Shown here one piece after another: positions 1-64,000 of a stretch of DNA of 64,000 nucleotides; position 1 is the stretch's first letter; every line of letters begins with the position of its first letter. The stretch covers positions 1 to 64,000 of the forward strand of contig JAIOYR010000011.1 in NCBI GenBank assembly GCA_021740995.1, read 5' to 3'. The notes beneath the pieces were generated by a model. That model was not told the origin of the DNA, ran no database searches, and saw only the letters and a list, made by a program, of their open reading frames with translations. The DNA is from Taibaiella sp. (GTDB taxonomy: Bacteria; Bacteroidota; Bacteroidia; Chitinophagales; Chitinophagaceae). The position numbers and the translations under genes are program-made.

Positions 1-1
1 G

Positions 2-616
2 ATTTGTACAATTCTTTACATTCTTTTTGCGCACGTACTTACCGGTGTAGCACCGGTTGATGACTTCCGTAACCAGGGCAAGGAAGCATCTGTAGCTTAT
101 GCCATCAAAACATACATGGCTGGCTACGGCTGGCTGGCAAATCTGGTAACCGTTGCAATACTTTTTGGTTTTTCTTCTGTAATACTCGTTATGCTTATGG
201 GGCAATCAAGGGTCTTTTACTCTATGAGTAGAGACGGACTGGTACCAAAAGTATTCTCAGACCTCCACCCCAAATTCCACACTCCATACAAATCAAACTG
301 GATATTCTTTGTACTAGTGGGTGGCTTTGCAGCATTTGTACCCGGAGATATCGTAGGAGACATGACCAGTATTGGAACCCTATTTGCCTTTATGCTTGTA
401 TGTGCAGGGGTATGGATATTGCGCATAACAAACCCCGAAATTCAACGTCAGTTTAAAGTACCTATGGTACCTGTTGTTTCTATTTTGGGGATATTGGTGT
501 GTGGTGCTATGATAGCAGGTCTTGGATGGACAAACTGGGCAAGGCTGGGAGGCTGGCTGGCGCTGGGACTAATAATATATTTTGGTTACAGCAGAAAAAA
601 CAGCAAATTACGATAA
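2..616 (+). CDS. APC-family amino-acid permease, C-terminal part (cut by left edge)
   Basis: The reading frame is open from base 2 and ends with the TAA at 614-616, so about 204 C-terminal residues are present and the start lies outside the window. The visible part has several hydrophobic membrane segments separated by a cytoplasmic loop with SRVFYSMSRDGLVPKVFSDLHPKFHTP-like sequence, which is characteristic of the cationic amino-acid transporter branch of the APC superfamily (YfnA/CAT-like). These inner-membrane carriers import amino acids, usually by proton symport. The specific substrate cannot be read from this fragment. The protein ends in a short basic tail. Family assignment is confident; nothing can be said about the promoter or N-terminus. 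No clear hairpin terminator follows the stop. Confidence 0.85.
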   Translation: MCTILYILFAHVLTGVAPVDDFRNQGKEASVAYAIKTYMAGYGWLANLVTVAILFGFSSVILVMLMGQSRVFYSMSRDGLVPKVFSDLHPKFHTPYKSNWIFFVLVGGFAAFVPGDIVGDMTSIGTLFAFMLVCAGVWILRITNPEIQRQFKVPMVPVVSILGILVCGAMIAGLGWTNWARLGGWLALGLIIYFGYSRKNSKLR

Positions 617-697
617 GGGTTTTTATCTTTATGGTTCACAGTACTATAAACCAAAGTTATTGCAGAGTAAATATTTGTAATTTAAACTATCTTTTTT

Positions 698-1084
698 TTG
701 CTTACAGGATACAAAATACTAGTTGCAGAAGATAATACACTCAATCAGAGAATAGCTACCCTTATCCTTAATAAACAGGGAGCAAAGGTTACTACAGTTC
801 TGAACGGGCTTGAAGCACTGAGGGAACTTGGACGTAATTCATATGACCTGATATTGATGGATTTGCAGATGCCTGAAATGGATGGATTTGAAACAGCTAA
901 TTACATTAGAAATGTACTGAAAAGTAAAGTTCCTATAATTGCTCTATCTGCCAGCACTTTGGAAAATGAATATGACAGATGTATAGAAGCAGGAATGTGC
1001 ACTTGCATTATAAAACCACTAGATAAAGATAAGCTCGCCACACTTATTGTAGCACTTACAAAAGAAAAAGTAACCTCAACCTGA
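698..1084 (+). CDS. Stand-alone response-regulator receiver (REC) domain protein
   Basis: A single receiver domain of 128 residues with no output domain. The acidic pair is E11-D12, the phospho-acceptor is D55 in ILMDLQMPEMDG, the switch Ser is S84 and the conserved Lys is K106 in IIKPLD. The sequence resembles the REC domains of hybrid histidine kinases (LVAEDN...LNQ). An in-frame stop at 683-685 leaves TTG 698 as the only obvious start, and no purine-rich ribosome site precedes it. A TATCTTTT run at 688-695 looks like a -7 promoter box, which would put the transcript start very close to or even inside the presumed start. It is followed after 10 bases by an HPt gene, suggesting a phosphorelay pair. 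It could instead be the remnant of a longer hybrid kinase. The REC assignment is firm; gene integrity is less sure. Confidence 0.8.
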   Translation: MLTGYKILVAEDNTLNQRIATLILNKQGAKVTTVLNGLEALRELGRNSYDLILMDLQMPEMDGFETANYIRNVLKSKVPIIALSASTLENEYDRCIEAGMCTCIIKPLDKDKLATLIVALTKEKVTST

Positions 1085-1094
1085 ATCACAAAAT

Positions 1095-1463
1095 ATGAAT
1101 GCCCCATTATTAGACCTTAGCTATTTATTCGAGATTTCATTTGGCGAAACCAGATATGTTTTTGATGTACTTACCTTATTCATTGAGACCTTCCCTGCCG
1201 GCCTTAATAATCTTGAAAAACTCATACGGGAAACAGACGATTTCGATGCCATTCATAAGCAGGCGCACACACTTAAGTCCAGTGCAGGTATTATTCGAAT
1301 CAGAAACGTATATGACGATCTTGCCCGTATAGACACTCTTGCCAGAACTAAAACCGGCAAAGAAGAGATAATTGTAAAACTCGATAATATCCTATTCAAC
1401 TTCAAAAAAGCACTACCGCTCATTCAGGCAGAAAGAGGAAGGAATAAACCAACTACCTCCTAG
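1095..1463 (+). CDS. Histidine phosphotransfer (HPt) domain protein
   Basis: A 122-residue protein with the HPt signature: the phospho-accepting histidine is H58 in QAHTLKSSAGII, matching the HxLKxxxxxxG pattern of ArcB/BarA-type HPt domains. The rest is predicted to be a helical bundle. HPt proteins shuttle a phosphoryl group between a receiver and another response regulator. It starts 10 bases after the stop of the REC gene, so the two are very probably cotranscribed and may interact directly. No kinase gene is next to them in the window. It is convergent with the polyprenyl synthase gene. An alternative view is that REC and HPt are the separated tail of an ancestral hybrid sensor kinase, in which REC followed by HPt is the usual order. 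Confidence 0.8.
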   Translation: MNAPLLDLSYLFEISFGETRYVFDVLTLFIETFPAGLNNLEKLIRETDDFDAIHKQAHTLKSSAGIIRIRNVYDDLARIDTLARTKTGKEEIIVKLDNILFNFKKALPLIQAERGRNKPTTS

Positions 1464-1515
1464 TTTTTGCTTTTTCATTTGCTTTAAATACCCTAACCTG
1501 AATATATGGCATTTT

Positions 1516-2481
1516 CTATTTTTCTCTTATCAGCAGATATGCAGCCAGATCTTTTAATGGCTGTTTACGTGACGAAGGTATAGCCACCTCATCCAAACAG
1601 CTAAAAGCCAAATCAGAATAATATTGCATAGCCTGCTTGCAGGAAATATGAGCATTGGTATCAGCAAACAACGCCAACATATCAGTTACTTTATTGGCAG
1701 TTTCCTGACGCAACAACTGATCTATTTCATTTCGCTGTTGAGGATTAGCATTCTCAAGAGCCTTAATCAATAAATATGTTTTTTTGTTAGCTAAAATATC
1801 GCCGCCATTTTGTTTGCCCAACTTGGTTACATCTCCAAATGCATCGAGATAGTCATCCTGCAGCTGAAAAGCAATACCCATGTTTTTACCAAACTCATAC
1901 AGCTTATTTGCATTGTCTCCCAGTGCACCACCTGTTATAGCACCGGTCTTCATACTACATGCCAGAAGCACTGATGTCTTCAGCGTTATCATAGCCAGAT
2001 ACTCATCTATGTGCACATCATTACGTACTTCATAGTCCATATCCAGCTGCTGCCCTTCGCATACTTCAATTGCGGTTTTATTGAAGACCTGCATTATCTG
2101 TGGCAATGACTTTTTTACATTTGCCAGTTGCTCATAGGCATATATGCACATAACATCGCCACAGAGAATTCCAGCCGTCAGTCCGTATTTATGGTGCAAT
2201 GTTGGTTGTCCACGCCGCAACGGTGCCTTGTCCATTATATCATCGTGGATAAGTGTAAAGTTGTGAAACAACTCTATAGCAGCAGCTACATGCCAGGCGT
2301 CTTCATTTATCTCCCCAAACAACTCAGCTGCCATAAGACATAGCACTGGTCTTATTCGTTTTCCTCCAATGTCCAGCAAATACCGGCAAGGGTCATACAA
2401 CGCAGCTGGCTGCGGCGGAAATGGCAAAGTGGAGGAAAATCGGTTTTCAAAAGCGGTTACAAGATCTGTAAACGATTGCAT
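1516..2481 (-). CDS. Polyprenyl (farnesyl/geranylgeranyl) diphosphate synthase
   Basis: A 321-aa trans-isoprenyl diphosphate synthase. It condenses isopentenyl diphosphate with an allylic diphosphate in the cytoplasm to feed quinone, carotenoid or undecaprenyl synthesis. GKRIRP is at residues 40-45, the first aspartate-rich motif DDIMD at 80-84 followed by the RR of PLRRGQPTLH, and the second motif DDYLD at 209-213; all metal-binding aspartates are present. The Phe five residues before the first motif is typical of enzymes making C15-C20 products, but chain length is not proven. Its ATG directly follows the TAG stop of rnr (zero bases between), so the two genes form an operon and may be translationally coupled. 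No hairpin terminator is evident downstream. Confidence 0.92.
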   Translation of the reverse strand: MQSFTDLVTAFENRFSSTLPFPPQPAALYDPCRYLLDIGGKRIRPVLCLMAAELFGEINEDAWHVAAAIELFHNFTLIHDDIMDKAPLRRGQPTLHHKYGLTAGILCGDVMCIYAYEQLANVKKSLPQIMQVFNKTAIEVCEGQQLDMDYEVRNDVHIDEYLAMITLKTSVLLACSMKTGAITGGALGDNANKLYEFGKNMGIAFQLQDDYLDAFGDVTKLGKQNGGDILANKKTYLLIKALENANPQQRNEIDQLLRQETANKVTDMLALFADTNAHISCKQAMQYYSDLAFSCLDEVAIPSSRKQPLKDLAAYLLIREK

Positions 2482-4536
2482 CTATTTCTTTTTTCTTTTA
2501 GTTTGTGTTTTAGTTTCTTTGCTCTTTTTCTTAGTGTCTTTGCCCGAACGGGTGGGGGCTACATGCCGCTTTTTACCGGTTATCAAAGTAGCCTCAGCAA
2601 GTACGTAGTCTATTTGCCGTTTCGCAAGGTTGGCTGCGGCCACTCTCACTTTCACCTTGTCGCCCATCGCAAAGCGCACACCCGTGCTACGACCAACTAT
2701 TGCGTATTCACTCTCTCTGAACTCAAAATAATCTATATCAGACAGGTCTGTCACAGACACCATACCCTCACACTTATGCGCTACGGTCTCTGCCCAGAAA
2801 CCAAAGGTAGCCACTCCGCTGATGATAGCATCAAACTCGTCGCCTACATAGTCCTGCATATACTCTACCTGCTTGTATTTGTTGGCCGCCCGCTCTGTAT
2901 CCATGGCCCTGCGCTCCTGGTCAGAGCAATGCCGGCATTGTGTTTCCAGATGTTTTATAGGGTGGATGTTATGCTCCAGGCATTCCTGCAAAATCCGGTG
3001 AACCAGCACATCCGGATACCGCCTGATAGGTGAAGTGAAATGACAATAATACTCAAAACCGAGTCCATAATGTCCTACATTGTCGGTAGTATACACCGCC
3101 TTAGACATGGTGCGAATACCTAACTGCTCCAGTACATGCTGCTCAGGCTTGCCCTGCACTGTCTCCAGCATTTTATTGAAAGACCGGGCAATACTTTCAG
3201 GTGTTGATAAATCAAACCTTACACCAAAATTACCTGCAAACATGGTGAAAAGTTTCAGCTTGTCGTCATTGGGCACATCGTGTACCCTGTACGGAAATGG
3301 TACGGACTTATCCTTGAACTTTATACCACCTACATACTCGGCTATAGTGCGATTAGCAAGCAGCATAAACTCTTCTATGAGCTGATGCGCTGCCTTACTT
3401 TCTTTTACTATTATACCTATTGGCTTACCATGCTCATCGAGCTGAAAACGCACCTCCTGCGATGAGAAATTGATTGCACCCTTCTTAAAACGTTCACCTC
3501 TCAGGCTTTGTGCCATACCATGCAGCAGCAATAGTTCTTTCGAATAATCACCTGTAGCACCTTCTATTATTTCCTGCACATCCTCGTAGGCAAATCTACG
3601 GTCTGAGTGAATAACTGTTTTACCAATCCAATGATCTTTTACTTTGCCCTGCTTATCTATTGTGAATATTACAGAGAATGTATACTTATCTTCATTGGGT
3701 CGCAGCGAGCAGAGCTCGTTCGATAGCCGTTCCGGCAGCATTGGCGATACCCTGTCAGGCAGATACACACTGGTAGCCCGCCTGTACGCTTCCTTGTCCA
3801 GCGCAGAGTCCGGCGCTATATAATGGCTTACATCGGCAATGTGCACACCTACCTCATACAAGCCACCCTTTAAAGCCTTAAACGATATAGCATCATCAAA
3901 GTCCTTTGCATCTACCGGGTCTATTGTTATGGTGAGTGTATTTCTAAGATCTTTTCTTTTCTTTATTTCTTGCTTATCTACTCCCTCCGGATATCGGGCA
4001 GCATCTTCCAGCACATCATCCGGAAATGTTAGTGGGAAACCGTTTTCTACCAGCAGGCCCAGCATTGCCTGCTCGTTCTGAGATTCATTTGTAAGTACAC
4101 TGATTATTTCGCCTACTGGGTTCTTCGTTTTACCTGTCCACTCTACTACCCTTGCCATGGCACTATCGCCCTGACGGGCACCATTGAGCAGATGCAGTGG
4201 TATATAAATATCTACAGGCATACGCTCGCTATCGGGTACTAAAAATGCAAAGTGTGGATGCACCTCTACCCTGCCGCTAAACTCAGACTGCTTACGTCGT
4301 GTCACTTCTATTATTTCACCTTCCGGTCTTTTATTATCTCTGTTTGCACGTACCTCTACCCGCACCTCATCGCCATTCAGCGCAGTCAACATCTTTTCCT
4401 TGCGTATTGCGATATCCTGGTCCAGACCGGCCACCACCACAAACCCCATACCACTGCGCGTTACCTCAAGCCTGCCTGTAAATAGCTGCTTGCTAGCTTC
4501 TCCACCTTTGCTTTTCTTCTTTGTATTCTTTGACAT
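2482..4536 (-). CDS. rnr: Ribonuclease R
   Basis: A 684-aa 3'-to-5' exoribonuclease of the RNB family, which degrades structured RNA and takes part in rRNA and mRNA quality control. The order is a short basic N-terminus, cold-shock-like OB folds (about 18-150), the RNB catalytic domain with the acidic cluster D206, D212, D214 and D215 in DPVDAKDFDDAI, an S1 domain (about 560-640), and a lysine-rich tail ending in KRKKK. The basic tail is a known feature of RNase R that separates it from RNase II. It is the first gene of the rnr-polyprenyl synthase operon. The ATG at 4536 is the natural start because the N-terminal OB fold begins soon after it. Confidence 0.95.
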   Translation of the reverse strand: MSKNTKKKSKGGEASKQLFTGRLEVTRSGMGFVVVAGLDQDIAIRKEKMLTALNGDEVRVEVRANRDNKRPEGEIIEVTRRKQSEFSGRVEVHPHFAFLVPDSERMPVDIYIPLHLLNGARQGDSAMARVVEWTGKTKNPVGEIISVLTNESQNEQAMLGLLVENGFPLTFPDDVLEDAARYPEGVDKQEIKKRKDLRNTLTITIDPVDAKDFDDAISFKALKGGLYEVGVHIADVSHYIAPDSALDKEAYRRATSVYLPDRVSPMLPERLSNELCSLRPNEDKYTFSVIFTIDKQGKVKDHWIGKTVIHSDRRFAYEDVQEIIEGATGDYSKELLLLHGMAQSLRGERFKKGAINFSSQEVRFQLDEHGKPIGIIVKESKAAHQLIEEFMLLANRTIAEYVGGIKFKDKSVPFPYRVHDVPNDDKLKLFTMFAGNFGVRFDLSTPESIARSFNKMLETVQGKPEQHVLEQLGIRTMSKAVYTTDNVGHYGLGFEYYCHFTSPIRRYPDVLVHRILQECLEHNIHPIKHLETQCRHCSDQERRAMDTERAANKYKQVEYMQDYVGDEFDAIISGVATFGFWAETVAHKCEGMVSVTDLSDIDYFEFRESEYAIVGRSTGVRFAMGDKVKVRVAAANLAKRQIDYVLAEATLITGKKRHVAPTRSGKDTKKKSKETKTQTKRKKK

Positions 4537-4554
4537 TTATTAAAATTCTGTACA

Positions 4555-4562
4555 TAAAGATA
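4555..4562 (-). promoter_or_regulatory. Possible -7 promoter box for rnr
   Basis: The minus strand reads TATCTTTA, seven of eight matches to the Bacteroidota -7 consensus TAnnTTTG. It lies 18 bases before the rnr start. No well-spaced -33 TTTG accompanies it. Confidence 0.35.
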
Positions 4563-4658
4563 AGGCGAAATGAGTTAACAGACTTATACCAAGGGAAACG
4601 CTCATGAACAATTAACAGGAAAAGACAAGTGACTATTTAGACAAATCCCAATACAGGC

Positions 4659-5585
4659 TTACCACTTCTTCTCTATACTCTCCAGTATAGATACATAGCT
4701 TACATAGCGGTCTTCAGATATGGTCTTGTCTCTTACCGCCTGTTTCACTGCACAACCAGGCTCATTGATATGCCGGCAGTTATTAAACTTACATTGCTTC
4801 AGCAAATCCCGCATTTCAGGAAAGTAATGCGACAGCAACTCCCGCTCTATGTCTATGAGTCCAAACTCTTTTACTCCTGGTGTGTCTATAATTCTACCAC
4901 CACCCGGCAGGTCAAACATCTCTGCGAATGTAGTAGTATGCTGCCCCTTGCCACTCCATCCGGAGACCACATTTGTTTTGACACCCAGTCCGGGCAGCAA
5001 TTGGTTGATAAGGGTACTCTTTCCCACTCCCGAATGTCCGCTGAACAAGCTTATTTTGTTCTGAATACGGGCTATGAGCGCGGTGAGTGTTGCCTTATCT
5101 GTTGCCGATATCGGATACACCTCATAGCCAGCTTTTGTATAAATATCTATCCATTCAGCCAATATGTCTCTGTGCTTGGGCTTCAGAATATCCATCTTGT
5201 TCACTACAAGCACCGCGGGTATGTGGTATGCCTCCGCAGTTACCAAAAAACGGTCTATAAACCCTGTTGAGGTGCGTGGATCAGCAATAGATGCTACAAG
5301 CAACGCAAGGTCAATATTAGAAGCGATGATGTGCTTCTGCATAGGGTTGTGTGGAGATACCCGCACCATATAATTATTTCGGGGCATTACCTCACTAATC
5401 ATTGCAACTTTTATGCTTTCATCTTCCGGCTCAAATAATACAACATCACCAACAGCCACCGGATTGGTGGACGATATTTCCACATCTATCTTCAACTTGC
5501 CTTTTATACGCGCATTCCAAAATACACCGTCTTCAGCACATACAGAATACCAGCTACCTGTAGATTTATATACTATTCCCTGCAT
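4659..5585 (-). CDS. rsgA: Ribosome small-subunit-dependent GTPase A
   Basis: A 308-aa circularly permuted GTPase that acts in late 30S subunit maturation. The order of motifs is diagnostic: an N-terminal OB fold (1-70), then G4 as NKMD at 129-132, G1 as GHSGVGKST at 183-191, G3 as DTPG at 234-237, and a C-terminal zinc knuckle C265, C270, H272, C278 (CX4CXHX5C). Every zinc ligand is present. A strong terminator separates it from the upstream FKBP gene, so it must have its own promoter in 5586-5656 or depend on read-through. About 120 bases without recognisable features separate its end from the rnr start. Confidence 0.95.
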   Translation of the reverse strand: MQGIVYKSTGSWYSVCAEDGVFWNARIKGKLKIDVEISSTNPVAVGDVVLFEPEDESIKVAMISEVMPRNNYMVRVSPHNPMQKHIIASNIDLALLVASIADPRTSTGFIDRFLVTAEAYHIPAVLVVNKMDILKPKHRDILAEWIDIYTKAGYEVYPISATDKATLTALIARIQNKISLFSGHSGVGKSTLINQLLPGLGVKTNVVSGWSGKGQHTTTFAEMFDLPGGGRIIDTPGVKEFGLIDIERELLSHYFPEMRDLLKQCKFNNCRHINEPGCAVKQAVRDKTISEDRYVSYVSILESIEKKW

Positions 5586-5656
5586 AACATAATTAACTCA
5601 CCAAATGTACTACAATCCATGCATTGGATAGGGTTGGCAAAAAAAGAGAATAGTAT

Positions 5657-5694
5657 GATAAAAAAAGCCCCGCATTGCTAAAGCAAGCGGAGCT
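5657..5694 (-). terminator. Rho-independent terminator after the FKBP gene
   Basis: On the minus strand a GC-rich stem (AGCTCCGC plus TTGC pairing with GCAA plus GCGGGGCT) with a small TTTA loop is followed by a run of seven or more T. It sits 39 bases after the FKBP stop and before rsgA. Confidence 0.8.
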
Positions 5695-5732
5695 GAGATT
5701 AAAAAAATATTATCTGACAAACAGAATCCTAA

Positions 5733-6161
5733 TTAACCGATAGATACGAGTTCCAGATCAAAAATCAAATCCTGACCTGCAAGCGGATGATTGGCATCAA
5801 GCGTTACCATATCACCGTTTATTTCTACAATTACTACAGGGAATACATTTCCCTGATCATCACCCATTTGCAGTTCCATACCTACTTCCGGATTCATATC
5901 TTCCGGAAAATCGCTGGCTGGGTATTCCATTACCATATCGTCATTCCTATGCCCGTAAGCCTCAGCTACCGGTATACTTACGGTCTTTTTATCACCTGGT
6001 ATCATAGTGAGCACGGCATCATCAAAGCCCTTAATAACTTGCCCCTGCCCGGCTATAAAACTCAATGGTTCGCGCCCTTCTGAGCTGTCGAAAGTTGTTC
6101 CATCTGTAAGGCGGCCATGGTAGTGCACGTTGACCTTGTCTCCCTTTTGTACGTGTGACAT
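5733..6161 (-). CDS. FKBP-type peptidyl-prolyl cis-trans isomerase, SlyD-like
   Basis: A 142-aa cytoplasmic prolyl isomerase and chaperone. The N-terminal FKBP half has VHYHGRLTDGTTFDSS and GQGQVIKGFDDAV, followed by the inserted chaperone flap with AYGHRNDDMVMEYP, then NHPLAGQDLIFDLELV closing the FKBP fold. This is the SlyD arrangement. The histidine-rich metal-binding tail of enteric SlyD is absent, as is common in Bacteroidota. It is divergent from the NamZ-like gene across 52 bases and is terminated by the hairpin at 5657-5694, so it appears monocistronic. Confidence 0.92.
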   Translation of the reverse strand: MSHVQKGDKVNVHYHGRLTDGTTFDSSEGREPLSFIAGQGQVIKGFDDAVLTMIPGDKKTVSIPVAEAYGHRNDDMVMEYPASDFPEDMNPEVGMELQMGDDQGNVFPVVIVEINGDMVTLDANHPLAGQDLIFDLELVSIG

Positions 6162-6213
6162 CTGTATTGATTGAAATTATTAAATAAAGCGTGCAAGTTA
6201 CATTTTATACCTG

Positions 6214-7449
6214 ATGCAACAGTATCTTTATCAAAAAATTAAAGTTAAATTGAGAGTAGCCGGATTTTTAAGTTTATTAGTTGCAATAATCACTCTGCCG
6301 TTTTGTGGTATTTCAAAGAACTTGTATGACACCGCTATCCAGCCTGCGGCATACTACCCCAACAAATATTTGCCGCTTCTTTCTGGAAAGCGCGTGGCGC
6401 TGATTATCAACCAGACGTCTATGGTAGGCAATGAATCGCTACTGGATGTGCTGATTGCCAATAAGATAAATGTAACAAGAGTTTTCGTTCCGGAGCATGG
6501 CTTCAGGGGTAGAGAAGACGCCGGGGCTCATATAGCCAACACAGTAGATAGTGCAACAGGTATCCCAGTTATTTCGCTTTACGGGAACAACAAAAAGCCT
6601 AAACCGGAACAACTAACAGATATAGATGTAATGGTGTACGATTTGCAGGATGTAGGTGTGCGATTCTACACCTACATTTCTTCAATGGAATATTGCATGG
6701 AAGCATCTGCATCGGCCAATAAACAGTTTGTAGTGCTTGACAGGCCAAACCCTAATGGATTCTATGTAGATGGACCCGTGCTTGAAAAAGAACATCATTC
6801 ATTTGTGGGTATGCAATCTATACCAATAGTATATGGCATGACCTCCGGTGAATATGCAAAAATGTTAGTAGGTGAAAAGTGGTTTGCAAATGCGGCTCAA
6901 CTGGATTTGGTAGTAGTTACATGCAACAACTACACCCACAACAAAAAATACAAGCTACCGGTAGCACCATCGCCCAATCTGAGAACGATGGAAGCTGTAT
7001 ATGCCTATCCATCGCTTTGTTTGTTTGAAGGTACCACAATAAGTATGGGGCGCGGCACAGACAAGCCTTTCAGACAATATGGCTGCCCGGAGTTCGAAGG
7101 AAAGTATACTTACAGCTTCACACCCCGAAGCGGTATAGGTGCAAAAAATCCTCCGTATGAAAACAAAGTATGCTATGGTCAATTGGTAGCCGATAGTGAA
7201 CATCAGATACTATCGGCAATAGACAACAAAATTCATCTAAAATGGCTGGTAGACGCTTACAATATCTACAGTGATAAAAGTAAATTTTTCAATTCTTTCT
7301 TCACTAAACTAAGTGGAACAACAAAGCTGGAAGAACAGATAAAAAACGGCACTACAGAAAAAACAATCAGAAAAACATGGGCGAAGAAGCTTATTACCTT
7401 TAAGAAAATTCGAAAAAAATACCTCCTATACCCCGATTTCGAACAATAG
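6214..7449 (+). CDS. DUF1343 protein, NamZ-like exo-beta-N-acetylmuramidase
   Basis: A 411-aa protein of the DUF1343 family, whose characterised member NamZ releases MurNAc from the non-reducing ends of peptidoglycan fragments. The family landmarks are visible: LLSGKRVALIINQTS near residue 55, FVPEHGFRGREDAG with the conserved Glu of PEHGFRG, and DVMVYDLQDVGVRFYTYISS. The hydrophobic N-terminus (about 17-33) is a signal peptide or membrane anchor; an LPFC tetrad there is a poor lipobox. Its role is inferred to be periplasmic cell-wall recycling. A TACATTTT box (7 of 8 to TAnnTTTG) ends at 6206, seven bases before the ATG. It is divergent from the FKBP gene. Substrate specificity is inferred from the family only. 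Confidence 0.85.
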   Translation: MQQYLYQKIKVKLRVAGFLSLLVAIITLPFCGISKNLYDTAIQPAAYYPNKYLPLLSGKRVALIINQTSMVGNESLLDVLIANKINVTRVFVPEHGFRGREDAGAHIANTVDSATGIPVISLYGNNKKPKPEQLTDIDVMVYDLQDVGVRFYTYISSMEYCMEASASANKQFVVLDRPNPNGFYVDGPVLEKEHHSFVGMQSIPIVYGMTSGEYAKMLVGEKWFANAAQLDLVVVTCNNYTHNKKYKLPVAPSPNLRTMEAVYAYPSLCLFEGTTISMGRGTDKPFRQYGCPEFEGKYTYSFTPRSGIGAKNPPYENKVCYGQLVADSEHQILSAIDNKIHLKWLVDAYNIYSDKSKFFNSFFTKLSGTTKLEEQIKNGTTEKTIRKTWAKKLITFKKIRKKYLLYPDFEQ

Positions 7450-7661
7450 TGTTTCTCGAAAAAGACGAAAAAATATTAACTGAAAATTTAAAACAGTATT
7501 TCTGTAGATAATTTTTTTTTATTCGTTAGAATCCGCTACTGGCAATGATTTTAACGAAAAATACTGTCAATATTTAAAGAAAAATAATTACTTTGCACCG
7601 AGTTAATAATAAATATACTAATTTAGTAGTTCATTATTCTAAAACACTAAATACAACAAAT

Positions 7662-8018
7662 ATGAAAAAGCTAATCACAACATGCGCATTACTTATGGCA
7701 GTTTCTGTTGTAACATTTGCACAAACATCAACAGCAAAATCGCGTTCTACTGCAGCTAAATCTGTATCAACATCTGCTGAGCAACTTTCTGAAAAACGTG
7801 CAAAATTTCTTCAGGAAAAGTTAGGCCTCAATGCTGATCAATACGCGTTGGTCTATGCAGCAGAACTCGACTACCAAAAATTAGTAAAAGAAGCCAAAGA
7901 TGGCGGATATCAGCTGGGCGAGGGTCAGGCAATGCAAGCCAAAATGAGTAGAGATGCTCGTTTTCAGAACACAATGACTCCTGCTCAATACAGCACTTAC
8001 GAAACAACGATGAGATAA
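7662..8018 (+). CDS. Small secreted protein of unknown function
   Basis: I chose ATG 7662 because MKKLITTCALLMAVSVVTFAQ is a textbook signal peptide with cleavage near residue 21; upstream in-frame codons add nothing recognisable. The mature protein is about 97 residues. It starts with a Ser/Thr/Ala-rich stretch and continues with a predicted helical part with EKRAKFLQEKLGLNADQY and a later MTPAQYSTYE. The LxLNxxQ and LTPxQ-like phrases recall the Spy/CpxP LTxxQ class of periplasmic chaperones, but the match is weak and I do not claim it. A TTACTTTG sequence at 7590-7597 is a plausible -7 promoter, and a strong terminator follows. It therefore looks like a monocistronic, possibly abundant periplasmic protein. 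Confidence 0.75.
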   Translation: MKKLITTCALLMAVSVVTFAQTSTAKSRSTAAKSVSTSAEQLSEKRAKFLQEKLGLNADQYALVYAAELDYQKLVKEAKDGGYQLGEGQAMQAKMSRDARFQNTMTPAQYSTYETTMR

Positions 8019-8052
8019 TACTTATTATCTTTTTAGTTTTTTCCTCATTCTA

Positions 8053-8080
8053 AGCCCGGATACATCATCCGGGCTTTTCT
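8053..8080 (+). terminator. Rho-independent terminator
   Basis: A perfect 9-bp stem (AGCCCGGAT with ATCCGGGCT) around an ACATC loop is followed by TTTTCT. It lies 34 bases after the small secreted protein gene. Confidence 0.85.
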
Positions 8081-8134
8081 AATTTGTCAAACAACATTTA
8101 CTGTACTTCATTTATCGGGTCTTTGATTTTGTAT

Positions 8135-8142
8135 TACTTTTG
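8135..8142 (+). promoter_or_regulatory. -7 promoter box of the Ldh-family gene
   Basis: TACTTTTG is a perfect match to TAnnTTTG. It ends eight bases before the ATG at 8151, so the transcript would start within about three bases of the start codon. Confidence 0.5.
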
Positions 8143-8150
8143 GTAAATCT

Positions 8151-9242
8151 ATGCCACAAACATTTTCTTACCACAGCTTGCATATATTTAGTAAATCAGT
8201 ATTTTCCAAAATGGGCTGCTCAGATACTGATGCTGCATTAGCTGCAACAGTGTTGTTATCAGCAGACATGCGTGGAATAGACAGCCACGGTGTAGCCAGG
8301 CTTTCGGGATATGTGCGCCTATGGGAGGCACAGAGAATAAACGGAAGCCCTGCCATAAAAATAGTGCACGAAAGTCCATCTACAGCCGTAATTGACGGCG
8401 ATGCGGGTCTGGGTCTGGTTGTCGCACCATTTGCAATGGATATTGCTATCCGCAAAGCACAAATTGCCGGTACCGGCTGGGTAAGTGTGCGCAACAGTAA
8501 TCACTTTGGCATCGCAGGCTATCATGCTATGATGGCACTGGAGCATGATATGATAGGGATTGCAATGACCAATGCCAGTGCACTGGTAGCACCCACGTTT
8601 TCAGTGGAAAAAATGCTGGGCACCAACCCAATAGCAGTGGCAATACCTGCTGGCACGCAACCGCCTTTTGTAGCCGACTTTGCTACTACTACTGCCGCGA
8701 ATGGTAAGCTGGAAATATTGCAAAGAAAAAATGAACCAGCACCACCCGGCTGGGTACAAGATAAAGAAGGTGCTGCAAGTACAGATGCAAATGTGCTGAA
8801 AAAACAAGGTGCACTTTTACCCCTGGGCAGCGACAGGGAGCATGGCAGCCATAAAGGCTATGCGCTGGGCAGTATTGTAGATATATTCTCTGCAGTGCTT
8901 AGTGGTGCCAGCTATGGCCCATGGGCGCCGCCATTCCCAGCCTATGTACCGATGCCAGAAAACATGCCGGGACAAGGCTTAGGGCACTTTTTTGGTGCTA
9001 TGCGCATAGATGCTTTTCGTACCGGGCAGGAATTCAAAGACAATATGGACAACTGGATAACAAGGTTTAGAAACGCTACGCCGGCTCCTGGCAATGATAG
9101 GGTATTGATTCCCGGTGATCCGGAACGTGAAATGGAAACAATAAGAACTACCGAAGGTATTCCTGTAGTGAGCAGTGTTGTAGATGAACTGAAAAATGTA
9201 GCTGAAAAAATGGGAGTCAAATTCGCTGATACTATTCGCTGA
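8151..9242 (+). CDS. Ldh-family (malate/L-lactate/ureidoglycolate-type) dehydrogenase
   Basis: A 363-aa member of the Ldh family of NAD(P)-dependent oxidoreductases, which is unrelated in fold to classical lactate dehydrogenases. The signature DMRGIDSHGVARLSGYVR near residues 40-55 carries the catalytic-site histidine. VRNSNHFGIAGYHAMMAL, the GTNPIAVAIPA segment and HKGYALGSIVDIFSAVLSGA follow in the usual order and at the usual length. Substrates of the family include malate, lactate, ureidoglycolate, sulfolactate and 2,3-diketogulonate, and the sequence does not single one out. The gene lies between a terminator upstream and the M23 peptidase gene 41 bases downstream, which may be cotranscribed. 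Confidence 0.88.
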   Translation: MPQTFSYHSLHIFSKSVFSKMGCSDTDAALAATVLLSADMRGIDSHGVARLSGYVRLWEAQRINGSPAIKIVHESPSTAVIDGDAGLGLVVAPFAMDIAIRKAQIAGTGWVSVRNSNHFGIAGYHAMMALEHDMIGIAMTNASALVAPTFSVEKMLGTNPIAVAIPAGTQPPFVADFATTTAANGKLEILQRKNEPAPPGWVQDKEGAASTDANVLKKQGALLPLGSDREHGSHKGYALGSIVDIFSAVLSGASYGPWAPPFPAYVPMPENMPGQGLGHFFGAMRIDAFRTGQEFKDNMDNWITRFRNATPAPGNDRVLIPGDPEREMETIRTTEGIPVVSSVVDELKNVAEKMGVKFADTIR

Positions 9243-9283
9243 TACATGTTGCCCAATTTTTATTGCTGATAAAAAACAGAGAT

Positions 9284-11014
9284 ATGCGAAAATACATGCT
9301 AGTGCTCTTAATAATATTGCCATGCTTATGTAATGCTCAGGTAAATCCTGAACCAAGCTACCCGGACAACTATTTTCGAAATCCACTTGATATTCCTATA
9401 CTACTTGCAGGCAATTTCGGCGAGTGCAGGTCAGGTCATTTTCACAGTGGTCTTGACATAAAAACACAGGGCAAAGAAAACCTGCCGGTACACGCCGCAG
9501 CCGATGGCTACATATCCCGCATCAAAACTGATAAAGGTGGCTTTGGTCATGCCATTTACATTATTCACCCTAATGGATATACGACCCTCTATGCACACCT
9601 CAATAACTATGCACCTTTTCTCCAGAAATACTTGCGCCAACAACAATATGAAAAGAAACGCTGGAATATCGACATCTCTTTTCCCCCAGAAAAATTTCCG
9701 GTAAGAAAAGGTCAAATGATTGCCTACTCAGGCAACACAGGCTCATCTACTGCTCCGCATCTGCACTTTGAAATCAGGAATACCAAAACGGAACACCCGC
9801 TCAACCCTCAATTGTTTGGACTTGATGTGATAGACAACATGCCGCCCGTTGCTGCCGAAGTAGTTTTTTATAGTGGCAATGTTTATGACCGAAACCTCGC
9901 AAGCTATACACTTAAAAAAAAGAACAACACCTATAAACCTTTTGCCAATTCGAATCAGAAATACAAAATAAGTGGCGACACCATTGATGTACCGGAAGGG
10001 CTGGTAGGTGTAGCAATCAACGCCGATGACTACATGAACGGAAGCGACAATACTATAACGTTTTATACTGCAAAACTACTACTGGACGACAGCATCCAAT
10101 CTGTTATAACGCTTGATGATATTGGCTACGATGTATCCCGATACATACACGCATACGCAGACTTTTATGCAAAACAAGTATACAAGAAATGGATTCAATG
10201 CCTGTTTCGGGTACCAGGCAATAAACTAAATTCATTATATACAACTATCAATGAGCATGATGGAAAACTAAATATAACTGATGGCAGCATTCACAAACTC
10301 AACATTGTACTTACAGACAATAATGGCAATGCTACCAACATAGAGTGCTACATACGACCTACATCAGTAGAGACTAAAAGTAAGAACCCTGAAAATTGCA
10401 TACCGTTTTATGCAGGCAAGACAAATGAATATAGCAATGCCAATATCCAGTTCACTATTGACGACCGACAACTCTACGATGACATTTGCTTCAAAATGGA
10501 AACAGCACCTGATGCTGTTTCTCTTTCAGATCAATTTAGAATTCATTACCCATATATTCCCCTCCACCACTACTTTGACCTGATGATAAAACCGAATAAA
10601 AACATAGCTTTCAATCTGCGCGACAAAGTAGTACTCATGTACACAGATGGGAAGGAAGAGGAAGGAAGATCTGCTGAAGCAGTTGATAAAGGCTGGTACA
10701 AAGCGAGTGTACGAAACTTTGGCACTTATAGGCTGGCTATAGACACTATACCACCAAGAATAAACGGATTGCAAAAAAATGGGGCAGATCTGAGCAAAGC
10801 GAAACAAATAGCCATAAACGTGAAAGACGACATTACTTCAGTAAGAGCCTTCAGCGGATTAATAGATGGTAAATGGGTATGCTTTGAGCAACATGGACAC
10901 AATTTCTTTTACGTGTTTGATGAACATTGCGGTAAAGGCAAACACGAACTCATGTTTAAGGCAGAAGATGAAAACGGGAACGAAGCAAAGTACAAAGTGA
11001 CGTTTAAGAGATAA
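9284..11014 (+). CDS. Secreted M23-family metallopeptidase (LytM domain)
   Basis: I chose ATG 9284 because MRKYMLVLLIILPCLCNAQ is a clean signal peptide; an in-frame ATG seven codons upstream would disturb it. The 576-aa protein has its LytM/M23 domain at the N-terminal end. The zinc ligands are H54 and D58 in GHFHSGLD and H161 in the HxH of APHLHFEI (H159 is the catalytic partner), so the site looks complete. This N-terminal placement of the peptidase with a long C-terminal beta-rich region (about 190-576) is a common Bacteroidota arrangement. It probably cleaves peptidoglycan cross-links in the periplasm. The C-terminal region has no recognised domain and no T9SS sorting signal. Confidence 0.9.
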   Translation: MRKYMLVLLIILPCLCNAQVNPEPSYPDNYFRNPLDIPILLAGNFGECRSGHFHSGLDIKTQGKENLPVHAAADGYISRIKTDKGGFGHAIYIIHPNGYTTLYAHLNNYAPFLQKYLRQQQYEKKRWNIDISFPPEKFPVRKGQMIAYSGNTGSSTAPHLHFEIRNTKTEHPLNPQLFGLDVIDNMPPVAAEVVFYSGNVYDRNLASYTLKKKNNTYKPFANSNQKYKISGDTIDVPEGLVGVAINADDYMNGSDNTITFYTAKLLLDDSIQSVITLDDIGYDVSRYIHAYADFYAKQVYKKWIQCLFRVPGNKLNSLYTTINEHDGKLNITDGSIHKLNIVLTDNNGNATNIECYIRPTSVETKSKNPENCIPFYAGKTNEYSNANIQFTIDDRQLYDDICFKMETAPDAVSLSDQFRIHYPYIPLHHYFDLMIKPNKNIAFNLRDKVVLMYTDGKEEEGRSAEAVDKGWYKASVRNFGTYRLAIDTIPPRINGLQKNGADLSKAKQIAINVKDDITSVRAFSGLIDGKWVCFEQHGHNFFYVFDEHCGKGKHELMFKAEDENGNEAKYKVTFKR

Positions 11015-11040
11015 TGGAATACAATCAAAGTTTCAGAATA

Positions 11041-11172
11041 CTATATACCGGAATTTACTCCATCATTAATATCCTTAAGTTTTAATGATACCTGTATTGC
11101 CCGTATACGAAAGGTATAATCTCTTACACCGTGCCCATTCAGTGCCATACCACCTGACTCAACAATAGGCTG
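11041..11172 (-). pseudogene. Possible remnant of a lost protein-coding gene
   Basis: The 324 bases between 11014 and 11339 hold no intact gene. On the minus strand a 43-codon stretch bounded by stops encodes a protein-like sequence (QPIVESGGMALNGHGVRDY, then TFRIRAIQVSLKLKDIND). Its composition and ordered hydrophobicity look like a real C-terminal tail rather than random AT-rich translation. A TAA stop precedes it at 11176-11178. No family could be named. It may be a decayed gene end or chance. The rest of the interval shows nothing recognisable. Confidence 0.25.
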
Positions 11173-11338
11173 TGCTTAAATTTTCAAAAATTCTGAAGCT
11201 CGTAACACAACTCCTTTTACCCGCTATATCCTGAAACACAAATTTTAATAAACGAAGCGGAAAAATAATAAACTCATACTACTATGTGCCTATGTTCTTT
11301 GAAGTAACAATAGTATGTTTACAGGTATAATAAGTGTT

Positions 11339-12349
11339 ATGAAACAGAAAATAATGAGTGTCTGTCTGCTATTGTTTACTACAACCCCAATAGCTTATGG
11401 ATGGGGCACATGGGGACACAACCACATTAACAAAGGTGCGGTGATGGCATTACCTTCTGAGATGGGTTTATTTTTCTACAACCATGTGGACTTTATTACA
11501 GAAGAATCAACTGTACCTGATTTGCGTAAGTATACCTTAGGAGATAAGAATGAAAATTGCCGTCACTACATAGACTTAGAGCCTTATGGATATGGTACAG
11601 CATCTATGCCTAAAACCCTCAGCGATGCTATAGCAAAATATGGTATTGACAGTGTAAACAGATACGGTATACTACCTTGGTATATACAATCCATGATGGA
11701 TAAATTGACTGAAGCCTTCCGAAACAAACGCAAGACAGAGATACTTTTGCTCGCAGCAGATCTGGGTCATTATGTAGGAGACGCACATGTCCCACTACAT
11801 ACCACTATCAATCACAATGGTCAATTCACCGGACAACAAGGAATTCATGCATTTTGGGAATCACAATTACCTGAACTGTTTGGCAGAAACTATAACCTAC
11901 ATACCAGACAGGCAAGACATCTGCCTGACATAGAGAAAACTACATGGTCTATTATAGATAGCAGCTATAGACTGCTGAGTAAGTTATTGACTACTGAAAA
12001 GAGAATGAAAGACGACAACCCTGAGGAAAAACAGTATCAGATAGGAAGTGATGGGAGTATTCTAAAAAATAAATTCAACCAACCCATACATGCATACGAG
12101 TATGCACATGTGTACCACGAATTGCTGGACGGAATGGTAGAACAGCAGATGCGCAATGCAATAAGGTTCACTGCAGACCTTTGGTATACTTCCTGGATAA
12201 ATGCAGGTAAACCCGACCTTAATACACTGGATAACAAATCTCTTACAGAACGAAACCTACCATACTACAATGAAGATCTGAAAGCATGGAAAAAAGGCAA
12301 AGTACGTGGCTGCAAAGCCGATAAAGAATTTCCTTCAAACCACCCGTGA
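11339..12349 (+). CDS. Secreted zinc-dependent phospholipase C / S1-P1 nuclease-like protein
   Basis: From ATG 11339 the protein has 336 residues: a signal peptide ending near TPIAYG and then WGTWGHNHINKGAV. In this superfamily the mature N-terminal Trp coordinates zinc, and cleavage just before W22 would expose it, which supports this start over the in-frame ATG at 11315. Further ligands are visible in RHYIDLE, HYVGDAHVPLHTT (HxxGDxHxPLH) and HAFWES (HxxxE). All are typical of the trinuclear zinc site of phospholipase C and S1/P1 nucleases. Whether the substrate is phospholipid or nucleic acid cannot be decided. The C-terminus is basic. It is probably periplasmic or exported. Confidence 0.85.
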   Translation: MKQKIMSVCLLLFTTTPIAYGWGTWGHNHINKGAVMALPSEMGLFFYNHVDFITEESTVPDLRKYTLGDKNENCRHYIDLEPYGYGTASMPKTLSDAIAKYGIDSVNRYGILPWYIQSMMDKLTEAFRNKRKTEILLLAADLGHYVGDAHVPLHTTINHNGQFTGQQGIHAFWESQLPELFGRNYNLHTRQARHLPDIEKTTWSIIDSSYRLLSKLLTTEKRMKDDNPEEKQYQIGSDGSILKNKFNQPIHAYEYAHVYHELLDGMVEQQMRNAIRFTADLWYTSWINAGKPDLNTLDNKSLTERNLPYYNEDLKAWKKGKVRGCKADKEFPSNHP

Positions 12350-12366
12350 TATTGTATTAGAAACCA

Positions 12367-12765
12367 TTAGACTTCAAGAGCAGCAAGTAATTTGTCTTTT
12401 ATCTGAGTCAACTCTGCAGGAGTAAGTTTTAGTTTAGGTCGAGTAAAATTTAGATCATCAGCAGAATCAATTGGCAAAAGATGCATGTGTGCATGTGGCA
12501 CATCTAACCCTATAACACTAATCCCACAACGATTACAGGGAAAAACGCGCTCTATAGCTGCTGCTATGGGCTTAGCAAACAACAACCAATGCTGCAACAA
12601 AACATCTGAGACATCAAAAAACTTATCAGTTTCCACTTTCGGAACGACCAAAACATGCCCCTCTCTCATCGGGAAAATGTCAAGAAAAGCAAGAAATTCA
12701 TCATTCTCAGCAATCTTGTAACAATGGATATCCCCAGCAATAATTTTCGAAAATATACTTGCCAT
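12367..12765 (-). CDS. HIT-family nucleotide-binding hydrolase
   Basis: A 132-aa histidine-triad protein. The catalytic triad HAHMH lies near residue 98 in VPHAHMHLLPI. The N-terminal SIFSKIIAGDI, FLDIFPMREGHVLVVPK and the rest fit the bacterial Hint/HinT-like branch, which hydrolyses nucleoside phosphoramidates or adenylated compounds. I prefer ATG 12765, which starts MASIFSKI and lies one base after the greA stop; a longer frame would overlap greA. It is cotranscribed with greA. It is convergent with the phospholipase gene, 17 bases away. Confidence 0.92.
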   Translation of the reverse strand: MASIFSKIIAGDIHCYKIAENDEFLAFLDIFPMREGHVLVVPKVETDKFFDVSDVLLQHWLLFAKPIAAAIERVFPCNRCGISVIGLDVPHAHMHLLPIDSADDLNFTRPKLKLTPAELTQIKDKLLAALEV

Positions 12766-12766
12766 A

Positions 12767-13240
12767 CTATATGGTAATATTTTCAATTTGAAATTTAAAA
12801 GTACCACTGGGAGCTGTAACTTCTGCTATTTCACCAATCACTTTACCCAAAAGCCCTTTACCAATAGGAGAAGTAACAGAAATTTTACCCTGCTTAAGAT
12901 CGGCTTCCTGTTCGGAAACAATTTGGTAAATAACTGTCTTTTTTGTACCGAGATTTGTCACTGTAACCTTACTGAGGATAGACACCTTACTTATGTCTAT
13001 ATCTTTTGCATCAAGTACGCGAGCAGTAACTATTGCAGCTTCCAATTGTGATATTTTGGCTTCATGATGCCCTTGAGCTTCCTTCGCAGCATCATACTCT
13101 GCATTCTCCTTCAGATCGCCTTTTTCTCTGGCCTCTGCAATCTGTCTGGCAATTTCAGCACGCCCTGAAGATTTAAGTTGATTCAGTTCTTCCCGCATCT
13201 GTGCGAGTGTCTCTTTAGTCAGGTAGTTTATTTCAGCCAT
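12767..13240 (-). CDS. greA: Transcription elongation factor GreA
   Basis: A 157-aa GreA protein with an N-terminal coiled coil (about 5-75, including AEAREKGDLKENAEYDAAKEAQ with the acidic tip residues) and a C-terminal FKBP-like domain containing ISVTSPIGKGLLGKVIGE. GreA binds the RNA polymerase secondary channel and stimulates cleavage of backtracked transcripts. Length and motifs are standard. It is the first gene of a greA-HIT operon separated by one base, and a strong terminator upstream isolates it from the porV operon. Confidence 0.96.
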   Translation of the reverse strand: MAEINYLTKETLAQMREELNQLKSSGRAEIARQIAEAREKGDLKENAEYDAAKEAQGHHEAKISQLEAAIVTARVLDAKDIDISKVSILSKVTVTNLGTKKTVIYQIVSEQEADLKQGKISVTSPIGKGLLGKVIGEIAEVTAPSGTFKFQIENITI

Positions 13241-13265
13241 TATTCAATTATATTAGTAGATGTAG

Positions 13266-13303
13266 AAAAAAAATACAACGCCTCTGCGAAACAGAAGCGT
13301 TGT
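13266..13303 (-). terminator. Terminator of the TonB/T9SS/PorV operon
   Basis: On the minus strand a 12-bp stem with one G-T pair (ACAACGCTTCTG with CAGAGGCGTTGT) and a TTTCG loop is followed by eight T. It lies 27 bases after the PorV-like gene. Confidence 0.9.
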
Positions 13304-13330
13304 AATGTAAAAATACTACAAAAAAATGTA

Positions 13331-14413
13331 TTAGCGAGCTACACGTAGCGACATCATGTGAACACCATTTGCAGGACGCTGAGTAGGACGGAAAGAATAG
13401 TCAAAAGAAACCATAGGTCCATTTTCACCAAATCTTTTTTGTGCAGTAGCACCTACAGCTATACCAGAATACATAGTAGTGGAATTTTCAGCACTACCTA
13501 TACCTTTTTCATATCTGTATGCAGCACGAAGCATAATCATCTCCCTAAATCCATACTCCATACCAAGACCCAGATAGTCATTGTTGAATGAATTAGATTG
13601 GAAATTGGCAATAGCTGTAAGCCTATGCTTTGGTAAACTATCTTTTGAACTAACATGATTTTCATCAAGATAGAAATCATAAGAACCGCCAAAATTGAGG
13701 TAAGTAGGCATGGAAAACTTATCTGCAGGATATGTCTGCGAAACTGCGAAACTTGGTGAACTCTGTGGCTTATCTGCATTCACTGAAAAACCAGTTCCGG
13801 TAAAGCGCATATTGCTACCAAGATTGCGCAATGTAATACCAAAATGGAAATTATCCTTCTTGCCAGTTACATACTGTATACCACCTTCGAAAGCTATACC
13901 AAGCGCAGTAATATTGCCTACCTGCTCAGATACATAGGTAACAGCAGCGCCCGCATTCACATGAGAGGAGAATTGCTTGGCATAACCCAACTGCATATTA
14001 AGAAATTGAGGACGATAGCTACCTACACCCTCCGGGTTAAAATATTCAGTAGTGGTAATGTCACCAAAGTTCATTGACATCAGATTGATACCTATAACAC
14101 CGGCCTCGCCCAACTTCTGACCGACCGCTATGTTATTGATATTAATGTTGGTACCACTCAAGTAAGTACCTCTGGAAACACCAATTTCGGTAGAATTAGT
14201 GTTTGCAAGACCGGCAATGTTTGTTTTCATAGCCTCTACACCGGAAATATATGATGCATTAAGCCCAAAAACACCGGTTGAGCGTGCCCACGGATTAATG
14301 TTTAACTCCGGAGCTCCAGCCTGACCTGAACGGTCTTTATTACCTGCAATAGCGCTAAATGATGTTCCAATAGCACACAACGCAACGAAAAATTTTAGAG
14401 ATCTTTTTTTCAT
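13331..14413 (-). CDS. PorV/PorQ-family outer-membrane protein (type IX secretion)
   Basis: A 360-aa outer-membrane beta-barrel of the PorV/PorQ family. It has a signal peptide (MKKRSLKFFVALCAIGTSFSAIA), then SGQAGAPELNINPWARSTGVFGLNASYISGVEAM-type sequence in which a small secreted mature head runs into alternating barrel strands, and a terminal SLRVAR. PorV escorts T9SS cargo from the SprA translocon to the attachment complex on the cell surface. Here it lies downstream of a T9SS-sorted protein and a TonB receptor, so a dedicated escort role for that cargo is plausible (inference). A hairpin lies in the 64-base gap upstream and a strong terminator downstream. Whether it is the general PorV of the organism or a paralogue cannot be told from one window. 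Confidence 0.8.
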   Translation of the reverse strand: MKKRSLKFFVALCAIGTSFSAIAGNKDRSGQAGAPELNINPWARSTGVFGLNASYISGVEAMKTNIAGLANTNSTEIGVSRGTYLSGTNININNIAVGQKLGEAGVIGINLMSMNFGDITTTEYFNPEGVGSYRPQFLNMQLGYAKQFSSHVNAGAAVTYVSEQVGNITALGIAFEGGIQYVTGKKDNFHFGITLRNLGSNMRFTGTGFSVNADKPQSSPSFAVSQTYPADKFSMPTYLNFGGSYDFYLDENHVSSKDSLPKHRLTAIANFQSNSFNNDYLGLGMEYGFREMIMLRAAYRYEKGIGSAENSTTMYSGIAVGATAQKRFGENGPMVSFDYSFRPTQRPANGVHMMSLRVAR

Positions 14414-14440
14414 AAGAATAAATCGAATAATAATTTTATT

Positions 14441-14467
14441 ATTCCGGGTAGCCTTGCTACCCGGAAT
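14441..14467 (-). other. Intercistronic hairpin before the PorV-like gene
   Basis: A perfect 11-bp inverted repeat (ATTCCGGGTAG with CTACCCGGAAT) surrounds a 5-base loop. It begins 10 bases after the stop of the 1338-aa gene. No T run follows on the minus strand, so it is more likely an mRNA-stabilising or partial-termination structure than a full terminator. Confidence 0.6.
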
Positions 14468-14477
14468 TAAATACAGA

Positions 14478-17400
14478 TTAATATTGTGTCACATCTAAAG
14501 GCCTTAATGAACCGAACCATTTAATCACCGTTTCACCGATACCTTCGGCATTTACATGTATCAGATACATACCGCTACCAATTGGAAGACCAGCCGAATT
14601 ACGAATATCCCAATCAAGGAAAGATGTATTTGGATCACTCTTTGAAAGACTACGTACAAGTGTACCATCCAATGAATAAATGCGTACAGATACTTTAGCA
14701 GGCAAGTTGATTATCCTAACTTTTGTATCGAAACGACTGTTTGGCTTTTCATAACCAGAATATCCATAGTACGGGTTTGGCACTGCATATATTCTGCTGA
14801 TCAGCTTATTTCTGTCAGAAGTATCTGAAAGTTTTGTAGGTGCCTGATCCGCGGTGCTGAACGTGTAGTAAGGATTGGCAGTCTGTCCTGCTTTAACAGA
14901 AGTACCGGCTGTAGCAAATGCAGTTGTAGTGTCCGTAGCAGCATATGGCATATATGGTCTGTCAACCCTGAAACGCAATCTTGTTGTAGTTGGTATCAAT
15001 CCATCTTTTAAAGAAAGCAACTTCAAACCAGGGTTTAGCATTGGTAATCCAACCCATTGGAAAGGCTCATAAGCTCTTCTGTGGGCAGTTAGATTCGTAG
15101 CACTTCTTATGGCAGAAGCGAATGCTTTCGCACTATCATACTTAGAACCAAGGACATAAACAAAATGTTTACCACCAAAAACAATCGAGTTATCATAAGG
15201 ATTAAAACCATTTGCACCTGTAGGACTTGTAGGATTCCAAATCATGTCATTACCATTATCAGTAGAAAGATAAGAATCTTCGCCAAAAACAATATTTAAT
15301 CTCTGACCGGTATTTTGGTCAACCGCATAACCCGGGAACCAAGACATACCCTGATCATCTGTACTCTCAGAATACACTGGAGAAATACCATCTGACTTAA
15401 CATCCGCGTTCCAACCGTTGTGCTTCCTCAAATAGAATTTCCTACCTCTGTTTTCAGACAGGAACGTATCTTCCTGCATCTCTATAACAGCACATCTTGT
15501 CCATTTAGTTTTATCGCTGGTAAATACCAAGTCAATTTCATTTAATGCCTTAAACTGATTCAAGGTAAATGAATAAGCTGCAGGATGATGACCACAAGCA
15601 GTACTGCTTGGGAAGGAACCGGTAGCAAGATAATATGCAGCAAGTCCGTATGGTCCCCATGTACTCTTAAGTGGTGTGAAATTCGGAATCATGTTTCCAA
15701 ACTGTGCTCCCGGATCATGAGTGTTGTCATTGAAAAAACATGGATTTGTAGCAGAAACCGGATCAAAACTTGTTGTAGAACCAGCCCTTAACCAGTTTGC
15801 AAAACTACTGTCAGTCTCATCCTGAACACCCCACAACCATGGCTGAGACGGATCATCAAAAGTAACACCGGAAGTAAGGTAGCCATTTTTGGATCCTTTA
15901 GCAGCAGAACCCGGAGGAGCTACTTGTTTGATAGAAACAGAAATACCATATTTCTCAAGTATTTGCTCATTAGGAGTAGACAGATTACGCTCACTGTAAA
16001 TTGTATCTACTGGCTTACCATCAATATAGCCTGTAAGTGTCCATGAACCGGTATCTACAATACCATCAAGCGATGTAGTACCGGTCATCCTGTTCTGACC
16101 ATGGATCTGAAGTACCCAATCCAAAGCTGGTACTTTTACAGGATCTATAATCTTTACATCTACAGGACCCTGACCCTGAACATAGGTAGGCTGTGCAATG
16201 CTTCCTTTGTCAACAGCTGTCATCTCTGAAGCCTCATCAAGCTGTAATTCATTTCCGCCATTACCTACACCTTGTATCCTTTTGATAACTACGCCACTTC
16301 CAAAGTCAGAATTGATAACTGTGCCCATAGCGCCATTTGCCGGATTCGGTAATGCAGCTATAACTGATATTTCGGTTCCGGCAGCACCATGTGCACTACC
16401 CAGATAAGGAACGTCTTGTGTAGCCACAGTATTTTTAGCGTCAAAGCTCTTAAAGTTGTTGTAGGCGTAAGCTATTGCAGTAAAGTAATAATTACGATAG
16501 TTTACAAAACGCTTATCATTACCAGTAGAAAACTGATCCTGTGTAAGCTGGAAGCTATGAACTATACCACTATCCCTACCAAGTACTTTTATCTGTGCAG
16601 TGTGTGTAGTATCACTTACAGTTATGTTCTTTACATAATTAACTATCTGAGAGACACTATCAGTTATGTCACATTGAAACACCTCAACAGCCTTAGAATT
16701 GTCAACCTCACCTGTATTAGGGTCAAATATCTCGGCAGATGTTACCTGGCTATTAGCTAACTGGAAAACCCGATATCCCTGGAACTTATAAAGTGAGTCA
16801 GCAAAACCAGATGCTTTAACAACACGCTGATGATATAACAAAGAATCGTTGTAAGCACCATCAGTGCGACCATAGTTTTCACCAAAGTTATTGCTACCAT
16901 ATTCATTAACCATATAGAACACCAGTCTGCGGTCAAGCTCTCTAACAACCAACCTTGGCGCCTCAGGACCTTCAATAGTCTTAAAGTTGTTATCAAACAG
17001 AGCCTGTGCACCATCGTCAATATTCTTAATAGTCTTGAAGTTTGTGCTCGGACAACCTCCGGTACCTGCAGCCCAAACACAACCAAATGTGATATCATTA
17101 ACGGCCCCCGGAGCTAACTGGAAAGGACCAGATGAGAACACGAAACGTCTGTCACCAGGGTTGTTGTTACAAGCACACTCTGACCACTGAGAATTCTCAG
17201 AAGGATCACCCCAAAATACAAAATTTGAAGTAGGACCTGCACCATATCCTTTCGATGGAACACCAGTCCCCATAAAATCATTAGAAAAACGCTCACCATT
17301 CCTGATAGAACCAGTCATGTAGTAGTAAATCTGTATACCGTTGTTTGGGTTACCAATGATACTAGGGTCATTGTTGTAATAAGTAAAGTTTGTCATTTTC

Positions 17401-18494
17401 AACTGCTCAGTAGTATCCGGCAAACCGACACGTTTTCTGGTACGCTTAGGACCCTGAAAATAATCCAGACCAACCTGTGGTGGATTAAGACCGTAACTAT
17501 TGGATGGATTTCCCGCAGCACCACCATCGTTGTTGGTTGCATTATACATAATACCCAAACCACGAGTTGTATCACAACCTATAAAATCATCAAGATAATA
17601 ACCAAGGTCACAATCGTCCCATACTGCTATGTAGGTACTATCAATTGTAAGCGGACCACGATTGATAACACGATAGTTACAGAAAGTAGCATTATTAAGG
17701 AAATCCTGCGTAGCAAATGCAAACGCACTTGTCTGTACTTCAACACCCATAGCTGCCGTAAAAGACTGTTGCTTTACGTTACCGGCATCGTTGAATACCC
17801 ACCATATGTACTGGTCGCCTTTGATATCCGGATAATCACCTTCTTCAGGTTTATATCTGCCATCGCCATTAAGGTCGACGAAAGGTGCATAAGTGTTATT
17901 AGGATTAAGCGTAAGCTTTGTAGACTGCTGACCCTTTACATTACTGTTTCCGGTAGCAGGCCATTCGTTGATTGCATCAAACTCTGATGCTTTCAGATCA
18001 CCACCAATTTTGTATGCCTGAATAAAGCGCTTGATAGTAGACCGATCCACTTTCCAGAACTTATCCCAGGCAAGACACACATCTGATGTAATTTTACCAT
18101 CATTGTCCAAAGCACCGGGCCAATAATCGTTACCATCCTGACGATAAGTCTGTGCAGCAACTTTCAATTGTCCCTGCTGGTCATATCCACCTATCCAGCA
18201 AGAAGCAGCAAACTGTGAATGCCTTCCTGAGCCTTTTGGGATCTCATAAGCTGCATTTGAGGCACCACCCTGATTCCACCACATGTCGCCACCTGTCATA
18301 AGACGTGCACGAACATTATTGACATCAAGGTCTATCGCAGTATTGGCCGGCTGACAGCCTGCGGCAGTTGTCTTCAATTGGGTTCCGGGGCGTTTAGCTC
18401 CTACATTCTCACGTGCTATCGCATCAGCACCTATGCCAACAGCAATCAAAAGCAAAGCAGCACGGACAAATTGTATTTTATTTCTGAATATCAT
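14478..18494 (-). CDS. Large secreted protein with T9SS type A sorting domain
   Basis: A 1338-aa exported protein. The N-terminus has a long signal peptide (about 1-28). The mature part contains Trp-, Gly- and Asn-rich segments such as GGDMWWNQGGASN and WIGGYDQQGQLKVAAQTYRQ, and calcium-site-like LNGDGRYKPEEGDYP (about residue 218). The last 90 residues are a T9SS type A domain: AVPNPYYGYSGYE, VRIYSLDGTLVRSL and a final strand, with the NPY start and IYSLDG core usual for this class. It therefore probably crosses the outer membrane by T9SS and is attached at or released from the surface. No enzymatic domain was recognised. It starts 28 bases after the TonB receptor stop and precedes the PorV-like gene, in one operon. 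Confidence 0.85.
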   Translation of the reverse strand: MIFRNKIQFVRAALLLIAVGIGADAIARENVGAKRPGTQLKTTAAGCQPANTAIDLDVNNVRARLMTGGDMWWNQGGASNAAYEIPKGSGRHSQFAASCWIGGYDQQGQLKVAAQTYRQDGNDYWPGALDNDGKITSDVCLAWDKFWKVDRSTIKRFIQAYKIGGDLKASEFDAINEWPATGNSNVKGQQSTKLTLNPNNTYAPFVDLNGDGRYKPEEGDYPDIKGDQYIWWVFNDAGNVKQQSFTAAMGVEVQTSAFAFATQDFLNNATFCNYRVINRGPLTIDSTYIAVWDDCDLGYYLDDFIGCDTTRGLGIMYNATNNDGGAAGNPSNSYGLNPPQVGLDYFQGPKRTRKRVGLPDTTEQLKMTNFTYYNNDPSIIGNPNNGIQIYYYMTGSIRNGERFSNDFMGTGVPSKGYGAGPTSNFVFWGDPSENSQWSECACNNNPGDRRFVFSSGPFQLAPGAVNDITFGCVWAAGTGGCPSTNFKTIKNIDDGAQALFDNNFKTIEGPEAPRLVVRELDRRLVFYMVNEYGSNNFGENYGRTDGAYNDSLLYHQRVVKASGFADSLYKFQGYRVFQLANSQVTSAEIFDPNTGEVDNSKAVEVFQCDITDSVSQIVNYVKNITVSDTTHTAQIKVLGRDSGIVHSFQLTQDQFSTGNDKRFVNYRNYYFTAIAYAYNNFKSFDAKNTVATQDVPYLGSAHGAAGTEISVIAALPNPANGAMGTVINSDFGSGVVIKRIQGVGNGGNELQLDEASEMTAVDKGSIAQPTYVQGQGPVDVKIIDPVKVPALDWVLQIHGQNRMTGTTSLDGIVDTGSWTLTGYIDGKPVDTIYSERNLSTPNEQILEKYGISVSIKQVAPPGSAAKGSKNGYLTSGVTFDDPSQPWLWGVQDETDSSFANWLRAGSTTSFDPVSATNPCFFNDNTHDPGAQFGNMIPNFTPLKSTWGPYGLAAYYLATGSFPSSTACGHHPAAYSFTLNQFKALNEIDLVFTSDKTKWTRCAVIEMQEDTFLSENRGRKFYLRKHNGWNADVKSDGISPVYSESTDDQGMSWFPGYAVDQNTGQRLNIVFGEDSYLSTDNGNDMIWNPTSPTGANGFNPYDNSIVFGGKHFVYVLGSKYDSAKAFASAIRSATNLTAHRRAYEPFQWVGLPMLNPGLKLLSLKDGLIPTTTRLRFRVDRPYMPYAATDTTTAFATAGTSVKAGQTANPYYTFSTADQAPTKLSDTSDRNKLISRIYAVPNPYYGYSGYEKPNSRFDTKVRIINLPAKVSVRIYSLDGTLVRSLSKSDPNTSFLDWDIRNSAGLPIGSGMYLIHVNAEGIGETVIKWFGSLRPLDVTQY

Positions 18495-18522
18495 AACCTG
18501 GAATAGTTATATTATAAAATTA

Positions 18523-21500
18523 TTAAAAATTGAATTCTAGAGCAAAACTTGCGGTTCTGGCGAAGTTAAGGAAGCCGGGTGCGTTTTGGTAAATGTTGTA
18601 AAGATCGATGTACGATTGTGGGTTAACCTGCTGTGGTACAAATTGCTGACCAAAAGTAGAAACCAAATAACCATTATCGTCCGTACGACCTGTGAAACCA
18701 TGAACACCCAAAATCTCACGTGTGTTGAAAAGGTTGTTGACCATTACAATTGCCTTCAAATAAGTAGGACGTTTTGGTTTAACACCTTCAATGGCATCTT
18801 TATTTCTTTTACCAAATTTAAGTGCAAAGTCTTTGTCTATACGCATATCTGCACCAAAGTGCCATGGCAGTCTTGCACCATTTACACCACCCACAACTGT
18901 CTGACCGAGTGCATCAGAATATCTTGTATACGGCTCACCGCTTCTTGTTTTAAGAATGAAATTGGCACCTGCATTCTGTAAGATATGTTTGCCACGCACT
19001 GTAGGACCTTCGCCGTCATAGAATCTGTAATCGGCGTTTGCAGCTATATAGTGACGAGAGTCAATATTAAGTGGTGTTACGTAACGCAGGTTTGGCAAAC
19101 CTTCGTTAACCAATGTAGTCAACAAACCTCTACCACCATTATAAGAAGAACCTGTACCCTCAGCAAACTGCAATGTATAAGATACTGTCATTTTCAGGTG
19201 ATTGGTAGCGCGGAGATCATACATGAGGGTTGTACCTTTTGTAGTAGAGAAGTCACGGTTACCAAATGTCTGGTATGAATAAGGGAATGCATAGATATAA
19301 GGAACAATGTTTACCATATCCTTACGCTCTTTGTAGAATGCTGTGATGGTAATAGCAGAATGGTCTGATAATTTCTGCTGGAAACCAACTTCGTAGTCAA
19401 AAGTTTTCTGAGAACGAAGATTAGCATTGTTAAGTACTCCGGTAGGAGCAGAAGCAGATAACTGGTAGTAATCCCATGCCGTAGCGTTACCAATGGTGTT
19501 AGGGTAAGGCCTTTGCGCATATATATCGTAGTGAGCGTAGAAGTTAGCTACATCAGATATTGGGAAAGAGAACTGTATACGTGGCATTACAGTAACCTGT
19601 GGTGAATAGTCAGTAAAAGACAGATTCGGGTTAAAATTGCTATCAGTCATTCTTACATTCTTATACTGAGACTGAATAAGTGGCTGAGGGTCACGACCAT
19701 CAGAATACTGCTTCAGAATAGACGGGTCTTCAATTACTTTACCGGTTGGGTCAAACCAGGTATTACCACTACGGTAACCAATGATGGTAGGCGAAGTAGA
19801 CTGATTGTCGCTCACATATACTACAGCGTCTTTACCTACATTTGATGGATGCGCACCCTGATTTACAACATTAGTTGCACCAGATACCTGACCCAAAGTA
19901 GTTACAGGGTAAAGTGAATAAGGATCTTTCAACACCTTTGTATTAGCAGAATAACGGTCTACACGAACACCTACATTGAAATGAATGTCTTTGTAATCGA
20001 ACCTGTCCTGCAGATAACCGGCAATGTAAGTAGGAGTAAATGCACCTATAGGACGAGTAAAGTTTCCTTTGTCATCTTTCTGTGTCCAGAAGTCATTAAA
20101 GTTAACCGAACCATTCTGCCTGCCACCAGTGTAAGTATAACCTGAATAGTTTACAAAAGAGTTACCACTTAAGTTAAGCAACTCATCAGCAGAGAACATA
20201 TCGAGTGACAAAATATTGGGGTCAATTGCATCTACATTGACAACTGCATTTCTGGCAACACCTAATTTTTCTCTCAATCTTTTATCAAAATTACCTTTGC
20301 TGATATTGGTAAGCTCATAATAGATTGTATCCGTAGGACCAGGGATAATATTGGCAGCAACACCTGTTGCTTTATCATAAAAAGTACCTTGTCCTGGTGT
20401 AGCACCTGCTACATAAGTATATTCTTTACCACCTACCTTGAATATTGGGTTCTGCTTGTCTAACCTTAAATCCTGATTATCCAGATTAGCAACCAGATTT
20501 CTCATTTGAGACCATATAGATTGAGTACCACCGAGGTTAGCACCAGCACCATACGTTTTGATTATACGCTGTTGATAATACAGACCAAACTCAATCGCAT
20601 GTTTTGTTTTACCAGTCTGGAGGTCAAAAGAAGCGTTTACATCAAGTGCATACTGATCTGAGAGGAAGTTGCTATAACCGGTAATTGAATTACCCGGAGT
20701 TGCGAACAAGCCACCGCCATTGAAACTGTACGTAGAACGTGGCATATCACCATTTACCATAGCATTGTTAGCCTGAATACTCTGAATACTACCCGGAACG
20801 CCGCCATCTAATGAATTGTAGTACTGTGTCGTATAATTGGCTAATACGGGATTTGTTTCGCTTCTTTCAAAATCAATACCATTTGAAGAACTACCAGTTA
20901 AGACTACACCAGTGCGGCCACTTACTGAATCCACACCACCCAGGGAATATCTTGGAGTTCTCTCTCTCTCTGTGAATTTACCTACATACGCATACTTGAA
21001 CAGATCTTTCTTGAAATTAGGATCTTCTCTGCCGGTAAACGTTCTTTGATAATCTGCCTGAACACTATAGAAGGCATTTGAGATGATATTGTTTCTGGAA
21101 GAAGTATCATTCATTTTACCAAATTTCTGAGTGAACCTCAAAAATCCACGACTTGTAAGATCCTTACGGGCGTTGGTAGCTTCCGGCGCCATAAGTGATG
21201 TAGTACGGGAATATTCATCATCTTTTACATAATTCACCATACCGCCTGCTATCACACGCAGGTTATCAGAAAGTTGGTAATCCAATTTACCATTCAAACG
21301 AGCCTCTTGAGTTCTGTTGCGCGGCTGTATTTTGCGCTGCTCCATATCTTTAGCCAGAATGTAGTTAGACTCGTAATTATAAATTCTTGCCCCGCTATTA
21401 TCAGACAGCACGCGCAACGGATTCTGACGCATTCTATCCAGCACGTCATCTTTTACTACATATTGCTTATCGTATGCAGGATACCTGTTTCTATCATCAT

Positions 21501-22368
21501 AAAGGTCACCGCTTAATGCAAAACCAAATACAGGTTTTCTATTTACACTATCACCTTTAATTTTCTTTTTATAAATAGGACCAGCAAGTGAAAAAGATGC
21601 CAATCGGTTGTTGTAACCGTCAAAAGACTGTTGCAAACGAGCACTACCGGTTGTCTTCTTAGCCACACCTCTTGAAGTAATGTTAACAACACCACCCGTC
21701 ACGTCACCATATTTGGCTGGTATACGGGAGGTTATTACTTCTACCTGCTCTATTGAATTCTGTGCCATGTTGATACCCGTGTTGGCTTCATCACCAATAT
21801 TTTGTACCTGCACACCATCTATTATGTACATAACACCATTAGAACGGGCACCACCCATACTCACACCTCTACCACGCTGCTGCTGGTAAAGAGCCGGAGC
21901 CAGACCCACCATATCGGTAACCTCTGTAGTAGGCAGCACCTTGATATCCTCGCTGGTGAGTACCGTTTTACCGGGGTTATTTTGGTCTACCAGTTCCTTT
22001 TTGTAGGCTCTGATAATGGTAGTAGTGAGCTCTTTAGATGCTCTGGACATAGTGAAATTCTGAGTCGTCTTACCACCTGGTTGTACAACTACCTTTGTAA
22101 TCATAATGGAATCGTAACCTGTATAGGATACAAGTACATCATAATAACCGGGATCAAGTGGTTTAACAGAGTAAATACCATCAAAATCGGTCACATTTCC
22201 GCCTTTAAGGATACCTCCCTGGTAGATCTGTACTGTAGCACTAAGAAGGGGATCCTTCTTCTCGTCCAGGACTTTTCCGGCAATTTCGCCCTGGGCAAAA
22301 GCGAAACCCGATAGCCCAGTAAATACAAACAAAAGCAGATAACGTAGTGTACGTGTCATATCCAACAT
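18523..22368 (-). CDS. TonB-dependent receptor with carboxypeptidase-regulatory-like domain
   Basis: A 1281-aa outer-membrane receptor. After the signal peptide (cleavage near FAFAQ) comes a CarboxypepD_reg-like domain (about 28-110: GEIAGKVLDEKKDPLLSA, DFDGIYSVKP). The plug domain follows (about 130-240: GVMYIIDGVQVQNIGD, IEQVEVITSRIPAKYGD), then a long barrel that ends in FALEFNF with the aromatic C-terminal residue needed for barrel assembly. Such receptors import large ligands using TonB energy. There is no SusD partner; the downstream partner is a T9SS-sorted protein. In-frame ATG 22359 (MTRTLRYLLL) is an equally good start. It is the first gene of the operon, preceded by a TATCTTTA promoter-like box. 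Confidence 0.9.
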   Translation of the reverse strand: MLDMTRTLRYLLLFVFTGLSGFAFAQGEIAGKVLDEKKDPLLSATVQIYQGGILKGGNVTDFDGIYSVKPLDPGYYDVLVSYTGYDSIMITKVVVQPGGKTTQNFTMSRASKELTTTIIRAYKKELVDQNNPGKTVLTSEDIKVLPTTEVTDMVGLAPALYQQQRGRGVSMGGARSNGVMYIIDGVQVQNIGDEANTGINMAQNSIEQVEVITSRIPAKYGDVTGGVVNITSRGVAKKTTGSARLQQSFDGYNNRLASFSLAGPIYKKKIKGDSVNRKPVFGFALSGDLYDDRNRYPAYDKQYVVKDDVLDRMRQNPLRVLSDNSGARIYNYESNYILAKDMEQRKIQPRNRTQEARLNGKLDYQLSDNLRVIAGGMVNYVKDDEYSRTTSLMAPEATNARKDLTSRGFLRFTQKFGKMNDTSSRNNIISNAFYSVQADYQRTFTGREDPNFKKDLFKYAYVGKFTERERTPRYSLGGVDSVSGRTGVVLTGSSSNGIDFERSETNPVLANYTTQYYNSLDGGVPGSIQSIQANNAMVNGDMPRSTYSFNGGGLFATPGNSITGYSNFLSDQYALDVNASFDLQTGKTKHAIEFGLYYQQRIIKTYGAGANLGGTQSIWSQMRNLVANLDNQDLRLDKQNPIFKVGGKEYTYVAGATPGQGTFYDKATGVAANIIPGPTDTIYYELTNISKGNFDKRLREKLGVARNAVVNVDAIDPNILSLDMFSADELLNLSGNSFVNYSGYTYTGGRQNGSVNFNDFWTQKDDKGNFTRPIGAFTPTYIAGYLQDRFDYKDIHFNVGVRVDRYSANTKVLKDPYSLYPVTTLGQVSGATNVVNQGAHPSNVGKDAVVYVSDNQSTSPTIIGYRSGNTWFDPTGKVIEDPSILKQYSDGRDPQPLIQSQYKNVRMTDSNFNPNLSFTDYSPQVTVMPRIQFSFPISDVANFYAHYDIYAQRPYPNTIGNATAWDYYQLSASAPTGVLNNANLRSQKTFDYEVGFQQKLSDHSAITITAFYKERKDMVNIVPYIYAFPYSYQTFGNRDFSTTKGTTLMYDLRATNHLKMTVSYTLQFAEGTGSSYNGGRGLLTTLVNEGLPNLRYVTPLNIDSRHYIAANADYRFYDGEGPTVRGKHILQNAGANFILKTRSGEPYTRYSDALGQTVVGGVNGARLPWHFGADMRIDKDFALKFGKRNKDAIEGVKPKRPTYLKAIVMVNNLFNTREILGVHGFTGRTDDNGYLVSTFGQQFVPQQVNPQSYIDLYNIYQNAPGFLNFARTASFALEFNF

Positions 22369-22393
22369 TAATAAATTATTAGCAAATGAGGCG

Positions 22394-22401
22394 TAAAGAT
22401 A
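22394..22401 (-). promoter_or_regulatory. Possible -7 box for the TonB receptor operon
   Basis: The minus strand reads TATCTTTA, seven of eight to TAnnTTTG, 25 bases before the start codon. A TTTG lies at 22427-22430 but the 25-base spacing is longer than the usual 17-20. Confidence 0.35.
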
Positions 22402-22768
22402 AAAAAATCTGTTAAAAATCAGCTACCAAACACAATTATTTTCTGAAAACCTCGCAAAAAAAGCAGCTTATTCTAAAATAACCCTAAAATAGTGCTCTCT
22501 TACTATAAAGACGAGTAACAATAACATAATCTTGGGTATTTTCTAAAAAAAAGTTTGGGTAGTAACTGAGAACACTCCCCCACCCCGACTCCTGGTGATT
22601 AGAAGGTGTTATCCGGGCATCTAAAGGTCTAAAACTGAGTCTAATGAACGGAGATAGAGATAGGAAGACTGCTTCATTCAATGTGATTACACTTAAGAAT
22701 AAAAGTGCTCCATATGTAGGCGATTCATGTTTTACAGAACTCAGATTATGAAAATATATTAAATAGCA
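22402..22768. other. Intergenic region without recognisable gene
   Basis: About 370 bases between the TonB receptor operon and the hydroxyacid dehydrogenase gene. A 65-codon frame on the minus strand (22484-22681) has no family resemblance and no start signal, and I treat it as chance. It contains the upstream part of the receptor operon promoter; no hairpin terminator for the dehydrogenase gene was seen. Confidence 0.5.
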
Positions 22769-23731
22769 TTATGATTGTAAATGAGTTCCCGCACTTATTT
22801 TATCCAGCAGGGTCTTACTCATTTTATAAAGCGCTTCGAAAGTGTATCCGGCAATATGAGGGGTAGCTATTACCTGTGGCAGTGCAATGAGATCAGCTGT
22901 GATTTTTCTCAGTTCAGGATCAGACTTTGTTACCGGTTCCTGCTCAAACACATCCAGACACGCACCCCTGATTTTACCGGAATCAATGCCCGCTTTCAGT
23001 GCATGAGTGTTGACTACCTGACCTCTGGAGGTATTGACGAGTATAAACGGCTTCGCCATAGCAGATATAAAATTGAGGTCGAAATAATTGACAGTGTCTG
23101 CCTGTAATGGCACATGAAAGCTAACTATATCTGCTTCATTGTAAATAGTGTCTATGTTTTGGCACTTCTCAATGTGTTGCGGCACAACTTTGTCGCTATT
23201 ATTGTCGTATGCAAGTACCCGCACATCGAAACCTTGCAATTTTTTGGCAAATGCTGCTCCTGTATGCCCGTACCCTATGATACCTACCGTTTTACCCTCT
23301 AATTCAAGTCCCCTGTTTTCATCTCTATGCCAAATCCCCTCTAATAATTCCGAATGGCTCCAGGATATTCGCCTGATTAATGTAAGCAACATACCCAATG
23401 CATGTTCTCCTACTGCATTACAGTTACCTTCGGGGCTACTATAGCACCTTATGCCTTTCTGAGCAGCATATACAGTATCCACGACCTCCATTCCCGACCC
23501 CATGCGACCAATCCACTTCAAATGAGGCGCAGCATCCAGCAAAGCTTGATCGAGCTGCAGACGTGTTGATATAATTACACCAGAGCAATCGGCAATGAGT
23601 GTGTGGGCAATAATCTGAGAAATGTTTTCATGAAATATACAATGATAACCAAGTGCAGTAAGACCATCTGTAAGAACAGGGTGTACGGGTGCAGCGATGA
23701 GTACTTTATAGGTAGTATTAGTGCTGTGCAT
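22769..23731 (-). CDS. D-isomer-specific 2-hydroxyacid dehydrogenase
   Basis: A 320-aa NAD-dependent dehydrogenase of the D-2-hydroxyacid family. The Rossmann motif is GIIGYGHTG near residue 150 in EGKTVGIIGYGHTGAAFAKK. The catalytic triad is present as Arg in VNTSRGQVVNT, Glu in DVFEQEPV and His in ATPHIAGYT. Length fits phosphoglycerate dehydrogenase-like and glyoxylate/hydroxypyruvate reductase-like members without the C-terminal ACT domain. The substrate is undetermined; an SerA-like role is possible. Its start overlaps the end of rsmA by 14 bases, so the two are translated from one transcript. Confidence 0.88.
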   Translation of the reverse strand: MHSTNTTYKVLIAAPVHPVLTDGLTALGYHCIFHENISQIIAHTLIADCSGVIISTRLQLDQALLDAAPHLKWIGRMGSGMEVVDTVYAAQKGIRCYSSPEGNCNAVGEHALGMLLTLIRRISWSHSELLEGIWHRDENRGLELEGKTVGIIGYGHTGAAFAKKLQGFDVRVLAYDNNSDKVVPQHIEKCQNIDTIYNEADIVSFHVPLQADTVNYFDLNFISAMAKPFILVNTSRGQVVNTHALKAGIDSGKIRGACLDVFEQEPVTKSDPELRKITADLIALPQVIATPHIAGYTFEALYKMSKTLLDKISAGTHLQS

Positions 23732-24479
23732 AAGAGTTATATAAATCTACAAAATCAGCTACTGAGAGCTGCTCAGCCCTTTTGTCTAAAACCGGATTGT
23801 CTGTGAGCGCACCAAGTGGCATGACACTCTTTAGCGCATTGCGCAGCGTCTTACGCCTTTGGTTGAAGCCTGCCTTCACAAGAATAATGAATCTTCTTTT
23901 GTCTGTGATATTATATGGGTTGTGCAAATTGGTAAACCGTAGTACACCGCTCTTAACCTTAGGAGGAGGCACAAAACAACTTTCATGCACATCCAGCAAA
24001 TACTCTACTTTAAAGAAAGCCTGCATTAACACACTAAGTATTCCATAAACTTTTGAACCGGGACCAGAGGCTATGCGTTGAGCAACTTCCTTCTGAAACA
24101 TTCCTATTACTTCTATGACCTGTGGCTCCCAATCCAGCACTTTGAAAAGAATGGGGGAGGAAATATTGTAGGGGAAGTTACCGATAATTGAAAACGCTGA
24201 ATGGAAGGGCGCATCAGCCTTCAATATATCCTGGCTGATAATCTTACCTTGTATCTCAGGATAAGTCTTATTTAGATAGACAACCTTTTCTTCATCAATT
24301 TCTATTGCTTTGTAATCTACATTGGTCCACTGAAGCAAATATTTGGTGATTGCGCCCCCACCCGGCCCTACTTCGAGCAGCTGCATTCCATCACGATGAG
24401 TCAACTGCTCCACTATCTTGCGGCACATATTCTCATCATGCAGGAAATGCTGTCCCAAACTTTTTTTCAGCGTATACAT
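23718..24479 (-). CDS. rsmA: 16S rRNA (adenine1518/1519-N6) dimethyltransferase
   Basis: A 253-aa KsgA/RsmA enzyme that dimethylates two adenines in helix 45 of 16S rRNA late in 30S assembly. It shows the N-terminal KKSLGQHFLHDENMCRKIV, the S-adenosylmethionine motif EVGPGGGAIT and the catalytic NFPYNISSPILFK (NLPY motif). I chose ATG 24479 (MYTLKKSLGQHF) over the in-frame ATG at 24518: the family begins here and a perfect -7 promoter box ends only four bases upstream, so the longer form would lie outside the transcript. It is cotranscribed with the hydroxyacid dehydrogenase. Confidence 0.94.
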   Translation of the reverse strand: MYTLKKSLGQHFLHDENMCRKIVEQLTHRDGMQLLEVGPGGGAITKYLLQWTNVDYKAIEIDEEKVVYLNKTYPEIQGKIISQDILKADAPFHSAFSIIGNFPYNISSPILFKVLDWEPQVIEVIGMFQKEVAQRIASGPGSKVYGILSVLMQAFFKVEYLLDVHESCFVPPPKVKSGVLRFTNLHNPYNITDKRRFIILVKAGFNQRRKTLRNALKSVMPLGALTDNPVLDKRAEQLSVADFVDLYNSYAQH

Positions 24480-24483
24480 GCAG

Positions 24484-24491
24484 CAAAAGTA
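24484..24491 (-). promoter_or_regulatory. -7 promoter box of rsmA
   Basis: The minus strand reads TACTTTTG, a perfect TAnnTTTG. It ends four bases before ATG 24479, implying a leaderless or near-leaderless transcript. Confidence 0.5.
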
Positions 24492-24631
24492 CAAACTTGC
24501 GTTTGATAAAGCTGACAAGGTATTATTGTATAGAATATTTGGCTGAGATAGCTTGCTGCAGTAAACTTGAATTTTTACTATTTAATTTTGATTTAAGTTT
24601 ACCTTCGCCCATTATTTAAAAAATATACAAC

Positions 24632-26068
24632 ATGGAAATAAGGATATTGCAAAAGCCAACAGGCAACAATCAAGCCTGGATAATAGACGACATCAAAAAA
24701 ATTGCGGTAGTAACCGGCATTTCTAAGGAAGAAACTGATTATGCCACACAGGCATTTAATGCAGAACAAACTTTGGTAACATTAAACAGGTACAAAGGAT
24801 TTGTTTTTGTAATACTGCTAAAGAGCAAGAAAACTGCCTGGCAAACAGCTGAAGTATGCCGCAAAGCAGGAGCAAGCCTGGAGGCAATATGTAATAAACA
24901 TAAGCTGCCTGAAATAATGATTACCAATGCATCTGCACTTGCAAATGCTGCATTGCTGGTAGCCGAGGGTGCTGCACTTGCCAACTATCAGTTTCTGAAA
25001 TACAGAACTGAAGCTAAAAAACTGACGCATTCGCTGCAGCGCATCAGCTTTACAAAAGACTCAGCTACCGTAAAAGAAGCATCACAATTGCAAATCACAA
25101 TAGACGCAATTTATAAGGCACGAACACTGGTAAATGAACCGCTTAATTTCCTATCTGCAGAACAGTTGTCAAGAGAAATAGTGTTGATGGGCAAAGAAGC
25201 CGGCTTTAAAGTAACCGTACTGAATAAGGCAAGGATAGAAAAAGAAAAAATGGGCGGACTGCTTTCTGTAAACAGAGGCAGCATACAGCCACCTACCTTT
25301 ACTATAATGGAATACGTACCTAAAAAAGCACTAAACAAAAAGCCAATAGTGCTGATAGGAAAGGGGATTGTATACGATACCGGAGGTCTGTCTCTGAAAC
25401 CAACTCCCAACTCTATGGACAAGATGAAAAGCGACATGAGCGGAGCGGCTGTAGTGAGTGCTGCCATGTATGCCATAGCAAAAATGCAACTTCCACTGCA
25501 TGTAATAGCCCTTGTACCTGCAACAGATAACCGCCCGGGAGAAGAAGCCTATGTGCCGGGCGATGTGATAACAATGTATAGTGGAGCTACAGTAGAAGTA
25601 CTGAACACCGATGCAGAAGGCCGCATGGTACTTGCTGATGCATTACACTGGGCTAAGAGATATAAGCCAGAACTGGTAATGGACTTCGCTACACTGACAG
25701 GTGCTGCTGCTGCTGCTGTAGGCGAGCATGGCATAGTGTGTATGGGTACAGCCACCGAAGAGGTAAAGGAGGCTTTTGCTGAAAGTGGATTCCGTCAATA
25801 TGAACGACTGGTAGAAATGCCGATGTGGGATGAATATGGAGATCAGATAAAATCAGACGTTGCCGATATAAAGAACATAGGTGGCCCAACGGGAGGTGCT
25901 ATAACAGCAGGTAAGTTTCTGGAACATTTTACAGAGTATCCATGGATGCACTTCGATATTGCGGGTGTATCATTTTTCAATGCAAAGAAAGGATATATAC
26001 CTTCCGGAGGAACCGGATATGGCATACGGATGCTGCTCGACTTTATGGCACATTATGGCAAAGCATAA
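24632..26068 (+). CDS. Leucyl aminopeptidase (M17 family)
   Basis: A 478-aa M17 cytosol aminopeptidase, which removes N-terminal residues from peptides in the cytoplasm and uses two metal ions. The C-terminal catalytic domain shows GKGIVYDTGGLSLKP with the metal-binding Lys/Asp, MKSDMSGAA, and the family signature NTDAEGRMVLADAL near residue 325. The N-terminal domain (about 1-160) is divergent, as usual for M17. A TACCTTCG promoter-like box lies at 24599-24606. pdxA follows after 36 bases, probably in the same transcript. Confidence 0.93.
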   Translation: MEIRILQKPTGNNQAWIIDDIKKIAVVTGISKEETDYATQAFNAEQTLVTLNRYKGFVFVILLKSKKTAWQTAEVCRKAGASLEAICNKHKLPEIMITNASALANAALLVAEGAALANYQFLKYRTEAKKLTHSLQRISFTKDSATVKEASQLQITIDAIYKARTLVNEPLNFLSAEQLSREIVLMGKEAGFKVTVLNKARIEKEKMGGLLSVNRGSIQPPTFTIMEYVPKKALNKKPIVLIGKGIVYDTGGLSLKPTPNSMDKMKSDMSGAAVVSAAMYAIAKMQLPLHVIALVPATDNRPGEEAYVPGDVITMYSGATVEVLNTDAEGRMVLADALHWAKRYKPELVMDFATLTGAAAAAVGEHGIVCMGTATEEVKEAFAESGFRQYERLVEMPMWDEYGDQIKSDVADIKNIGGPTGGAITAGKFLEHFTEYPWMHFDIAGVSFFNAKKGYIPSGGTGYGIRMLLDFMAHYGKA

Positions 26069-26104
26069 AATAATCTGATAACTAAAACACATAACTACAA
26101 GCAT

Positions 26105-27175
26105 ATGCAACCTAATAATGAAAAACCAGTAATAGGCATAACTACCGGCGACCTGAATGGTATAGGAACGGAAGTCATAATAAAAACGTTTTCAGACAAT
26201 CGTATTCTTGACCTTTGTACACCCGTCATATTTTCATCAAATAAGGTAATAAATTTTTATCGTAGGGTGGCTGTGGAGCATACGTTCAATTTCACCAGCA
26301 CAAAAGATATGACCAAGCTCAATACCAAGCAAGTAAATATCTTTAACTGCTGGGAAGATGAGGTGCCAATACAACCGGGCGTACTCACTGAGGCTGGCGG
26401 CAAGTATGCCATACGCTCCCTTATGGTAGCCGCACAATGTCTGAAGGATGGTCAGCTGGATGCTATAGTGACGGCACCTATTCACAAGAGCAACACCAAC
26501 ATCCCCGATTTTCCATATACCGGTCATACGCCTTTTTTCAAAGAAAAATTTGGAGCCAAGGACGTGCTAATGCTGCTTTATAGCGAAAAAATACGTGTAG
26601 CCCTTGCCACAGAACATATACCTATTTCAAAGGTATCGGCCGCTATCACTAAAGAGCTGCTACAATCTAAAATAAATATACTCCGGGATACGCTGATAAA
26701 AGATTTCGGCATAGACAAACCGAAAATCGCTGTGCTGGGACTAAACCCTCATGCCGGCGATGAAGGACAGATAGGCAATGAGGAACAAACGATAATAAGA
26801 CCCGTAGTAGAAAGCTACAAACAAAAAGATGTACTTGTATTTGGACCTTATGGTGCAGACGCCTTCTTTGCCAAAGCCAGTTATACTGAGTTTGATGCTG
26901 TGCTGGCTATGTATCACGACCAGGGTCTGGTGGGTTTTAAAGCATTATCCAGCGGTGAAGGCGTAAACTATACTGCGGGGTTGCCCATAATCCGTACATC
27001 ACCAGACCACGGCACTGCATTTGATATAGCAGGTAAGGACATAGCAGATCCATCTTCTTTTCGTGAAGCCGTTTTTCAGGCACTTTCGCTGCTGCGCCAG
27101 CGCAAGCAATATGCAGAGAACACAGCCAACCCAATGAGACGAGGTAAAATAGAAAAAGAAAGAACTGAAGATTAA
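26105..27175 (+). CDS. pdxA: 4-hydroxythreonine-4-phosphate dehydrogenase
   Basis: A 356-aa PdxA enzyme. It oxidises 4-phosphohydroxy-L-threonine in the DXP-dependent branch of vitamin B6 synthesis; the product condenses with deoxyxylulose phosphate through PdxJ. Landmarks are GITTGDLNGIGTEVI at the N-terminus, TAPIHKSNTNIPDFPYTGHTPFF with a metal-binding His, LGLNPHAGDEGQIGNEE, and MYHDQGLVGFKAL with the second His. All agree with the family in order and spacing. It follows the aminopeptidase gene by 36 bases and is ended by a 17-bp perfect inverted repeat. Confidence 0.96.
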   Translation: MQPNNEKPVIGITTGDLNGIGTEVIIKTFSDNRILDLCTPVIFSSNKVINFYRRVAVEHTFNFTSTKDMTKLNTKQVNIFNCWEDEVPIQPGVLTEAGGKYAIRSLMVAAQCLKDGQLDAIVTAPIHKSNTNIPDFPYTGHTPFFKEKFGAKDVLMLLYSEKIRVALATEHIPISKVSAAITKELLQSKINILRDTLIKDFGIDKPKIAVLGLNPHAGDEGQIGNEEQTIIRPVVESYKQKDVLVFGPYGADAFFAKASYTEFDAVLAMYHDQGLVGFKALSSGEGVNYTAGLPIIRTSPDHGTAFDIAGKDIADPSSFREAVFQALSLLRQRKQYAENTANPMRRGKIEKERTED

Positions 27176-27205
27176 AGTTATCAACCCTTCATTAGCCATC
27201 AGCAA

Positions 27206-27246
27206 ACTAAAAATGCAGTACCTCTGAATGGTACTGCATTTTTAGT
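27206..27246 (+). terminator. Terminator after pdxA
   Basis: A perfect 17-bp inverted repeat (left arm 27206-27222, right arm 27230-27246) has a 7-base loop TCTGAAT. The right arm ends with CATTTTTAG. The flanking A/T tracts make it able to act in both directions. Confidence 0.85.
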
Positions 27247-27683
27247 TGAAGAAGAAGACGCTAGAAATGTTTGCGACAATACGACTTCATTGCTATCTGT
27301 TTTGCAGTACAGAAAATTAGAGACTGCAAACAAACAAACATCCTCATTGCAGGAACAAACATCTGAAAGAAGAAACTGGTATAAGTATTGAACAACAAAA
27401 CAGCATTCAAATTACGGCAGTGTTTACTGAGTACAATGTAGGCTGAAAACCACACCAGTAGCACATTTGAGCTATAGACACAAAAAAAGCCCGGCAAGGT
27501 TGTGGGCTGCCGGGCTTTTATAAAGGATGGGTTAGTAAGCACAATCCTTACACAATATTAAATAGAAAATTCTCTACTAAAAAATTATTTGATGATTTTT
27601 TTCGTAAGCATCAAAAGATGTTGACAGTTTATCCACAATCAACTAACAAAGTGTAACTTTTTTATGCTTTTCTGTAAATAGAA
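27247..27683. other. Intergenic region between pdxA and batC
   Basis: About 440 bases without a credible gene. It contains the hairpin described separately at 27482-27516 and a single TTATCCACA at 27629-27637 that equals the DnaA-box consensus but has no companions. Nothing else recognisable was seen. Confidence 0.5.
27482..27516 (-). terminator. Terminator downstream of batC
   Basis: A perfect 9-bp GC-rich stem (AGCCCGGCA with TGCCGGGCT) and an 11-base loop are followed on the minus strand by TTTTTTT. It lies about 170 bases beyond the batC stop; no other minus-strand gene precedes it. Confidence 0.75.
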
Positions 27684-28469
27684 CTACCAGTCTTTCTGCA
27701 ATTTCACAGGCACGCCTTTTTCTTTTTTCAACTTATCCTGCAACTTTTTTTCTTCTTGTTGCAGTGCGTTCAGCAACTGCTCTGCCTGTTGCTGCGAGAG
27801 CTTGCTGGGCTGGCTCTTGGGTTGTGGTTCTTTATCTTTATCTTCCTTTCCGTCTTTGTCTTTTTGTTGGTCTTTATCCTGTTTATCTTTATCGTCCTTT
27901 TTATCTTTGTCTTCTTCTTTGTTATCTTTTTTATCGTCTTTCTTATCCTTATCCTTCTTGTCTTTTTTATCCTTATTTTCTTGTTGTTGTTTTTTCAACA
28001 TCTGCTCAGCATAAGAAAGATTGTACTTGGCATCAGCATCCTGCGGATTACTTCGAAGTGTATTCTTATAAGCGTTGATAGCATCTTCCCACTTCTGTTG
28101 CGACATATAGGTGTTACCAATGTTGTAATTAGCAGCAGACTTGCTGCCTTTGTCTTTTGCAACCCTAGCTGTAGCCTCCATTACCTTTCGGGAAGAGTCG
28201 AACTGCCTTTGCTGGTAAAGACTATTACTCAAATTAAAAAGCCCCGGCGTATAGGTGGGGTTCTTTTCAACCGCCTTGGCATATGCAGCCGCTGCCTCCT
28301 TGTAGCGCTTCTGACCGTACAATGAGTTACCACTATTAATCTGACGGGTAACCTGTGCATGAGACAATTGTGTAATTGACAGTAGTAGCACAATAGCAGT
28401 AACGGTCAATGAACCCATTGAATTAAATGGACGTAAAATTGTAAGATTAAAATTATGCAACTGATTCAT
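27684..28469 (-). CDS. batC: TPR-repeat protein, BatC-like
   Basis: A 261-aa protein with an N-terminal hydrophobic signal/anchor (about 20-38), TPR repeats (about 40-150; GNSLYGQKRYKEAAAAYAKAV, FNLSNSLYQQRQFDSS, YNIGNTYMSQQKWEDAINAYKN) and a striking Lys/Asp-rich tract (about 165-220). A Gln/Leu/Lys-rich tail closes it. TPR proteins with this layout next to a BatB gene are called BatC, part of the Bacteroidota Bat (aerotolerance) cluster in the envelope; the molecular role is unclear. Its start overlaps the end of batB by 17 bases, indicating coupled translation. In-frame ATG 28418 is an alternative start just before the hydrophobic segment. No batD follows. Confidence 0.82.
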   Translation of the reverse strand: MNQLHNFNLTILRPFNSMGSLTVTAIVLLLSITQLSHAQVTRQINSGNSLYGQKRYKEAAAAYAKAVEKNPTYTPGLFNLSNSLYQQRQFDSSRKVMEATARVAKDKGSKSAANYNIGNTYMSQQKWEDAINAYKNTLRSNPQDADAKYNLSYAEQMLKKQQQENKDKKDKKDKDKKDDKKDNKEEDKDKKDDKDKQDKDQQKDKDGKEDKDKEPQPKSQPSKLSQQQAEQLLNALQQEEKKLQDKLKKEKGVPVKLQKDW

Positions 28470-29475
28470 CTATCTTCGTTTTAACCTTCTTTGTTGCACC
28501 TGGCAACAACCATTCAATTATCAATGCCAGGAAACCTGCAAAAAGGAAATACTGGAAATAACTGGTAAAATCTGTGTACATAAGCGAACCCAAATTTTTC
28601 TGTTCCATACTTTCAAGGGCAGTATTCAATTTATCAGATACCTCTTCTGTATTTTGCAACAAACTGTATGTACCACGCCCCGACCGTGAAACAGCTCTTA
28701 ATGCATCTTCATTGAGCTTGCTGACTACCGGGCTACCATTTTCATCGAGCTTTAACGATTGAGTTTCGGGATCATAGAGAGTACTTCCCTGAGGAGAACC
28801 TACCCCAACGGTATGAATTATCACCCCTTCATCTGCAGCCTTTTGTGCTGCCTCTATCGCCTGCTCATCATGATCCTCACCGTCAGATATCACTATCAGC
28901 GACTTGTACTTACGCTCATTTCTGGCAAAAGACTCAACGCCCATATTTATAGCCTCAGAAATTACAGTTCCCTGTGCAGGTACTATGTCGGGAGACACAT
29001 TTTGCAGTATCATCTTCAATGAGCTGTAATCGATAGTAAGCGGCACCTGCATATACGACTTGCCTGCAAAAACAATAAGTGCTACCCTATCATTCTTCAT
29101 CTTGTCTGTAAGCCGCATTATCAATTGTTTGGCTCGCGTAAGCCTGTCGGGCTGAATATCTTTTGCCAACATACTTTTACTTACATCGAGCGCAATCACA
29201 ACATCTACACCCTTTCGTTCAGCTTTTTCTGTTTTATCGCCCATGCGCAGGTTCGCCCAACCAACAGTAATAAGGAAGAAAGCAATAGTGAGCAGAATAA
29301 ACTTAAAGGTACTGCGCCCTGCTATATACCCCTGTATCTGGCCAGACATTAGCTGCTCATTACCAAGTTTCTGCAGCTTCCTTTTGCGCCAGTACACGCC
29401 ACTCATAAAAAGCACGACGAGCAATGGCAGCAGGGCAAGCGTGTACAGGTAATTTATGTGTTGGAATTGGAACAT
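28453..29475 (-). CDS. batB: von Willebrand factor A domain membrane protein, BatB-like
   Basis: A 340-aa membrane protein. It has two N-terminal membrane segments (about 8-25 and 58-76), a VWA domain with a complete MIDAS start (ALDVSKSM, DxSxS, near residue 95) and the later VISDGEDHD, and a C-terminal membrane helix (about 308-326). This is the BatA/BatB topology: a VWA domain in the periplasm held by membrane helices. BatB proteins are associated with MoxR-type ATPases and stress tolerance in Bacteroidota. Here only batB and batC are together; no moxR, batA or batD is adjacent. A perfect TAAATTTG promoter box lies 13 bases upstream, so batB is the first gene of the transcript. Confidence 0.85.
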   Translation of the reverse strand: MFQFQHINYLYTLALLPLLVVLFMSGVYWRKRKLQKLGNEQLMSGQIQGYIAGRSTFKFILLTIAFFLITVGWANLRMGDKTEKAERKGVDVVIALDVSKSMLAKDIQPDRLTRAKQLIMRLTDKMKNDRVALIVFAGKSYMQVPLTIDYSSLKMILQNVSPDIVPAQGTVISEAINMGVESFARNERKYKSLIVISDGEDHDEQAIEAAQKAADEGVIIHTVGVGSPQGSTLYDPETQSLKLDENGSPVVSKLNEDALRAVSRSGRGTYSLLQNTEEVSDKLNTALESMEQKNLGSLMYTDFTSYFQYFLFAGFLALIIEWLLPGATKKVKTKIDESVA

Positions 29476-29488
29476 ACGGTTGAAAAGA

Positions 29489-29496
29489 CAAATTTA
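29489..29496 (-). promoter_or_regulatory. -7 promoter box of batBC
   Basis: The minus strand reads TAAATTTG, a perfect TAnnTTTG, ending 13 bases before the batB ATG. Confidence 0.5.
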
Positions 29497-29822
29497 GTAG
29501 GGCAATCTATAAAATCTGCAATAAAGAAATGTGATTTTAATATTCTTTAACAAGTAAGCCAGCGTAATTGCATTGAAATCAAGCCAATTAACTTGAACAA
29601 GAAATGGATGTTAGTCTGTTCTACGGCATTAGATGCCCTTCTACTTTTTAGAATGAAAGCAAACATAGAATATTTACCGGAATCACCAGAAGGATTAAAT
29701 GTCCTTTGTAGTTCGCTTGTTTATTTCATAAAAACCCGAAAATACAGCAAACAACCTAAACCAGCGTATTATACAAAGAATATTTATAACTATCTTCGCA
29801 CCCCTCATAATATAACACAATT
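29497..29822. other. Divergent intergenic region batB / aspS
   Basis: About 330 bases. A 91-codon plus-strand frame (29593-29868) overlaps the aspS start in another frame and looks random. A TATCTTCG at 29791-29798 (7 of 8 to TAnnTTTG), 24 bases before the aspS ATG, is a reasonable aspS promoter. Nothing else recognisable was seen. Confidence 0.45.
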
Positions 29823-31577
29823 ATGTTTCGTACACACACCTGCGGCGAACTGCGCATACAACATATAGGATCTGAAATAACACTTGCCGGCTGGGTACAG
29901 ACCATCCGCAAATTTGGGAGTATTACCTTCACAGACCTGAGGGATCGTTATGGCATCACCCAGCTATATTTCAACGAGCAACTAAACAACATACTGGATG
30001 CCCAACCCCTGGGAAGAGAATATGTAATACAGGCTAAAGGCAAAGTAGTAGAACGCACCAGCAAAAACCCCAAAATACCAACCGGAAATATAGAAATAGA
30101 GGTAACTGAATTTACTATTATCAATAGTGCAGCTACACCTCCATTTACTATAGAAGAAGATACAGATGGCGGAGATGAATTGCGCATGAAATACCGCTAT
30201 CTGGATCTGCGTCGCCCTACCCTACGCCGCAATATGGAGCTGCGCTACAAGGTAAACCGTTCTGTACGCAATTACCTCGACTCACAAGGATTCTGGGATA
30301 TTGAGACCCCATTTCTTATACACAGCACTCCAGAGGGTGCCCGTGACTTTGTGGTACCCAGCCGTATGAATGAAGGGCAGTTTTATGCACTGCCTCAAAG
30401 TCCGCAGACATTCAAACAACTGCTTATGGTAAGCGGTTATGACCGCTACTATCAAATCGTAAAATGCTTCAGAGATGAAGACCTTCGTGCAGACAGGCAG
30501 CCAGAGTTTACTCAAGTAGACTGTGAAATGAGTTTTGTGGAGCAGGAAGATATACTTAATATATTCGAAGGGTTGTTTAAGCACGTATTTAATGATGTGA
30601 AGGGTGTGCTGATTACAGAAGCCTTTCCACGGATGACGTGGGATGATGCCATGTGGCATTATGGCAATGACAAACCTGATATTCGTTTTGGGATGAAACT
30701 GCAAAACCTGAAAACACCTGTAAATAGCACTCCATTCGGATTTGGAAATTCCTTTCAGGTATTTAATAATGCAGAAACGATACTTGCTATTAGCGTACCT
30801 GGCTGCAGTGAATATACCCGTAAACAACTCGATGAACTGACCGAATGGGTAAAACGCCCGCAAATAGGCATGACCGGTGTAGTGTATATCAAATGTAACA
30901 ACGATGGCACTTTCAAAAGCAGTGTAGATAAGTTTTTTACTGAAGAGCAACAGAAAGCTATTGCTGCAAGCTGTAGTGGGGCTATCGGCGACCTGATACT
31001 GATACTTGCAGGAGCAGAGACACGTACCCGAAAGGCAATGAGCGAGCTGCGCCTGGAAATGGGGAACCGTCTGGGTCTACGAAATCCGGACGAATACAAA
31101 CCACTGTGGGTAGTAGATTTCCCGCTGTTTGAGCATGATGATGAAGCTAACCGCTGGGTTGCAAGACACCACCCTTTCACATCTCCCAAGCCGGAGCATA
31201 TTGATTGGATGAATGACGTAAACAAGTATGCCGAAATAAAAGCGAATGCCTATGATATAGTGTTGAATGGTACCGAAATAGGCGGAGGTTCTATTCGTAT
31301 CTATCAGCGCGATTTGCAGGAGAAAATGTTTGCAGCTTTGGGCATGAGCAAAGAAGAAGCTCAAGAAAAATTCGGGTTTCTCATGGGTGCGTTTGAATAT
31401 GGTGCACCACCTCATGGAGGAATAGCTTTTGGCTTTGACAGATTGTGTGCATTGCTTGGCGGTCAGGAAAGTATACGTGACTTCATGGCATTTCCTAAGA
31501 ATAATCAGGGCAGAGATACTATGCTTGATGCACCATCTTCTATTGATGATAACCAGAGAAAAGAATTGGGATTATAA
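29823..31577 (+). CDS. aspS: Aspartyl-tRNA synthetase
   Basis: A 584-aa class IIb synthetase of the bacterial type. It has an N-terminal anticodon-binding OB fold (about 1-105: [20 protein letters not shown]), motif 1, motif 2 as [18 protein letters not shown] (near residue 220), the bacterial GAD insertion domain (about 285-420) and motif 3 as GIAFGFDRL. It charges tRNA-Asp, and in some bacteria also tRNA-Asn; discrimination was not resolved. Length is standard. It is convergent with the SRPBCC gene across a large palindromic hairpin. Confidence 0.97.
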
Positions 31578-31587
31578 AAATGAAAAA

Positions 31588-31633
31588 ATGTTAAGATTTG
31601 ATAATTGCGGTGGCAATTATCAAATCTTAACAT
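31588..31633 (-). terminator. Terminator of the SRPBCC gene, perhaps shared with aspS
   Basis: A perfect 21-bp inverted repeat (arms 31588-31608 and 31613-31633) has a GGTG loop. On the minus strand it is followed by TTTTTT. On the plus strand no T run follows, so it is a better terminator for the minus-strand gene, but it could block transcription from both sides. Confidence 0.8.
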
Positions 31634-31645
31634 ACTCCGATTGCA

Positions 31646-32077
31646 TCATCTATTAAGAAATTTTGGCAGCATGTTTCCGATAATCTCTGCCCAACCATCC
31701 GCAAAGCTTTCAGGGGCAAAGTCAGGGTTAGTACTATCAAATGACTCCAGACCAGCGTGCGTCAGTTTTAGTCTTGTTCTATTACCTTCTTCCTTAAACA
31801 ACTCGAATTTCACTACAGAGTTGCCGGGATGATTATCATAGCGCCAGCTATAAGAAATCATACTTCCTTGCGATACTTCCAGCACCTGGCATAAGTGCAA
31901 ATACTTTTCACCATTATGTCCGCAACCCGAAAACCGGAATTCACATCCGACCTCCGGTACAAAAGCGTCCATTTCGAAATACCATTCCTTCATTCTTTCT
32001 CTGTCTGTAATTGCGGCCCAAACCATATCTAACGGGGCGTCAAATGTTCGTTCAATAACGAAAGGTTGTTTGTTCAT
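31646..32077 (-). CDS. SRPBCC / AHSA1-like domain protein
   Basis: A 143-aa single-domain protein of the START/SRPBCC superfamily, activator-of-Hsp90-ATPase (AHSA1)-like group. It begins with the typical IERTFDAPLDMVWAAITD, has KEWYFEMDAFVPEVGCEFRFS in the middle and ends in the long amphipathic helix (FAPESFADGWAEIIGNMLPKF). These proteins form a hydrophobic pocket and bind diverse ligands; bacterial members have mostly unknown functions. It is monocistronic: it has a good -33/-7 promoter upstream and the palindromic terminator downstream. Confidence 0.87.
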   Translation of the reverse strand: MNKQPFVIERTFDAPLDMVWAAITDRERMKEWYFEMDAFVPEVGCEFRFSGCGHNGEKYLHLCQVLEVSQGSMISYSWRYDNHPGNSVVKFELFKEEGNRTRLKLTHAGLESFDSTNPDFAPESFADGWAEIIGNMLPKFLNR

Positions 32078-32128
32078 TGCTGAATACTATTTTTTTTAAG
32101 TGAAATATTATGAAACCATTTGGTTGCA

Positions 32129-32159
32129 CAAATGTATATAACTTTCTGATTGTTCCAAA
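32129..32159 (-). promoter_or_regulatory. Bacteroidota -33/-7 promoter of the SRPBCC gene
   Basis: The minus strand reads TTTG, a 19-base spacer, and TACATTTG. Both boxes match the consensus exactly and the spacing is canonical. The predicted leader is about 45 bases. Confidence 0.65.
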
Positions 32160-32259
32160 TACTTTTAGCGGAAAGACAATGTGTGTTAAAGGATACATAA
32201 ATAAAAGCTTGAAAGAGGCAAACGGAAACTAAAGAGAATAATACTAGCGTATATACCCG

Positions 32260-32267
32260 TAAATTTG
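32260..32267 (+). promoter_or_regulatory. -7 promoter box of msrA
   Basis: TAAATTTG, a perfect TAnnTTTG, ends six bases before the msrA ATG at 32274; a leaderless or near-leaderless transcript is implied. Confidence 0.5.
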
Positions 32268-32273
32268 ACAATC

Positions 32274-32942
32274 ATGAAATACATTTTCAGTTTCTGCATG
32301 CCACTAATGCTTCTGCTGCAACTACAGGCATGTGCACAAAAAGACAGTTATCATCAATCGCAAACTTTCAAAAAAATGAACACTGCAAAAGGATTAGGTA
32401 AGGAACACAAGGAGGAAGTAGCCACATTTGGCGCAGGATGTTATTGGTGTACAGAAGCACAGTTCCAGCAACTAAAAGGAGTAAGGCTCGTAGAATCTGG
32501 CTTTAGTGGAGGTGTAGTAGATAATCCCTCATACAGGGAAGTATGCAATGGCACTACTGGTCATGCGGAAGTGTGTAATATTTATTATGACCCGGCAATT
32601 ATTTCATTTGATGAACTGCTTGCAGCATTCTGGACATGCCACGACCCCACCACGCTGAACCGTCAGGGAAATGATGTTGGTACTCAGTACAGGTCGGCAG
32701 TCTTTTATCATAACGAAGAACAAAAACAAAAAACTGAAGCATACAAGAAAAAACTGAATGAAGAAAAAGCATGGGACAATCCAATAGTTACTGAAATAGC
32801 ACCATTTAAGAAATTCTATAAGGCAGATGACTACCATCAGAACTACTATAACAATAACAAGAACCAATCTTATTGCCAGTTTGTGGTTGGTCCAAAAGTA
32901 GAGAAATTCAAAAAGGTATTTAAAGACAAACTGAAGCAATAA
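32274..32942 (+). CDS. msrA: Peptide-methionine (S)-S-oxide reductase, lipoprotein type
   Basis: A 222-aa MsrA, which repairs methionine-S-sulfoxide in proteins. From ATG 32274 the N-terminus is a lipoprotein signal (hydrophobic stretch then LQAC with C20), so the enzyme is probably anchored in the envelope. The catalytic cysteine is C56 in GAGCYWCTEAQF. The usual motif is GCFWG; here a second cysteine, C59, sits three residues on and could act in thiol recycling. YRSAVFYHNEEQ and the C-terminal YHQNYY...YCQFVV complete the fold. The frame extends to a TTG at 32265, but the ATG matches the signal peptide. No msrB is adjacent. A hairpin terminator follows. Confidence 0.92.
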   Translation: MKYIFSFCMPLMLLLQLQACAQKDSYHQSQTFKKMNTAKGLGKEHKEEVATFGAGCYWCTEAQFQQLKGVRLVESGFSGGVVDNPSYREVCNGTTGHAEVCNIYYDPAIISFDELLAAFWTCHDPTTLNRQGNDVGTQYRSAVFYHNEEQKQKTEAYKKKLNEEKAWDNPIVTEIAPFKKFYKADDYHQNYYNNNKNQSYCQFVVGPKVEKFKKVFKDKLKQ

Positions 32943-32965
32943 AGTTTTCTAAAAATGTAAACAGT

Positions 32966-32996
32966 AAAGGATGCATATAATGGCATCCTTTTTTTG
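32966..32996 (+). terminator. Terminator after msrA
   Basis: A 9-bp stem (AAAGGATGC with GCATCCTTT) with an 8-base loop runs directly into a T run. Confidence 0.8.
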
Positions 32997-33142
32997 TTTT
33001 TAGCTGTTTTCCATAATCATACCTACAATTTATGTTTTCATGAAAATGTAGTGCAGGAAAAAAGTTATGCACCTTAGTGGATAAGTACACAAAACCAGTA
33101 TACATACTATTCTTAATTTCACTTACCAAGAAAAGGAATCGA

Positions 33143-33598
33143 ATGAAAGTATTAATAATTATGGGGTCACAGACCGATGAAGCAGTAATGCAGGAAAGTA
33201 GCAAATGGCTGACATGGTTTGGCATTGAAAACCGTATGATAGTAGCCTCAGCCCACCGCAATCCGGACAAAGTAAGAGAACTGATGGTAAGTGCCCAAAG
33301 TAATGGCTATGGTGCAGTAATAGCCGCTGCAGGCATGGCAGCAGCACTTCCGGGAGTATGCGCTGCGTACACATCCTTGCCGGTGCTTGGCGTACCACTT
33401 GACGGAGGATTGCCTGGTGGTATAGATGCACTCTATAGCATAGTGCAGATGCCTGCAGGAGTACCAGTAGGCGCACTTGCAGTTGGCAAAGCCGGCGCAC
33501 GTAATGCAGCAGTATTAGCCGCTAGAATATTTGCACTCAGCCTCCCAACAGTTGCTCAAAAGTTAGAGGAATTCAAAGCTCAGGAATACAAGATTTAA
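33143..33598 (+). CDS. purE: N5-carboxyaminoimidazole ribonucleotide mutase
   Basis: A 151-aa class I PurE, which converts N5-CAIR to CAIR in purine synthesis. I chose ATG 33143 (MKVLIIMGSQTDEAVM) because the Rossmann-like fold begins here; the 22 extra in-frame upstream codons are not family-like. Visible motifs are GSQTDEAV (GSxSD in most members, here Thr), the catalytic-loop SAHRNPDKVRE (SAHRTP in most), AAAGMAAALPGVCAA and GLPGGIDALYSIVQMPAGVPV. The substitutions are conservative. purK is not adjacent, so the partner must be elsewhere. A terminator separates it from msrA, and phoH follows after 77 bases. Confidence 0.95.
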   Translation: MKVLIIMGSQTDEAVMQESSKWLTWFGIENRMIVASAHRNPDKVRELMVSAQSNGYGAVIAAAGMAAALPGVCAAYTSLPVLGVPLDGGLPGGIDALYSIVQMPAGVPVGALAVGKAGARNAAVLAARIFALSLPTVAQKLEEFKAQEYKI

Positions 33599-33675
33599 CA
33601 GAGTTAACGGAACCATAATACAATAGTTGGTACGCAATTTGTAGTTTTATTTTATAACCATAAAATCAAAGCACC

Positions 33676-34671
33676 TTGACAGAAGCGATCATTAATCTCG
33701 AGACAGTAAATCCCATTGAATTTTTTGGGATCAATAATGGAAAATTTGAAATCCTAAAACGTAAGTTTCCTTTACTGAAACTACTGTCCAGAGGATCGCA
33801 AATCAAAATCAGCGGGCAGCCCGATGAGGTGGCAAATGCTCAGGCAAGAATCAGTCAGGTGATTCAATATCTGGAGCGGAATGGTCATCTCTCGGAAAAC
33901 TATTTCTCAAAAATTCTGGGAGATGATGAACAGGGAGAAGCTCCGCTTGATGATCCGGCAAGTAATGATATACTTGTCTTTGGGCCCAATGGAAGAGTGG
34001 TGCGTGCCAAAACAAAAAACCAACAACTTATGGCACAGGTGTCTGAGAAAAATGACATCATATTTGCGATAGGCCCGGCAGGTACCGGAAAAACCTATAC
34101 GGCAGTAGCACTGGCCGTGCGTGCGCTCAAAAATAAGGCAGTAAGAAAAATTATCCTCACTCGCCCTGCTGTAGAAGCTGGTGAAAGTTTGGGGTTCCTC
34201 CCTGGCGACCTAAAAGAAAAAATTGACCCCTATCTGCGCCCGCTATATGATGCTCTTGACGATATGATACCCAGCGACAAATTAAGCTATTATATGGCCA
34301 ACCGTATAATAGAGATAGCACCGCTTGCATATATGCGTGGCAGAACACTGGACAATGCCTTTATTATACTGGATGAAGCACAAAACTCAACAGAACTTCA
34401 GCTTAAAATGTTCCTAACACGTATAGGTGCATCGGCAAAAGCAATTATTACCGGCGACCTTACACAAATAGATCTACCAAAAAATCAAAAATCAGGTTTG
34501 TTCAAAGCTACACGTATTCTTCAAAATATAGATGGAATAGCCCATGTTACCCTAGATGAAGCAGATGTAGTACGACATCGTTTGGTAAAAATGATCATTA
34601 GGGCCTATGATAATGAACAAGCACGTGAAGAAGAAATGGAAGAAAAGCGGAATAAGCAAGGAAGACTGTAA
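33676..34671 (+). CDS. PhoH family ATPase
   Basis: A 331-aa PhoH-like P-loop ATPase. The N-terminal KH-like region (about 20-80) is followed by Walker A GPAGTGKT at 133-140, LTRPAVEAGESLGFLPGDLKEK, and Walker B FIILDEAQN with the following Q and N. Members are cytoplasmic and linked to RNA metabolism or phosphate starvation; the biochemical role is still unclear. The start is TTG 33676: an in-frame stop at 33661-33663 leaves it as the only reasonable initiator, since the next Met is at residue 119, inside conserved sequence. The C-terminus is highly charged. A long hairpin terminator follows. Confidence 0.9.
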   Translation: MTEAIINLETVNPIEFFGINNGKFEILKRKFPLLKLLSRGSQIKISGQPDEVANAQARISQVIQYLERNGHLSENYFSKILGDDEQGEAPLDDPASNDILVFGPNGRVVRAKTKNQQLMAQVSEKNDIIFAIGPAGTGKTYTAVALAVRALKNKAVRKIILTRPAVEAGESLGFLPGDLKEKIDPYLRPLYDALDDMIPSDKLSYYMANRIIEIAPLAYMRGRTLDNAFIILDEAQNSTELQLKMFLTRIGASAKAIITGDLTQIDLPKNQKSGLFKATRILQNIDGIAHVTLDEADVVRHRLVKMIIRAYDNEQAREEEMEEKRNKQGRL

Positions 34672-34698
34672 TAGTATATTCAGGCATTTGATTTTTTG

Positions 34699-34756
34699 AA
34701 ATCCACATCTTTGTTGGTACCATATGGTAAACCAACAGTGATGTGGATTTTTTTTA
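34699..34756 (+). terminator. Terminator after phoH
   Basis: An outer 11-bp stem (AAATCCACATC with GATGTGGATTT) encloses an inner stem (TTGTTGGT with ACCAACAG) around ACCATATGGT. Eight T follow in the right arm and tail. Confidence 0.8.
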
Positions 34757-35703
34757 TTTGTTATTTTTCGAAAAACCTTAAGGGCAAAAAATGTTAAGCA
34801 AATTCCACAAAAAAGCTCATTTTGGCTAACACAACATCATATATAAAGTTTATTGTGAAGGATAATATTATAACATTACAATATTATCTAACTAATAAAC
34901 ACTAACCTACACAAATACATTGCTTGTAAATTAGACTACTCAATTCCCAACTTCAAATACATATTATTATCTATTTTATAGTATTTGTTTATAACTATAC
35001 GCAGATTTGCATGAATTACATGAGAATGACAGGAGCAGCTATACCTAATAAAATCATGCAAATACATATAGTATCATTTTAAATTTGCGTAAGATCTGCA
35101 AATATATTTACAACATTTTTAAAGGCATAGCAATTCATATTGTATAACATACTGTTATTATTATGATTATTTGTGACAAATCTATATGTAAAAGTTTGTC
35201 AATAAAACAATCTACTGATCAAATAAAATAATTTGAAAAGCACAGTAAAAATCATAACGTCAAAGCAGTAATTCTATTAACATTTAAATATACAGATTAA
35301 CGTTAATAGCATTCAATTAACCAAAAAAAAAGTGAAAAATAAATAACATTGTCCTTATTGAATAATTCAACTACCTGGAATTATGGTTATAATACTTTTT
35401 TATGTTTAATATGATAATTTGATTTGACAAATTCTAAATAGTTGGAGATATACAAATCGATAAAATAAGCACTATAACATACTTACAGAAATGAAAATAT
35501 ACTCACTATTTCACCAAAAACTAATTAACTGTAGTATAAATAACACTTTGAACAGTTTAGGTGTAAGCATACCTGACTTTATGAAGATACCACTAAACTA
35601 TGCTTGTATACTAGCCCGTCCTACTCTATAACCCACATACAATACCAGTCAGGTCATCATCAACAGAAAAATTATCCGCCACAAACTAAAAAACAGTAAA
35701 ACT
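34757..35703. other. Long AT-rich non-coding region upstream of the giant gene
   Basis: About 950 bases without a credible gene; by far the longest non-coding stretch in the window. It contains TAAATTTG at 35080-35087 (perfect -7 box, but 617 bases before the start codon), a cluster of TTTGCA/TGCAAA elements at about 35005-35105, and a 46-codon frame at 35491-35631 with no family resemblance. It presumably holds the promoter and leader of the 4303-aa gene, but the main promoter cannot be fixed. The final 25 bases share an element with the leader of the second giant gene. Confidence 0.5.
35005..35063. repeat. 10-bp inverted repeat in the giant-gene upstream region
   Basis: ATTTGCATGA at 35005-35014 is repeated as its exact reverse complement TCATGCAAAT at 35054-35063, with 39 bases between. 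Further TTTGC and TGCAAAT copies lie at 35083-35088 and 35099-35105. Confidence 0.5.
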
Positions 35704-38700
35704 ATGAAAAAGAATCTACTATTACTACTTGCAATTTGTCTTGTAAGTATCTCTGCAAACGCGGCGAACTGGTTCTCCCAAGGAGCCACAAATGCCAATA
35801 ATCCGGCAAACTGGAACTCTTTGGCCAACGGATTAGGCACACCTGCCATAGCTAGCGATTTCACAACAGCCGGGCACACCTGGATCGTGCAGTCAGCTAT
35901 GACTATGGATGGTCCCTGGACGATAGCTAACAATAGCAATATTGAGATACAGGTAGGAGCCAGTCTTACTCCAGGGTCATTTACCATAACACTGGGTGGA
36001 GACTGGACCAATAACGGAACATTTACTGCGGGATTCAGTACGGTTTTCTTTAATGCGACCTCTACCGGACATACACTAAATGGTGATATGACCGGCAGCA
36101 ATGCATTTTTTAACCTGACATTCAATAGTGCTATAGGATCATGGTCATTTGGGGCTAACCCAGCAGATGTATTGGGCGGTCTGAATATTGCCAATACAGC
36201 AGTGGGTGGTCTTACAGCTCCATCAACTACATTAAAGATCGCAAATAACTTCATTAAATCAGCAGGCACTTTTTTACACAACAATGGAACTGTAGAATTG
36301 AATGGTACTATCATCCAAATATTGCCTGCAACAGCCACCACATTCTATAATCTGAATATTACTAACACGGCCGACACAATAAAAGCAGCAGCAGGAGCAA
36401 AAACCGTGGAAGGTACACTTACAATAGCCTCAGGAGCAGTGCTGGATATGAATACCGCCAGCAGCCAGCTGCTGGGTGGATTCACAGCTGCAAACAGTGG
36501 TATACTGCGCACAATATGTACCGTAAACCCTGCTATACCCGTAAGTAAAACGTGGGGTGGACTGGTTCACTACTACAGTACTACAACAGCGATGTTTGTA
36601 GCAGCAGGTAACTATAATAATCTTACTATAACAGGAACTACCGGTGCAAGAACATTTACTGCGGGCACTATAAACGTTAGTGGTGACTTTTCCATAACGG
36701 GTACCACAGGTGCAAGAACATTTGCAGGAGCGGTGAATGTAGGTGGCAACTTTAGTCTGACTTCTACAACCGGAGTTACTGCACTGGGCGGAGCACTGGA
36801 TGTGAATGGCAATGTTACGCTGGCTATATCTGCTGGTAATGGTACGAATATATTTAATCCGGGTGCAAATACAATAAACGTAGGTGGAAACTGGACGGTG
36901 AGCACAGCTGGCACAGGAGCAACACTGCTCAACGCAACAGGTGCATCTACCGTTATATTTGACGGCACAACGCCCCAGACAATATCCAAGACCTCCGGAA
37001 GTGCACTTGTTGCAAACTTCCATAACCTGCAAAACAGCAACACAACGAGTACACTTACAGTAGCTACCAGCCCCTCTGTAACAGCTACTACTGTAGCTAA
37101 TAACTTCACTAACGATGCAAGTGCTTCTTTTGTATGTGCAGGTGCCAATGCGATGACCGTTGGAGGCAACTGGGCAAATAACGGCTCTTTTACATCTGGC
37201 ACCGGCACAGTAACTTTTAACGCATCTACTACCGGCAAAACGCTTACTGGTAATATGACCGGAAGCAACAAATTTAATAATCTAACTTTCAACAATGCGT
37301 CCGGGTCCTGGACGTTTGGGGCAAATGCCGCTGACGTAGGAGGAACATTAAATATTAATGCCACAGCCGTTGGAGGAGTTACAGCCCCATCGACTACCCT
37401 GAAAGTATTCTTCTTTTTCATAAAAGCACTTACAGGCACATTCGTTCATAACAGTGGCACTGTAGAGCTCAATGGTATTGCCAACCAACCCTTACCGGCA
37501 AGTGCAATCACATTCAATAATCTGAATATAACCAATACAACTGGAACAGTAAACGCGTCAGCCGCAATAACCGTTGATGGTACACTCACCGTAGCTGCAT
37601 CTGGCACGCTGAACATGGGGGGACACCAGTTGTTGGGTGGCTTTACTGCAGCTAATAGTGGCGAGCTGCGTACACAAAGCACAGCCAACCCTGCAATACC
37701 TGTAGGGAAAACATGGGGAGGACTCGTACAGTACAACAGCACCACTACTGCAATGTTTGTAGCTCAGGGTAATTATAATAATCTTACGGTGTCTGGCACT
37801 ACAGGAGCAAGAACATTTACGGCAGGAACTTTAACTGTAAGTAACGATTTTACCATAACGGGTACTACCGGTGCAAGAACATTTGCAGGTGCAGTGAATG
37901 TAGGCGGTAACTTCAGTTTATCTTCGACATCCGGAGTTACTGCATTGGGAGGAGCACTTGATGTTGATGGCAATGTAACACTGTCTATATCAAGTGGAAA
38001 TGGTACTAATATATTTAACCCGGGTGCTAACACGATAAACGTAGGCGGAAACTGGACTGTGAGTACCGCGGGAACGGGCGCAACACTACTGAACGCAACC
38101 GGTGCATCCACCGTAGTATTTGACGGCACCGCACCACAGACGATTTCTAAGACTGGCGGCGCTAATCTGGTTGCAAACTTTTACAATCTGCAAAACAGCA
38201 ACACAACAAGTACCCTGACAGTAGTTACCAGCCCATCTGTAACCGCGACGACAATGGCTAATGACTTCACAAATGATGCCAGTGCGACATTTGTATGTGC
38301 CGGAGCAAATACAATAACTGTTGGAGGCAACTGGACCAACAATGGCACATTTACTGCAGGTACAGGTACAGTTGCATTCAATGCAGGTGACGCCGGAAAT
38401 ACACTTAATGGCAGCATGACTGGTAGTAATGCCTTTAATAACCTAACATTCAACAATGCCATAGGTGCCTGGTCTTTTGGCGCAAATGCTGCTGACGTTG
38501 GTGCCGCATTTACCATTACTAACGGAACTGTAACTGCTCCGTCTACTACTCTGAAAGTAGCAGGTGCATTTGCAAAAACTGCCGGCACATTCACACACAA
38601 TAGTGGCACTGTAGAAATAAACGGTGTAACCAATCAAACATTGCCTGCTACAGCCATAACTTTCCATAACCTAAACGTAACTAATGTTACAGCCACAGTA

Positions 38701-41700
38701 TCTGCTGCCGCTGCTATAACAGTTGACAACACATTTACAACCAGCGCAAGCAGCACTACAAACATGGTAACGCACCAGCTTTTAGGAGGCTTTACAGCAG
38801 CACATAGCGGTGAATTGCGTACTCAAAACGTTACAAATCCACCTATTCCTCTTGGTAAAACATGGGGAGGCAATGTACTATATAATGGAGCTGGAATGTT
38901 TGTTTCAGAAGGCAACTATAATCATCTTACAATAACAGGAACTACAGGAACACGAACCACAACAGGAACTATAAATGTAGCGGGCAATTTCAGCCTTACT
39001 AGTACTTCTGGAATTACAACTCTTGGAGGTGCTCTAACGGTTGTAGGAAACATAACAATAAACAGTACGACTACCGCAAATATTTTTGATGTATCAGCGG
39101 GTAACCACCAGATAACACTGGGTGGCAACTGGACACAGTCAAGTTCAGCAGCTACTAATCCTTTCAATAAGCGAGCGGGGCTGGTTGTGATTAACGGTAC
39201 GGGTGTACAAACATTCTCCACATCCGGCGGTACAAGTGTACCTACTTTCCATCACTTCCAGAATAGCAATACAGCAGCAACTTTAACACTAGGAACTGCT
39301 TTCAGTTTATCCGGGAACTTCACCAATGACTTGGGCGCCACTACAGACTGTGGTGCAAACACAGTAGCAATTACCGGAAATTGCACAAATGACGGAACAA
39401 TGACTGCCGCTACCAACCCATTTACCGTTACCGGAAACTGGAGCAACAGTGGAACTTTCACTGCAGGCGCAAATACGATTACTATTGCAGGCAACTGGAC
39501 GAATACAGGTACTTTTAATGCGAATACAAGTACAGTAAACTTAACTGCTCCGGGTATAGGCAGAACGCTGAATGGCGATATGACCGGAAGTAATAAGTTT
39601 AATAACCTTACCTTCAATAATAGCGCAGGAGCTTGGACCTTCGGTGCTAATCCTGCTGATGTAGGTGGCAACTTGACAATCACTAATACAGGGCTAATAG
39701 GTACAGGAGGTGTGACCGGACCATCAACTACGCTGAAAGTAGCAGGTGATTTTGTACGTACTGCTGGTTTCTTCACGCATAATGGCGGAACAGTAGAAAT
39801 GAATGGCACTACCGATCAGGGAATCGCACTTGTCGGATCAAATTTCAATACGCTGGCACTCAATAACACTGGTGGAATCGTTTCGCTAAATGCTGCCACA
39901 ACCGCAACTGCTGATTTTACAATACCTGCAGGAAATACACTGGCTTGCGGAGCGCAGACACTTACGCTTGGTGGCAACTACACCAATAACGGTACATTTA
40001 CCGCGAATACAGGTACGGTTGCCTTTACCGCAAGTGATGCGGGAAACACACTAAATGGCAGCATGACTGGTAGTAATGCCTTTAATAACCTTACTTTCAA
40101 TAATGCCGCAGGTGCCTGGTCGTTTGGCGCTAATGCGGCTGATGTAGGCGCAGCATTTACCATTACTAACGGAACTGTAACTGCTCCTTCATCTACACTA
40201 AAAGTAGCCGGTGCATTTGCAAAAACAGCCGGCACATTCACACACAATAGCGGCACCGTAGAAATAAATGGCGCCGCAAACCAAACACTACCTGCAACAG
40301 CTATCACTTTCCATAACCTGAACGTAAATAATGTAACAGCTACAGTATCTGCTGCCGCTGCTATTACAGTTGACAACACATTCACTACAAGTGCATCTGC
40401 TAATTTTAACATGGTAACTCACCAACTATTGGGTGGTTTCACTGCAGCACATAGCGGTACATTGCAAACACAATGCACTGTAAACCCTGCCATACCAACA
40501 GGCAAAACATGGGGAGGACTGGTACAGTACAACAGCACAACAACTGCTATGTTTGTAGCTAATGGCACCTACAATAACCTAACCATAACCGGAACAACCG
40601 GAGCAAGAACATTTACGGGCGCGACCACGGTTAATGGCAATCTAAGTGTGGGTAGCGCTGCCACTACAACAGGTGTAACCGCTCTGGGAGGCAACCTTAT
40701 AGTAGCAGGTAATATTACAATAGGTAGTAGCACTACAGCAAACATTTTTGACGTATCAGCAAGTAACTACCAGATATCACTAGGTGGCAACTGGACACAA
40801 TCAAGTTCGGCAGCTACTAATCCTTTCAACAAACGTTCAGGGCTTGTGGTAATAAACGGAACTGGCGTGCAAACATTCTCTACATCAGGCGGAACAAGTG
40901 TACCTACACTTCACCACTTCCAAAACAGCAATACTGCAGCAACGTTTACACTGGGTAGTACGTTTACTTTGTCTGGTAACTTTACCAACGATTTGGGGGC
41001 CACTACAGCCTGTGGTGCAAATACCATAAATATTGCAGGAGACTGGATAAACAATGGAACGTTTACCGCAGGTAGTGGCACAGTGAACTTCAATGCTACA
41101 ACAACAGGAAGAACAATTTCCGGAAATCTGACAGGTACCAGCAAATTCAACAACCTTACATTCAACAGCGGAACGGGTGCATGGTCATTCGGCGCGAATG
41201 CTGCTGATGTAGGCGGCAACCTAACCATCACAGCAACTGCTGCAGGTGGTGTTACCGCGCCATCTACTACACTGAAGGTAGCTGGAAATTTCGTTCATAC
41301 CGCAGGTACATTCACACACAATAGTGGCATAGTAGAATTGAATGGTACTACAGCTCAGACGATACCGGGTGTAACTACTACTACTTTCAATACACTGGAT
41401 TTGAACAACACAAGTGATGTGATAACTACTAATGGTCCAATAACGATAAATAACGCATTCACTATACCTGCAGGCAACCACCTGAGTGCAGGTGGAGTAT
41501 TAGTACTCACACTTGGTTCCAGCTATACCAATAATGGTACATTTACTTCTGGTACAGGTACTGTAACATTTAATTCCGGCACAGGAGGCAACACACTTAG
41601 CGGCGATATGACCGGTTCAAACAAATTCAACAACCTGACTTTCAATAATGCAGCAGGCGGATGGAGTTTCGGAGCTAATGCCGCTGATGTTGCCGGCAAC

Positions 41701-44700
41701 TTCACTATTACCAATGGTGCTGTAACAGCTCCATCAACAACGCTGAAAATTGCTGGTAACTTCGCAAAAGCAGCAGGTACTTTCACACACAATAGCGGAA
41801 CCGTAGAAATGAACGGAACCGGAGCGCAGACATTGCCTGGCGGAACTGCTACTACTTTCAACACACTTACTCTAAATAATACTGTTGGAACAATTACACT
41901 GAACAATGCCACTACCATCAACAATGACTTCACTATCCCGGTTAGTAATACATTGGCCTGTGGCGCACAAACATTGTCACTGGGAGGCAACTACACCAAC
42001 AGTGGTACATTTACAGCCAATACGGGTACCGTATCATTTATAGCTGGCGATGCGGGAAACACGCTGGCTGGGGATATGACAGGCACTAACAAATTCAACA
42101 ACCTAACCTTCAATAACGCAGCCGGTGCATGGTCATTTGGTGCTAATCCTGCTGATGTGGGTATTGCGTTTACAATTACCAATGGTGCGGTGACAGCTCC
42201 ATCAACTACATTGAAGGTAGCTGGTGCATTTGCAAAAGCTGCCAGCGGTACATTCACGCACAATAGCGGTACAGTAGAGCTGAATGGTACAGGTGCACAG
42301 GCAGTACCAACATCTGCTACTACATTCAATAATCTGAATGTGAGCAATACTGGAGCTATAGTAACAGCTAATGCTGCTATTACAATGGATGGTACACTAA
42401 CAACAACTCCTACAACAACTGTGAACATGGCTACATTCCAGCTGCTGGGTGCGGGCACTCCTGCTCATAGCGGTGTACTACGTACACAAAACACTACAAA
42501 CCCTGCTATTCCAGTAGGAAAAACATGGGGTGGATTGGTGCAGTACAACAGTACTACAACAGCGATGTTTGTAGCACAGGGGGACTATAACAATCTTTCA
42601 ATTGAAGGTACGTCAGGTGCAAGAACGTTTACTGCCGGTATCACCAATGTTGGTGGTAATCTTAGTATAACAGGTACGACCGGGGCCAGAACGTTGGGTA
42701 CGGAAGTAAATGTAACAGGAGACATGAATGTAACTACCACATCCGGAATTACTTCACTTGGTGGCCCGCTAACAGTAGAAGGAAATATCACCATAAACAG
42801 CACTACTACAGCAGATCGCTTTGATGTGACAGCAAGTAACCATCAAATAACGCTGGGAGGCAACTGGACACAGTCTAGTTCAGCAGCTACTAATCCGTTC
42901 AACAAGAGAAGCGGCACAGTAGTCATCAATGGCACTGGTGCTCAGGCCATCACTACATCTGGTGGCACCAGCAGACCAACATTTAATAACCTGACTATAA
43001 ACAACACAACGACGCCGCTGGAACTAACACAAAACATAGACGTAACAGGTACGATGAACGTTATGACGAATGCTACTGTGAATCCATTAGCTGCTGTACA
43101 AATAAATAACTCCGCAGGTTCGTCAGTTATAACAGGTAATGGTACCATACTGGTGACAAGAACAGCAGCTACCCCAGACCTTGCCACCCAATATAAATTC
43201 AACACATTCACACTTGATGCGCTTACTACAAACTATAATGCAGCGGGAGACCAGATAGTAAATGGTGTTACCTACGGCACACTTATTACAAGTGGCAGTG
43301 GCACTAAAACGGCAGCTGGCAATCTTACCGTAAATGACGGGTTAAACGTAGAAGCACCAACAACACTCGACATGGGAACTGCTAACAGGCTGATAGATGC
43401 AACTGCGACATATACTGTCTCTGGCACATTAAAAACATCTGTCCCAACGGCTACCAGCTCATCGCCAATACCTTCCGGTGTAACATGGAACGGTAGCGGT
43501 ACAGTAGAATATGGAGCATTAACAGGTGCACAAACTGTAGTAAGTGGCGTGTACAACAATCTTAGTTTGTCAAACACAAGTGGTACAAATGATGCAAGTG
43601 GAGAGATAACTACTAATGGTGTACTTACCCTTGGTAAAGTGAACATTGGGACGAACAACCTGATACTTGGTAATACTGCAACAATATCAGGCGCATCTGG
43701 CAGTAACTACATAGTAGCTACAGGCGCTGGTCGTGTAAGAAAAGGATATACAGCAAATGGTTCTTTTGCTTTCCCCATAGGTGATGCTACAAACTACTCA
43801 CCTGTTACCCTGAATGTAAGCGGATCCGGCTATTCAAGTGCCTATGCAGAAGCAAATGTAACTGATGCGGTACACCCTGATAATGCAAATACGAACAACT
43901 TTCTAACAAGATACTGGAGCATTGGTACGTCTGGCATAACCGCTCAGTCTTACGACGCTACCTGCACATACATAGGCGCAGATATTACCGGAACAGAAGG
44001 GCTGATTTCAGGTGCAAGCTATGCAGGCTCATTACCTTGGATCAAGTATGGTGCTGCAGGAAGCAATACAATTTCTGCTACTGCAATTAGCACTTCTAAT
44101 ACGGATATAAGTGGCATTACAACTGCAGTTCCCGTAGTATCCGTGTTGCCCGCTACAAGCAGCACATGTACTGGCAGCTCAATCAATCTCGATGCAAGTG
44201 GATCTACAGGCGACCCTACCCTTACTTACTCTTGGTCGCCGTCTACAGGTCTTTCTGCAACAACAGGAGCAACCGTGACAGCATCACCTACTACTACCGG
44301 CACCGTTACGTCAGTGTATGTATACACAGTTACGGTTACCGATGGCAACGGATTTACAGCTACAGCTACAGCCACAGTATCTATCACCCCTGCACCTGTT
44401 GCTATAACAGGAACATTACAGGTATGCGAAGGAGCTACAGTTACATTAGGACATCCCGATGCCGGCGGTACCTGGACATCAGTAACTCCTGCTGTAGCTA
44501 CAATAGATATATCAACCGGCGAGGTTACGGGTGTAAGTTCCGGCAATACGACAATATCTTATGTGCCGAGCGTTGGCTGTCTAGCTACTGCTGTAGTAAC
44601 GGTAAACAATCAGCCTTCAGCTATTTCTGGCACACTTACTGTATGTGAGTTTGCTACTACTGCTTTAGGAAATACTGAACCGGGAGGTGTATGGACAAGT

Positions 44701-47700
44701 AGCGCGCCCTCAACAGCAAGCATTGGCACATCCAGCGGTATTGTGACCGGTGTTAATGATGGAAACGCTACTATTTCCTACACATTATCCGGCGACTGTA
44801 GGGTTACTGCAATAGTTACAGTAAACCCTGTACCGGATACGGGAACAATAAGTGGTGCAAACAACGTAAACAGAGGTGCAACTACGCTACTCACTGAAGA
44901 CGTGCCTGGCGGTGTGTGGAGCACAAGTAATGGCAACGCAAGTATCTCTTTAGGTGGTTTGGTAACGGGTGTTTCCGGTGGTGACGTAGTAATATCATAT
45001 GGAGTCACCAACGGTTGCGGCACACTATATGCTACCAAGAGTTTCAGAGTAAATGCAATTACAGATGCTATTTACGGACCGGCAATAATGTGTGTTGGTT
45101 TAGAATCTACGTTTAGCCATCCATTCACAGGTGGTACATGGAGCAGCAGCGATACCGCAATATTAACAGTTGATGAAACAACAGGAGAAGCAACTGCAGT
45201 TACCTCAGGGGTAGCTACAATATCCTACTTTGCTGACATGTCCTTCCAGACAAAATCAATAACTGTAAATACACCGATACCGGCAATAACCGGCAGTCCA
45301 TCTGTTTGTCTTGGAACTACCTTGGCTCTTAGCCATGCGTCTGAAGGGGGCATCTGGAGCACTACAATGGGGCATGTTGCAACAGTCAATTCAAGCACCG
45401 GCGTAGTTACACCCGTCACCTCTGGAGTTGTATTCATTACCTATACGCTAGGAACCGGTTGTCGTACTGTTCGCCTGTTCACAATCAATCCGCTACCAGG
45501 AGTTATATCCGGCAGTATGATCGTATGTCAGGGCAACACAACAACATTATCCTCATCTACTTTTAGTGGTGCCTGGACAAGCGGCACCCCGGCAGTAGCT
45601 ACGATAAATGTCAGCTCGGGTTTAGTCACAGGCATTAGCCCCGGCACAACTGCCATTACTTACACGGCACTTACAGGTTGCGTACGCAATGCAATAGTCA
45701 CTGTAAATGCACCGTTAGGCAGCATAACGGGTGATCCCCAGGTCTGCGTCGGCAATACAAATGCGACCCTGGTTGCTCCAACTCCCGGAGGCACATGGAG
45801 CAGCAGCAACGTCTCTGTTGTCACAGTGCATGCAATCACCGGTCTATTAACGGGTATCGGTTCGGGCACAGCCAACATCACCTACACAGCAGGTGCGGGT
45901 TGCATTACTACTACTATAGCAACAGTTAGTTCAGTGGCTGTAATAACTGGCAGCGACAATATGTGCGCCGGATCTGACATTACACTATCCAATGCTACTC
46001 CAGGCGGAGTATGGAGCAGCAGCAACACTACTGTTGCCACTGTAGTTGCAGGCACTGGAGTAGTAACCGGTGTAGCCGGAGGTACTGCTCACATATCTTA
46101 TGCATTGACTACTGGCTGTTATAAAACAAAACTTGTAACTGTAAATTCTCTTCCTAATAACATTAACGGAACGGCTATCCTATGCTCAGGCAACACTACG
46201 GCTTTGACTAATGCAACATCCGGTGGTACTTGGAGCAGCAGCACACCAGCAATCGCTACGATAGGTACAAGCGGTATTGTTTCCGGGGTTTCTGCAGGAA
46301 CATCAACCATTAGCTATACTCTCAGCACCGGCTGTAGAGCCACCAGAATCGTGACAGTTAACACCACGCCTGCAGTAATAACAGGTACAGGAATAATGTG
46401 CGCAGGAAACACTACTTCACTGAGTTCAGCCACTCCGGGAGGAGTATGGAGCAGTACCAACACTTCTATTGCAACCATAAATTCAGGTACCGGACTTGTG
46501 AGTGGAGTGAGTGGCGGCACCAGTACAATCAGTTACACAATCGGCGCATGCTTCAGAATATCAGTGGTAACAGTAACACCTTTACCCGCTACCATTACAG
46601 GTTTACTTGCATTGTGTGTTGGCAATACTTCCACATTGTTATCGGCCACAACCGGGGGAACCTGGGTAAGCAGCGATGTTTCTAAAGCTACTATCCACTC
46701 AACTACAGGTGTAGCTACCGGTATTGGTGCAGGTACTTCAAACATTACGTATACTAAGACTGGTTGCATCACAACTGCAGTCGTAACGGTAAGTACAGTA
46801 GCTGCAATTACCGGCACAGCAGTTCTTTGTCCGGGCAACACAACTACACTCGCTCATGTAACTCCGGGCGGCACATGGTCTAGTGCCAATACTGCAAGAG
46901 CAACTGTTGGTTCGGCTTCTGGCATCGTTACCGGCCTTAGCTCAGGTACAGTAAGAATCTCTTACATCCTCACTGGAGCATGTGCCCAAAGTATAGTAGT
47001 AACAGTAAATCCCCTACCAAATAGCATCTCTGGCACTCCTATTGTTTGTGTCGGTTCTACCTCTACCTTTTCCAGCACCACAGGTGGTGGTGTCTGGAGC
47101 AGCAGTACACCTGCAGTCGCTACTGTTAGTGTAGGCGGTGTAGTTACAGGAGCAGATGCAGGTACCAGCACAATAACTTACCAGTTGGCTACCGGCTGCT
47201 TTGCTACTAGAGTAGTAACAGTATCAGTTGCACCTGGTGCCATCACAGGCACTGCATCCGTATGCGTTGGCAGCACAACAGCTTTAAGTGCAACACCCGG
47301 AGGTGGTGTGTGGTCGAGCTCAAACATAACCAAAGCCACCATTGATGCCGGCACAGGTATAGCTACAGGTGTAGCTGCAGGAACTACTTTTATTACTTAC
47401 ACAATTGGATCATGCAGAAGCACCAGAGTATTAACTGTTCTTGCAACTCCGGGCGCAATAAGTGGGGCTTTATTAACATGTGCCGGAAGTACAACGCAAT
47501 TAGCATCTCCTACATTCGCCGGTGCCTGGAGCAGTACAGATGTAACAAAAGCAACAATACACCCTACTACCGGATTGGTAAGTGGTGTTGCCATAGGAAC
47601 ATCTACAATCAGCTACGTAGTAAGTGGCTGCGCAAGAACTGCAATAGTTACCGTGAATGCTGCAGTTGGTGCCATAACAGGCACTCCATTAGTATGTGTT

Positions 47701-48615
47701 GGACAGACAATTGCTACACTCGTAGGCCCCGGCGGTGGCACATGGTCTAGCAGCAACGCATCTATAGCAAATGTACATTCCATCACTGCAATTCTTACAG
47801 GTGTTGGCGCGGGCAATGCTACTATTACATACAGAACAAGTTTAGGCTGCTACTCTACTATAGTTTCTACTGTAAATGCAGCAGTATCAAGTATAACCGG
47901 CACCTTAAGTGTATGTGAGGGAGGAGCGGGCAGTACTACTACTCTGGCAAATGCTACGCCCGGCGGCACCTGGGCAAGTAGTAATACTTTGAAAGCAACA
48001 ATAAACTCTGGCACAGGTGAAGTAACCGGTGTAGAAGGAGGTTCTACTACGATATCATACATTGTATCTACGGGCTGTTACAAAACCACCACATTCACTG
48101 TAAATGTTGTTCCTACGCCTTTTGATGGCACCACCACTGTACAAGTAGGCGATACTGTTCATATTTCTAGTATAGCTGGTGGCACTTGGAATAGCGAGCA
48201 TCCGCTTATCGCCACCGTTGCTCCCGGCATCCCCGGCGTCGGTATCGTTACCGGAGTTATGGTAGGAGCGGCTACAATCAGTTACACCTTCCCGACAGGT
48301 TGTTTAAGAACTGGTGTTGTTACAGTAATTCCTGCAAGACCCGGCTATCCTGGTCCCGGAAAAGAACAGACTGGAATCAATAGTATCTACTCATTGTACC
48401 CTAACCCTACATCTGGCACTATCACTATAAATTCACCGGTGCGCGGCATGTTGGTTGTGTATACAATTGACGGCAAACAAGTAGCACAATACAGACTTAC
48501 AAATGCAACCACAACGGTCACGCTTCCGAAAAAACTGGCGGCAGGTATGTATATGTGTAAGTTTACCGGTGATGATAATAGTACTGATATAATCCGACTA
48601 CAATATCAGCCGTAA
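35704..48615 (+). CDS. Giant (4303-aa) repetitive surface protein with T9SS sorting domain
   Basis: Signal peptide MKKNLLLLLAICLVSISANA. Residues about 100-2430 are beta-strand-rich repeats built on GNWTNNGTFTAGTGTV, TGSNKFNNLTFNNAAGAWSFGANAADVGG and FTHNSGTVELNGT, predicted to form a long beta-helix or solenoid. Residues about 2680-2900 hold a non-repetitive part and one PKD-like domain. Residues about 2900-4213 hold 18 Ig-like Big_2-type repeats of about 73 aa, most with two cysteines (VC...GC). A linker leads to a type A T9SS sorting domain (about 4226-4303: YPNPTSGTITI, VVYTIDGKQVAQY, LAAGMYMCKF). This is the layout of a surface adhesin exported by T9SS. The composition is Thr/Asn/Gly/Ser-rich. 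It is preceded by a long non-coding region and ended by a bidirectional terminator. Adhesive function is inferred. Confidence 0.88.
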   Translation: MKKNLLLLLAICLVSISANAANWFSQGATNANNPANWNSLANGLGTPAIASDFTTAGHTWIVQSAMTMDGPWTIANNSNIEIQVGASLTPGSFTITLGGDWTNNGTFTAGFSTVFFNATSTGHTLNGDMTGSNAFFNLTFNSAIGSWSFGANPADVLGGLNIANTAVGGLTAPSTTLKIANNFIKSAGTFLHNNGTVELNGTIIQILPATATTFYNLNITNTADTIKAAAGAKTVEGTLTIASGAVLDMNTASSQLLGGFTAANSGILRTICTVNPAIPVSKTWGGLVHYYSTTTAMFVAAGNYNNLTITGTTGARTFTAGTINVSGDFSITGTTGARTFAGAVNVGGNFSLTSTTGVTALGGALDVNGNVTLAISAGNGTNIFNPGANTINVGGNWTVSTAGTGATLLNATGASTVIFDGTTPQTISKTSGSALVANFHNLQNSNTTSTLTVATSPSVTATTVANNFTNDASASFVCAGANAMTVGGNWANNGSFTSGTGTVTFNASTTGKTLTGNMTGSNKFNNLTFNNASGSWTFGANAADVGGTLNINATAVGGVTAPSTTLKVFFFFIKALTGTFVHNSGTVELNGIANQPLPASAITFNNLNITNTTGTVNASAAITVDGTLTVAASGTLNMGGHQLLGGFTAANSGELRTQSTANPAIPVGKTWGGLVQYNSTTTAMFVAQGNYNNLTVSGTTGARTFTAGTLTVSNDFTITGTTGARTFAGAVNVGGNFSLSSTSGVTALGGALDVDGNVTLSISSGNGTNIFNPGANTINVGGNWTVSTAGTGATLLNATGASTVVFDGTAPQTISKTGGANLVANFYNLQNSNTTSTLTVVTSPSVTATTMANDFTNDASATFVCAGANTITVGGNWTNNGTFTAGTGTVAFNAGDAGNTLNGSMTGSNAFNNLTFNNAIGAWSFGANAADVGAAFTITNGTVTAPSTTLKVAGAFAKTAGTFTHNSGTVEINGVTNQTLPATAITFHNLNVTNVTATVSAAAAITVDNTFTTSASSTTNMVTHQLLGGFTAAHSGELRTQNVTNPPIPLGKTWGGNVLYNGAGMFVSEGNYNHLTITGTTGTRTTTGTINVAGNFSLTSTSGITTLGGALTVVGNITINSTTTANIFDVSAGNHQITLGGNWTQSSSAATNPFNKRAGLVVINGTGVQTFSTSGGTSVPTFHHFQNSNTAATLTLGTAFSLSGNFTNDLGATTDCGANTVAITGNCTNDGTMTAATNPFTVTGNWSNSGTFTAGANTITIAGNWTNTGTFNANTSTVNLTAPGIGRTLNGDMTGSNKFNNLTFNNSAGAWTFGANPADVGGNLTITNTGLIGTGGVTGPSTTLKVAGDFVRTAGFFTHNGGTVEMNGTTDQGIALVGSNFNTLALNNTGGIVSLNAATTATADFTIPAGNTLACGAQTLTLGGNYTNNGTFTANTGTVAFTASDAGNTLNGSMTGSNAFNNLTFNNAAGAWSFGANAADVGAAFTITNGTVTAPSSTLKVAGAFAKTAGTFTHNSGTVEINGAANQTLPATAITFHNLNVNNVTATVSAAAAITVDNTFTTSASANFNMVTHQLLGGFTAAHSGTLQTQCTVNPAIPTGKTWGGLVQYNSTTTAMFVANGTYNNLTITGTTGARTFTGATTVNGNLSVGSAATTTGVTALGGNLIVAGNITIGSSTTANIFDVSASNYQISLGGNWTQSSSAATNPFNKRSGLVVINGTGVQTFSTSGGTSVPTLHHFQNSNTAATFTLGSTFTLSGNFTNDLGATTACGANTINIAGDWINNGTFTAGSGTVNFNATTTGRTISGNLTGTSKFNNLTFNSGTGAWSFGANAADVGGNLTITATAAGGVTAPSTTLKVAGNFVHTAGTFTHNSGIVELNGTTAQTIPGVTTTTFNTLDLNNTSDVITTNGPITINNAFTIPAGNHLSAGGVLVLTLGSSYTNNGTFTSGTGTVTFNSGTGGNTLSGDMTGSNKFNNLTFNNAAGGWSFGANAADVAGNFTITNGAVTAPSTTLKIAGNFAKAAGTFTHNSGTVEMNGTGAQTLPGGTATTFNTLTLNNTVGTITLNNATTINNDFTIPVSNTLACGAQTLSLGGNYTNSGTFTANTGTVSFIAGDAGNTLAGDMTGTNKFNNLTFNNAAGAWSFGANPADVGIAFTITNGAVTAPSTTLKVAGAFAKAASGTFTHNSGTVELNGTGAQAVPTSATTFNNLNVSNTGAIVTANAAITMDGTLTTTPTTTVNMATFQLLGAGTPAHSGVLRTQNTTNPAIPVGKTWGGLVQYNSTTTAMFVAQGDYNNLSIEGTSGARTFTAGITNVGGNLSITGTTGARTLGTEVNVTGDMNVTTTSGITSLGGPLTVEGNITINSTTTADRFDVTASNHQITLGGNWTQSSSAATNPFNKRSGTVVINGTGAQAITTSGGTSRPTFNNLTINNTTTPLELTQNIDVTGTMNVMTNATVNPLAAVQINNSAGSSVITGNGTILVTRTAATPDLATQYKFNTFTLDALTTNYNAAGDQIVNGVTYGTLITSGSGTKTAAGNLTVNDGLNVEAPTTLDMGTANRLIDATATYTVSGTLKTSVPTATSSSPIPSGVTWNGSGTVEYGALTGAQTVVSGVYNNLSLSNTSGTNDASGEITTNGVLTLGKVNIGTNNLILGNTATISGASGSNYIVATGAGRVRKGYTANGSFAFPIGDATNYSPVTLNVSGSGYSSAYAEANVTDAVHPDNANTNNFLTRYWSIGTSGITAQSYDATCTYIGADITGTEGLISGASYAGSLPWIKYGAAGSNTISATAISTSNTDISGITTAVPVVSVLPATSSTCTGSSINLDASGSTGDPTLTYSWSPSTGLSATTGATVTASPTTTGTVTSVYVYTVTVTDGNGFTATATATVSITPAPVAITGTLQVCEGATVTLGHPDAGGTWTSVTPAVATIDISTGEVTGVSSGNTTISYVPSVGCLATAVVTVNNQPSAISGTLTVCEFATTALGNTEPGGVWTSSAPSTASIGTSSGIVTGVNDGNATISYTLSGDCRVTAIVTVNPVPDTGTISGANNVNRGATTLLTEDVPGGVWSTSNGNASISLGGLVTGVSGGDVVISYGVTNGCGTLYATKSFRVNAITDAIYGPAIMCVGLESTFSHPFTGGTWSSSDTAILTVDETTGEATAVTSGVATISYFADMSFQTKSITVNTPIPAITGSPSVCLGTTLALSHASEGGIWSTTMGHVATVNSSTGVVTPVTSGVVFITYTLGTGCRTVRLFTINPLPGVISGSMIVCQGNTTTLSSSTFSGAWTSGTPAVATINVSSGLVTGISPGTTAITYTALTGCVRNAIVTVNAPLGSITGDPQVCVGNTNATLVAPTPGGTWSSSNVSVVTVHAITGLLTGIGSGTANITYTAGAGCITTTIATVSSVAVITGSDNMCAGSDITLSNATPGGVWSSSNTTVATVVAGTGVVTGVAGGTAHISYALTTGCYKTKLVTVNSLPNNINGTAILCSGNTTALTNATSGGTWSSSTPAIATIGTSGIVSGVSAGTSTISYTLSTGCRATRIVTVNTTPAVITGTGIMCAGNTTSLSSATPGGVWSSTNTSIATINSGTGLVSGVSGGTSTISYTIGACFRISVVTVTPLPATITGLLALCVGNTSTLLSATTGGTWVSSDVSKATIHSTTGVATGIGAGTSNITYTKTGCITTAVVTVSTVAAITGTAVLCPGNTTTLAHVTPGGTWSSANTARATVGSASGIVTGLSSGTVRISYILTGACAQSIVVTVNPLPNSISGTPIVCVGSTSTFSSTTGGGVWSSSTPAVATVSVGGVVTGADAGTSTITYQLATGCFATRVVTVSVAPGAITGTASVCVGSTTALSATPGGGVWSSSNITKATIDAGTGIATGVAAGTTFITYTIGSCRSTRVLTVLATPGAISGALLTCAGSTTQLASPTFAGAWSSTDVTKATIHPTTGLVSGVAIGTSTISYVVSGCARTAIVTVNAAVGAITGTPLVCVGQTIATLVGPGGGTWSSSNASIANVHSITAILTGVGAGNATITYRTSLGCYSTIVSTVNAAVSSITGTLSVCEGGAGSTTTLANATPGGTWASSNTLKATINSGTGEVTGVEGGSTTISYIVSTGCYKTTTFTVNVVPTPFDGTTTVQVGDTVHISSIAGGTWNSEHPLIATVAPGIPGVGIVTGVMVGAATISYTFPTGCLRTGVVTVIPARPGYPGPGKEQTGINSIYSLYPNPTSGTITINSPVRGMLVVYTIDGKQVAQYRLTNATTTVTLPKKLAAGMYMCKFTGDDNSTDIIRLQYQP
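36001..43000 (+). repeat. Coding repeats of long and short type in the giant gene
   Basis: Eight copies of the unit starting with (N/D)WTNNGTFTAG start near 36001, 37169, 38329, 39491, 39978, 41041, 41520 and 41988. Successive distances are about 1168, 1160, 1162, 487, 1063, 479 and 468 bases. Long units contain an extra block with HQLLGGFTAAHSG and GTTGARTF; short units lack it. The order is long-long-long-short-long-short-short-long. Confidence 0.8.
44401..48330 (+). repeat. About 18 tandem Big_2-like (Ig-like) coding repeats
   Basis: Each repeat is near 220 bases and follows ITGT..VC.GNTT.L...TPGGTWSSSN...ATV...TG.VTGV.AGT..ISY....GC......VTVN. Sixteen of about eighteen carry the first Cys; the third (ISGANNVNRG) and the last (FDGTTTVQVG) lack it. 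Confidence 0.8.
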
Positions 48616-48642
48616 AATTGATTATTCAATTCACTAAATCCG

Positions 48643-48677
48643 AAAACAGGGTAGGCAAGTTGCTTACCCTGTTTTTT
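48643..48677 (+). terminator. Bidirectional terminator after the giant gene
   Basis: An 11-bp outer stem (AAAACAGGGTA with TACCCTGTTTT) with an inner continuation is flanked by A and T runs. It lies 27 bases after the giant-gene stop and 74 bases beyond the LytTR gene stop on the other strand. Confidence 0.85.
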
Positions 48678-48750
48678 GTATCAACATATTCAGAAGGAAA
48701 TTGTATGGAATATGCAGGCTCTTGAATTAACGCAATCCATCTCATAGAAC

Positions 48751-49482
48751 CTATGAAATCTTGATTAGTGTCAATAATTCATCCCTGTATGCTTTTCCAA
48801 TAGGTATTTTGAAATTATTGACTAGAAGAAATTCGGAATTAATAGTCTCTACATGCTGCAAATTTACCGCAAAGCTTCTGTGAACCCTGAAAAAATTTCT
48901 GGATGCCAGTAACTCCAGATAGTCCTGCAGATTGCTTCTTACCATCATCTTGCTATCAGCCAGATGTACATTTATATAGTTGTTGTCACTTTCTATATAC
49001 AGGATGTCCTGAATTTTAATTTTGTTGAAGTATTGTCCGTTCTTTATAAATACCGAGTCATTTATCAGATAATTACCTTCAGTTACAACAGGCTGTTGCT
49101 TATGCATTGAAGCATAATTGTGTACGCATATCTCTATAGAAGTATAGAGGTCATGTTTGTTGTAAGGCTTTACCAGATAGGCATTAGGCGATACCTTTTT
49201 TGCCCTTTCTACAGTTGCTGCATCAGTATTGGATGTGAGGAAAATAAACGGAATTGTGTAATCCTTTCTCACTCGCCACGCCAGGTCTATCCCATCTTTG
49301 TAGCCGCCCAGTTGAATATCTATGAGCATAATATCCGGCTTCTCATTGGCAATGACATCTAATGCTTCAGTATAGTTTGAGGCAATACTGGTGATCTCAT
49401 ATCCCAGCTCTTTAAGCGCATCAGCTATGCTATACGCGATAATAAATTCGTCTTCTACGATTCCAACTTTGATAAATGACAT
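48751..49482 (-). CDS. LytTR-family response regulator
   Basis: A 243-aa two-domain regulator. The receiver (1-120) has the acidic pair E10-D11, phospho-acceptor D55 in IMLIDIQLGG, T83 and K105 in YLVKPYN. The LytTR DNA-binding domain (about 140-243) has IQDILYIESDNNYINVHLAD, MVRSNLQDYLELL and FFRVHRSFAVNLQHVETI, the classic LytTR sequence. LytTR proteins bind pairs of short direct repeats about two helical turns apart. It is downstream of the sensor kinase gene with a 74-base gap, so it is very probably its cognate regulator. The most attractive target is the direct repeat at 52751-52785. Confidence 0.93.
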   Translation of the reverse strand: MSFIKVGIVEDEFIIAYSIADALKELGYEITSIASNYTEALDVIANEKPDIMLIDIQLGGYKDGIDLAWRVRKDYTIPFIFLTSNTDAATVERAKKVSPNAYLVKPYNKHDLYTSIEICVHNYASMHKQQPVVTEGNYLINDSVFIKNGQYFNKIKIQDILYIESDNNYINVHLADSKMMVRSNLQDYLELLASRNFFRVHRSFAVNLQHVETINSEFLLVNNFKIPIGKAYRDELLTLIKIS

Positions 49483-49556
49483 ACTAACTCTAGATTAATA
49501 AACTGGTCAACACAAAGATAAAATATAAGTTGACGACTTAAGCATCTCCAAATCTA

Positions 49557-52500
49557 TCAGGCACTCTTTTTACGGTTAAGGGTATCCTTAAAGAACACAA
49601 CAAAAATACGCTCGTCCCTGTTGTAAGAAAAATACCCGCCAAGTTGCTTCGCAAGCCCATTAATTATCAGCATACCCAGACTACCTGCATTGCTTTCACC
49701 ATAATCCACGGGTAATCCATGGCCAAAATCTATATAGTCCAGTCTAAACAAATCACCATCTATGCTAAGGTTAATTACCATCTTATTGTTATCACCGATT
49801 CTGAATGTATACTTATACGAATTGGTCATCAGTTCATTAAGTATAAGTCCCATAGGAAGTGCAGTATCTATATCCAAAAAAGTCTCCGGAATGTTCGTTT
49901 CAAAGGATATAGATTGTCCCCTTTGCTGATAAATACCTGCTACTTGCTTATTGAGTTCTGCAACAAACTCACCAAACTCAATAGAGGTAAGATCGTCACC
50001 TTTATATAAATGCTGATGTATCAATCCTATAGAGCTGATTCTTGATATACCTTCCTCTATAGATTTTCTTGCCCGCTCATCATGTACATTTGCCAATTCC
50101 ATTTTCAGCAGCGAACTTATAATCTGAATATTGTTCTTCACCCTATGGTGAATTTCTTTCATCAGCACATCTTTTTGCCGGGTAGATAGCTGTAGATCTT
50201 TAATAGTATCTTCGAGCTCATTGGTTTTAGACAGTACTATTCTATCCAGTCTTTCATTCTCCTTTTTCAGACTATAAACCCGCCATTTGAACCATAACGC
50301 AAATGCCGAAATAATTGATGCTATAGTTAGCAATATGAACCAGCCTCGCAGGTAAAACGGTTTGTTGACACGAATGAAAAATAGCAGGTCATTGCCGCCC
50401 CAACTACCGTCGCTTGCCTGTGCTTTTATATGCAACTGATGGTTTCCATAAGGCAAACCGCTAATCCTCAATGATGGTTCACGTATGGTATTCCAGGCAG
50501 TGTCCACGCCCTCTATACGCCAGTAATAACTATTATGAATTACATCCGTATAGTTAAGCAATGCAAAGTTGATAGTAAAAAACCTGTCGCCCGGTTGAAG
50601 GGTAATTGTATTATTCTTCGAAAGCTTTGCAGTGAGGTCTTCAATAGTGTTAGTATTTCCGTTAAACTGTTCGAAAGAAGTAACAACAAGTGAAGCAATA
50701 TTGTTGGGATCTTCATAAACCGGAAAACTATCCGGATTAAAACAGGTTACACCATTTAGTGAGCCGAAATAAATGTTGCCCGATGAGTCCCGAAAATGTG
50801 ATATTCGATTAAACTCATTGTTGGTAATGCCATCGTCTGTTGTATAGGTTTTTACTGTGCCGCCTCGCTTTGAAAACTGTATTATGCCGAAATCGCTGCT
50901 CAACCACAACCTATCGTGCCTGTCTTCGTAAATAGCATAAATAGTATTGTTGCTTAATCCACTTTTACGTGTATAAAGTTTGTAAGTATTTCGGTCCTTT
51001 TCCCATTTCAATAGCCCACTCCCGGTCCCCAACCAAAATACCCCTGCTGCATCCTGATATAAAAAGTGAAATTCTTTTGCAGGTAAAAAATGTGTGCCAC
51101 TGTCTATATTTGAGTATCGGGCGGTAATACCTTTTTCTGAATTGTACATAAATAGACCCGCATTGCTCAGTATCCACTCCTGGCCATCCCTGTCTCTAAT
51201 AACACTGGTCACCATGCTCTCTCGCACCTCGTTGAAAGAACCGTACTTGCTTATAGGTGTAAAGTTGTTCTCCTTTCGCAGATACCATACAAGCCCCATA
51301 TTTGTGCCCAGCAAAAAACTGTCTTTTGATACCTGACGTATATACCAGCATTTGTAGTTATTGAAGCTGGCTGGCAATATCTGAAGCGTCCATTTATTGC
51401 TGCCTGGCTCCAATGAATAGCTATACTTGCTCTGCAAGCCGAACAGCCCCCCTTCCTTTGTGCTTGTCAGGACATATCCTCTTGATATCCCGGGCTTGTC
51501 ATAATGCAGGTCGACAATATTACTATTGCCAAGGTCCAACTGCTGCAGGCCCGTAAATTCATTCACAGTATACAGGCTACCATTGTGTACCGTAATATTC
51601 CGGAAACTATTGTGAAAGTTGCTGTCTTCCTGCCTGTAAAAGTACTTTTTGAATTTACTGCTCGTAAGCGACAACATGTACAAACCGAAATCACTACTTC
51701 CCCATATTCTGTTGTTTTTATCAATAATCTTTTGCCGGAACAAATCCATTCTTTCTCCTCTTTTGCCTTTTCCAAAATCTTTAAATACACCGAGCCTTGG
51801 ATGCCATAATTTCCCCTGGCGCCACAGAAAACTATCGATTCCGGCATAGGCAACGTAATCCCCTAATGTGGTATCTTCAGGTGGCAAAAGAGCTGAAAAA
51901 TCGGCAATGCCTAAGCCCGGCGATAACTGGTATACCTTTTCGGTGATGCTGTCCTGCAAAAACGCACCAAATCGGGGCGAGAAAGAATGTAGGTACCTAA
52001 CAACAAATGGGGCTTGCACTTGTTTTATTACTGCGCCATCCATATCAATTTCAAACAATTTTCTCTGAAATCCTTCGACAAAGAACGTACCCTTTTCAGT
52101 AGCACCCATCAATGTACGAACCCGAAGAGGCAACTTCAACTTTCTCAACCCGCGAACCGGGTGCCAGACAAAAAATAATTGCTCTTTCACATTCCCAAAA
52201 AACAACATACTGTCACCCGCATTTTCCATGAAAGTGGCTCTGATTTTGTCTGTGTAACCTGTCTTGTCTTTTAATGTGGCGACCTGTTTGGTAAGTGGAT
52301 CAAAGATGCAGATATTATTGTCGGTCAATTTTGGACCAAGTAACCATAATTCCCCATTAACATCGGTATTTGCCTGAAAAATTTGGTCAAATGGTAATTG
52401 GCTGTTTTCCGTGTTGTATACCTTGAACGTATACCCGTCAAATCGATTTAGACCATTCTTGGTACAGACCCAAATAATGCCATGCTTGTCCTGACATATA

Positions 52501-52637
52501 TCATTCACCAGACGGTCGCTAAGGCCATCCTTTGTTCCCCATGAATGGAGACGCATGCTGTACTCCTGAGCCTGCAAAGATTGGCTGCAGCATAGAAGCA
52601 CATACATTAGCACCCTGCCGTATAATGTTTGTGACAT
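49557..52637 (-). CDS. Sensor histidine kinase with two-component-propeller sensor domain
   Basis: A 1026-aa hybrid-style (but REC-less) sensor kinase. After a signal peptide ending near QSLQAQ come two-component-regulator-propeller repeats (GTKDGLSDRLVNDICQDKHGIIWVCTKNGLNRFDGYTF and similar), expected to form a periplasmic beta-propeller. Then follow a Y_Y_Y domain, a membrane helix (WFILLTIASIISAFALWF), a coiled coil, and a HisKA_2 domain with the phospho-His in MKEIHHRVKNN. The HATPase domain has the N box NELMTNSYKY and the glycine box DFGHGLP. Signal is unknown; propeller sensors often detect polysaccharide fragments. ATG 52637 is preferred over an in-frame ATG eight codons upstream. It is divergent from the second giant gene. 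Confidence 0.92.
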   Translation of the reverse strand: MSQTLYGRVLMYVLLCCSQSLQAQEYSMRLHSWGTKDGLSDRLVNDICQDKHGIIWVCTKNGLNRFDGYTFKVYNTENSQLPFDQIFQANTDVNGELWLLGPKLTDNNICIFDPLTKQVATLKDKTGYTDKIRATFMENAGDSMLFFGNVKEQLFFVWHPVRGLRKLKLPLRVRTLMGATEKGTFFVEGFQRKLFEIDMDGAVIKQVQAPFVVRYLHSFSPRFGAFLQDSITEKVYQLSPGLGIADFSALLPPEDTTLGDYVAYAGIDSFLWRQGKLWHPRLGVFKDFGKGKRGERMDLFRQKIIDKNNRIWGSSDFGLYMLSLTSSKFKKYFYRQEDSNFHNSFRNITVHNGSLYTVNEFTGLQQLDLGNSNIVDLHYDKPGISRGYVLTSTKEGGLFGLQSKYSYSLEPGSNKWTLQILPASFNNYKCWYIRQVSKDSFLLGTNMGLVWYLRKENNFTPISKYGSFNEVRESMVTSVIRDRDGQEWILSNAGLFMYNSEKGITARYSNIDSGTHFLPAKEFHFLYQDAAGVFWLGTGSGLLKWEKDRNTYKLYTRKSGLSNNTIYAIYEDRHDRLWLSSDFGIIQFSKRGGTVKTYTTDDGITNNEFNRISHFRDSSGNIYFGSLNGVTCFNPDSFPVYEDPNNIASLVVTSFEQFNGNTNTIEDLTAKLSKNNTITLQPGDRFFTINFALLNYTDVIHNSYYWRIEGVDTAWNTIREPSLRISGLPYGNHQLHIKAQASDGSWGGNDLLFFIRVNKPFYLRGWFILLTIASIISAFALWFKWRVYSLKKENERLDRIVLSKTNELEDTIKDLQLSTRQKDVLMKEIHHRVKNNIQIISSLLKMELANVHDERARKSIEEGISRISSIGLIHQHLYKGDDLTSIEFGEFVAELNKQVAGIYQQRGQSISFETNIPETFLDIDTALPMGLILNELMTNSYKYTFRIGDNNKMVINLSIDGDLFRLDYIDFGHGLPVDYGESNAGSLGMLIINGLAKQLGGYFSYNRDERIFVVFFKDTLNRKKSA

Positions 52638-52750
52638 TGAAAAAAAGAGAAAACATAACATTTACTATTTACAATTCCAAGCATTTTAAATACTATATTA
52701 TTTATAATATATACCCAGGCCGGACTTTCTAAAACCTCAAAAAGGTGCTT

Positions 52751-52785
52751 TCACCACAAATTTTAACCTATCTCACCACAAATTT
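52751..52785 (+). promoter_or_regulatory. Direct repeat, candidate LytTR operator
   Basis: TCACCACAAATTT occurs at 52751-52763 and again, identical, at 52773-52785: start-to-start distance 22 bases, two helical turns. LytTR regulators are known to bind direct repeats with 21-22-base periodicity. The second copy lies 24 bases upstream of a perfect -7 box, where an activator would stand in for a missing -33 box. The link to the neighbouring LytTR gene is inferred. Confidence 0.55.
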
Positions 52786-52809
52786 CTCTAAAAAACAGTA
52801 CTATGATAA

Positions 52810-52817
52810 TAAGTTTG
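52810..52817 (+). promoter_or_regulatory. -7 promoter box of the second giant gene
   Basis: TAAGTTTG is a perfect TAnnTTTG. It ends 23 bases before the ATG at 52841. No -33 TTTG is found at the usual distance, which fits an activator-dependent promoter. Confidence 0.5.
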
Positions 52818-52840
52818 GGATTGGTTTAAATATTATTGAT

Positions 52841-55800
52841 ATGAAACTACGTTTCCTGAATTACGCTAAAACTGCAGCTAGTGCTACCATCTGTACATTG
52901 CTTCTCATGCTTGCCGGTATGCTTGCAGCTACTTCGGCAAGTGCGCAGACGGTTCTCTATGCAGAAGGCACGGATATGGCCAACACAGGCGATGGCACGA
53001 CATACGACATAACCACACCGGGCACTTACCGCTGGACAGGCACGCTATCCACTCCATCCGATCAGCAAGACAGGTTTTCCATAAACCTGGGGAGTGGCGT
53101 GCAGATAAGCAGTGCGTCTTATACTATCAGCGGCGGCGCAGGTTTTAATGGCTCCTATGGATTCTACGTCAATTCGGCAAGCATCTCTGGCAATGGGTCG
53201 GCCGCCATGTCCAGCGGCATAGGTTTTCCCATGCCACCTATCTCTCCTGGTCCTTTCTATAACAACATATATATTGGCGCCAGCTTTTCGGTGGGCAATA
53301 CCTGGATAGTAGATATGGTAGTGACAGCCTATTGCACACCTCCTACTGTGGCTATAGCCATGAGCCCTTCCGGTACACTGTGCACCGGCTCATCCAAAAC
53401 ATTAACGGCCTCGGGGGCTACCACTTATACATGGGCGCCCGCCACAGGGCTAAGCGCCACCACAGGCGCCACAGTAACAGCATCGCCAGCATCCACGACT
53501 ACCTATACGGTAATAGGCACTACCGGCAGTTGCACCAATACCGCGACCAGAACAGTAACTGTGGCCACTTCACCAACCGTAACTACCTCCATTAGCCCGA
53601 CCGGAGCCATGTGCGCAGGTGAAACAAAAACAATTACCGCATCTGGCGCTACTACTTATATCTGGAGCCCTGCCACCGGTTTGTCGGCTACTACGGGTGC
53701 TTCTGTAACCTGTAGCAGCACGATTACCAGAACATATACGGTAACTGGGACTGCTGCAAATGGCTGTATTGATCAGGCGACCAGGATAATAAACGTAAAT
53801 GCAGTGCCAACAGCAACCATAGCAATGACCCCTACTGGAGCACTTTGCCCGGGCAGTTCCAAAACATTAACGGCCGGCGGTGCAACCACCTACACATGGG
53901 CACCTGCCACAGGCCTGTCTGCTACTACAGGAGCAAGCGTAACAGCCAGCCCTACCGCCACCACAACGTATACCGTTACCGGAACCACCAGTGGCTGTAG
54001 CGATGATGCTACAAGAACAATCACAGTAACCAATCCACCGGTAATTACATCAGTAAGCTCGCTGGTCGGTATTCCCGGCAATACCCGCACCATTACAGGC
54101 ACAGGGTTTAATGGCATTAATGCCAATAACATAGTATTTTTCGGTGCCACCCGTGCCAATGTTACAGGCTCTACTACTACTTCGCTCACGGCTACGGTGC
54201 CGGTAGGTGCTACCTACAAAGAGATAAGCCTCAACAACCAGAACTGTGGGCTGACAGGATATGCACAATATCCATTCCTGCCTACCTACAACAACAGTGC
54301 CTTTGCTTCGGGAAAGGTAAATTTTGCCGTTAAGCAGGATTTCACAGCAGGTAGTAATCCAACAAAAGTAGTCATAGGTGATATAGATGGAGATGGCAAG
54401 GCCGACCTCGTAGTGGCTAATCATTCGGACAATACTGTATCTGTATATCGCAACACGAGCAGTAGTGGCAGCATTACGAGTGGTAGTTTTGCCGCACAGG
54501 TAACATTTGCAACTGGTATAGCCCCGAATAGCGTTGCAATAGGCGACTTAGATGGTGATGGCAAGCCCGACCTGGTGGTGTCAAACTTTACTTCCAGTAC
54601 TGTATCGGTATTACGCAATACGAGCAGCAGCGGCAGCATTACGAGTGGTAGTTTTGCCACACAGGTAACATTCGCAACAGGGACATCCCCTAATAGCGTA
54701 GCTATAGGCGATATTGATGGGGATGGCAAGCCCGACCTGGCAGTGGCGAATTATTATTCCAATAATGTATCGGTATTACGTAATACCAGCAGCAGCGGCA
54801 GCATTACGAGCGGTAGTTTTGACTCGCAGGTCACATTCGCAACAGGGACCTTGGCCACTAGCGTGGCGATAGGCGATATAGACGGGGATGGTAAGCCCGA
54901 CCTGGCAGTAGCTAATGCAAGTTCCAATAATGTCTCGGTATTGCGTAATACCAGCACTAGCGGCAGCATTACCAGCGGTAGTTTTGCCACACAGGTAACA
55001 TTCGCAACGGGTAATGGACCCTATAACGTAACGATAGGCGATATAGACGGTGATGGAAAACCTGATCTGGCAGTGGCAAATCAAACTTCCAATAATGTAT
55101 CGATATTACGCAATACGAGCAGCAGCGGCAGCATTACAAGCGGTAGTTTTGACTCGCAGGTAACATTCGCAACGGGCGCACAACCCGTTAGTATTGCCAT
55201 AAGCGATATAGATGGAGATACCAAGCCAGACCTGGCAGTAGCTAACTATGTTTCCAGTAATGTGTCCGTATTGCGCAATACAAGCAGCAGCGGCAGCATT
55301 ACAAGTGGTAGTTTTGCCGCACAAGTAACATTCGCAACTGGTAACTTACCCTTTAGTGTAGCAATTGGCGATTTAGATGGGGATGCCAAGCCCGACCTTG
55401 TCACAGGCAATTTTGGTTCCAATAATGTATCCGTATTGCGCAACAACCCCTTATCTCTCATAACAGGCACCCTGTCTGCCTGCCCGGGCAGCGCCACCAC
55501 ACTAAGCAATGCTACCACTGGCGGTACCTGGAGCAGCAGTAATACGGCTATAGCTACAGTGGGCTCAACAACCGGCGTTGTTACAGGTGTTGCCGCGGGA
55601 ACAGTAACAATTACCTATGCGGGCACTGCTGGTGCCAGCTTTGCCCTTAACCGGGTCACCGCTACTGTTACTGTAAATGCCCTGCCCACAGTAGCAACAT
55701 CGGTCAGCGTTACGGGCCCTATATGTATGGGCTCATCAAAGACCATCACAGCCTCGGGCGCTACCACCTATACATGGGCACCGGCAACAGGCCTATCTGC

Positions 55801-58800
55801 TACTACGGGAGTTACCGTAACAGCCAGCCCCACGGTTACCACCACCTATACGGTAACGGGGACAACATTGGGCTGCACCGACCAGGCAACGCGGAACATA
55901 AACGTAAATCCGCTGCCAACAATAGATGCAGGCGCAGGGGTGGCTATATGCCGTGGTTCATCTACTGCTATTACAGCCACCGGCGGCGTAACCTATACAT
56001 GGGCGCCAAATACGGCACTCTCGGCCACTACAGGTGCCAGTGTGACTGCATCTCCGACAACAACTGTAACCTATACCGTCACAGGCACTGATGCCAATGG
56101 CTGCGTGAATACTGCTACCAAAGTAGTAACGGTAAACGTAGTACCAACTGTAACTACAACCATGACGCCAACAGGAAACCTGTGTTTGGGGTCCTCGAAA
56201 ACGTTAACCGCAGGCGGTGCGACAACCTATACATGGGCACCTGCCACCGGCCTGTCTGCTACTACAGGCGCAAGCGTAACAGCCAGCCCACTAGTCACCA
56301 CCACATATACTATAACAGGCACGAATGCAGCTGGCTGCAGCGATGATGCTACCAGAACAATAACAATTACCAACCCACCCGACATAACCTCAGTAAGTAC
56401 ATTAATGGGTATTCCAGGTACTGCTGTATCGCTTACGGGTACCGGCTTTAATACTACCCTTGCCAATAACATTGTGTACTTCGGCGCCACGCGTGCTACG
56501 GTGACAGCAGCTACTACTACATCGTTGACAGCTACCATACCGGTGGGGGCAACCTACAAAGAAATAAGCGTCAATAACCAGAATTGTGACCTGACAGGAT
56601 ATGCACAGTATCCCTTCCTGCCTACTTACAACAACAGTGCTTTTGCACCGGCAACGGTGAACTATAGCGCCAAAACAGACTTCGCAGCAGGCTTAGCCCC
56701 CTATAGCGTAGCGATAGGCGATATAGATGGGGATGGCAAGCCCGACCTGGCAGTGGCGAATGGTTTTGCCAATACTGTATCTGTTTATCGCAATACGAGC
56801 AGCAGCGGCAGCATTACGAGCGCTAGTTTTGCCACACAGGTTACATTTGTAACGGGATCTTATCCCTACAGCGTAGCTATAGCCGATATAGATGGGGATG
56901 GCAAGCCCGACCTGGCAGTGGCTAGTTATGGTTCCAATGGAGTATCGGTACACCGCAATACGAGCAGCAGCGGCAGCATTACGAGTGGTAGTTTTGCCAC
57001 ACACGTAACATTTTATACGGGTAACTACCCACGGAGCGTAGCCATTGGCGATATAGATGGGGATGGCAAGCCAGACCTGGCAGTGGCAAATGATATTTCT
57101 AATACAGTATCTGTATTACGCAATACCAGCAGCAGCGGCAGCATTACGAGCGGTTCGTTTGCCACACGGGTAACATTTACAACGGAACTCGATCCCTCTA
57201 GCGTAGCGATAGGCGATATAGATGGGGATGGCAAGCCCGACCTGGTAGTGACGAATGATGGTGGTACCCAAAAAGTATCTGTATTACGCAATACGAGCAG
57301 CAGCGGCAGCATTACCACAGGTAGTTTTGCCACACACGTAACATTTGCAACGGGAACCCGTCCCCTTAGCGTAGCGATAGGTGATATAGATGGGGATGGC
57401 AAGCCAGACCTGGCAGTGGCGAATTATAGTTCCAGTACAGTATCGGTATATCGCAATACGAGCAGCAGTGGCAGCATAACGAGCGGTAGTTTTGCCGCTC
57501 AGGTAACATTTGCAACTGGATCCCAACCCTATAGCGTAGCCATAGGCGATATAGATGGGGATGGCAAGCCCGACCTGGCAGTGGCAAATCAAACTTCCAA
57601 TAATGTATCTGTATTACGCAATACGAGCAGCAGCGGCAGCATTACGAGTGGTAGTTTTGCCACACAGGTCCCATTTGCAACTGGAACCAATCCCTATAGC
57701 GTAGCAATAGGCGATATAGATGGGGATGGCAAGCCCGACCTGGCAGTGGCGAATTATGGTTCCGATAATGTATCGGTATTACGCAATGATCCGTTATCAC
57801 CCATTACCGGCACCCAGTCAGTATGTTTAGGCGCTACTACTACGCTCAGCAATGCCGCCACAGGTGGCACCTGGAGCAGCAGCAATACGGCTATAGCTAC
57901 AGTAGCCTCTGCAACCGGGGTTGTTACAGGTGTTGCCGCAGGAACGGCGACCATCACCTATGCAGGAACTGCAGGGGCAAGTTTTGCAGGCAACCGGGTG
58001 ACCACTGTTGTTACTGTTAATGCACTGCCCACCATCAGCGCAGGCGCAGGTGTGGCTATATGCCGTGGTTCATCTACAACACTTACCGCCACAGGTGGTA
58101 CTACTTATACATGGTCGCCTAATACAGCATTGTCAGCAACAACTGGCGCAAGTGTAACGGCATCTCCAACTACTACTGTAACATACACAGTCACCGGCAC
58201 AAATGCCAGTGGCTGCAGCAATACGGCCACGAAGACAGTGACAGTAAATCCGCTACCCACCATCAGCGCAGGCGCAGGGGTGGCTATATGCCGTGGTTCA
58301 TCTTCAACACTTACAGCCACAGGTGGCGCCACCTACACATGGGCGCCGGGCACAGCACTCTCAGCCACCACAGGCGCGAGTGTAACTGCATCGCCTACTA
58401 CAACGGTAACTTATACCGTAACCGGCACAAACGCCAATGGCTGCGTGAATACTGCAACCAAAGTAGTAACCGTAAACGTAGTACCAACAGTAACTACAAC
58501 AATGACTCCTACTGGAGCACTTTGTCTGGGCAGTTCCAAAACATTAACCGCCGGCGGTGCAACCACCTATACATGGGCACCCGCCACCGGCCTGTCTGCT
58601 ACTACAGGGGCAAGCGTGACAGCCAGCCCAACCGTTACCACGATCTATACCGTAACCGGAACCACCAGTGGTTGCAGCGATGATGCTACAAGGACAATAA
58701 CCGTAACCAACCCGCCCGACATAACATCAGTAAGTACATTAGTGGGTATACCCGGTACCGCTGTATCGCTTACAGGTACCGGATTTAATGCCACTATTGC

Positions 58801-61800
58801 TAATAATATAGTCTTCTTCGGCGCCACCCGTGCTACGGTGACAGCAGCCACCACCACATCGCTGACGGCTACCATACCTGTGGGGGCTACTTACAAAGAA
58901 ATAAGCCTCAATAACCAGAACTGCCAGCTAACTGGCTATTCGCAATACCCCTTCCTGCCTACTTATGACAACAGTCCATTTATACCCGGAACGGTAAATA
59001 TGAACGGCAAGGTGGACTTTACCACCGGCACAAATCCTTTAAGTGTAGCCATCGGCGACCTGGATGGGGATGGCAAGGCAGACCTGGCGGTGGCTAATTA
59101 TATTTCCAATACCGTATCTGTTTACCGCAACATCAGCAGCAGCGGCGCTGTAACAGCAGCTTCGTTTGCGGCCAGGGTGGACTTTACCACCGGCACAAAT
59201 CCTTTAAGTGTAGCCATTGGCGACCTGGATGGAGATGGAAAGCCTGATCTGGTGGTGGCTAATTATGGTTCCGCTACCGTATCTGTTTTCCGCAACACCA
59301 GCAGCAGCGGCGCTATAACAGCAGGTTCGTTTGCGGCCAGGGTGGACTTTACCACCGGCTGGGATCCTCGCAGCGTAGCTATCGGCGACCTGGATGGGGA
59401 TGGCAAGGCAGACCTGGCGGTGGCTAATGCTAGTTCCACTACCGTATCTGTTTTCCGCAACACCAGCAGCAGCGGCGCTATAACATCCGGTTCGTTTGCG
59501 GCCAGGGTGGACTTTGCCACCGGCTCGGCCCCTCACAGTGTAGCCATAGGCGACCTGGATGGGGATGGCAAGGCAGACCTTGCGGTGGCTAATTTTAATT
59601 CCGGTACCGTATCTGTTTTCCGCAACACCAGCAGCAGCGGCGCTATAACATCCGGTTCGTTTGCGGCCAGGGTGGACTTTACCACCGGCTTCAATCCTTT
59701 TAGTGTAGCCATCGGCGACCTGGATGGGGATGGCAAGGCAGACCTGGCGGTGGCTAATTTTAATTCCGCTACCGTATCTGTTTTCCGCAACACCAGCACC
59801 AGCGGCGCTATAACATCCGGTTCGTTTGCGGCCAGGGTGGACTTTACCACCGGCACGGGGCCTTTATTTGTAGCCATCGGCGATCTGGATGGGGATGGCA
59901 AGGCAGACCTGGCGGTGGCTAATAATGGTTCCGCTACCGTATCTGTTTTCCGCAACACCAGCAGCAGCGGCGCTATAACATCCGGTTCCTTTGCGGCCAG
60001 GGTGGACTTTACCACCGGCACACAACCTCGCAGTGTAGCCATTGGTGACCTGGATGGGGATGGCAAGCCCGACCTGGCAATGGCGAATTATGGTTCCGAT
60101 AATGTATCGGTATTACGCAATAATCCGATATCACCCATTACAGGCACCCAGTCAGTATGTGTAGGCACAACTACTACGCTCAGCAATGCCGCCACAGGTG
60201 GCACATGGAGCAGCAGTAATACGGCTATAGCTACAGTGGGCTCAACAACCGGGGTTGTTACAGGTGTTGCAGCAGGAACGGTGACTATTACTTATGCAGG
60301 CACGGCAGGGGCAAGTTTTGCGGGCAACCGTGTGACCGCTATTGTGACTGTGAACGCAATACCTACCATAATTGCCGATGGTGGCACAAACTTGTGCATG
60401 GGCACATCAGCTACACTCACCGCCAGCGGTGGCACCTCTTATACGTGGGCTCCGGCTACCGGCCTGAGCGCCACTACAGGCGCCAGCGTGACTGCTACGC
60501 CCTACAGTGCTGTAACGTATACCGTTACCGGCACTACCAGCGGCTGCAGCAATACAGCTACAACAAGCATTACCATAACCAACCCTCCGGCCATTACATC
60601 TACCAGCGCATTGCTGGGCATACCCGGCACATCGGTAACCATAAACGGAACAGGTTTTAATACTACCGATGCTAATAACATTGTGTACTTTGGAGCTACC
60701 CAAGCTACGGTAACGGGTTCATCCACCACATCACTGACGGCTACCGTCCCTACAGGCGCCACTTATAAATCACTGAGCCTCAACAACCAGGATTGCGCGC
60801 TTACCGGGTACTCCCAATACCCCTTCCTGCCTACTTACAACAATAGTGCTTTTGCACCGGCTACCGTGAACTTTAACCCCCGAACGAGTTTCACTTCGGG
60901 AACCAGTCCCAATAGCGTAGCGATAGGCGATATAGATGGGGATGGCAAGCCCGACCTAGCAGTGACAAATAATGTTTCTCATACAGTATCTGTCTATCGC
61001 AATACGAGCAGCAGCGGCAGCATTACGAGTGGTAGTTTTGCCACACAGGTAACATTTGCAACGGAAATTGCTCCCGCAAATGTAGTGATGGGCGATATAG
61101 ATGGGGATGGCAAGCCCGACCTAGCAGTGACAAATTTTAATTCCAATATTGTATCCGTATTACGCAATACGAGCAGCAGCGGCAGCATTACGAGCGGCAG
61201 TTTTGCCGCCCAAGTACCATTTGCAACGGGAAGCCAACCCTTTGGCCTAGCGATAGGCGATATAGATGGGGATGGCAAGCCCGACCTGGCTGTGGCTAAT
61301 AGAAGTTCCAATACAGTATCCGTATATCGCAATACCGGCAGCATCGGCAGCATTACGAGTGGTAGTTTTGCCACACAGGTAACATTTGCAACGGGAACCA
61401 GTCCCAATAGCGTAGCAATAGGCGATATAGATGGGGATGGCAAGCCCGACCTTGCGGTGGCGAATTCTGCTTCCAATTCTGTATCGGTACTGCGCAATAC
61501 TAGCAGCATCGGCAGCATTACGAGTGGTAGTTTTGCCGCACAGGTAACATTTGCGGCGGGAAGCGGTCCATATGACGTTGCTATAAGCGATATAGATGGA
61601 GATGGCAAGCCTGAGCTGGTAGTGCCGAATTCTACTTCTAATTCAGTAGCCGTATATCGCAATACGAGCAGCAGCGGCAGTATTACGAGCAGTTCGTTTG
61701 CAGCACGGGTATCATTTGCAACTGGAACCAGTCCCGCAAGCGTAACGATAGGCGATATAGATGGGGATGGCAAGCCCGACATGGCAGTGGCGAATTATGA

Positions 61801-64000
61801 TGCTAATACCGTATCTGTCTATCGCAATACGGGCAGCATCGGTAGCATTACGAGTGGTAGTTTTGCCACACAGGTAACATTTGCAACGGGGACCAATCCA
61901 CATAGCGTAGCGATAGGCGATATAGATGGGGATGGCAAGCCCGACGTCGCGGTGGCGAATAGAGGTTCCAATACTGTTGCTATATATCGCAATAATCCGT
62001 TATCACCCATTACCGGCACCCAGTCAGTATGCGTAGGAGCTACTACTACGCTCAGCAATGCCACTACAGGCGGCAAATGGAGCAGCAGCAATACGGCTAT
62101 AGCTACAGTGGGCTTGTCAACAGGGGTTGTTACAGGTGTTGCAGCAGGAACAGTGACTATCACCTATGCGGGTACTGCGGGTGCCAGCTTTACGGGTAAC
62201 CGTGTGACTGCTATTGTGACAATAAATACTATACCAACTGTCACCGCCGGCTCAAATGTGACTATCTGCACCGGCTCATCCACAACGATGACCGCATCGG
62301 GTGCTACAACTTATACATGGTCGCCCGCAACCGGGTTGTCTGCCACAACGGGTGCAAGCGTAACAGCATCGCCTGCTACAACGGTAACCTATACCGTAAC
62401 CGGGTCGAATGGATGTACCAATACAGCTACAAAAACAGTAAGTGTCAATACTACACCAACCATCGCAGCAGGCTCAGGCGCAACAATTTGCCGGGGCTCA
62501 TCAACAACACTCTCTGCTAGTGGTGGCACTACTTATACATGGGCGCCTAATACGGCATTATCTGCCGCTACAGGTGCAAGTGTAACTGCATCGCCTACTA
62601 CAACGGTAACATATACCGTGACGGGAACCACCGACGGATGTAGCAGCACGGCTACACAAATGGTATCGGTGAACCCGCTGCCAACCATCAGCGCAGGTGC
62701 AGGGGTGGCTATATGCCGTGGTTCATCTACAACACTTACAGCCACAGGTGGCGCCACCTACACATGGTCGCCTAATACGGCACTCTCTGCCACCACAGGT
62801 GCCAGTGTGACTGCATCGCCTACCACAACGGTAACCTATACCGTAACCGGCACAAACGCCAATGGCTGCGTGAATACTGCAACCAAAGTAGTAACCGTAA
62901 ATGCGGTACCTACCATAACGCCCGGAAGTGCTGCAACTATCTGTAGTGGTGCTACGGCTGCGCTTTCGGCATCGGGTGCAAGCACTTATACCTGGTCACC
63001 TGCGGCTGATCTTTCAGCATCCACCGGAGCCAATGTTACCGCCTCACCTACTATTACTACCACCTACACGGTTACCGGTACAAATACTTTGGGTTGCAGC
63101 AACACCGCAACTCAGCTGGTTACTGTAAATGAACTTCCGGATGCCTTTACGGGTTCCACCACTATATGTGCAGGCAGCACCAGCACACTATCTTCAGCAC
63201 CGGGCGGTGGTGTATGGACAAGTAGCAATAATGCGATAGCTACTGTAGGCACAAGCTCAGGGATAGTCTCCGGTATAGCAGCGGGCACATCGAGCATTAC
63301 CTATACACTCGGCACAGGCTGCAGGCGCAAAGTGACAGTAACGGTAAATGCTGCTCTAACCATAAGTGCAGGCACAGGAGTAGCCATTTGTTCCGGCAAC
63401 AGTACTTCTTTAACTGCGACAGGAGGGCTAACTTATAGCTGGTCTCCGGCTACTGCTCTTTCGGCTACAACCGGAGCAAGTGTTACTGCTTCTCCTACCA
63501 CTACAGTTACTTATACCGTAACCGGTACTAATGCTAACGGCTGTGTGAATACTGCTACAAAAACAGTAACAGTAAATGCACTCCCAACCATAAGCGCAGG
63601 TACACAGTTGAACTTATGTATAGGTCAATCCTCAGCAATATCTGCTACAGGAGGCACTACTTATACCTGGTCGCCAGGCACAGGGCTTTCTGCAACCACG
63701 GGTGCCAGTGTAACAGCATCACCCACTACAACTGTAACATACACCGTAACTGGTACAAATGCCAACGGCTGCACAAACTTTGCTACAAAGCTGGTGTCGG
63801 TAAACCCATTGCCTACCGTTAGCGCGGGCGCGAACGTGGCAATATGCAGGGGTAGTTCTACAACTCTTAGTGCAACCGGAACAGGATCCACTTACACATG
63901 GGGACCTAATATCGGATTATCTGCAATAGCAGGTGCCAGCGTAACAGCAAGCCCTACAGTAACCATAACTTACACCGTAACAGCTATGCATAGCAACGGC
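52841..64000 (+). CDS. Giant multi-propeller surface protein (cut by right edge)
   Basis: The frame is open from ATG 52841 to the end of the window, 3720 codons, so the C-terminus (and any T9SS sorting domain) is missing. A long signal peptide ends near TSASAQ. After an N-terminal domain of about 125 residues with no match, the protein is a chain of cassettes: PKD-like units (CxGSSxTLTASGATTYTWAPATGLSATTGASV), a TIG/IPT-like domain (GIPGTxVxLTGTGF...NIVxFGATxAxVT), seven FG-GAP repeats (IGDIDGDGKPDLAVAN...VSVLRNTSSSGSI) and one Big_2-like domain. Four such cassettes are present, then more PKD-like units. FG-GAP repeats bind calcium and form integrin-like seven-bladed propellers. Adhesion is inferred. 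The nearby direct repeat and -7 box suggest control by the LytTR system. Confidence 0.87.
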   Translation, partial: MKLRFLNYAKTAASATICTLLLMLAGMLAATSASAQTVLYAEGTDMANTGDGTTYDITTPGTYRWTGTLSTPSDQQDRFSINLGSGVQISSASYTISGGAGFNGSYGFYVNSASISGNGSAAMSSGIGFPMPPISPGPFYNNIYIGASFSVGNTWIVDMVVTAYCTPPTVAIAMSPSGTLCTGSSKTLTASGATTYTWAPATGLSATTGATVTASPASTTTYTVIGTTGSCTNTATRTVTVATSPTVTTSISPTGAMCAGETKTITASGATTYIWSPATGLSATTGASVTCSSTITRTYTVTGTAANGCIDQATRIINVNAVPTATIAMTPTGALCPGSSKTLTAGGATTYTWAPATGLSATTGASVTASPTATTTYTVTGTTSGCSDDATRTITVTNPPVITSVSSLVGIPGNTRTITGTGFNGINANNIVFFGATRANVTGSTTTSLTATVPVGATYKEISLNNQNCGLTGYAQYPFLPTYNNSAFASGKVNFAVKQDFTAGSNPTKVVIGDIDGDGKADLVVANHSDNTVSVYRNTSSSGSITSGSFAAQVTFATGIAPNSVAIGDLDGDGKPDLVVSNFTSSTVSVLRNTSSSGSITSGSFATQVTFATGTSPNSVAIGDIDGDGKPDLAVANYYSNNVSVLRNTSSSGSITSGSFDSQVTFATGTLATSVAIGDIDGDGKPDLAVANASSNNVSVLRNTSTSGSITSGSFATQVTFATGNGPYNVTIGDIDGDGKPDLAVANQTSNNVSILRNTSSSGSITSGSFDSQVTFATGAQPVSIAISDIDGDTKPDLAVANYVSSNVSVLRNTSSSGSITSGSFAAQVTFATGNLPFSVAIGDLDGDAKPDLVTGNFGSNNVSVLRNNPLSLITGTLSACPGSATTLSNATTGGTWSSSNTAIATVGSTTGVVTGVAAGTVTITYAGTAGASFALNRVTATVTVNALPTVATSVSVTGPICMGSSKTITASGATTYTWAPATGLSATTGVTVTASPTVTTTYTVTGTTLGCTDQATRNINVNPLPTIDAGAGVAICRGSSTAITATGGVTYTWAPNTALSATTGASVTASPTTTVTYTVTGTDANGCVNTATKVVTVNVVPTVTTTMTPTGNLCLGSSKTLTAGGATTYTWAPATGLSATTGASVTASPLVTTTYTITGTNAAGCSDDATRTITITNPPDITSVSTLMGIPGTAVSLTGTGFNTTLANNIVYFGATRATVTAATTTSLTATIPVGATYKEISVNNQNCDLTGYAQYPFLPTYNNSAFAPATVNYSAKTDFAAGLAPYSVAIGDIDGDGKPDLAVANGFANTVSVYRNTSSSGSITSASFATQVTFVTGSYPYSVAIADIDGDGKPDLAVASYGSNGVSVHRNTSSSGSITSGSFATHVTFYTGNYPRSVAIGDIDGDGKPDLAVANDISNTVSVLRNTSSSGSITSGSFATRVTFTTELDPSSVAIGDIDGDGKPDLVVTNDGGTQKVSVLRNTSSSGSITTGSFATHVTFATGTRPLSVAIGDIDGDGKPDLAVANYSSSTVSVYRNTSSSGSITSGSFAAQVTFATGSQPYSVAIGDIDGDGKPDLAVANQTSNNVSVLRNTSSSGSITSGSFATQVPFATGTNPYSVAIGDIDGDGKPDLAVANYGSDNVSVLRNDPLSPITGTQSVCLGATTTLSNAATGGTWSSSNTAIATVASATGVVTGVAAGTATITYAGTAGASFAGNRVTTVVTVNALPTISAGAGVAICRGSSTTLTATGGTTYTWSPNTALSATTGASVTASPTTTVTYTVTGTNASGCSNTATKTVTVNPLPTISAGAGVAICRGSSSTLTATGGATYTWAPGTALSATTGASVTASPTTTVTYTVTGTNANGCVNTATKVVTVNVVPTVTTTMTPTGALCLGSSKTLTAGGATTYTWAPATGLSATTGASVTASPTVTTIYTVTGTTSGCSDDATRTITVTNPPDITSVSTLVGIPGTAVSLTGTGFNATIANNIVFFGATRATVTAATTTSLTATIPVGATYKEISLNNQNCQLTGYSQYPFLPTYDNSPFIPGTVNMNGKVDFTTGTNPLSVAIGDLDGDGKADLAVANYISNTVSVYRNISSSGAVTAASFAARVDFTTGTNPLSVAIGDLDGDGKPDLVVANYGSATVSVFRNTSSSGAITAGSFAARVDFTTGWDPRSVAIGDLDGDGKADLAVANASSTTVSVFRNTSSSGAITSGSFAARVDFATGSAPHSVAIGDLDGDGKADLAVANFNSGTVSVFRNTSSSGAITSGSFAARVDFTTGFNPFSVAIGDLDGDGKADLAVANFNSATVSVFRNTSTSGAITSGSFAARVDFTTGTGPLFVAIGDLDGDGKADLAVANNGSATVSVFRNTSSSGAITSGSFAARVDFTTGTQPRSVAIGDLDGDGKPDLAMANYGSDNVSVLRNNPISPITGTQSVCVGTTTTLSNAATGGTWSSSNTAIATVGSTTGVVTGVAAGTVTITYAGTAGASFAGNRVTAIVTVNAIPTIIADGGTNLCMGTSATLTASGGTSYTWAPATGLSATTGASVTATPYSAVTYTVTGTTSGCSNTATTSITITNPPAITSTSALLGIPGTSVTINGTGFNTTDANNIVYFGATQATVTGSSTTSLTATVPTGATYKSLSLNNQDCALTGYSQYPFLPTYNNSAFAPATVNFNPRTSFTSGTSPNSVAIGDIDGDGKPDLAVTNNVSHTVSVYRNTSSSGSITSGSFATQVTFATEIAPANVVMGDIDGDGKPDLAVTNFNSNIVSVLRNTSSSGSITSGSFAAQVPFATGSQPFGLAIGDIDGDGKPDLAVANRSSNTVSVYRNTGSIGSITSGSFATQVTFATGTSPNSVAIGDIDGDGKPDLAVANSASNSVSVLRNTSSIGSITSGSFAAQVTFAAGSGPYDVAISDIDGDGKPELVVPNSTSNSVAVYRNTSSSGSITSSSFAARVSFATGTSPASVTIGDIDGDGKPDMAVANYDANTVSVYRNTGSIGSITSGSFATQVTFATGTNPHSVAIGDIDGDGKPDVAVANRGSNTVAIYRNNPLSPITGTQSVCVGATTTLSNATTGGKWSSSNTAIATVGLSTGVVTGVAAGTVTITYAGTAGASFTGNRVTAIVTINTIPTVTAGSNVTICTGSSTTMTASGATTYTWSPATGLSATTGASVTASPATTVTYTVTGSNGCTNTATKTVSVNTTPTIAAGSGATICRGSSTTLSASGGTTYTWAPNTALSAATGASVTASPTTTVTYTVTGTTDGCSSTATQMVSVNPLPTISAGAGVAICRGSSTTLTATGGATYTWSPNTALSATTGASVTASPTTTVTYTVTGTNANGCVNTATKVVTVNAVPTITPGSAATICSGATAALSASGASTYTWSPAADLSASTGANVTASPTITTTYTVTGTNTLGCSNTATQLVTVNELPDAFTGSTTICAGSTSTLSSAPGGGVWTSSNNAIATVGTSSGIVSGIAAGTSSITYTLGTGCRRKVTVTVNAALTISAGTGVAICSGNSTSLTATGGLTYSWSPATALSATTGASVTASPTTTVTYTVTGTNANGCVNTATKTVTVNALPTISAGTQLNLCIGQSSAISATGGTTYTWSPGTGLSATTGASVTASPTTTVTYTVTGTNANGCTNFATKLVSVNPLPTVSAGANVAICRGSSTTLSATGTGSTYTWGPNIGLSAIAGASVTASPTVTITYTVTAMHSNG
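54320..55450 (+). repeat. FG-GAP array 1 (seven repeats)
   Basis: Seven DxDGDxxxD repeats at about 166-base spacing. Repeats 6 and 7 have altered calcium loops (DIDGDTKPD and DLDGDAKPD). Confidence 0.85.
56665..57790 (+). repeat. FG-GAP array 2 (seven repeats)
   Basis: Seven repeats, all with DIDGDGKPD, at 161-170-base spacing; first motif near 56718, last near 57714. Confidence 0.85.
58995..60125 (+). repeat. FG-GAP array 3 (seven repeats, distinct subtype)
   Basis: Seven repeats of another subtype (GDLDGDGKADLAVAN, VSVFRNTSSSGAI, FAARVDFTTG), more alike to each other at the DNA level than in the other arrays. The seventh repeat switches to the array-2 subtype from about 60055. Confidence 0.85.
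60880..61995 (+). repeat. FG-GAP array 4 (seven repeats)
   Basis: Seven repeats of the array 1/2 subtype. The fifth has DGDGKPE in place of DGDGKPD, and the sixth has PDMAVAN. Confidence 0.85.

Follow-up and report, generated by a model that had tools for sequence, protein, structure and literature searches.

Why should a single gene carry four arrays of calcium-loop repeats with seven repeats in each, and what would such a protein do? The question is raised by the far end of the window (the whole stretch of DNA analysed here, 64,000 nucleotides of the Taibaiella sp. contig C57), where an open reading frame starting with an ATG at position 52841 on the forward strand continues beyond the window end and is still unclosed when the contig stops at 64427, by which point it encodes 3862 aa. 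The explanation which we think probable, although well short of certain, is that this is a giant cargo of the type IX secretion system (T9SS), in which four closed VCBS propellers on Ig-like spacers and a stalk would make up a modular protein that binds multivalently and with diversified specificity.

Four arrays in one giant reading frame

An earlier note on this DNA had described four tandem cassettes, each with seven FG-GAP repeats preceded by a TIG-like and followed by a Big_2-like domain. A motif search found 28 DxDGD motifs in the frame, seven in each of four arrays (54380-55370, 56720-57713, 59057-60047 and 60929-61919), and an iterated blade profile again gave 7, 7, 7 and 7 blades, so the count of seven was kept after profile alignment in all four arrays. 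The motifs are spaced 55 aa apart, with a spacing of 56 after blade 4 of array 2, where there is one residue extra. The Pfam family FG-GAP_3 (PF13517) matches the whole protein with an E-value of 3.6e-257 (831.9 bits against a cut-off of 26.9, 29 stretches), which means that the repeat arrays are not due to chance, and it matches array 1 alone in 7 stretches.

The domain order is a signal peptide (recognised by eye), an N-terminal domain with no family above cut-off in Pfam (GldM_2nd is below its cut-off) and none in NCBIfam, cassettes 1 to 4, and then a stalk of Ig_7 and Big_2 domains (Table 1). In the motif scan, cassettes 1 to 3 each consist of three Ig_7 units, TIG, seven blades and Big_2, while the spacer of cassette 4 has one Ig_7 (the TSYTW unit, which lies outside the motif-scan pattern and was read from the translation), giving 3, 3, 3 and 1 Ig_7 units per spacer. 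The families that Pfam finds around the blades are TIG (PF01833), Big_2 (PF02368) and Ig_7 (PF19081), with TIG of cassette 1 and Big_2 after arrays 1 and 3 tested as separate segments. The FG-GAP_3, TIG and Big_2 models thus all match, TIG precedes and Big_2 follows each array, the propellers are separated by Ig-like spacers as the note had it, and its cassette starts and lengths agree with ours to within a few tens of bases. It had also given cassette 4 two fewer PKD-like units, of which the number stands (one versus three) and the name does not, as the units score as Ig_7 and PKD_6 remains below its cut-off.

Table 1. Features of the giant reading frame (positions in the window unless given for contig C3)
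Feature	Position	Strand	Evidence
N-terminal part with ATG start and apparent signal peptide (by eye)	52841..53320	+	translation
Cassette 1 spacer, three Ig_7	53330..54030	+	PF19081, 3 stretches; motif scan
TIG domain 1	54035..54295	+	PF01833, E 8.5e-7
Propeller 1, seven blades, seven DxDxDG loops	54302..55445	+	motif search, blade profile, Pfam, strand/loop check
Big_2 domain 1	55460..55655	+	PF02368, E 2.8e-6
Cassette 2 spacer, three Ig_7	55673..56370	+	motif scan; whole-protein PF19081
TIG domain 2	56375..56635	+	alignment; TIG and propeller stretch 75% identical to that of cassette 3
Propeller 2, seven blades	56642..57788	+	motif search, blade profile, strand/loop check
Big_2 domain 2	57800..57998	+	motif scan; best PF02368 stretch of the protein
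Cassette 3 spacer, three Ig_7	58010..58707	+	motif scan; best PF19081 stretch of the protein
TIG domain 3	58712..58972	+	alignment
Propeller 3, seven blades, most homogeneous array (blade cores mean 80% aa identity)	58979..60122	+	motif search, blade profile
Big_2 domain 3	60137..60332	+	PF02368, E 1.2e-5
Cassette 4 spacer, single Ig_7	60344..60580	+	sequence
TIG domain 4	60584..60845	+	alignment
Propeller 4, seven blades	60851..61994	+	motif search, blade profile, strand/loop check
Big_2 domain 4	62009..62204	+	best PF02368 stretch within 62000-64000
Ig_7 stalk with one more Big_2	62210..64000, on to contig end 64427, probably C3:1-4530	+	Pfam, motif scan, overlap

The C-terminus, which the earlier note expected from an extension of the contig, does not lie on C57 itself, where the frame is open at the end, but is probably supplied by contig C3 (L010), which appears to continue the gene to a total of about 5,300 aa. 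Bases 1-223 of C3 are 94% identical to the last 223 bases of C57 (210/223, 13 mismatches) with all 74 encoded residues the same. Elsewhere in the genome, the closest counterpart to the terminal 240 bases of C57 reaches 75% identity. An overlap with 13 silent mismatches suggests either mixed strains or a second near-identical unit in this assembly (97% complete, 4.6% contamination). The region C3:1-4530 contains more Ig_7 and Big_2 domains followed by a T9SS type A sorting domain, and this C-terminus scores 41.1 bits with NCBIfam TIGR04183 (cut-off 23) and 22.4 bits with the Pfam sorting-domain model PF18962, below the cut-off of 27. The genome has the T9SS translocon component SprA (TIGR04189, 2449 bits) and 150 sorting-domain matches (150/197 candidates scored), and the protein is probably exported as type IX secretion cargo, to be displayed on the cell surface or released.

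Probable ring closure and blade number

The DxDxDG cation loop of VCBS blades is loop AB, located between strands A and B according to the available part of Pereira and Lupas 2021 (PMC8023676), and it is intact in all 28 blades here and in 1204 of the 1218 blades overall, with all seven loops intact in 160/174 arrays. Strand D is found in blades 1 to 6 of each array of this protein, is missing after blade 7 in all four, and a strand-D-like stretch is present ahead of blade 1, again in all four. In the complete set of 174 arrays a strand D follows blade 7 in 53, versus 162 to 167 for the other blades. A comparable arrangement was predicted for integrin propellers, where the fourth strand of the last blade comes from before blade 1, a feature which the accessible text of Chouhan et al. 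2011 (PMC3192720) calls non-specific. Both the blade count and the strand-swap pattern fit closed rings, and judged by sequence the four calcium-stabilised propellers proposed earlier are probably closed.

What is not supported is that they are integrin-like in the strict sense. With the register set by alignment to integrin alpha-IIb, Phe-Gly before strand 1 was found in 0/28 blades here and 1/1161 overall, and Gly-Ala-Pro after strand 2 in 0/28 and 0/1154, respectively. Lacking the residues after which the FG-GAP repeat is named, the present propellers belong to the VCBS type, which is akin to the integrin type but does not carry the residues that define it. Further relatives of solved structure, judged by sequence, are cartilage acidic protein 1, a secreted esterase and YesW/YesX. 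The bacterial integrin-type domains share seven repeats, a calcium motif per blade, tandem copies in some proteins and the origin of the last blade's fourth strand, but, as described in the available text of PMC3192720, they differ from the present protein in having FG/GAP and two tandem copies, compared to four rings without FG/GAP and with TIG, Ig_7 and Big_2 companions here. Closer are the VCBS-core propeller proteins (PF13517), which in the available text of PMC8023676 have the DxDxDG motif in loop AB, a signal sequence, several propellers and Ig-like companions; that text already outlines secreted proteins in which one chain combines multiple VCBS propellers and Ig-like domains, so the earlier note's impression of an undescribed architecture is not supported.

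To compare blade numbers, relatives were found with peptide patterns from the TIG part and the best 80 of 165 (75 distinct loci) were used, a sample which hence favours close relatives with this TIG. Regular-expression counts gave 3 to 7 blades per array with weak blades missed, and profile counts were used instead, dropping open frames of <250 aa and arrays with fewer than three detected blades. Seven blades were counted in 41/41 arrays of at least three blades when this protein was combined with 20 regions of relatives, hand-picked among the best matches. Of 142 arrays located away from sequence ends (75 loci, named genomes), 140 have seven blades, one has fourteen and one has five, i.e. 7 or 14 in 141/142, or in 136/137 distinct arrays once the overlap between L063 and L096 (five arrays doubled) is taken into account. 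The fourteen-blade array (L099) represents two rings with no gap in between. A further 11 arrays, which touch a sequence end, were counted separately (four with 3 blades, two with 4, one each with 5 and 6, and three with 7). Seven blades is the rule among the relatives sampled, and where the available part of Pereira and Lupas 2022 (PMC9218822) likewise describes blade amplification within one propeller, the repetitive VCBS propellers there vary in blade number (median 6), whereas nearly every array in our sample has seven. Such a near-strict number makes these proteins a natural case for testing whether ring closure is what fixes the repeat number. In the five-blade array (L101), degenerate blades may have escaped detection.

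The number of propellers is much less constrained, with 40 of the 80 frames containing one array of exactly seven, 37 containing two or more, and three containing none (including the fourteen-blade case), so that chains with 2 to 9 propellers are common among the sampled relatives. Matches at 1e-20 were obtained in at least 101 of the 294 genomes of the family to which the window's genome belongs (at most five candidates scored per genome). Loci L063 and L096 form one gene (CAIJXT010000025.1, 165140 to beyond 180350) with nine TIG-propeller units in a row and Ig_7-like repeats after the last unit. Two further matches (L118 and L129) are in MAGs labelled Gammaproteobacteria and Verrucomicrobia, reflecting either transfer or wrong binning.

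Diversified positions within the blade

Within the 55-residue blade, columns 6, 7, 9, 29 and 30 stand out as variable. This was first seen in the present protein, and when it was excluded, 37 arrays of relatives gave the same top five by nonsynonymous change (0.63 to 0.68), with column 10 coming next at 0.62. For arrays 1 to 4 of this protein, respectively, pN at the hot columns (pN_hot) is 0.67, 0.62, 0.56 and 0.60, pS is 0.54, 0.26, 0.23 and 0.33, and framework pN is 0.12, 0.10, 0.05 and 0.11. The corrected ratios dN_hot/dS are 1.75, 4.09, 3.79 and 2.79, those of dN_core/dS are 0.14, 0.34, 0.20 and 0.28, and when columns were bootstrapped, pN_hot failed to exceed pS in fractions of 0.0195, 0, 0 and 0.0015 of the replicates. 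Synonymous change at the hot codons themselves (pS_hot, few sites) amounts to 0.57, 0.39, 0.49 and 0.25, and with this as yardstick the excess shrinks to about 1.6, 2.4, 1.3 and 4.0; part of it may reflect an older age of the loop codons after conversion of the framework. Among the 174 distinct arrays, pN_hot exceeds pS in 57 of the 59 with pS <0.6 (these 59 include the four arrays here and some of the 37 from relatives), and in 20/21 with pS <0.45. These rates were obtained by counting methods with one genome per species and with relatives chosen by similarity, and the per-column statistics were restricted to arrays of seven, or of fourteen split in two.

Loop DA', ahead of strand A, contains columns 6 to 9, while loop BC, after strand B, contains columns 29 and 30, and from the four-strand topology all five hot columns should be on the face opposite the calcium. 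In this protein mean pN is 0.36 in loop DA' (columns 5-10) and 0.40 in loop BC (columns 29-33), versus 0.03 in loop AB (columns 15-22) and 0.05 in loop CD (columns 40-49). Columns 9 and 29, although 20 residues apart, co-vary within blades to an extent reached in none of 200 within-array shuffles (157 of the 174 arrays, 145 column pairs tested, uncorrected), and columns 31 and 32 co-vary less strongly with column 6 of the next blade (1 and 2 of 200 shuffles), as expected if the loops touch. S, N, T, G and Y are abundant among the hot residues, with Tyr making up 9.2% at hot positions versus 1.1% in the framework, and the aromatics F, W and Y reaching 31% at column 9 and 28% at column 29. The hot-residue signatures are distinct in all 28 blades here, and 173/174 arrays have seven distinct ones. 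Our literature search, which covered few subscription journals, turned up no publication describing such diversification in FG-GAP/VCBS blades; the available text of PMC8023676 states neither the seven blades per ring nor the five hypervariable positions per blade on one face by which the present protein differs from the VCBS-core proteins.

The blades also carry traces of how the arrays came about. Blade DNA identity is 0.78 within a propeller and 0.71 between propellers, and there is little position signal across the four propellers (0.713 for the same versus 0.709 for different positions, permutation p 0.087), which argues against a recent whole-propeller duplication as the source of the four arrays. 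Conversion between neighbouring blades was also rejected, with adjacent blades being no more alike than others (0.608 vs 0.605). When 46 proteins of relatives with two or more arrays were compared (three gave no value), blades within an array were more alike than different-position blades of different arrays in 33, and same-position blades were more similar than different-position blades in 32, both mostly with small margins. Concerted evolution with uneven conversion, whereby frameworks are overwritten, loops escape mechanically and the high ratio is an artefact of age, would be in line with the within-propeller identity, the weak position signal and the raised pS at hot codons in arrays 1 to 3. 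The tracts would, however, have to miss codons 6, 7 and 9 yet cover codon 8 (Pro in 27/28 blades), and miss codons 29 and 30 yet cover codon 28 (Asn in 27/28), and because these constant codons lie beside variable ones the pattern asks for selection; we regard uneven conversion as quite unlikely.

Whole-propeller copies are recent in some relatives (L066 and L052), and in L066 same-position identity is 0.89 versus 0.67, with pN_hot 0.39, pS 0.15 and framework 0.05. Of three such copies made within a protein, two had pN_hot above pS, the third having 0.42 vs 0.44. A different picture comes from the 16 position-matching pairs of different proteins, where pN_hot was below pS in 14 and above it in 2, which speaks against a continuing arms race. 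At least 77% of the hot residues were kept in 8/16 pairs, which does not fit simple drift; three of these eight are from one Pedobacter genome pair and one (L058) represents neighbouring genes on one contig, and not every one of the 16 represents a clean or independent orthologous pair (L069 and L091 are from one MAG). A position-matching orthologue of the present protein was not found among the relatives (best excess 0.031). Residues that diversify from blade to blade and from copy to copy, and in many cases are retained afterwards, fit specificity positions better than drift or an arms race. Loci L111 and L115 have nearly identical second propellers (pS 0.06) and diverged first propellers (pS 0.58) in otherwise corresponding proteins, and exchange of a single propeller between them is possible.

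Drift is nevertheless what would be expected if the loops opposite the calcium were unimportant and the protein were a structural spacer or stalk under relaxed constraint, and many arrays of relatives are indeed saturated, with pN_hot near or below pS. We consider this very unlikely, since dN_hot exceeds dS in 4/4 arrays here and pN_hot exceeds pS in nearly all low-pS arrays, contact-face residues are kept better than synonymous sites in many of the position-matching pairs, four of which retain hot residues far beyond drift (pN_hot 0.06 to 0.10 at pS 0.35 to 0.69), and loop CD, which is likewise a loop, is nearly constant here. Concentration of the variation in a few codons per repeat could also be the outcome of programmed hypermutation of these codons, for instance by a diversity-generating retroelement, but the 97%-complete assembly yielded no reverse transcriptase (PF00078, RVT_1) and half of the position-matching pairs preserve most of these residues, making this explanation extremely improbable.

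A predicted multivalent binder and its known counterparts

In the reading that we prefer, and which seems the simplest, rigid discs, each with a single diversified face, would be strung on Ig-like spacers to form an exported protein for recognition or adhesion. The calcium loops (AB and CD) would stiffen one face of each propeller and the opposite face, formed by loops DA' and BC, would be the contact face, with some 35 diversified positions per propeller. Blades would spread and be homogenised within a propeller, propellers would at times be copied whole, and the contact residues would diverge after copying and often then be kept, so that the chain would act as a multivalent binder with propellers differing in what they touch. 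The ligands would most likely be surface glycans or proteins of neighbouring cells or particles, a guess as to type made by analogy with family relatives and from the S/N/T/G/Y-rich residues.

A rival possibility is a multivalent lectin of one specificity, in which every blade binds the same sugar and the copies give avidity, as in the seven-bladed lectins of the PVL/PLL type. The VCBS propellers include the PVL lectins, and in the available text of PMC8023676 the related propellers of PVL and tachylectin-2 have loop DA' in the binding site, where it helps to form the sugar pocket; the share of aromatics at columns 9 and 29 would also suit a lectin. However, each of the 28 blades has its own set of contact residues, and a GW motif in loop DA' was recognised (by eye) in just 1/28 blades, so that even a glycan ligand is only a guess although PVL uses DA'. 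The multi-domain giant chain also sets the present protein apart from PVL and tachylectin-2. We regard a lectin of one specificity as unlikely.

The diversified binder that we favour has a counterpart in the fungal HNWD/NWD NOD-like receptors, which in the accessible part of PMC4986451 combine concerted repeat evolution with diversified positions on the interaction surface (four per repeat). The present protein likewise combines a homogenised framework with diversification at a small number of positions in each repeat, but differs in using VCBS blades in fixed number and in being apparently exported, compared to WD40 repeats of variable number in NOD-like receptors, and also in that half of the position-matching pairs retain most of their hot residues. 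A NOD domain was absent from the protein at E 0.01 (Pfam shows FG-GAP, TIG, Ig_7 and Big_2), and the HNWD-like variation of repeat number between relatives was not seen in either blade count (41/41 and 141/142). More generally, the Bacteroidota may use one to nine rigid seven-bladed propellers per chain as a recognition scaffold, comparable to antibodies or HNWD, with a fixed calcium face, about 35 diversified and then kept positions per propeller and a blade number set by closure, so that each exported chain would carry several distinct recognition discs; this extension we put forward tentatively and with more doubt than confidence. If our reading of the present protein is right, five columns per blade would be enough to identify the probable contact residues of a propeller, individual propellers could be tested separately for binding, a large and little-studied class of Bacteroidota proteins would become readable, and repeat frameworks with diversified contact positions, such as those of the fungal HNWD receptors, would gain an exported bacterial addition.

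Long open frames also lie antisense to the arrays (59533-60066 and 60994-61782, reverse strand), which mirror the repeats and are probably not genes. The adjoining gene on the forward strand (35704-48615, 4303 aa) encodes another giant T9SS cargo with tandem repeats of another kind; numerous Big_2-like units, recognised by eye, come next, and then a sorting domain that scores 36.6 bits with TIGR04183. The reverse strand in the interval separating these two genes carries a response regulator and a sensor kinase (48751-52661; Reg_prop, Y_Y_Y, HisKA_2), which might regulate both of their giant neighbours.
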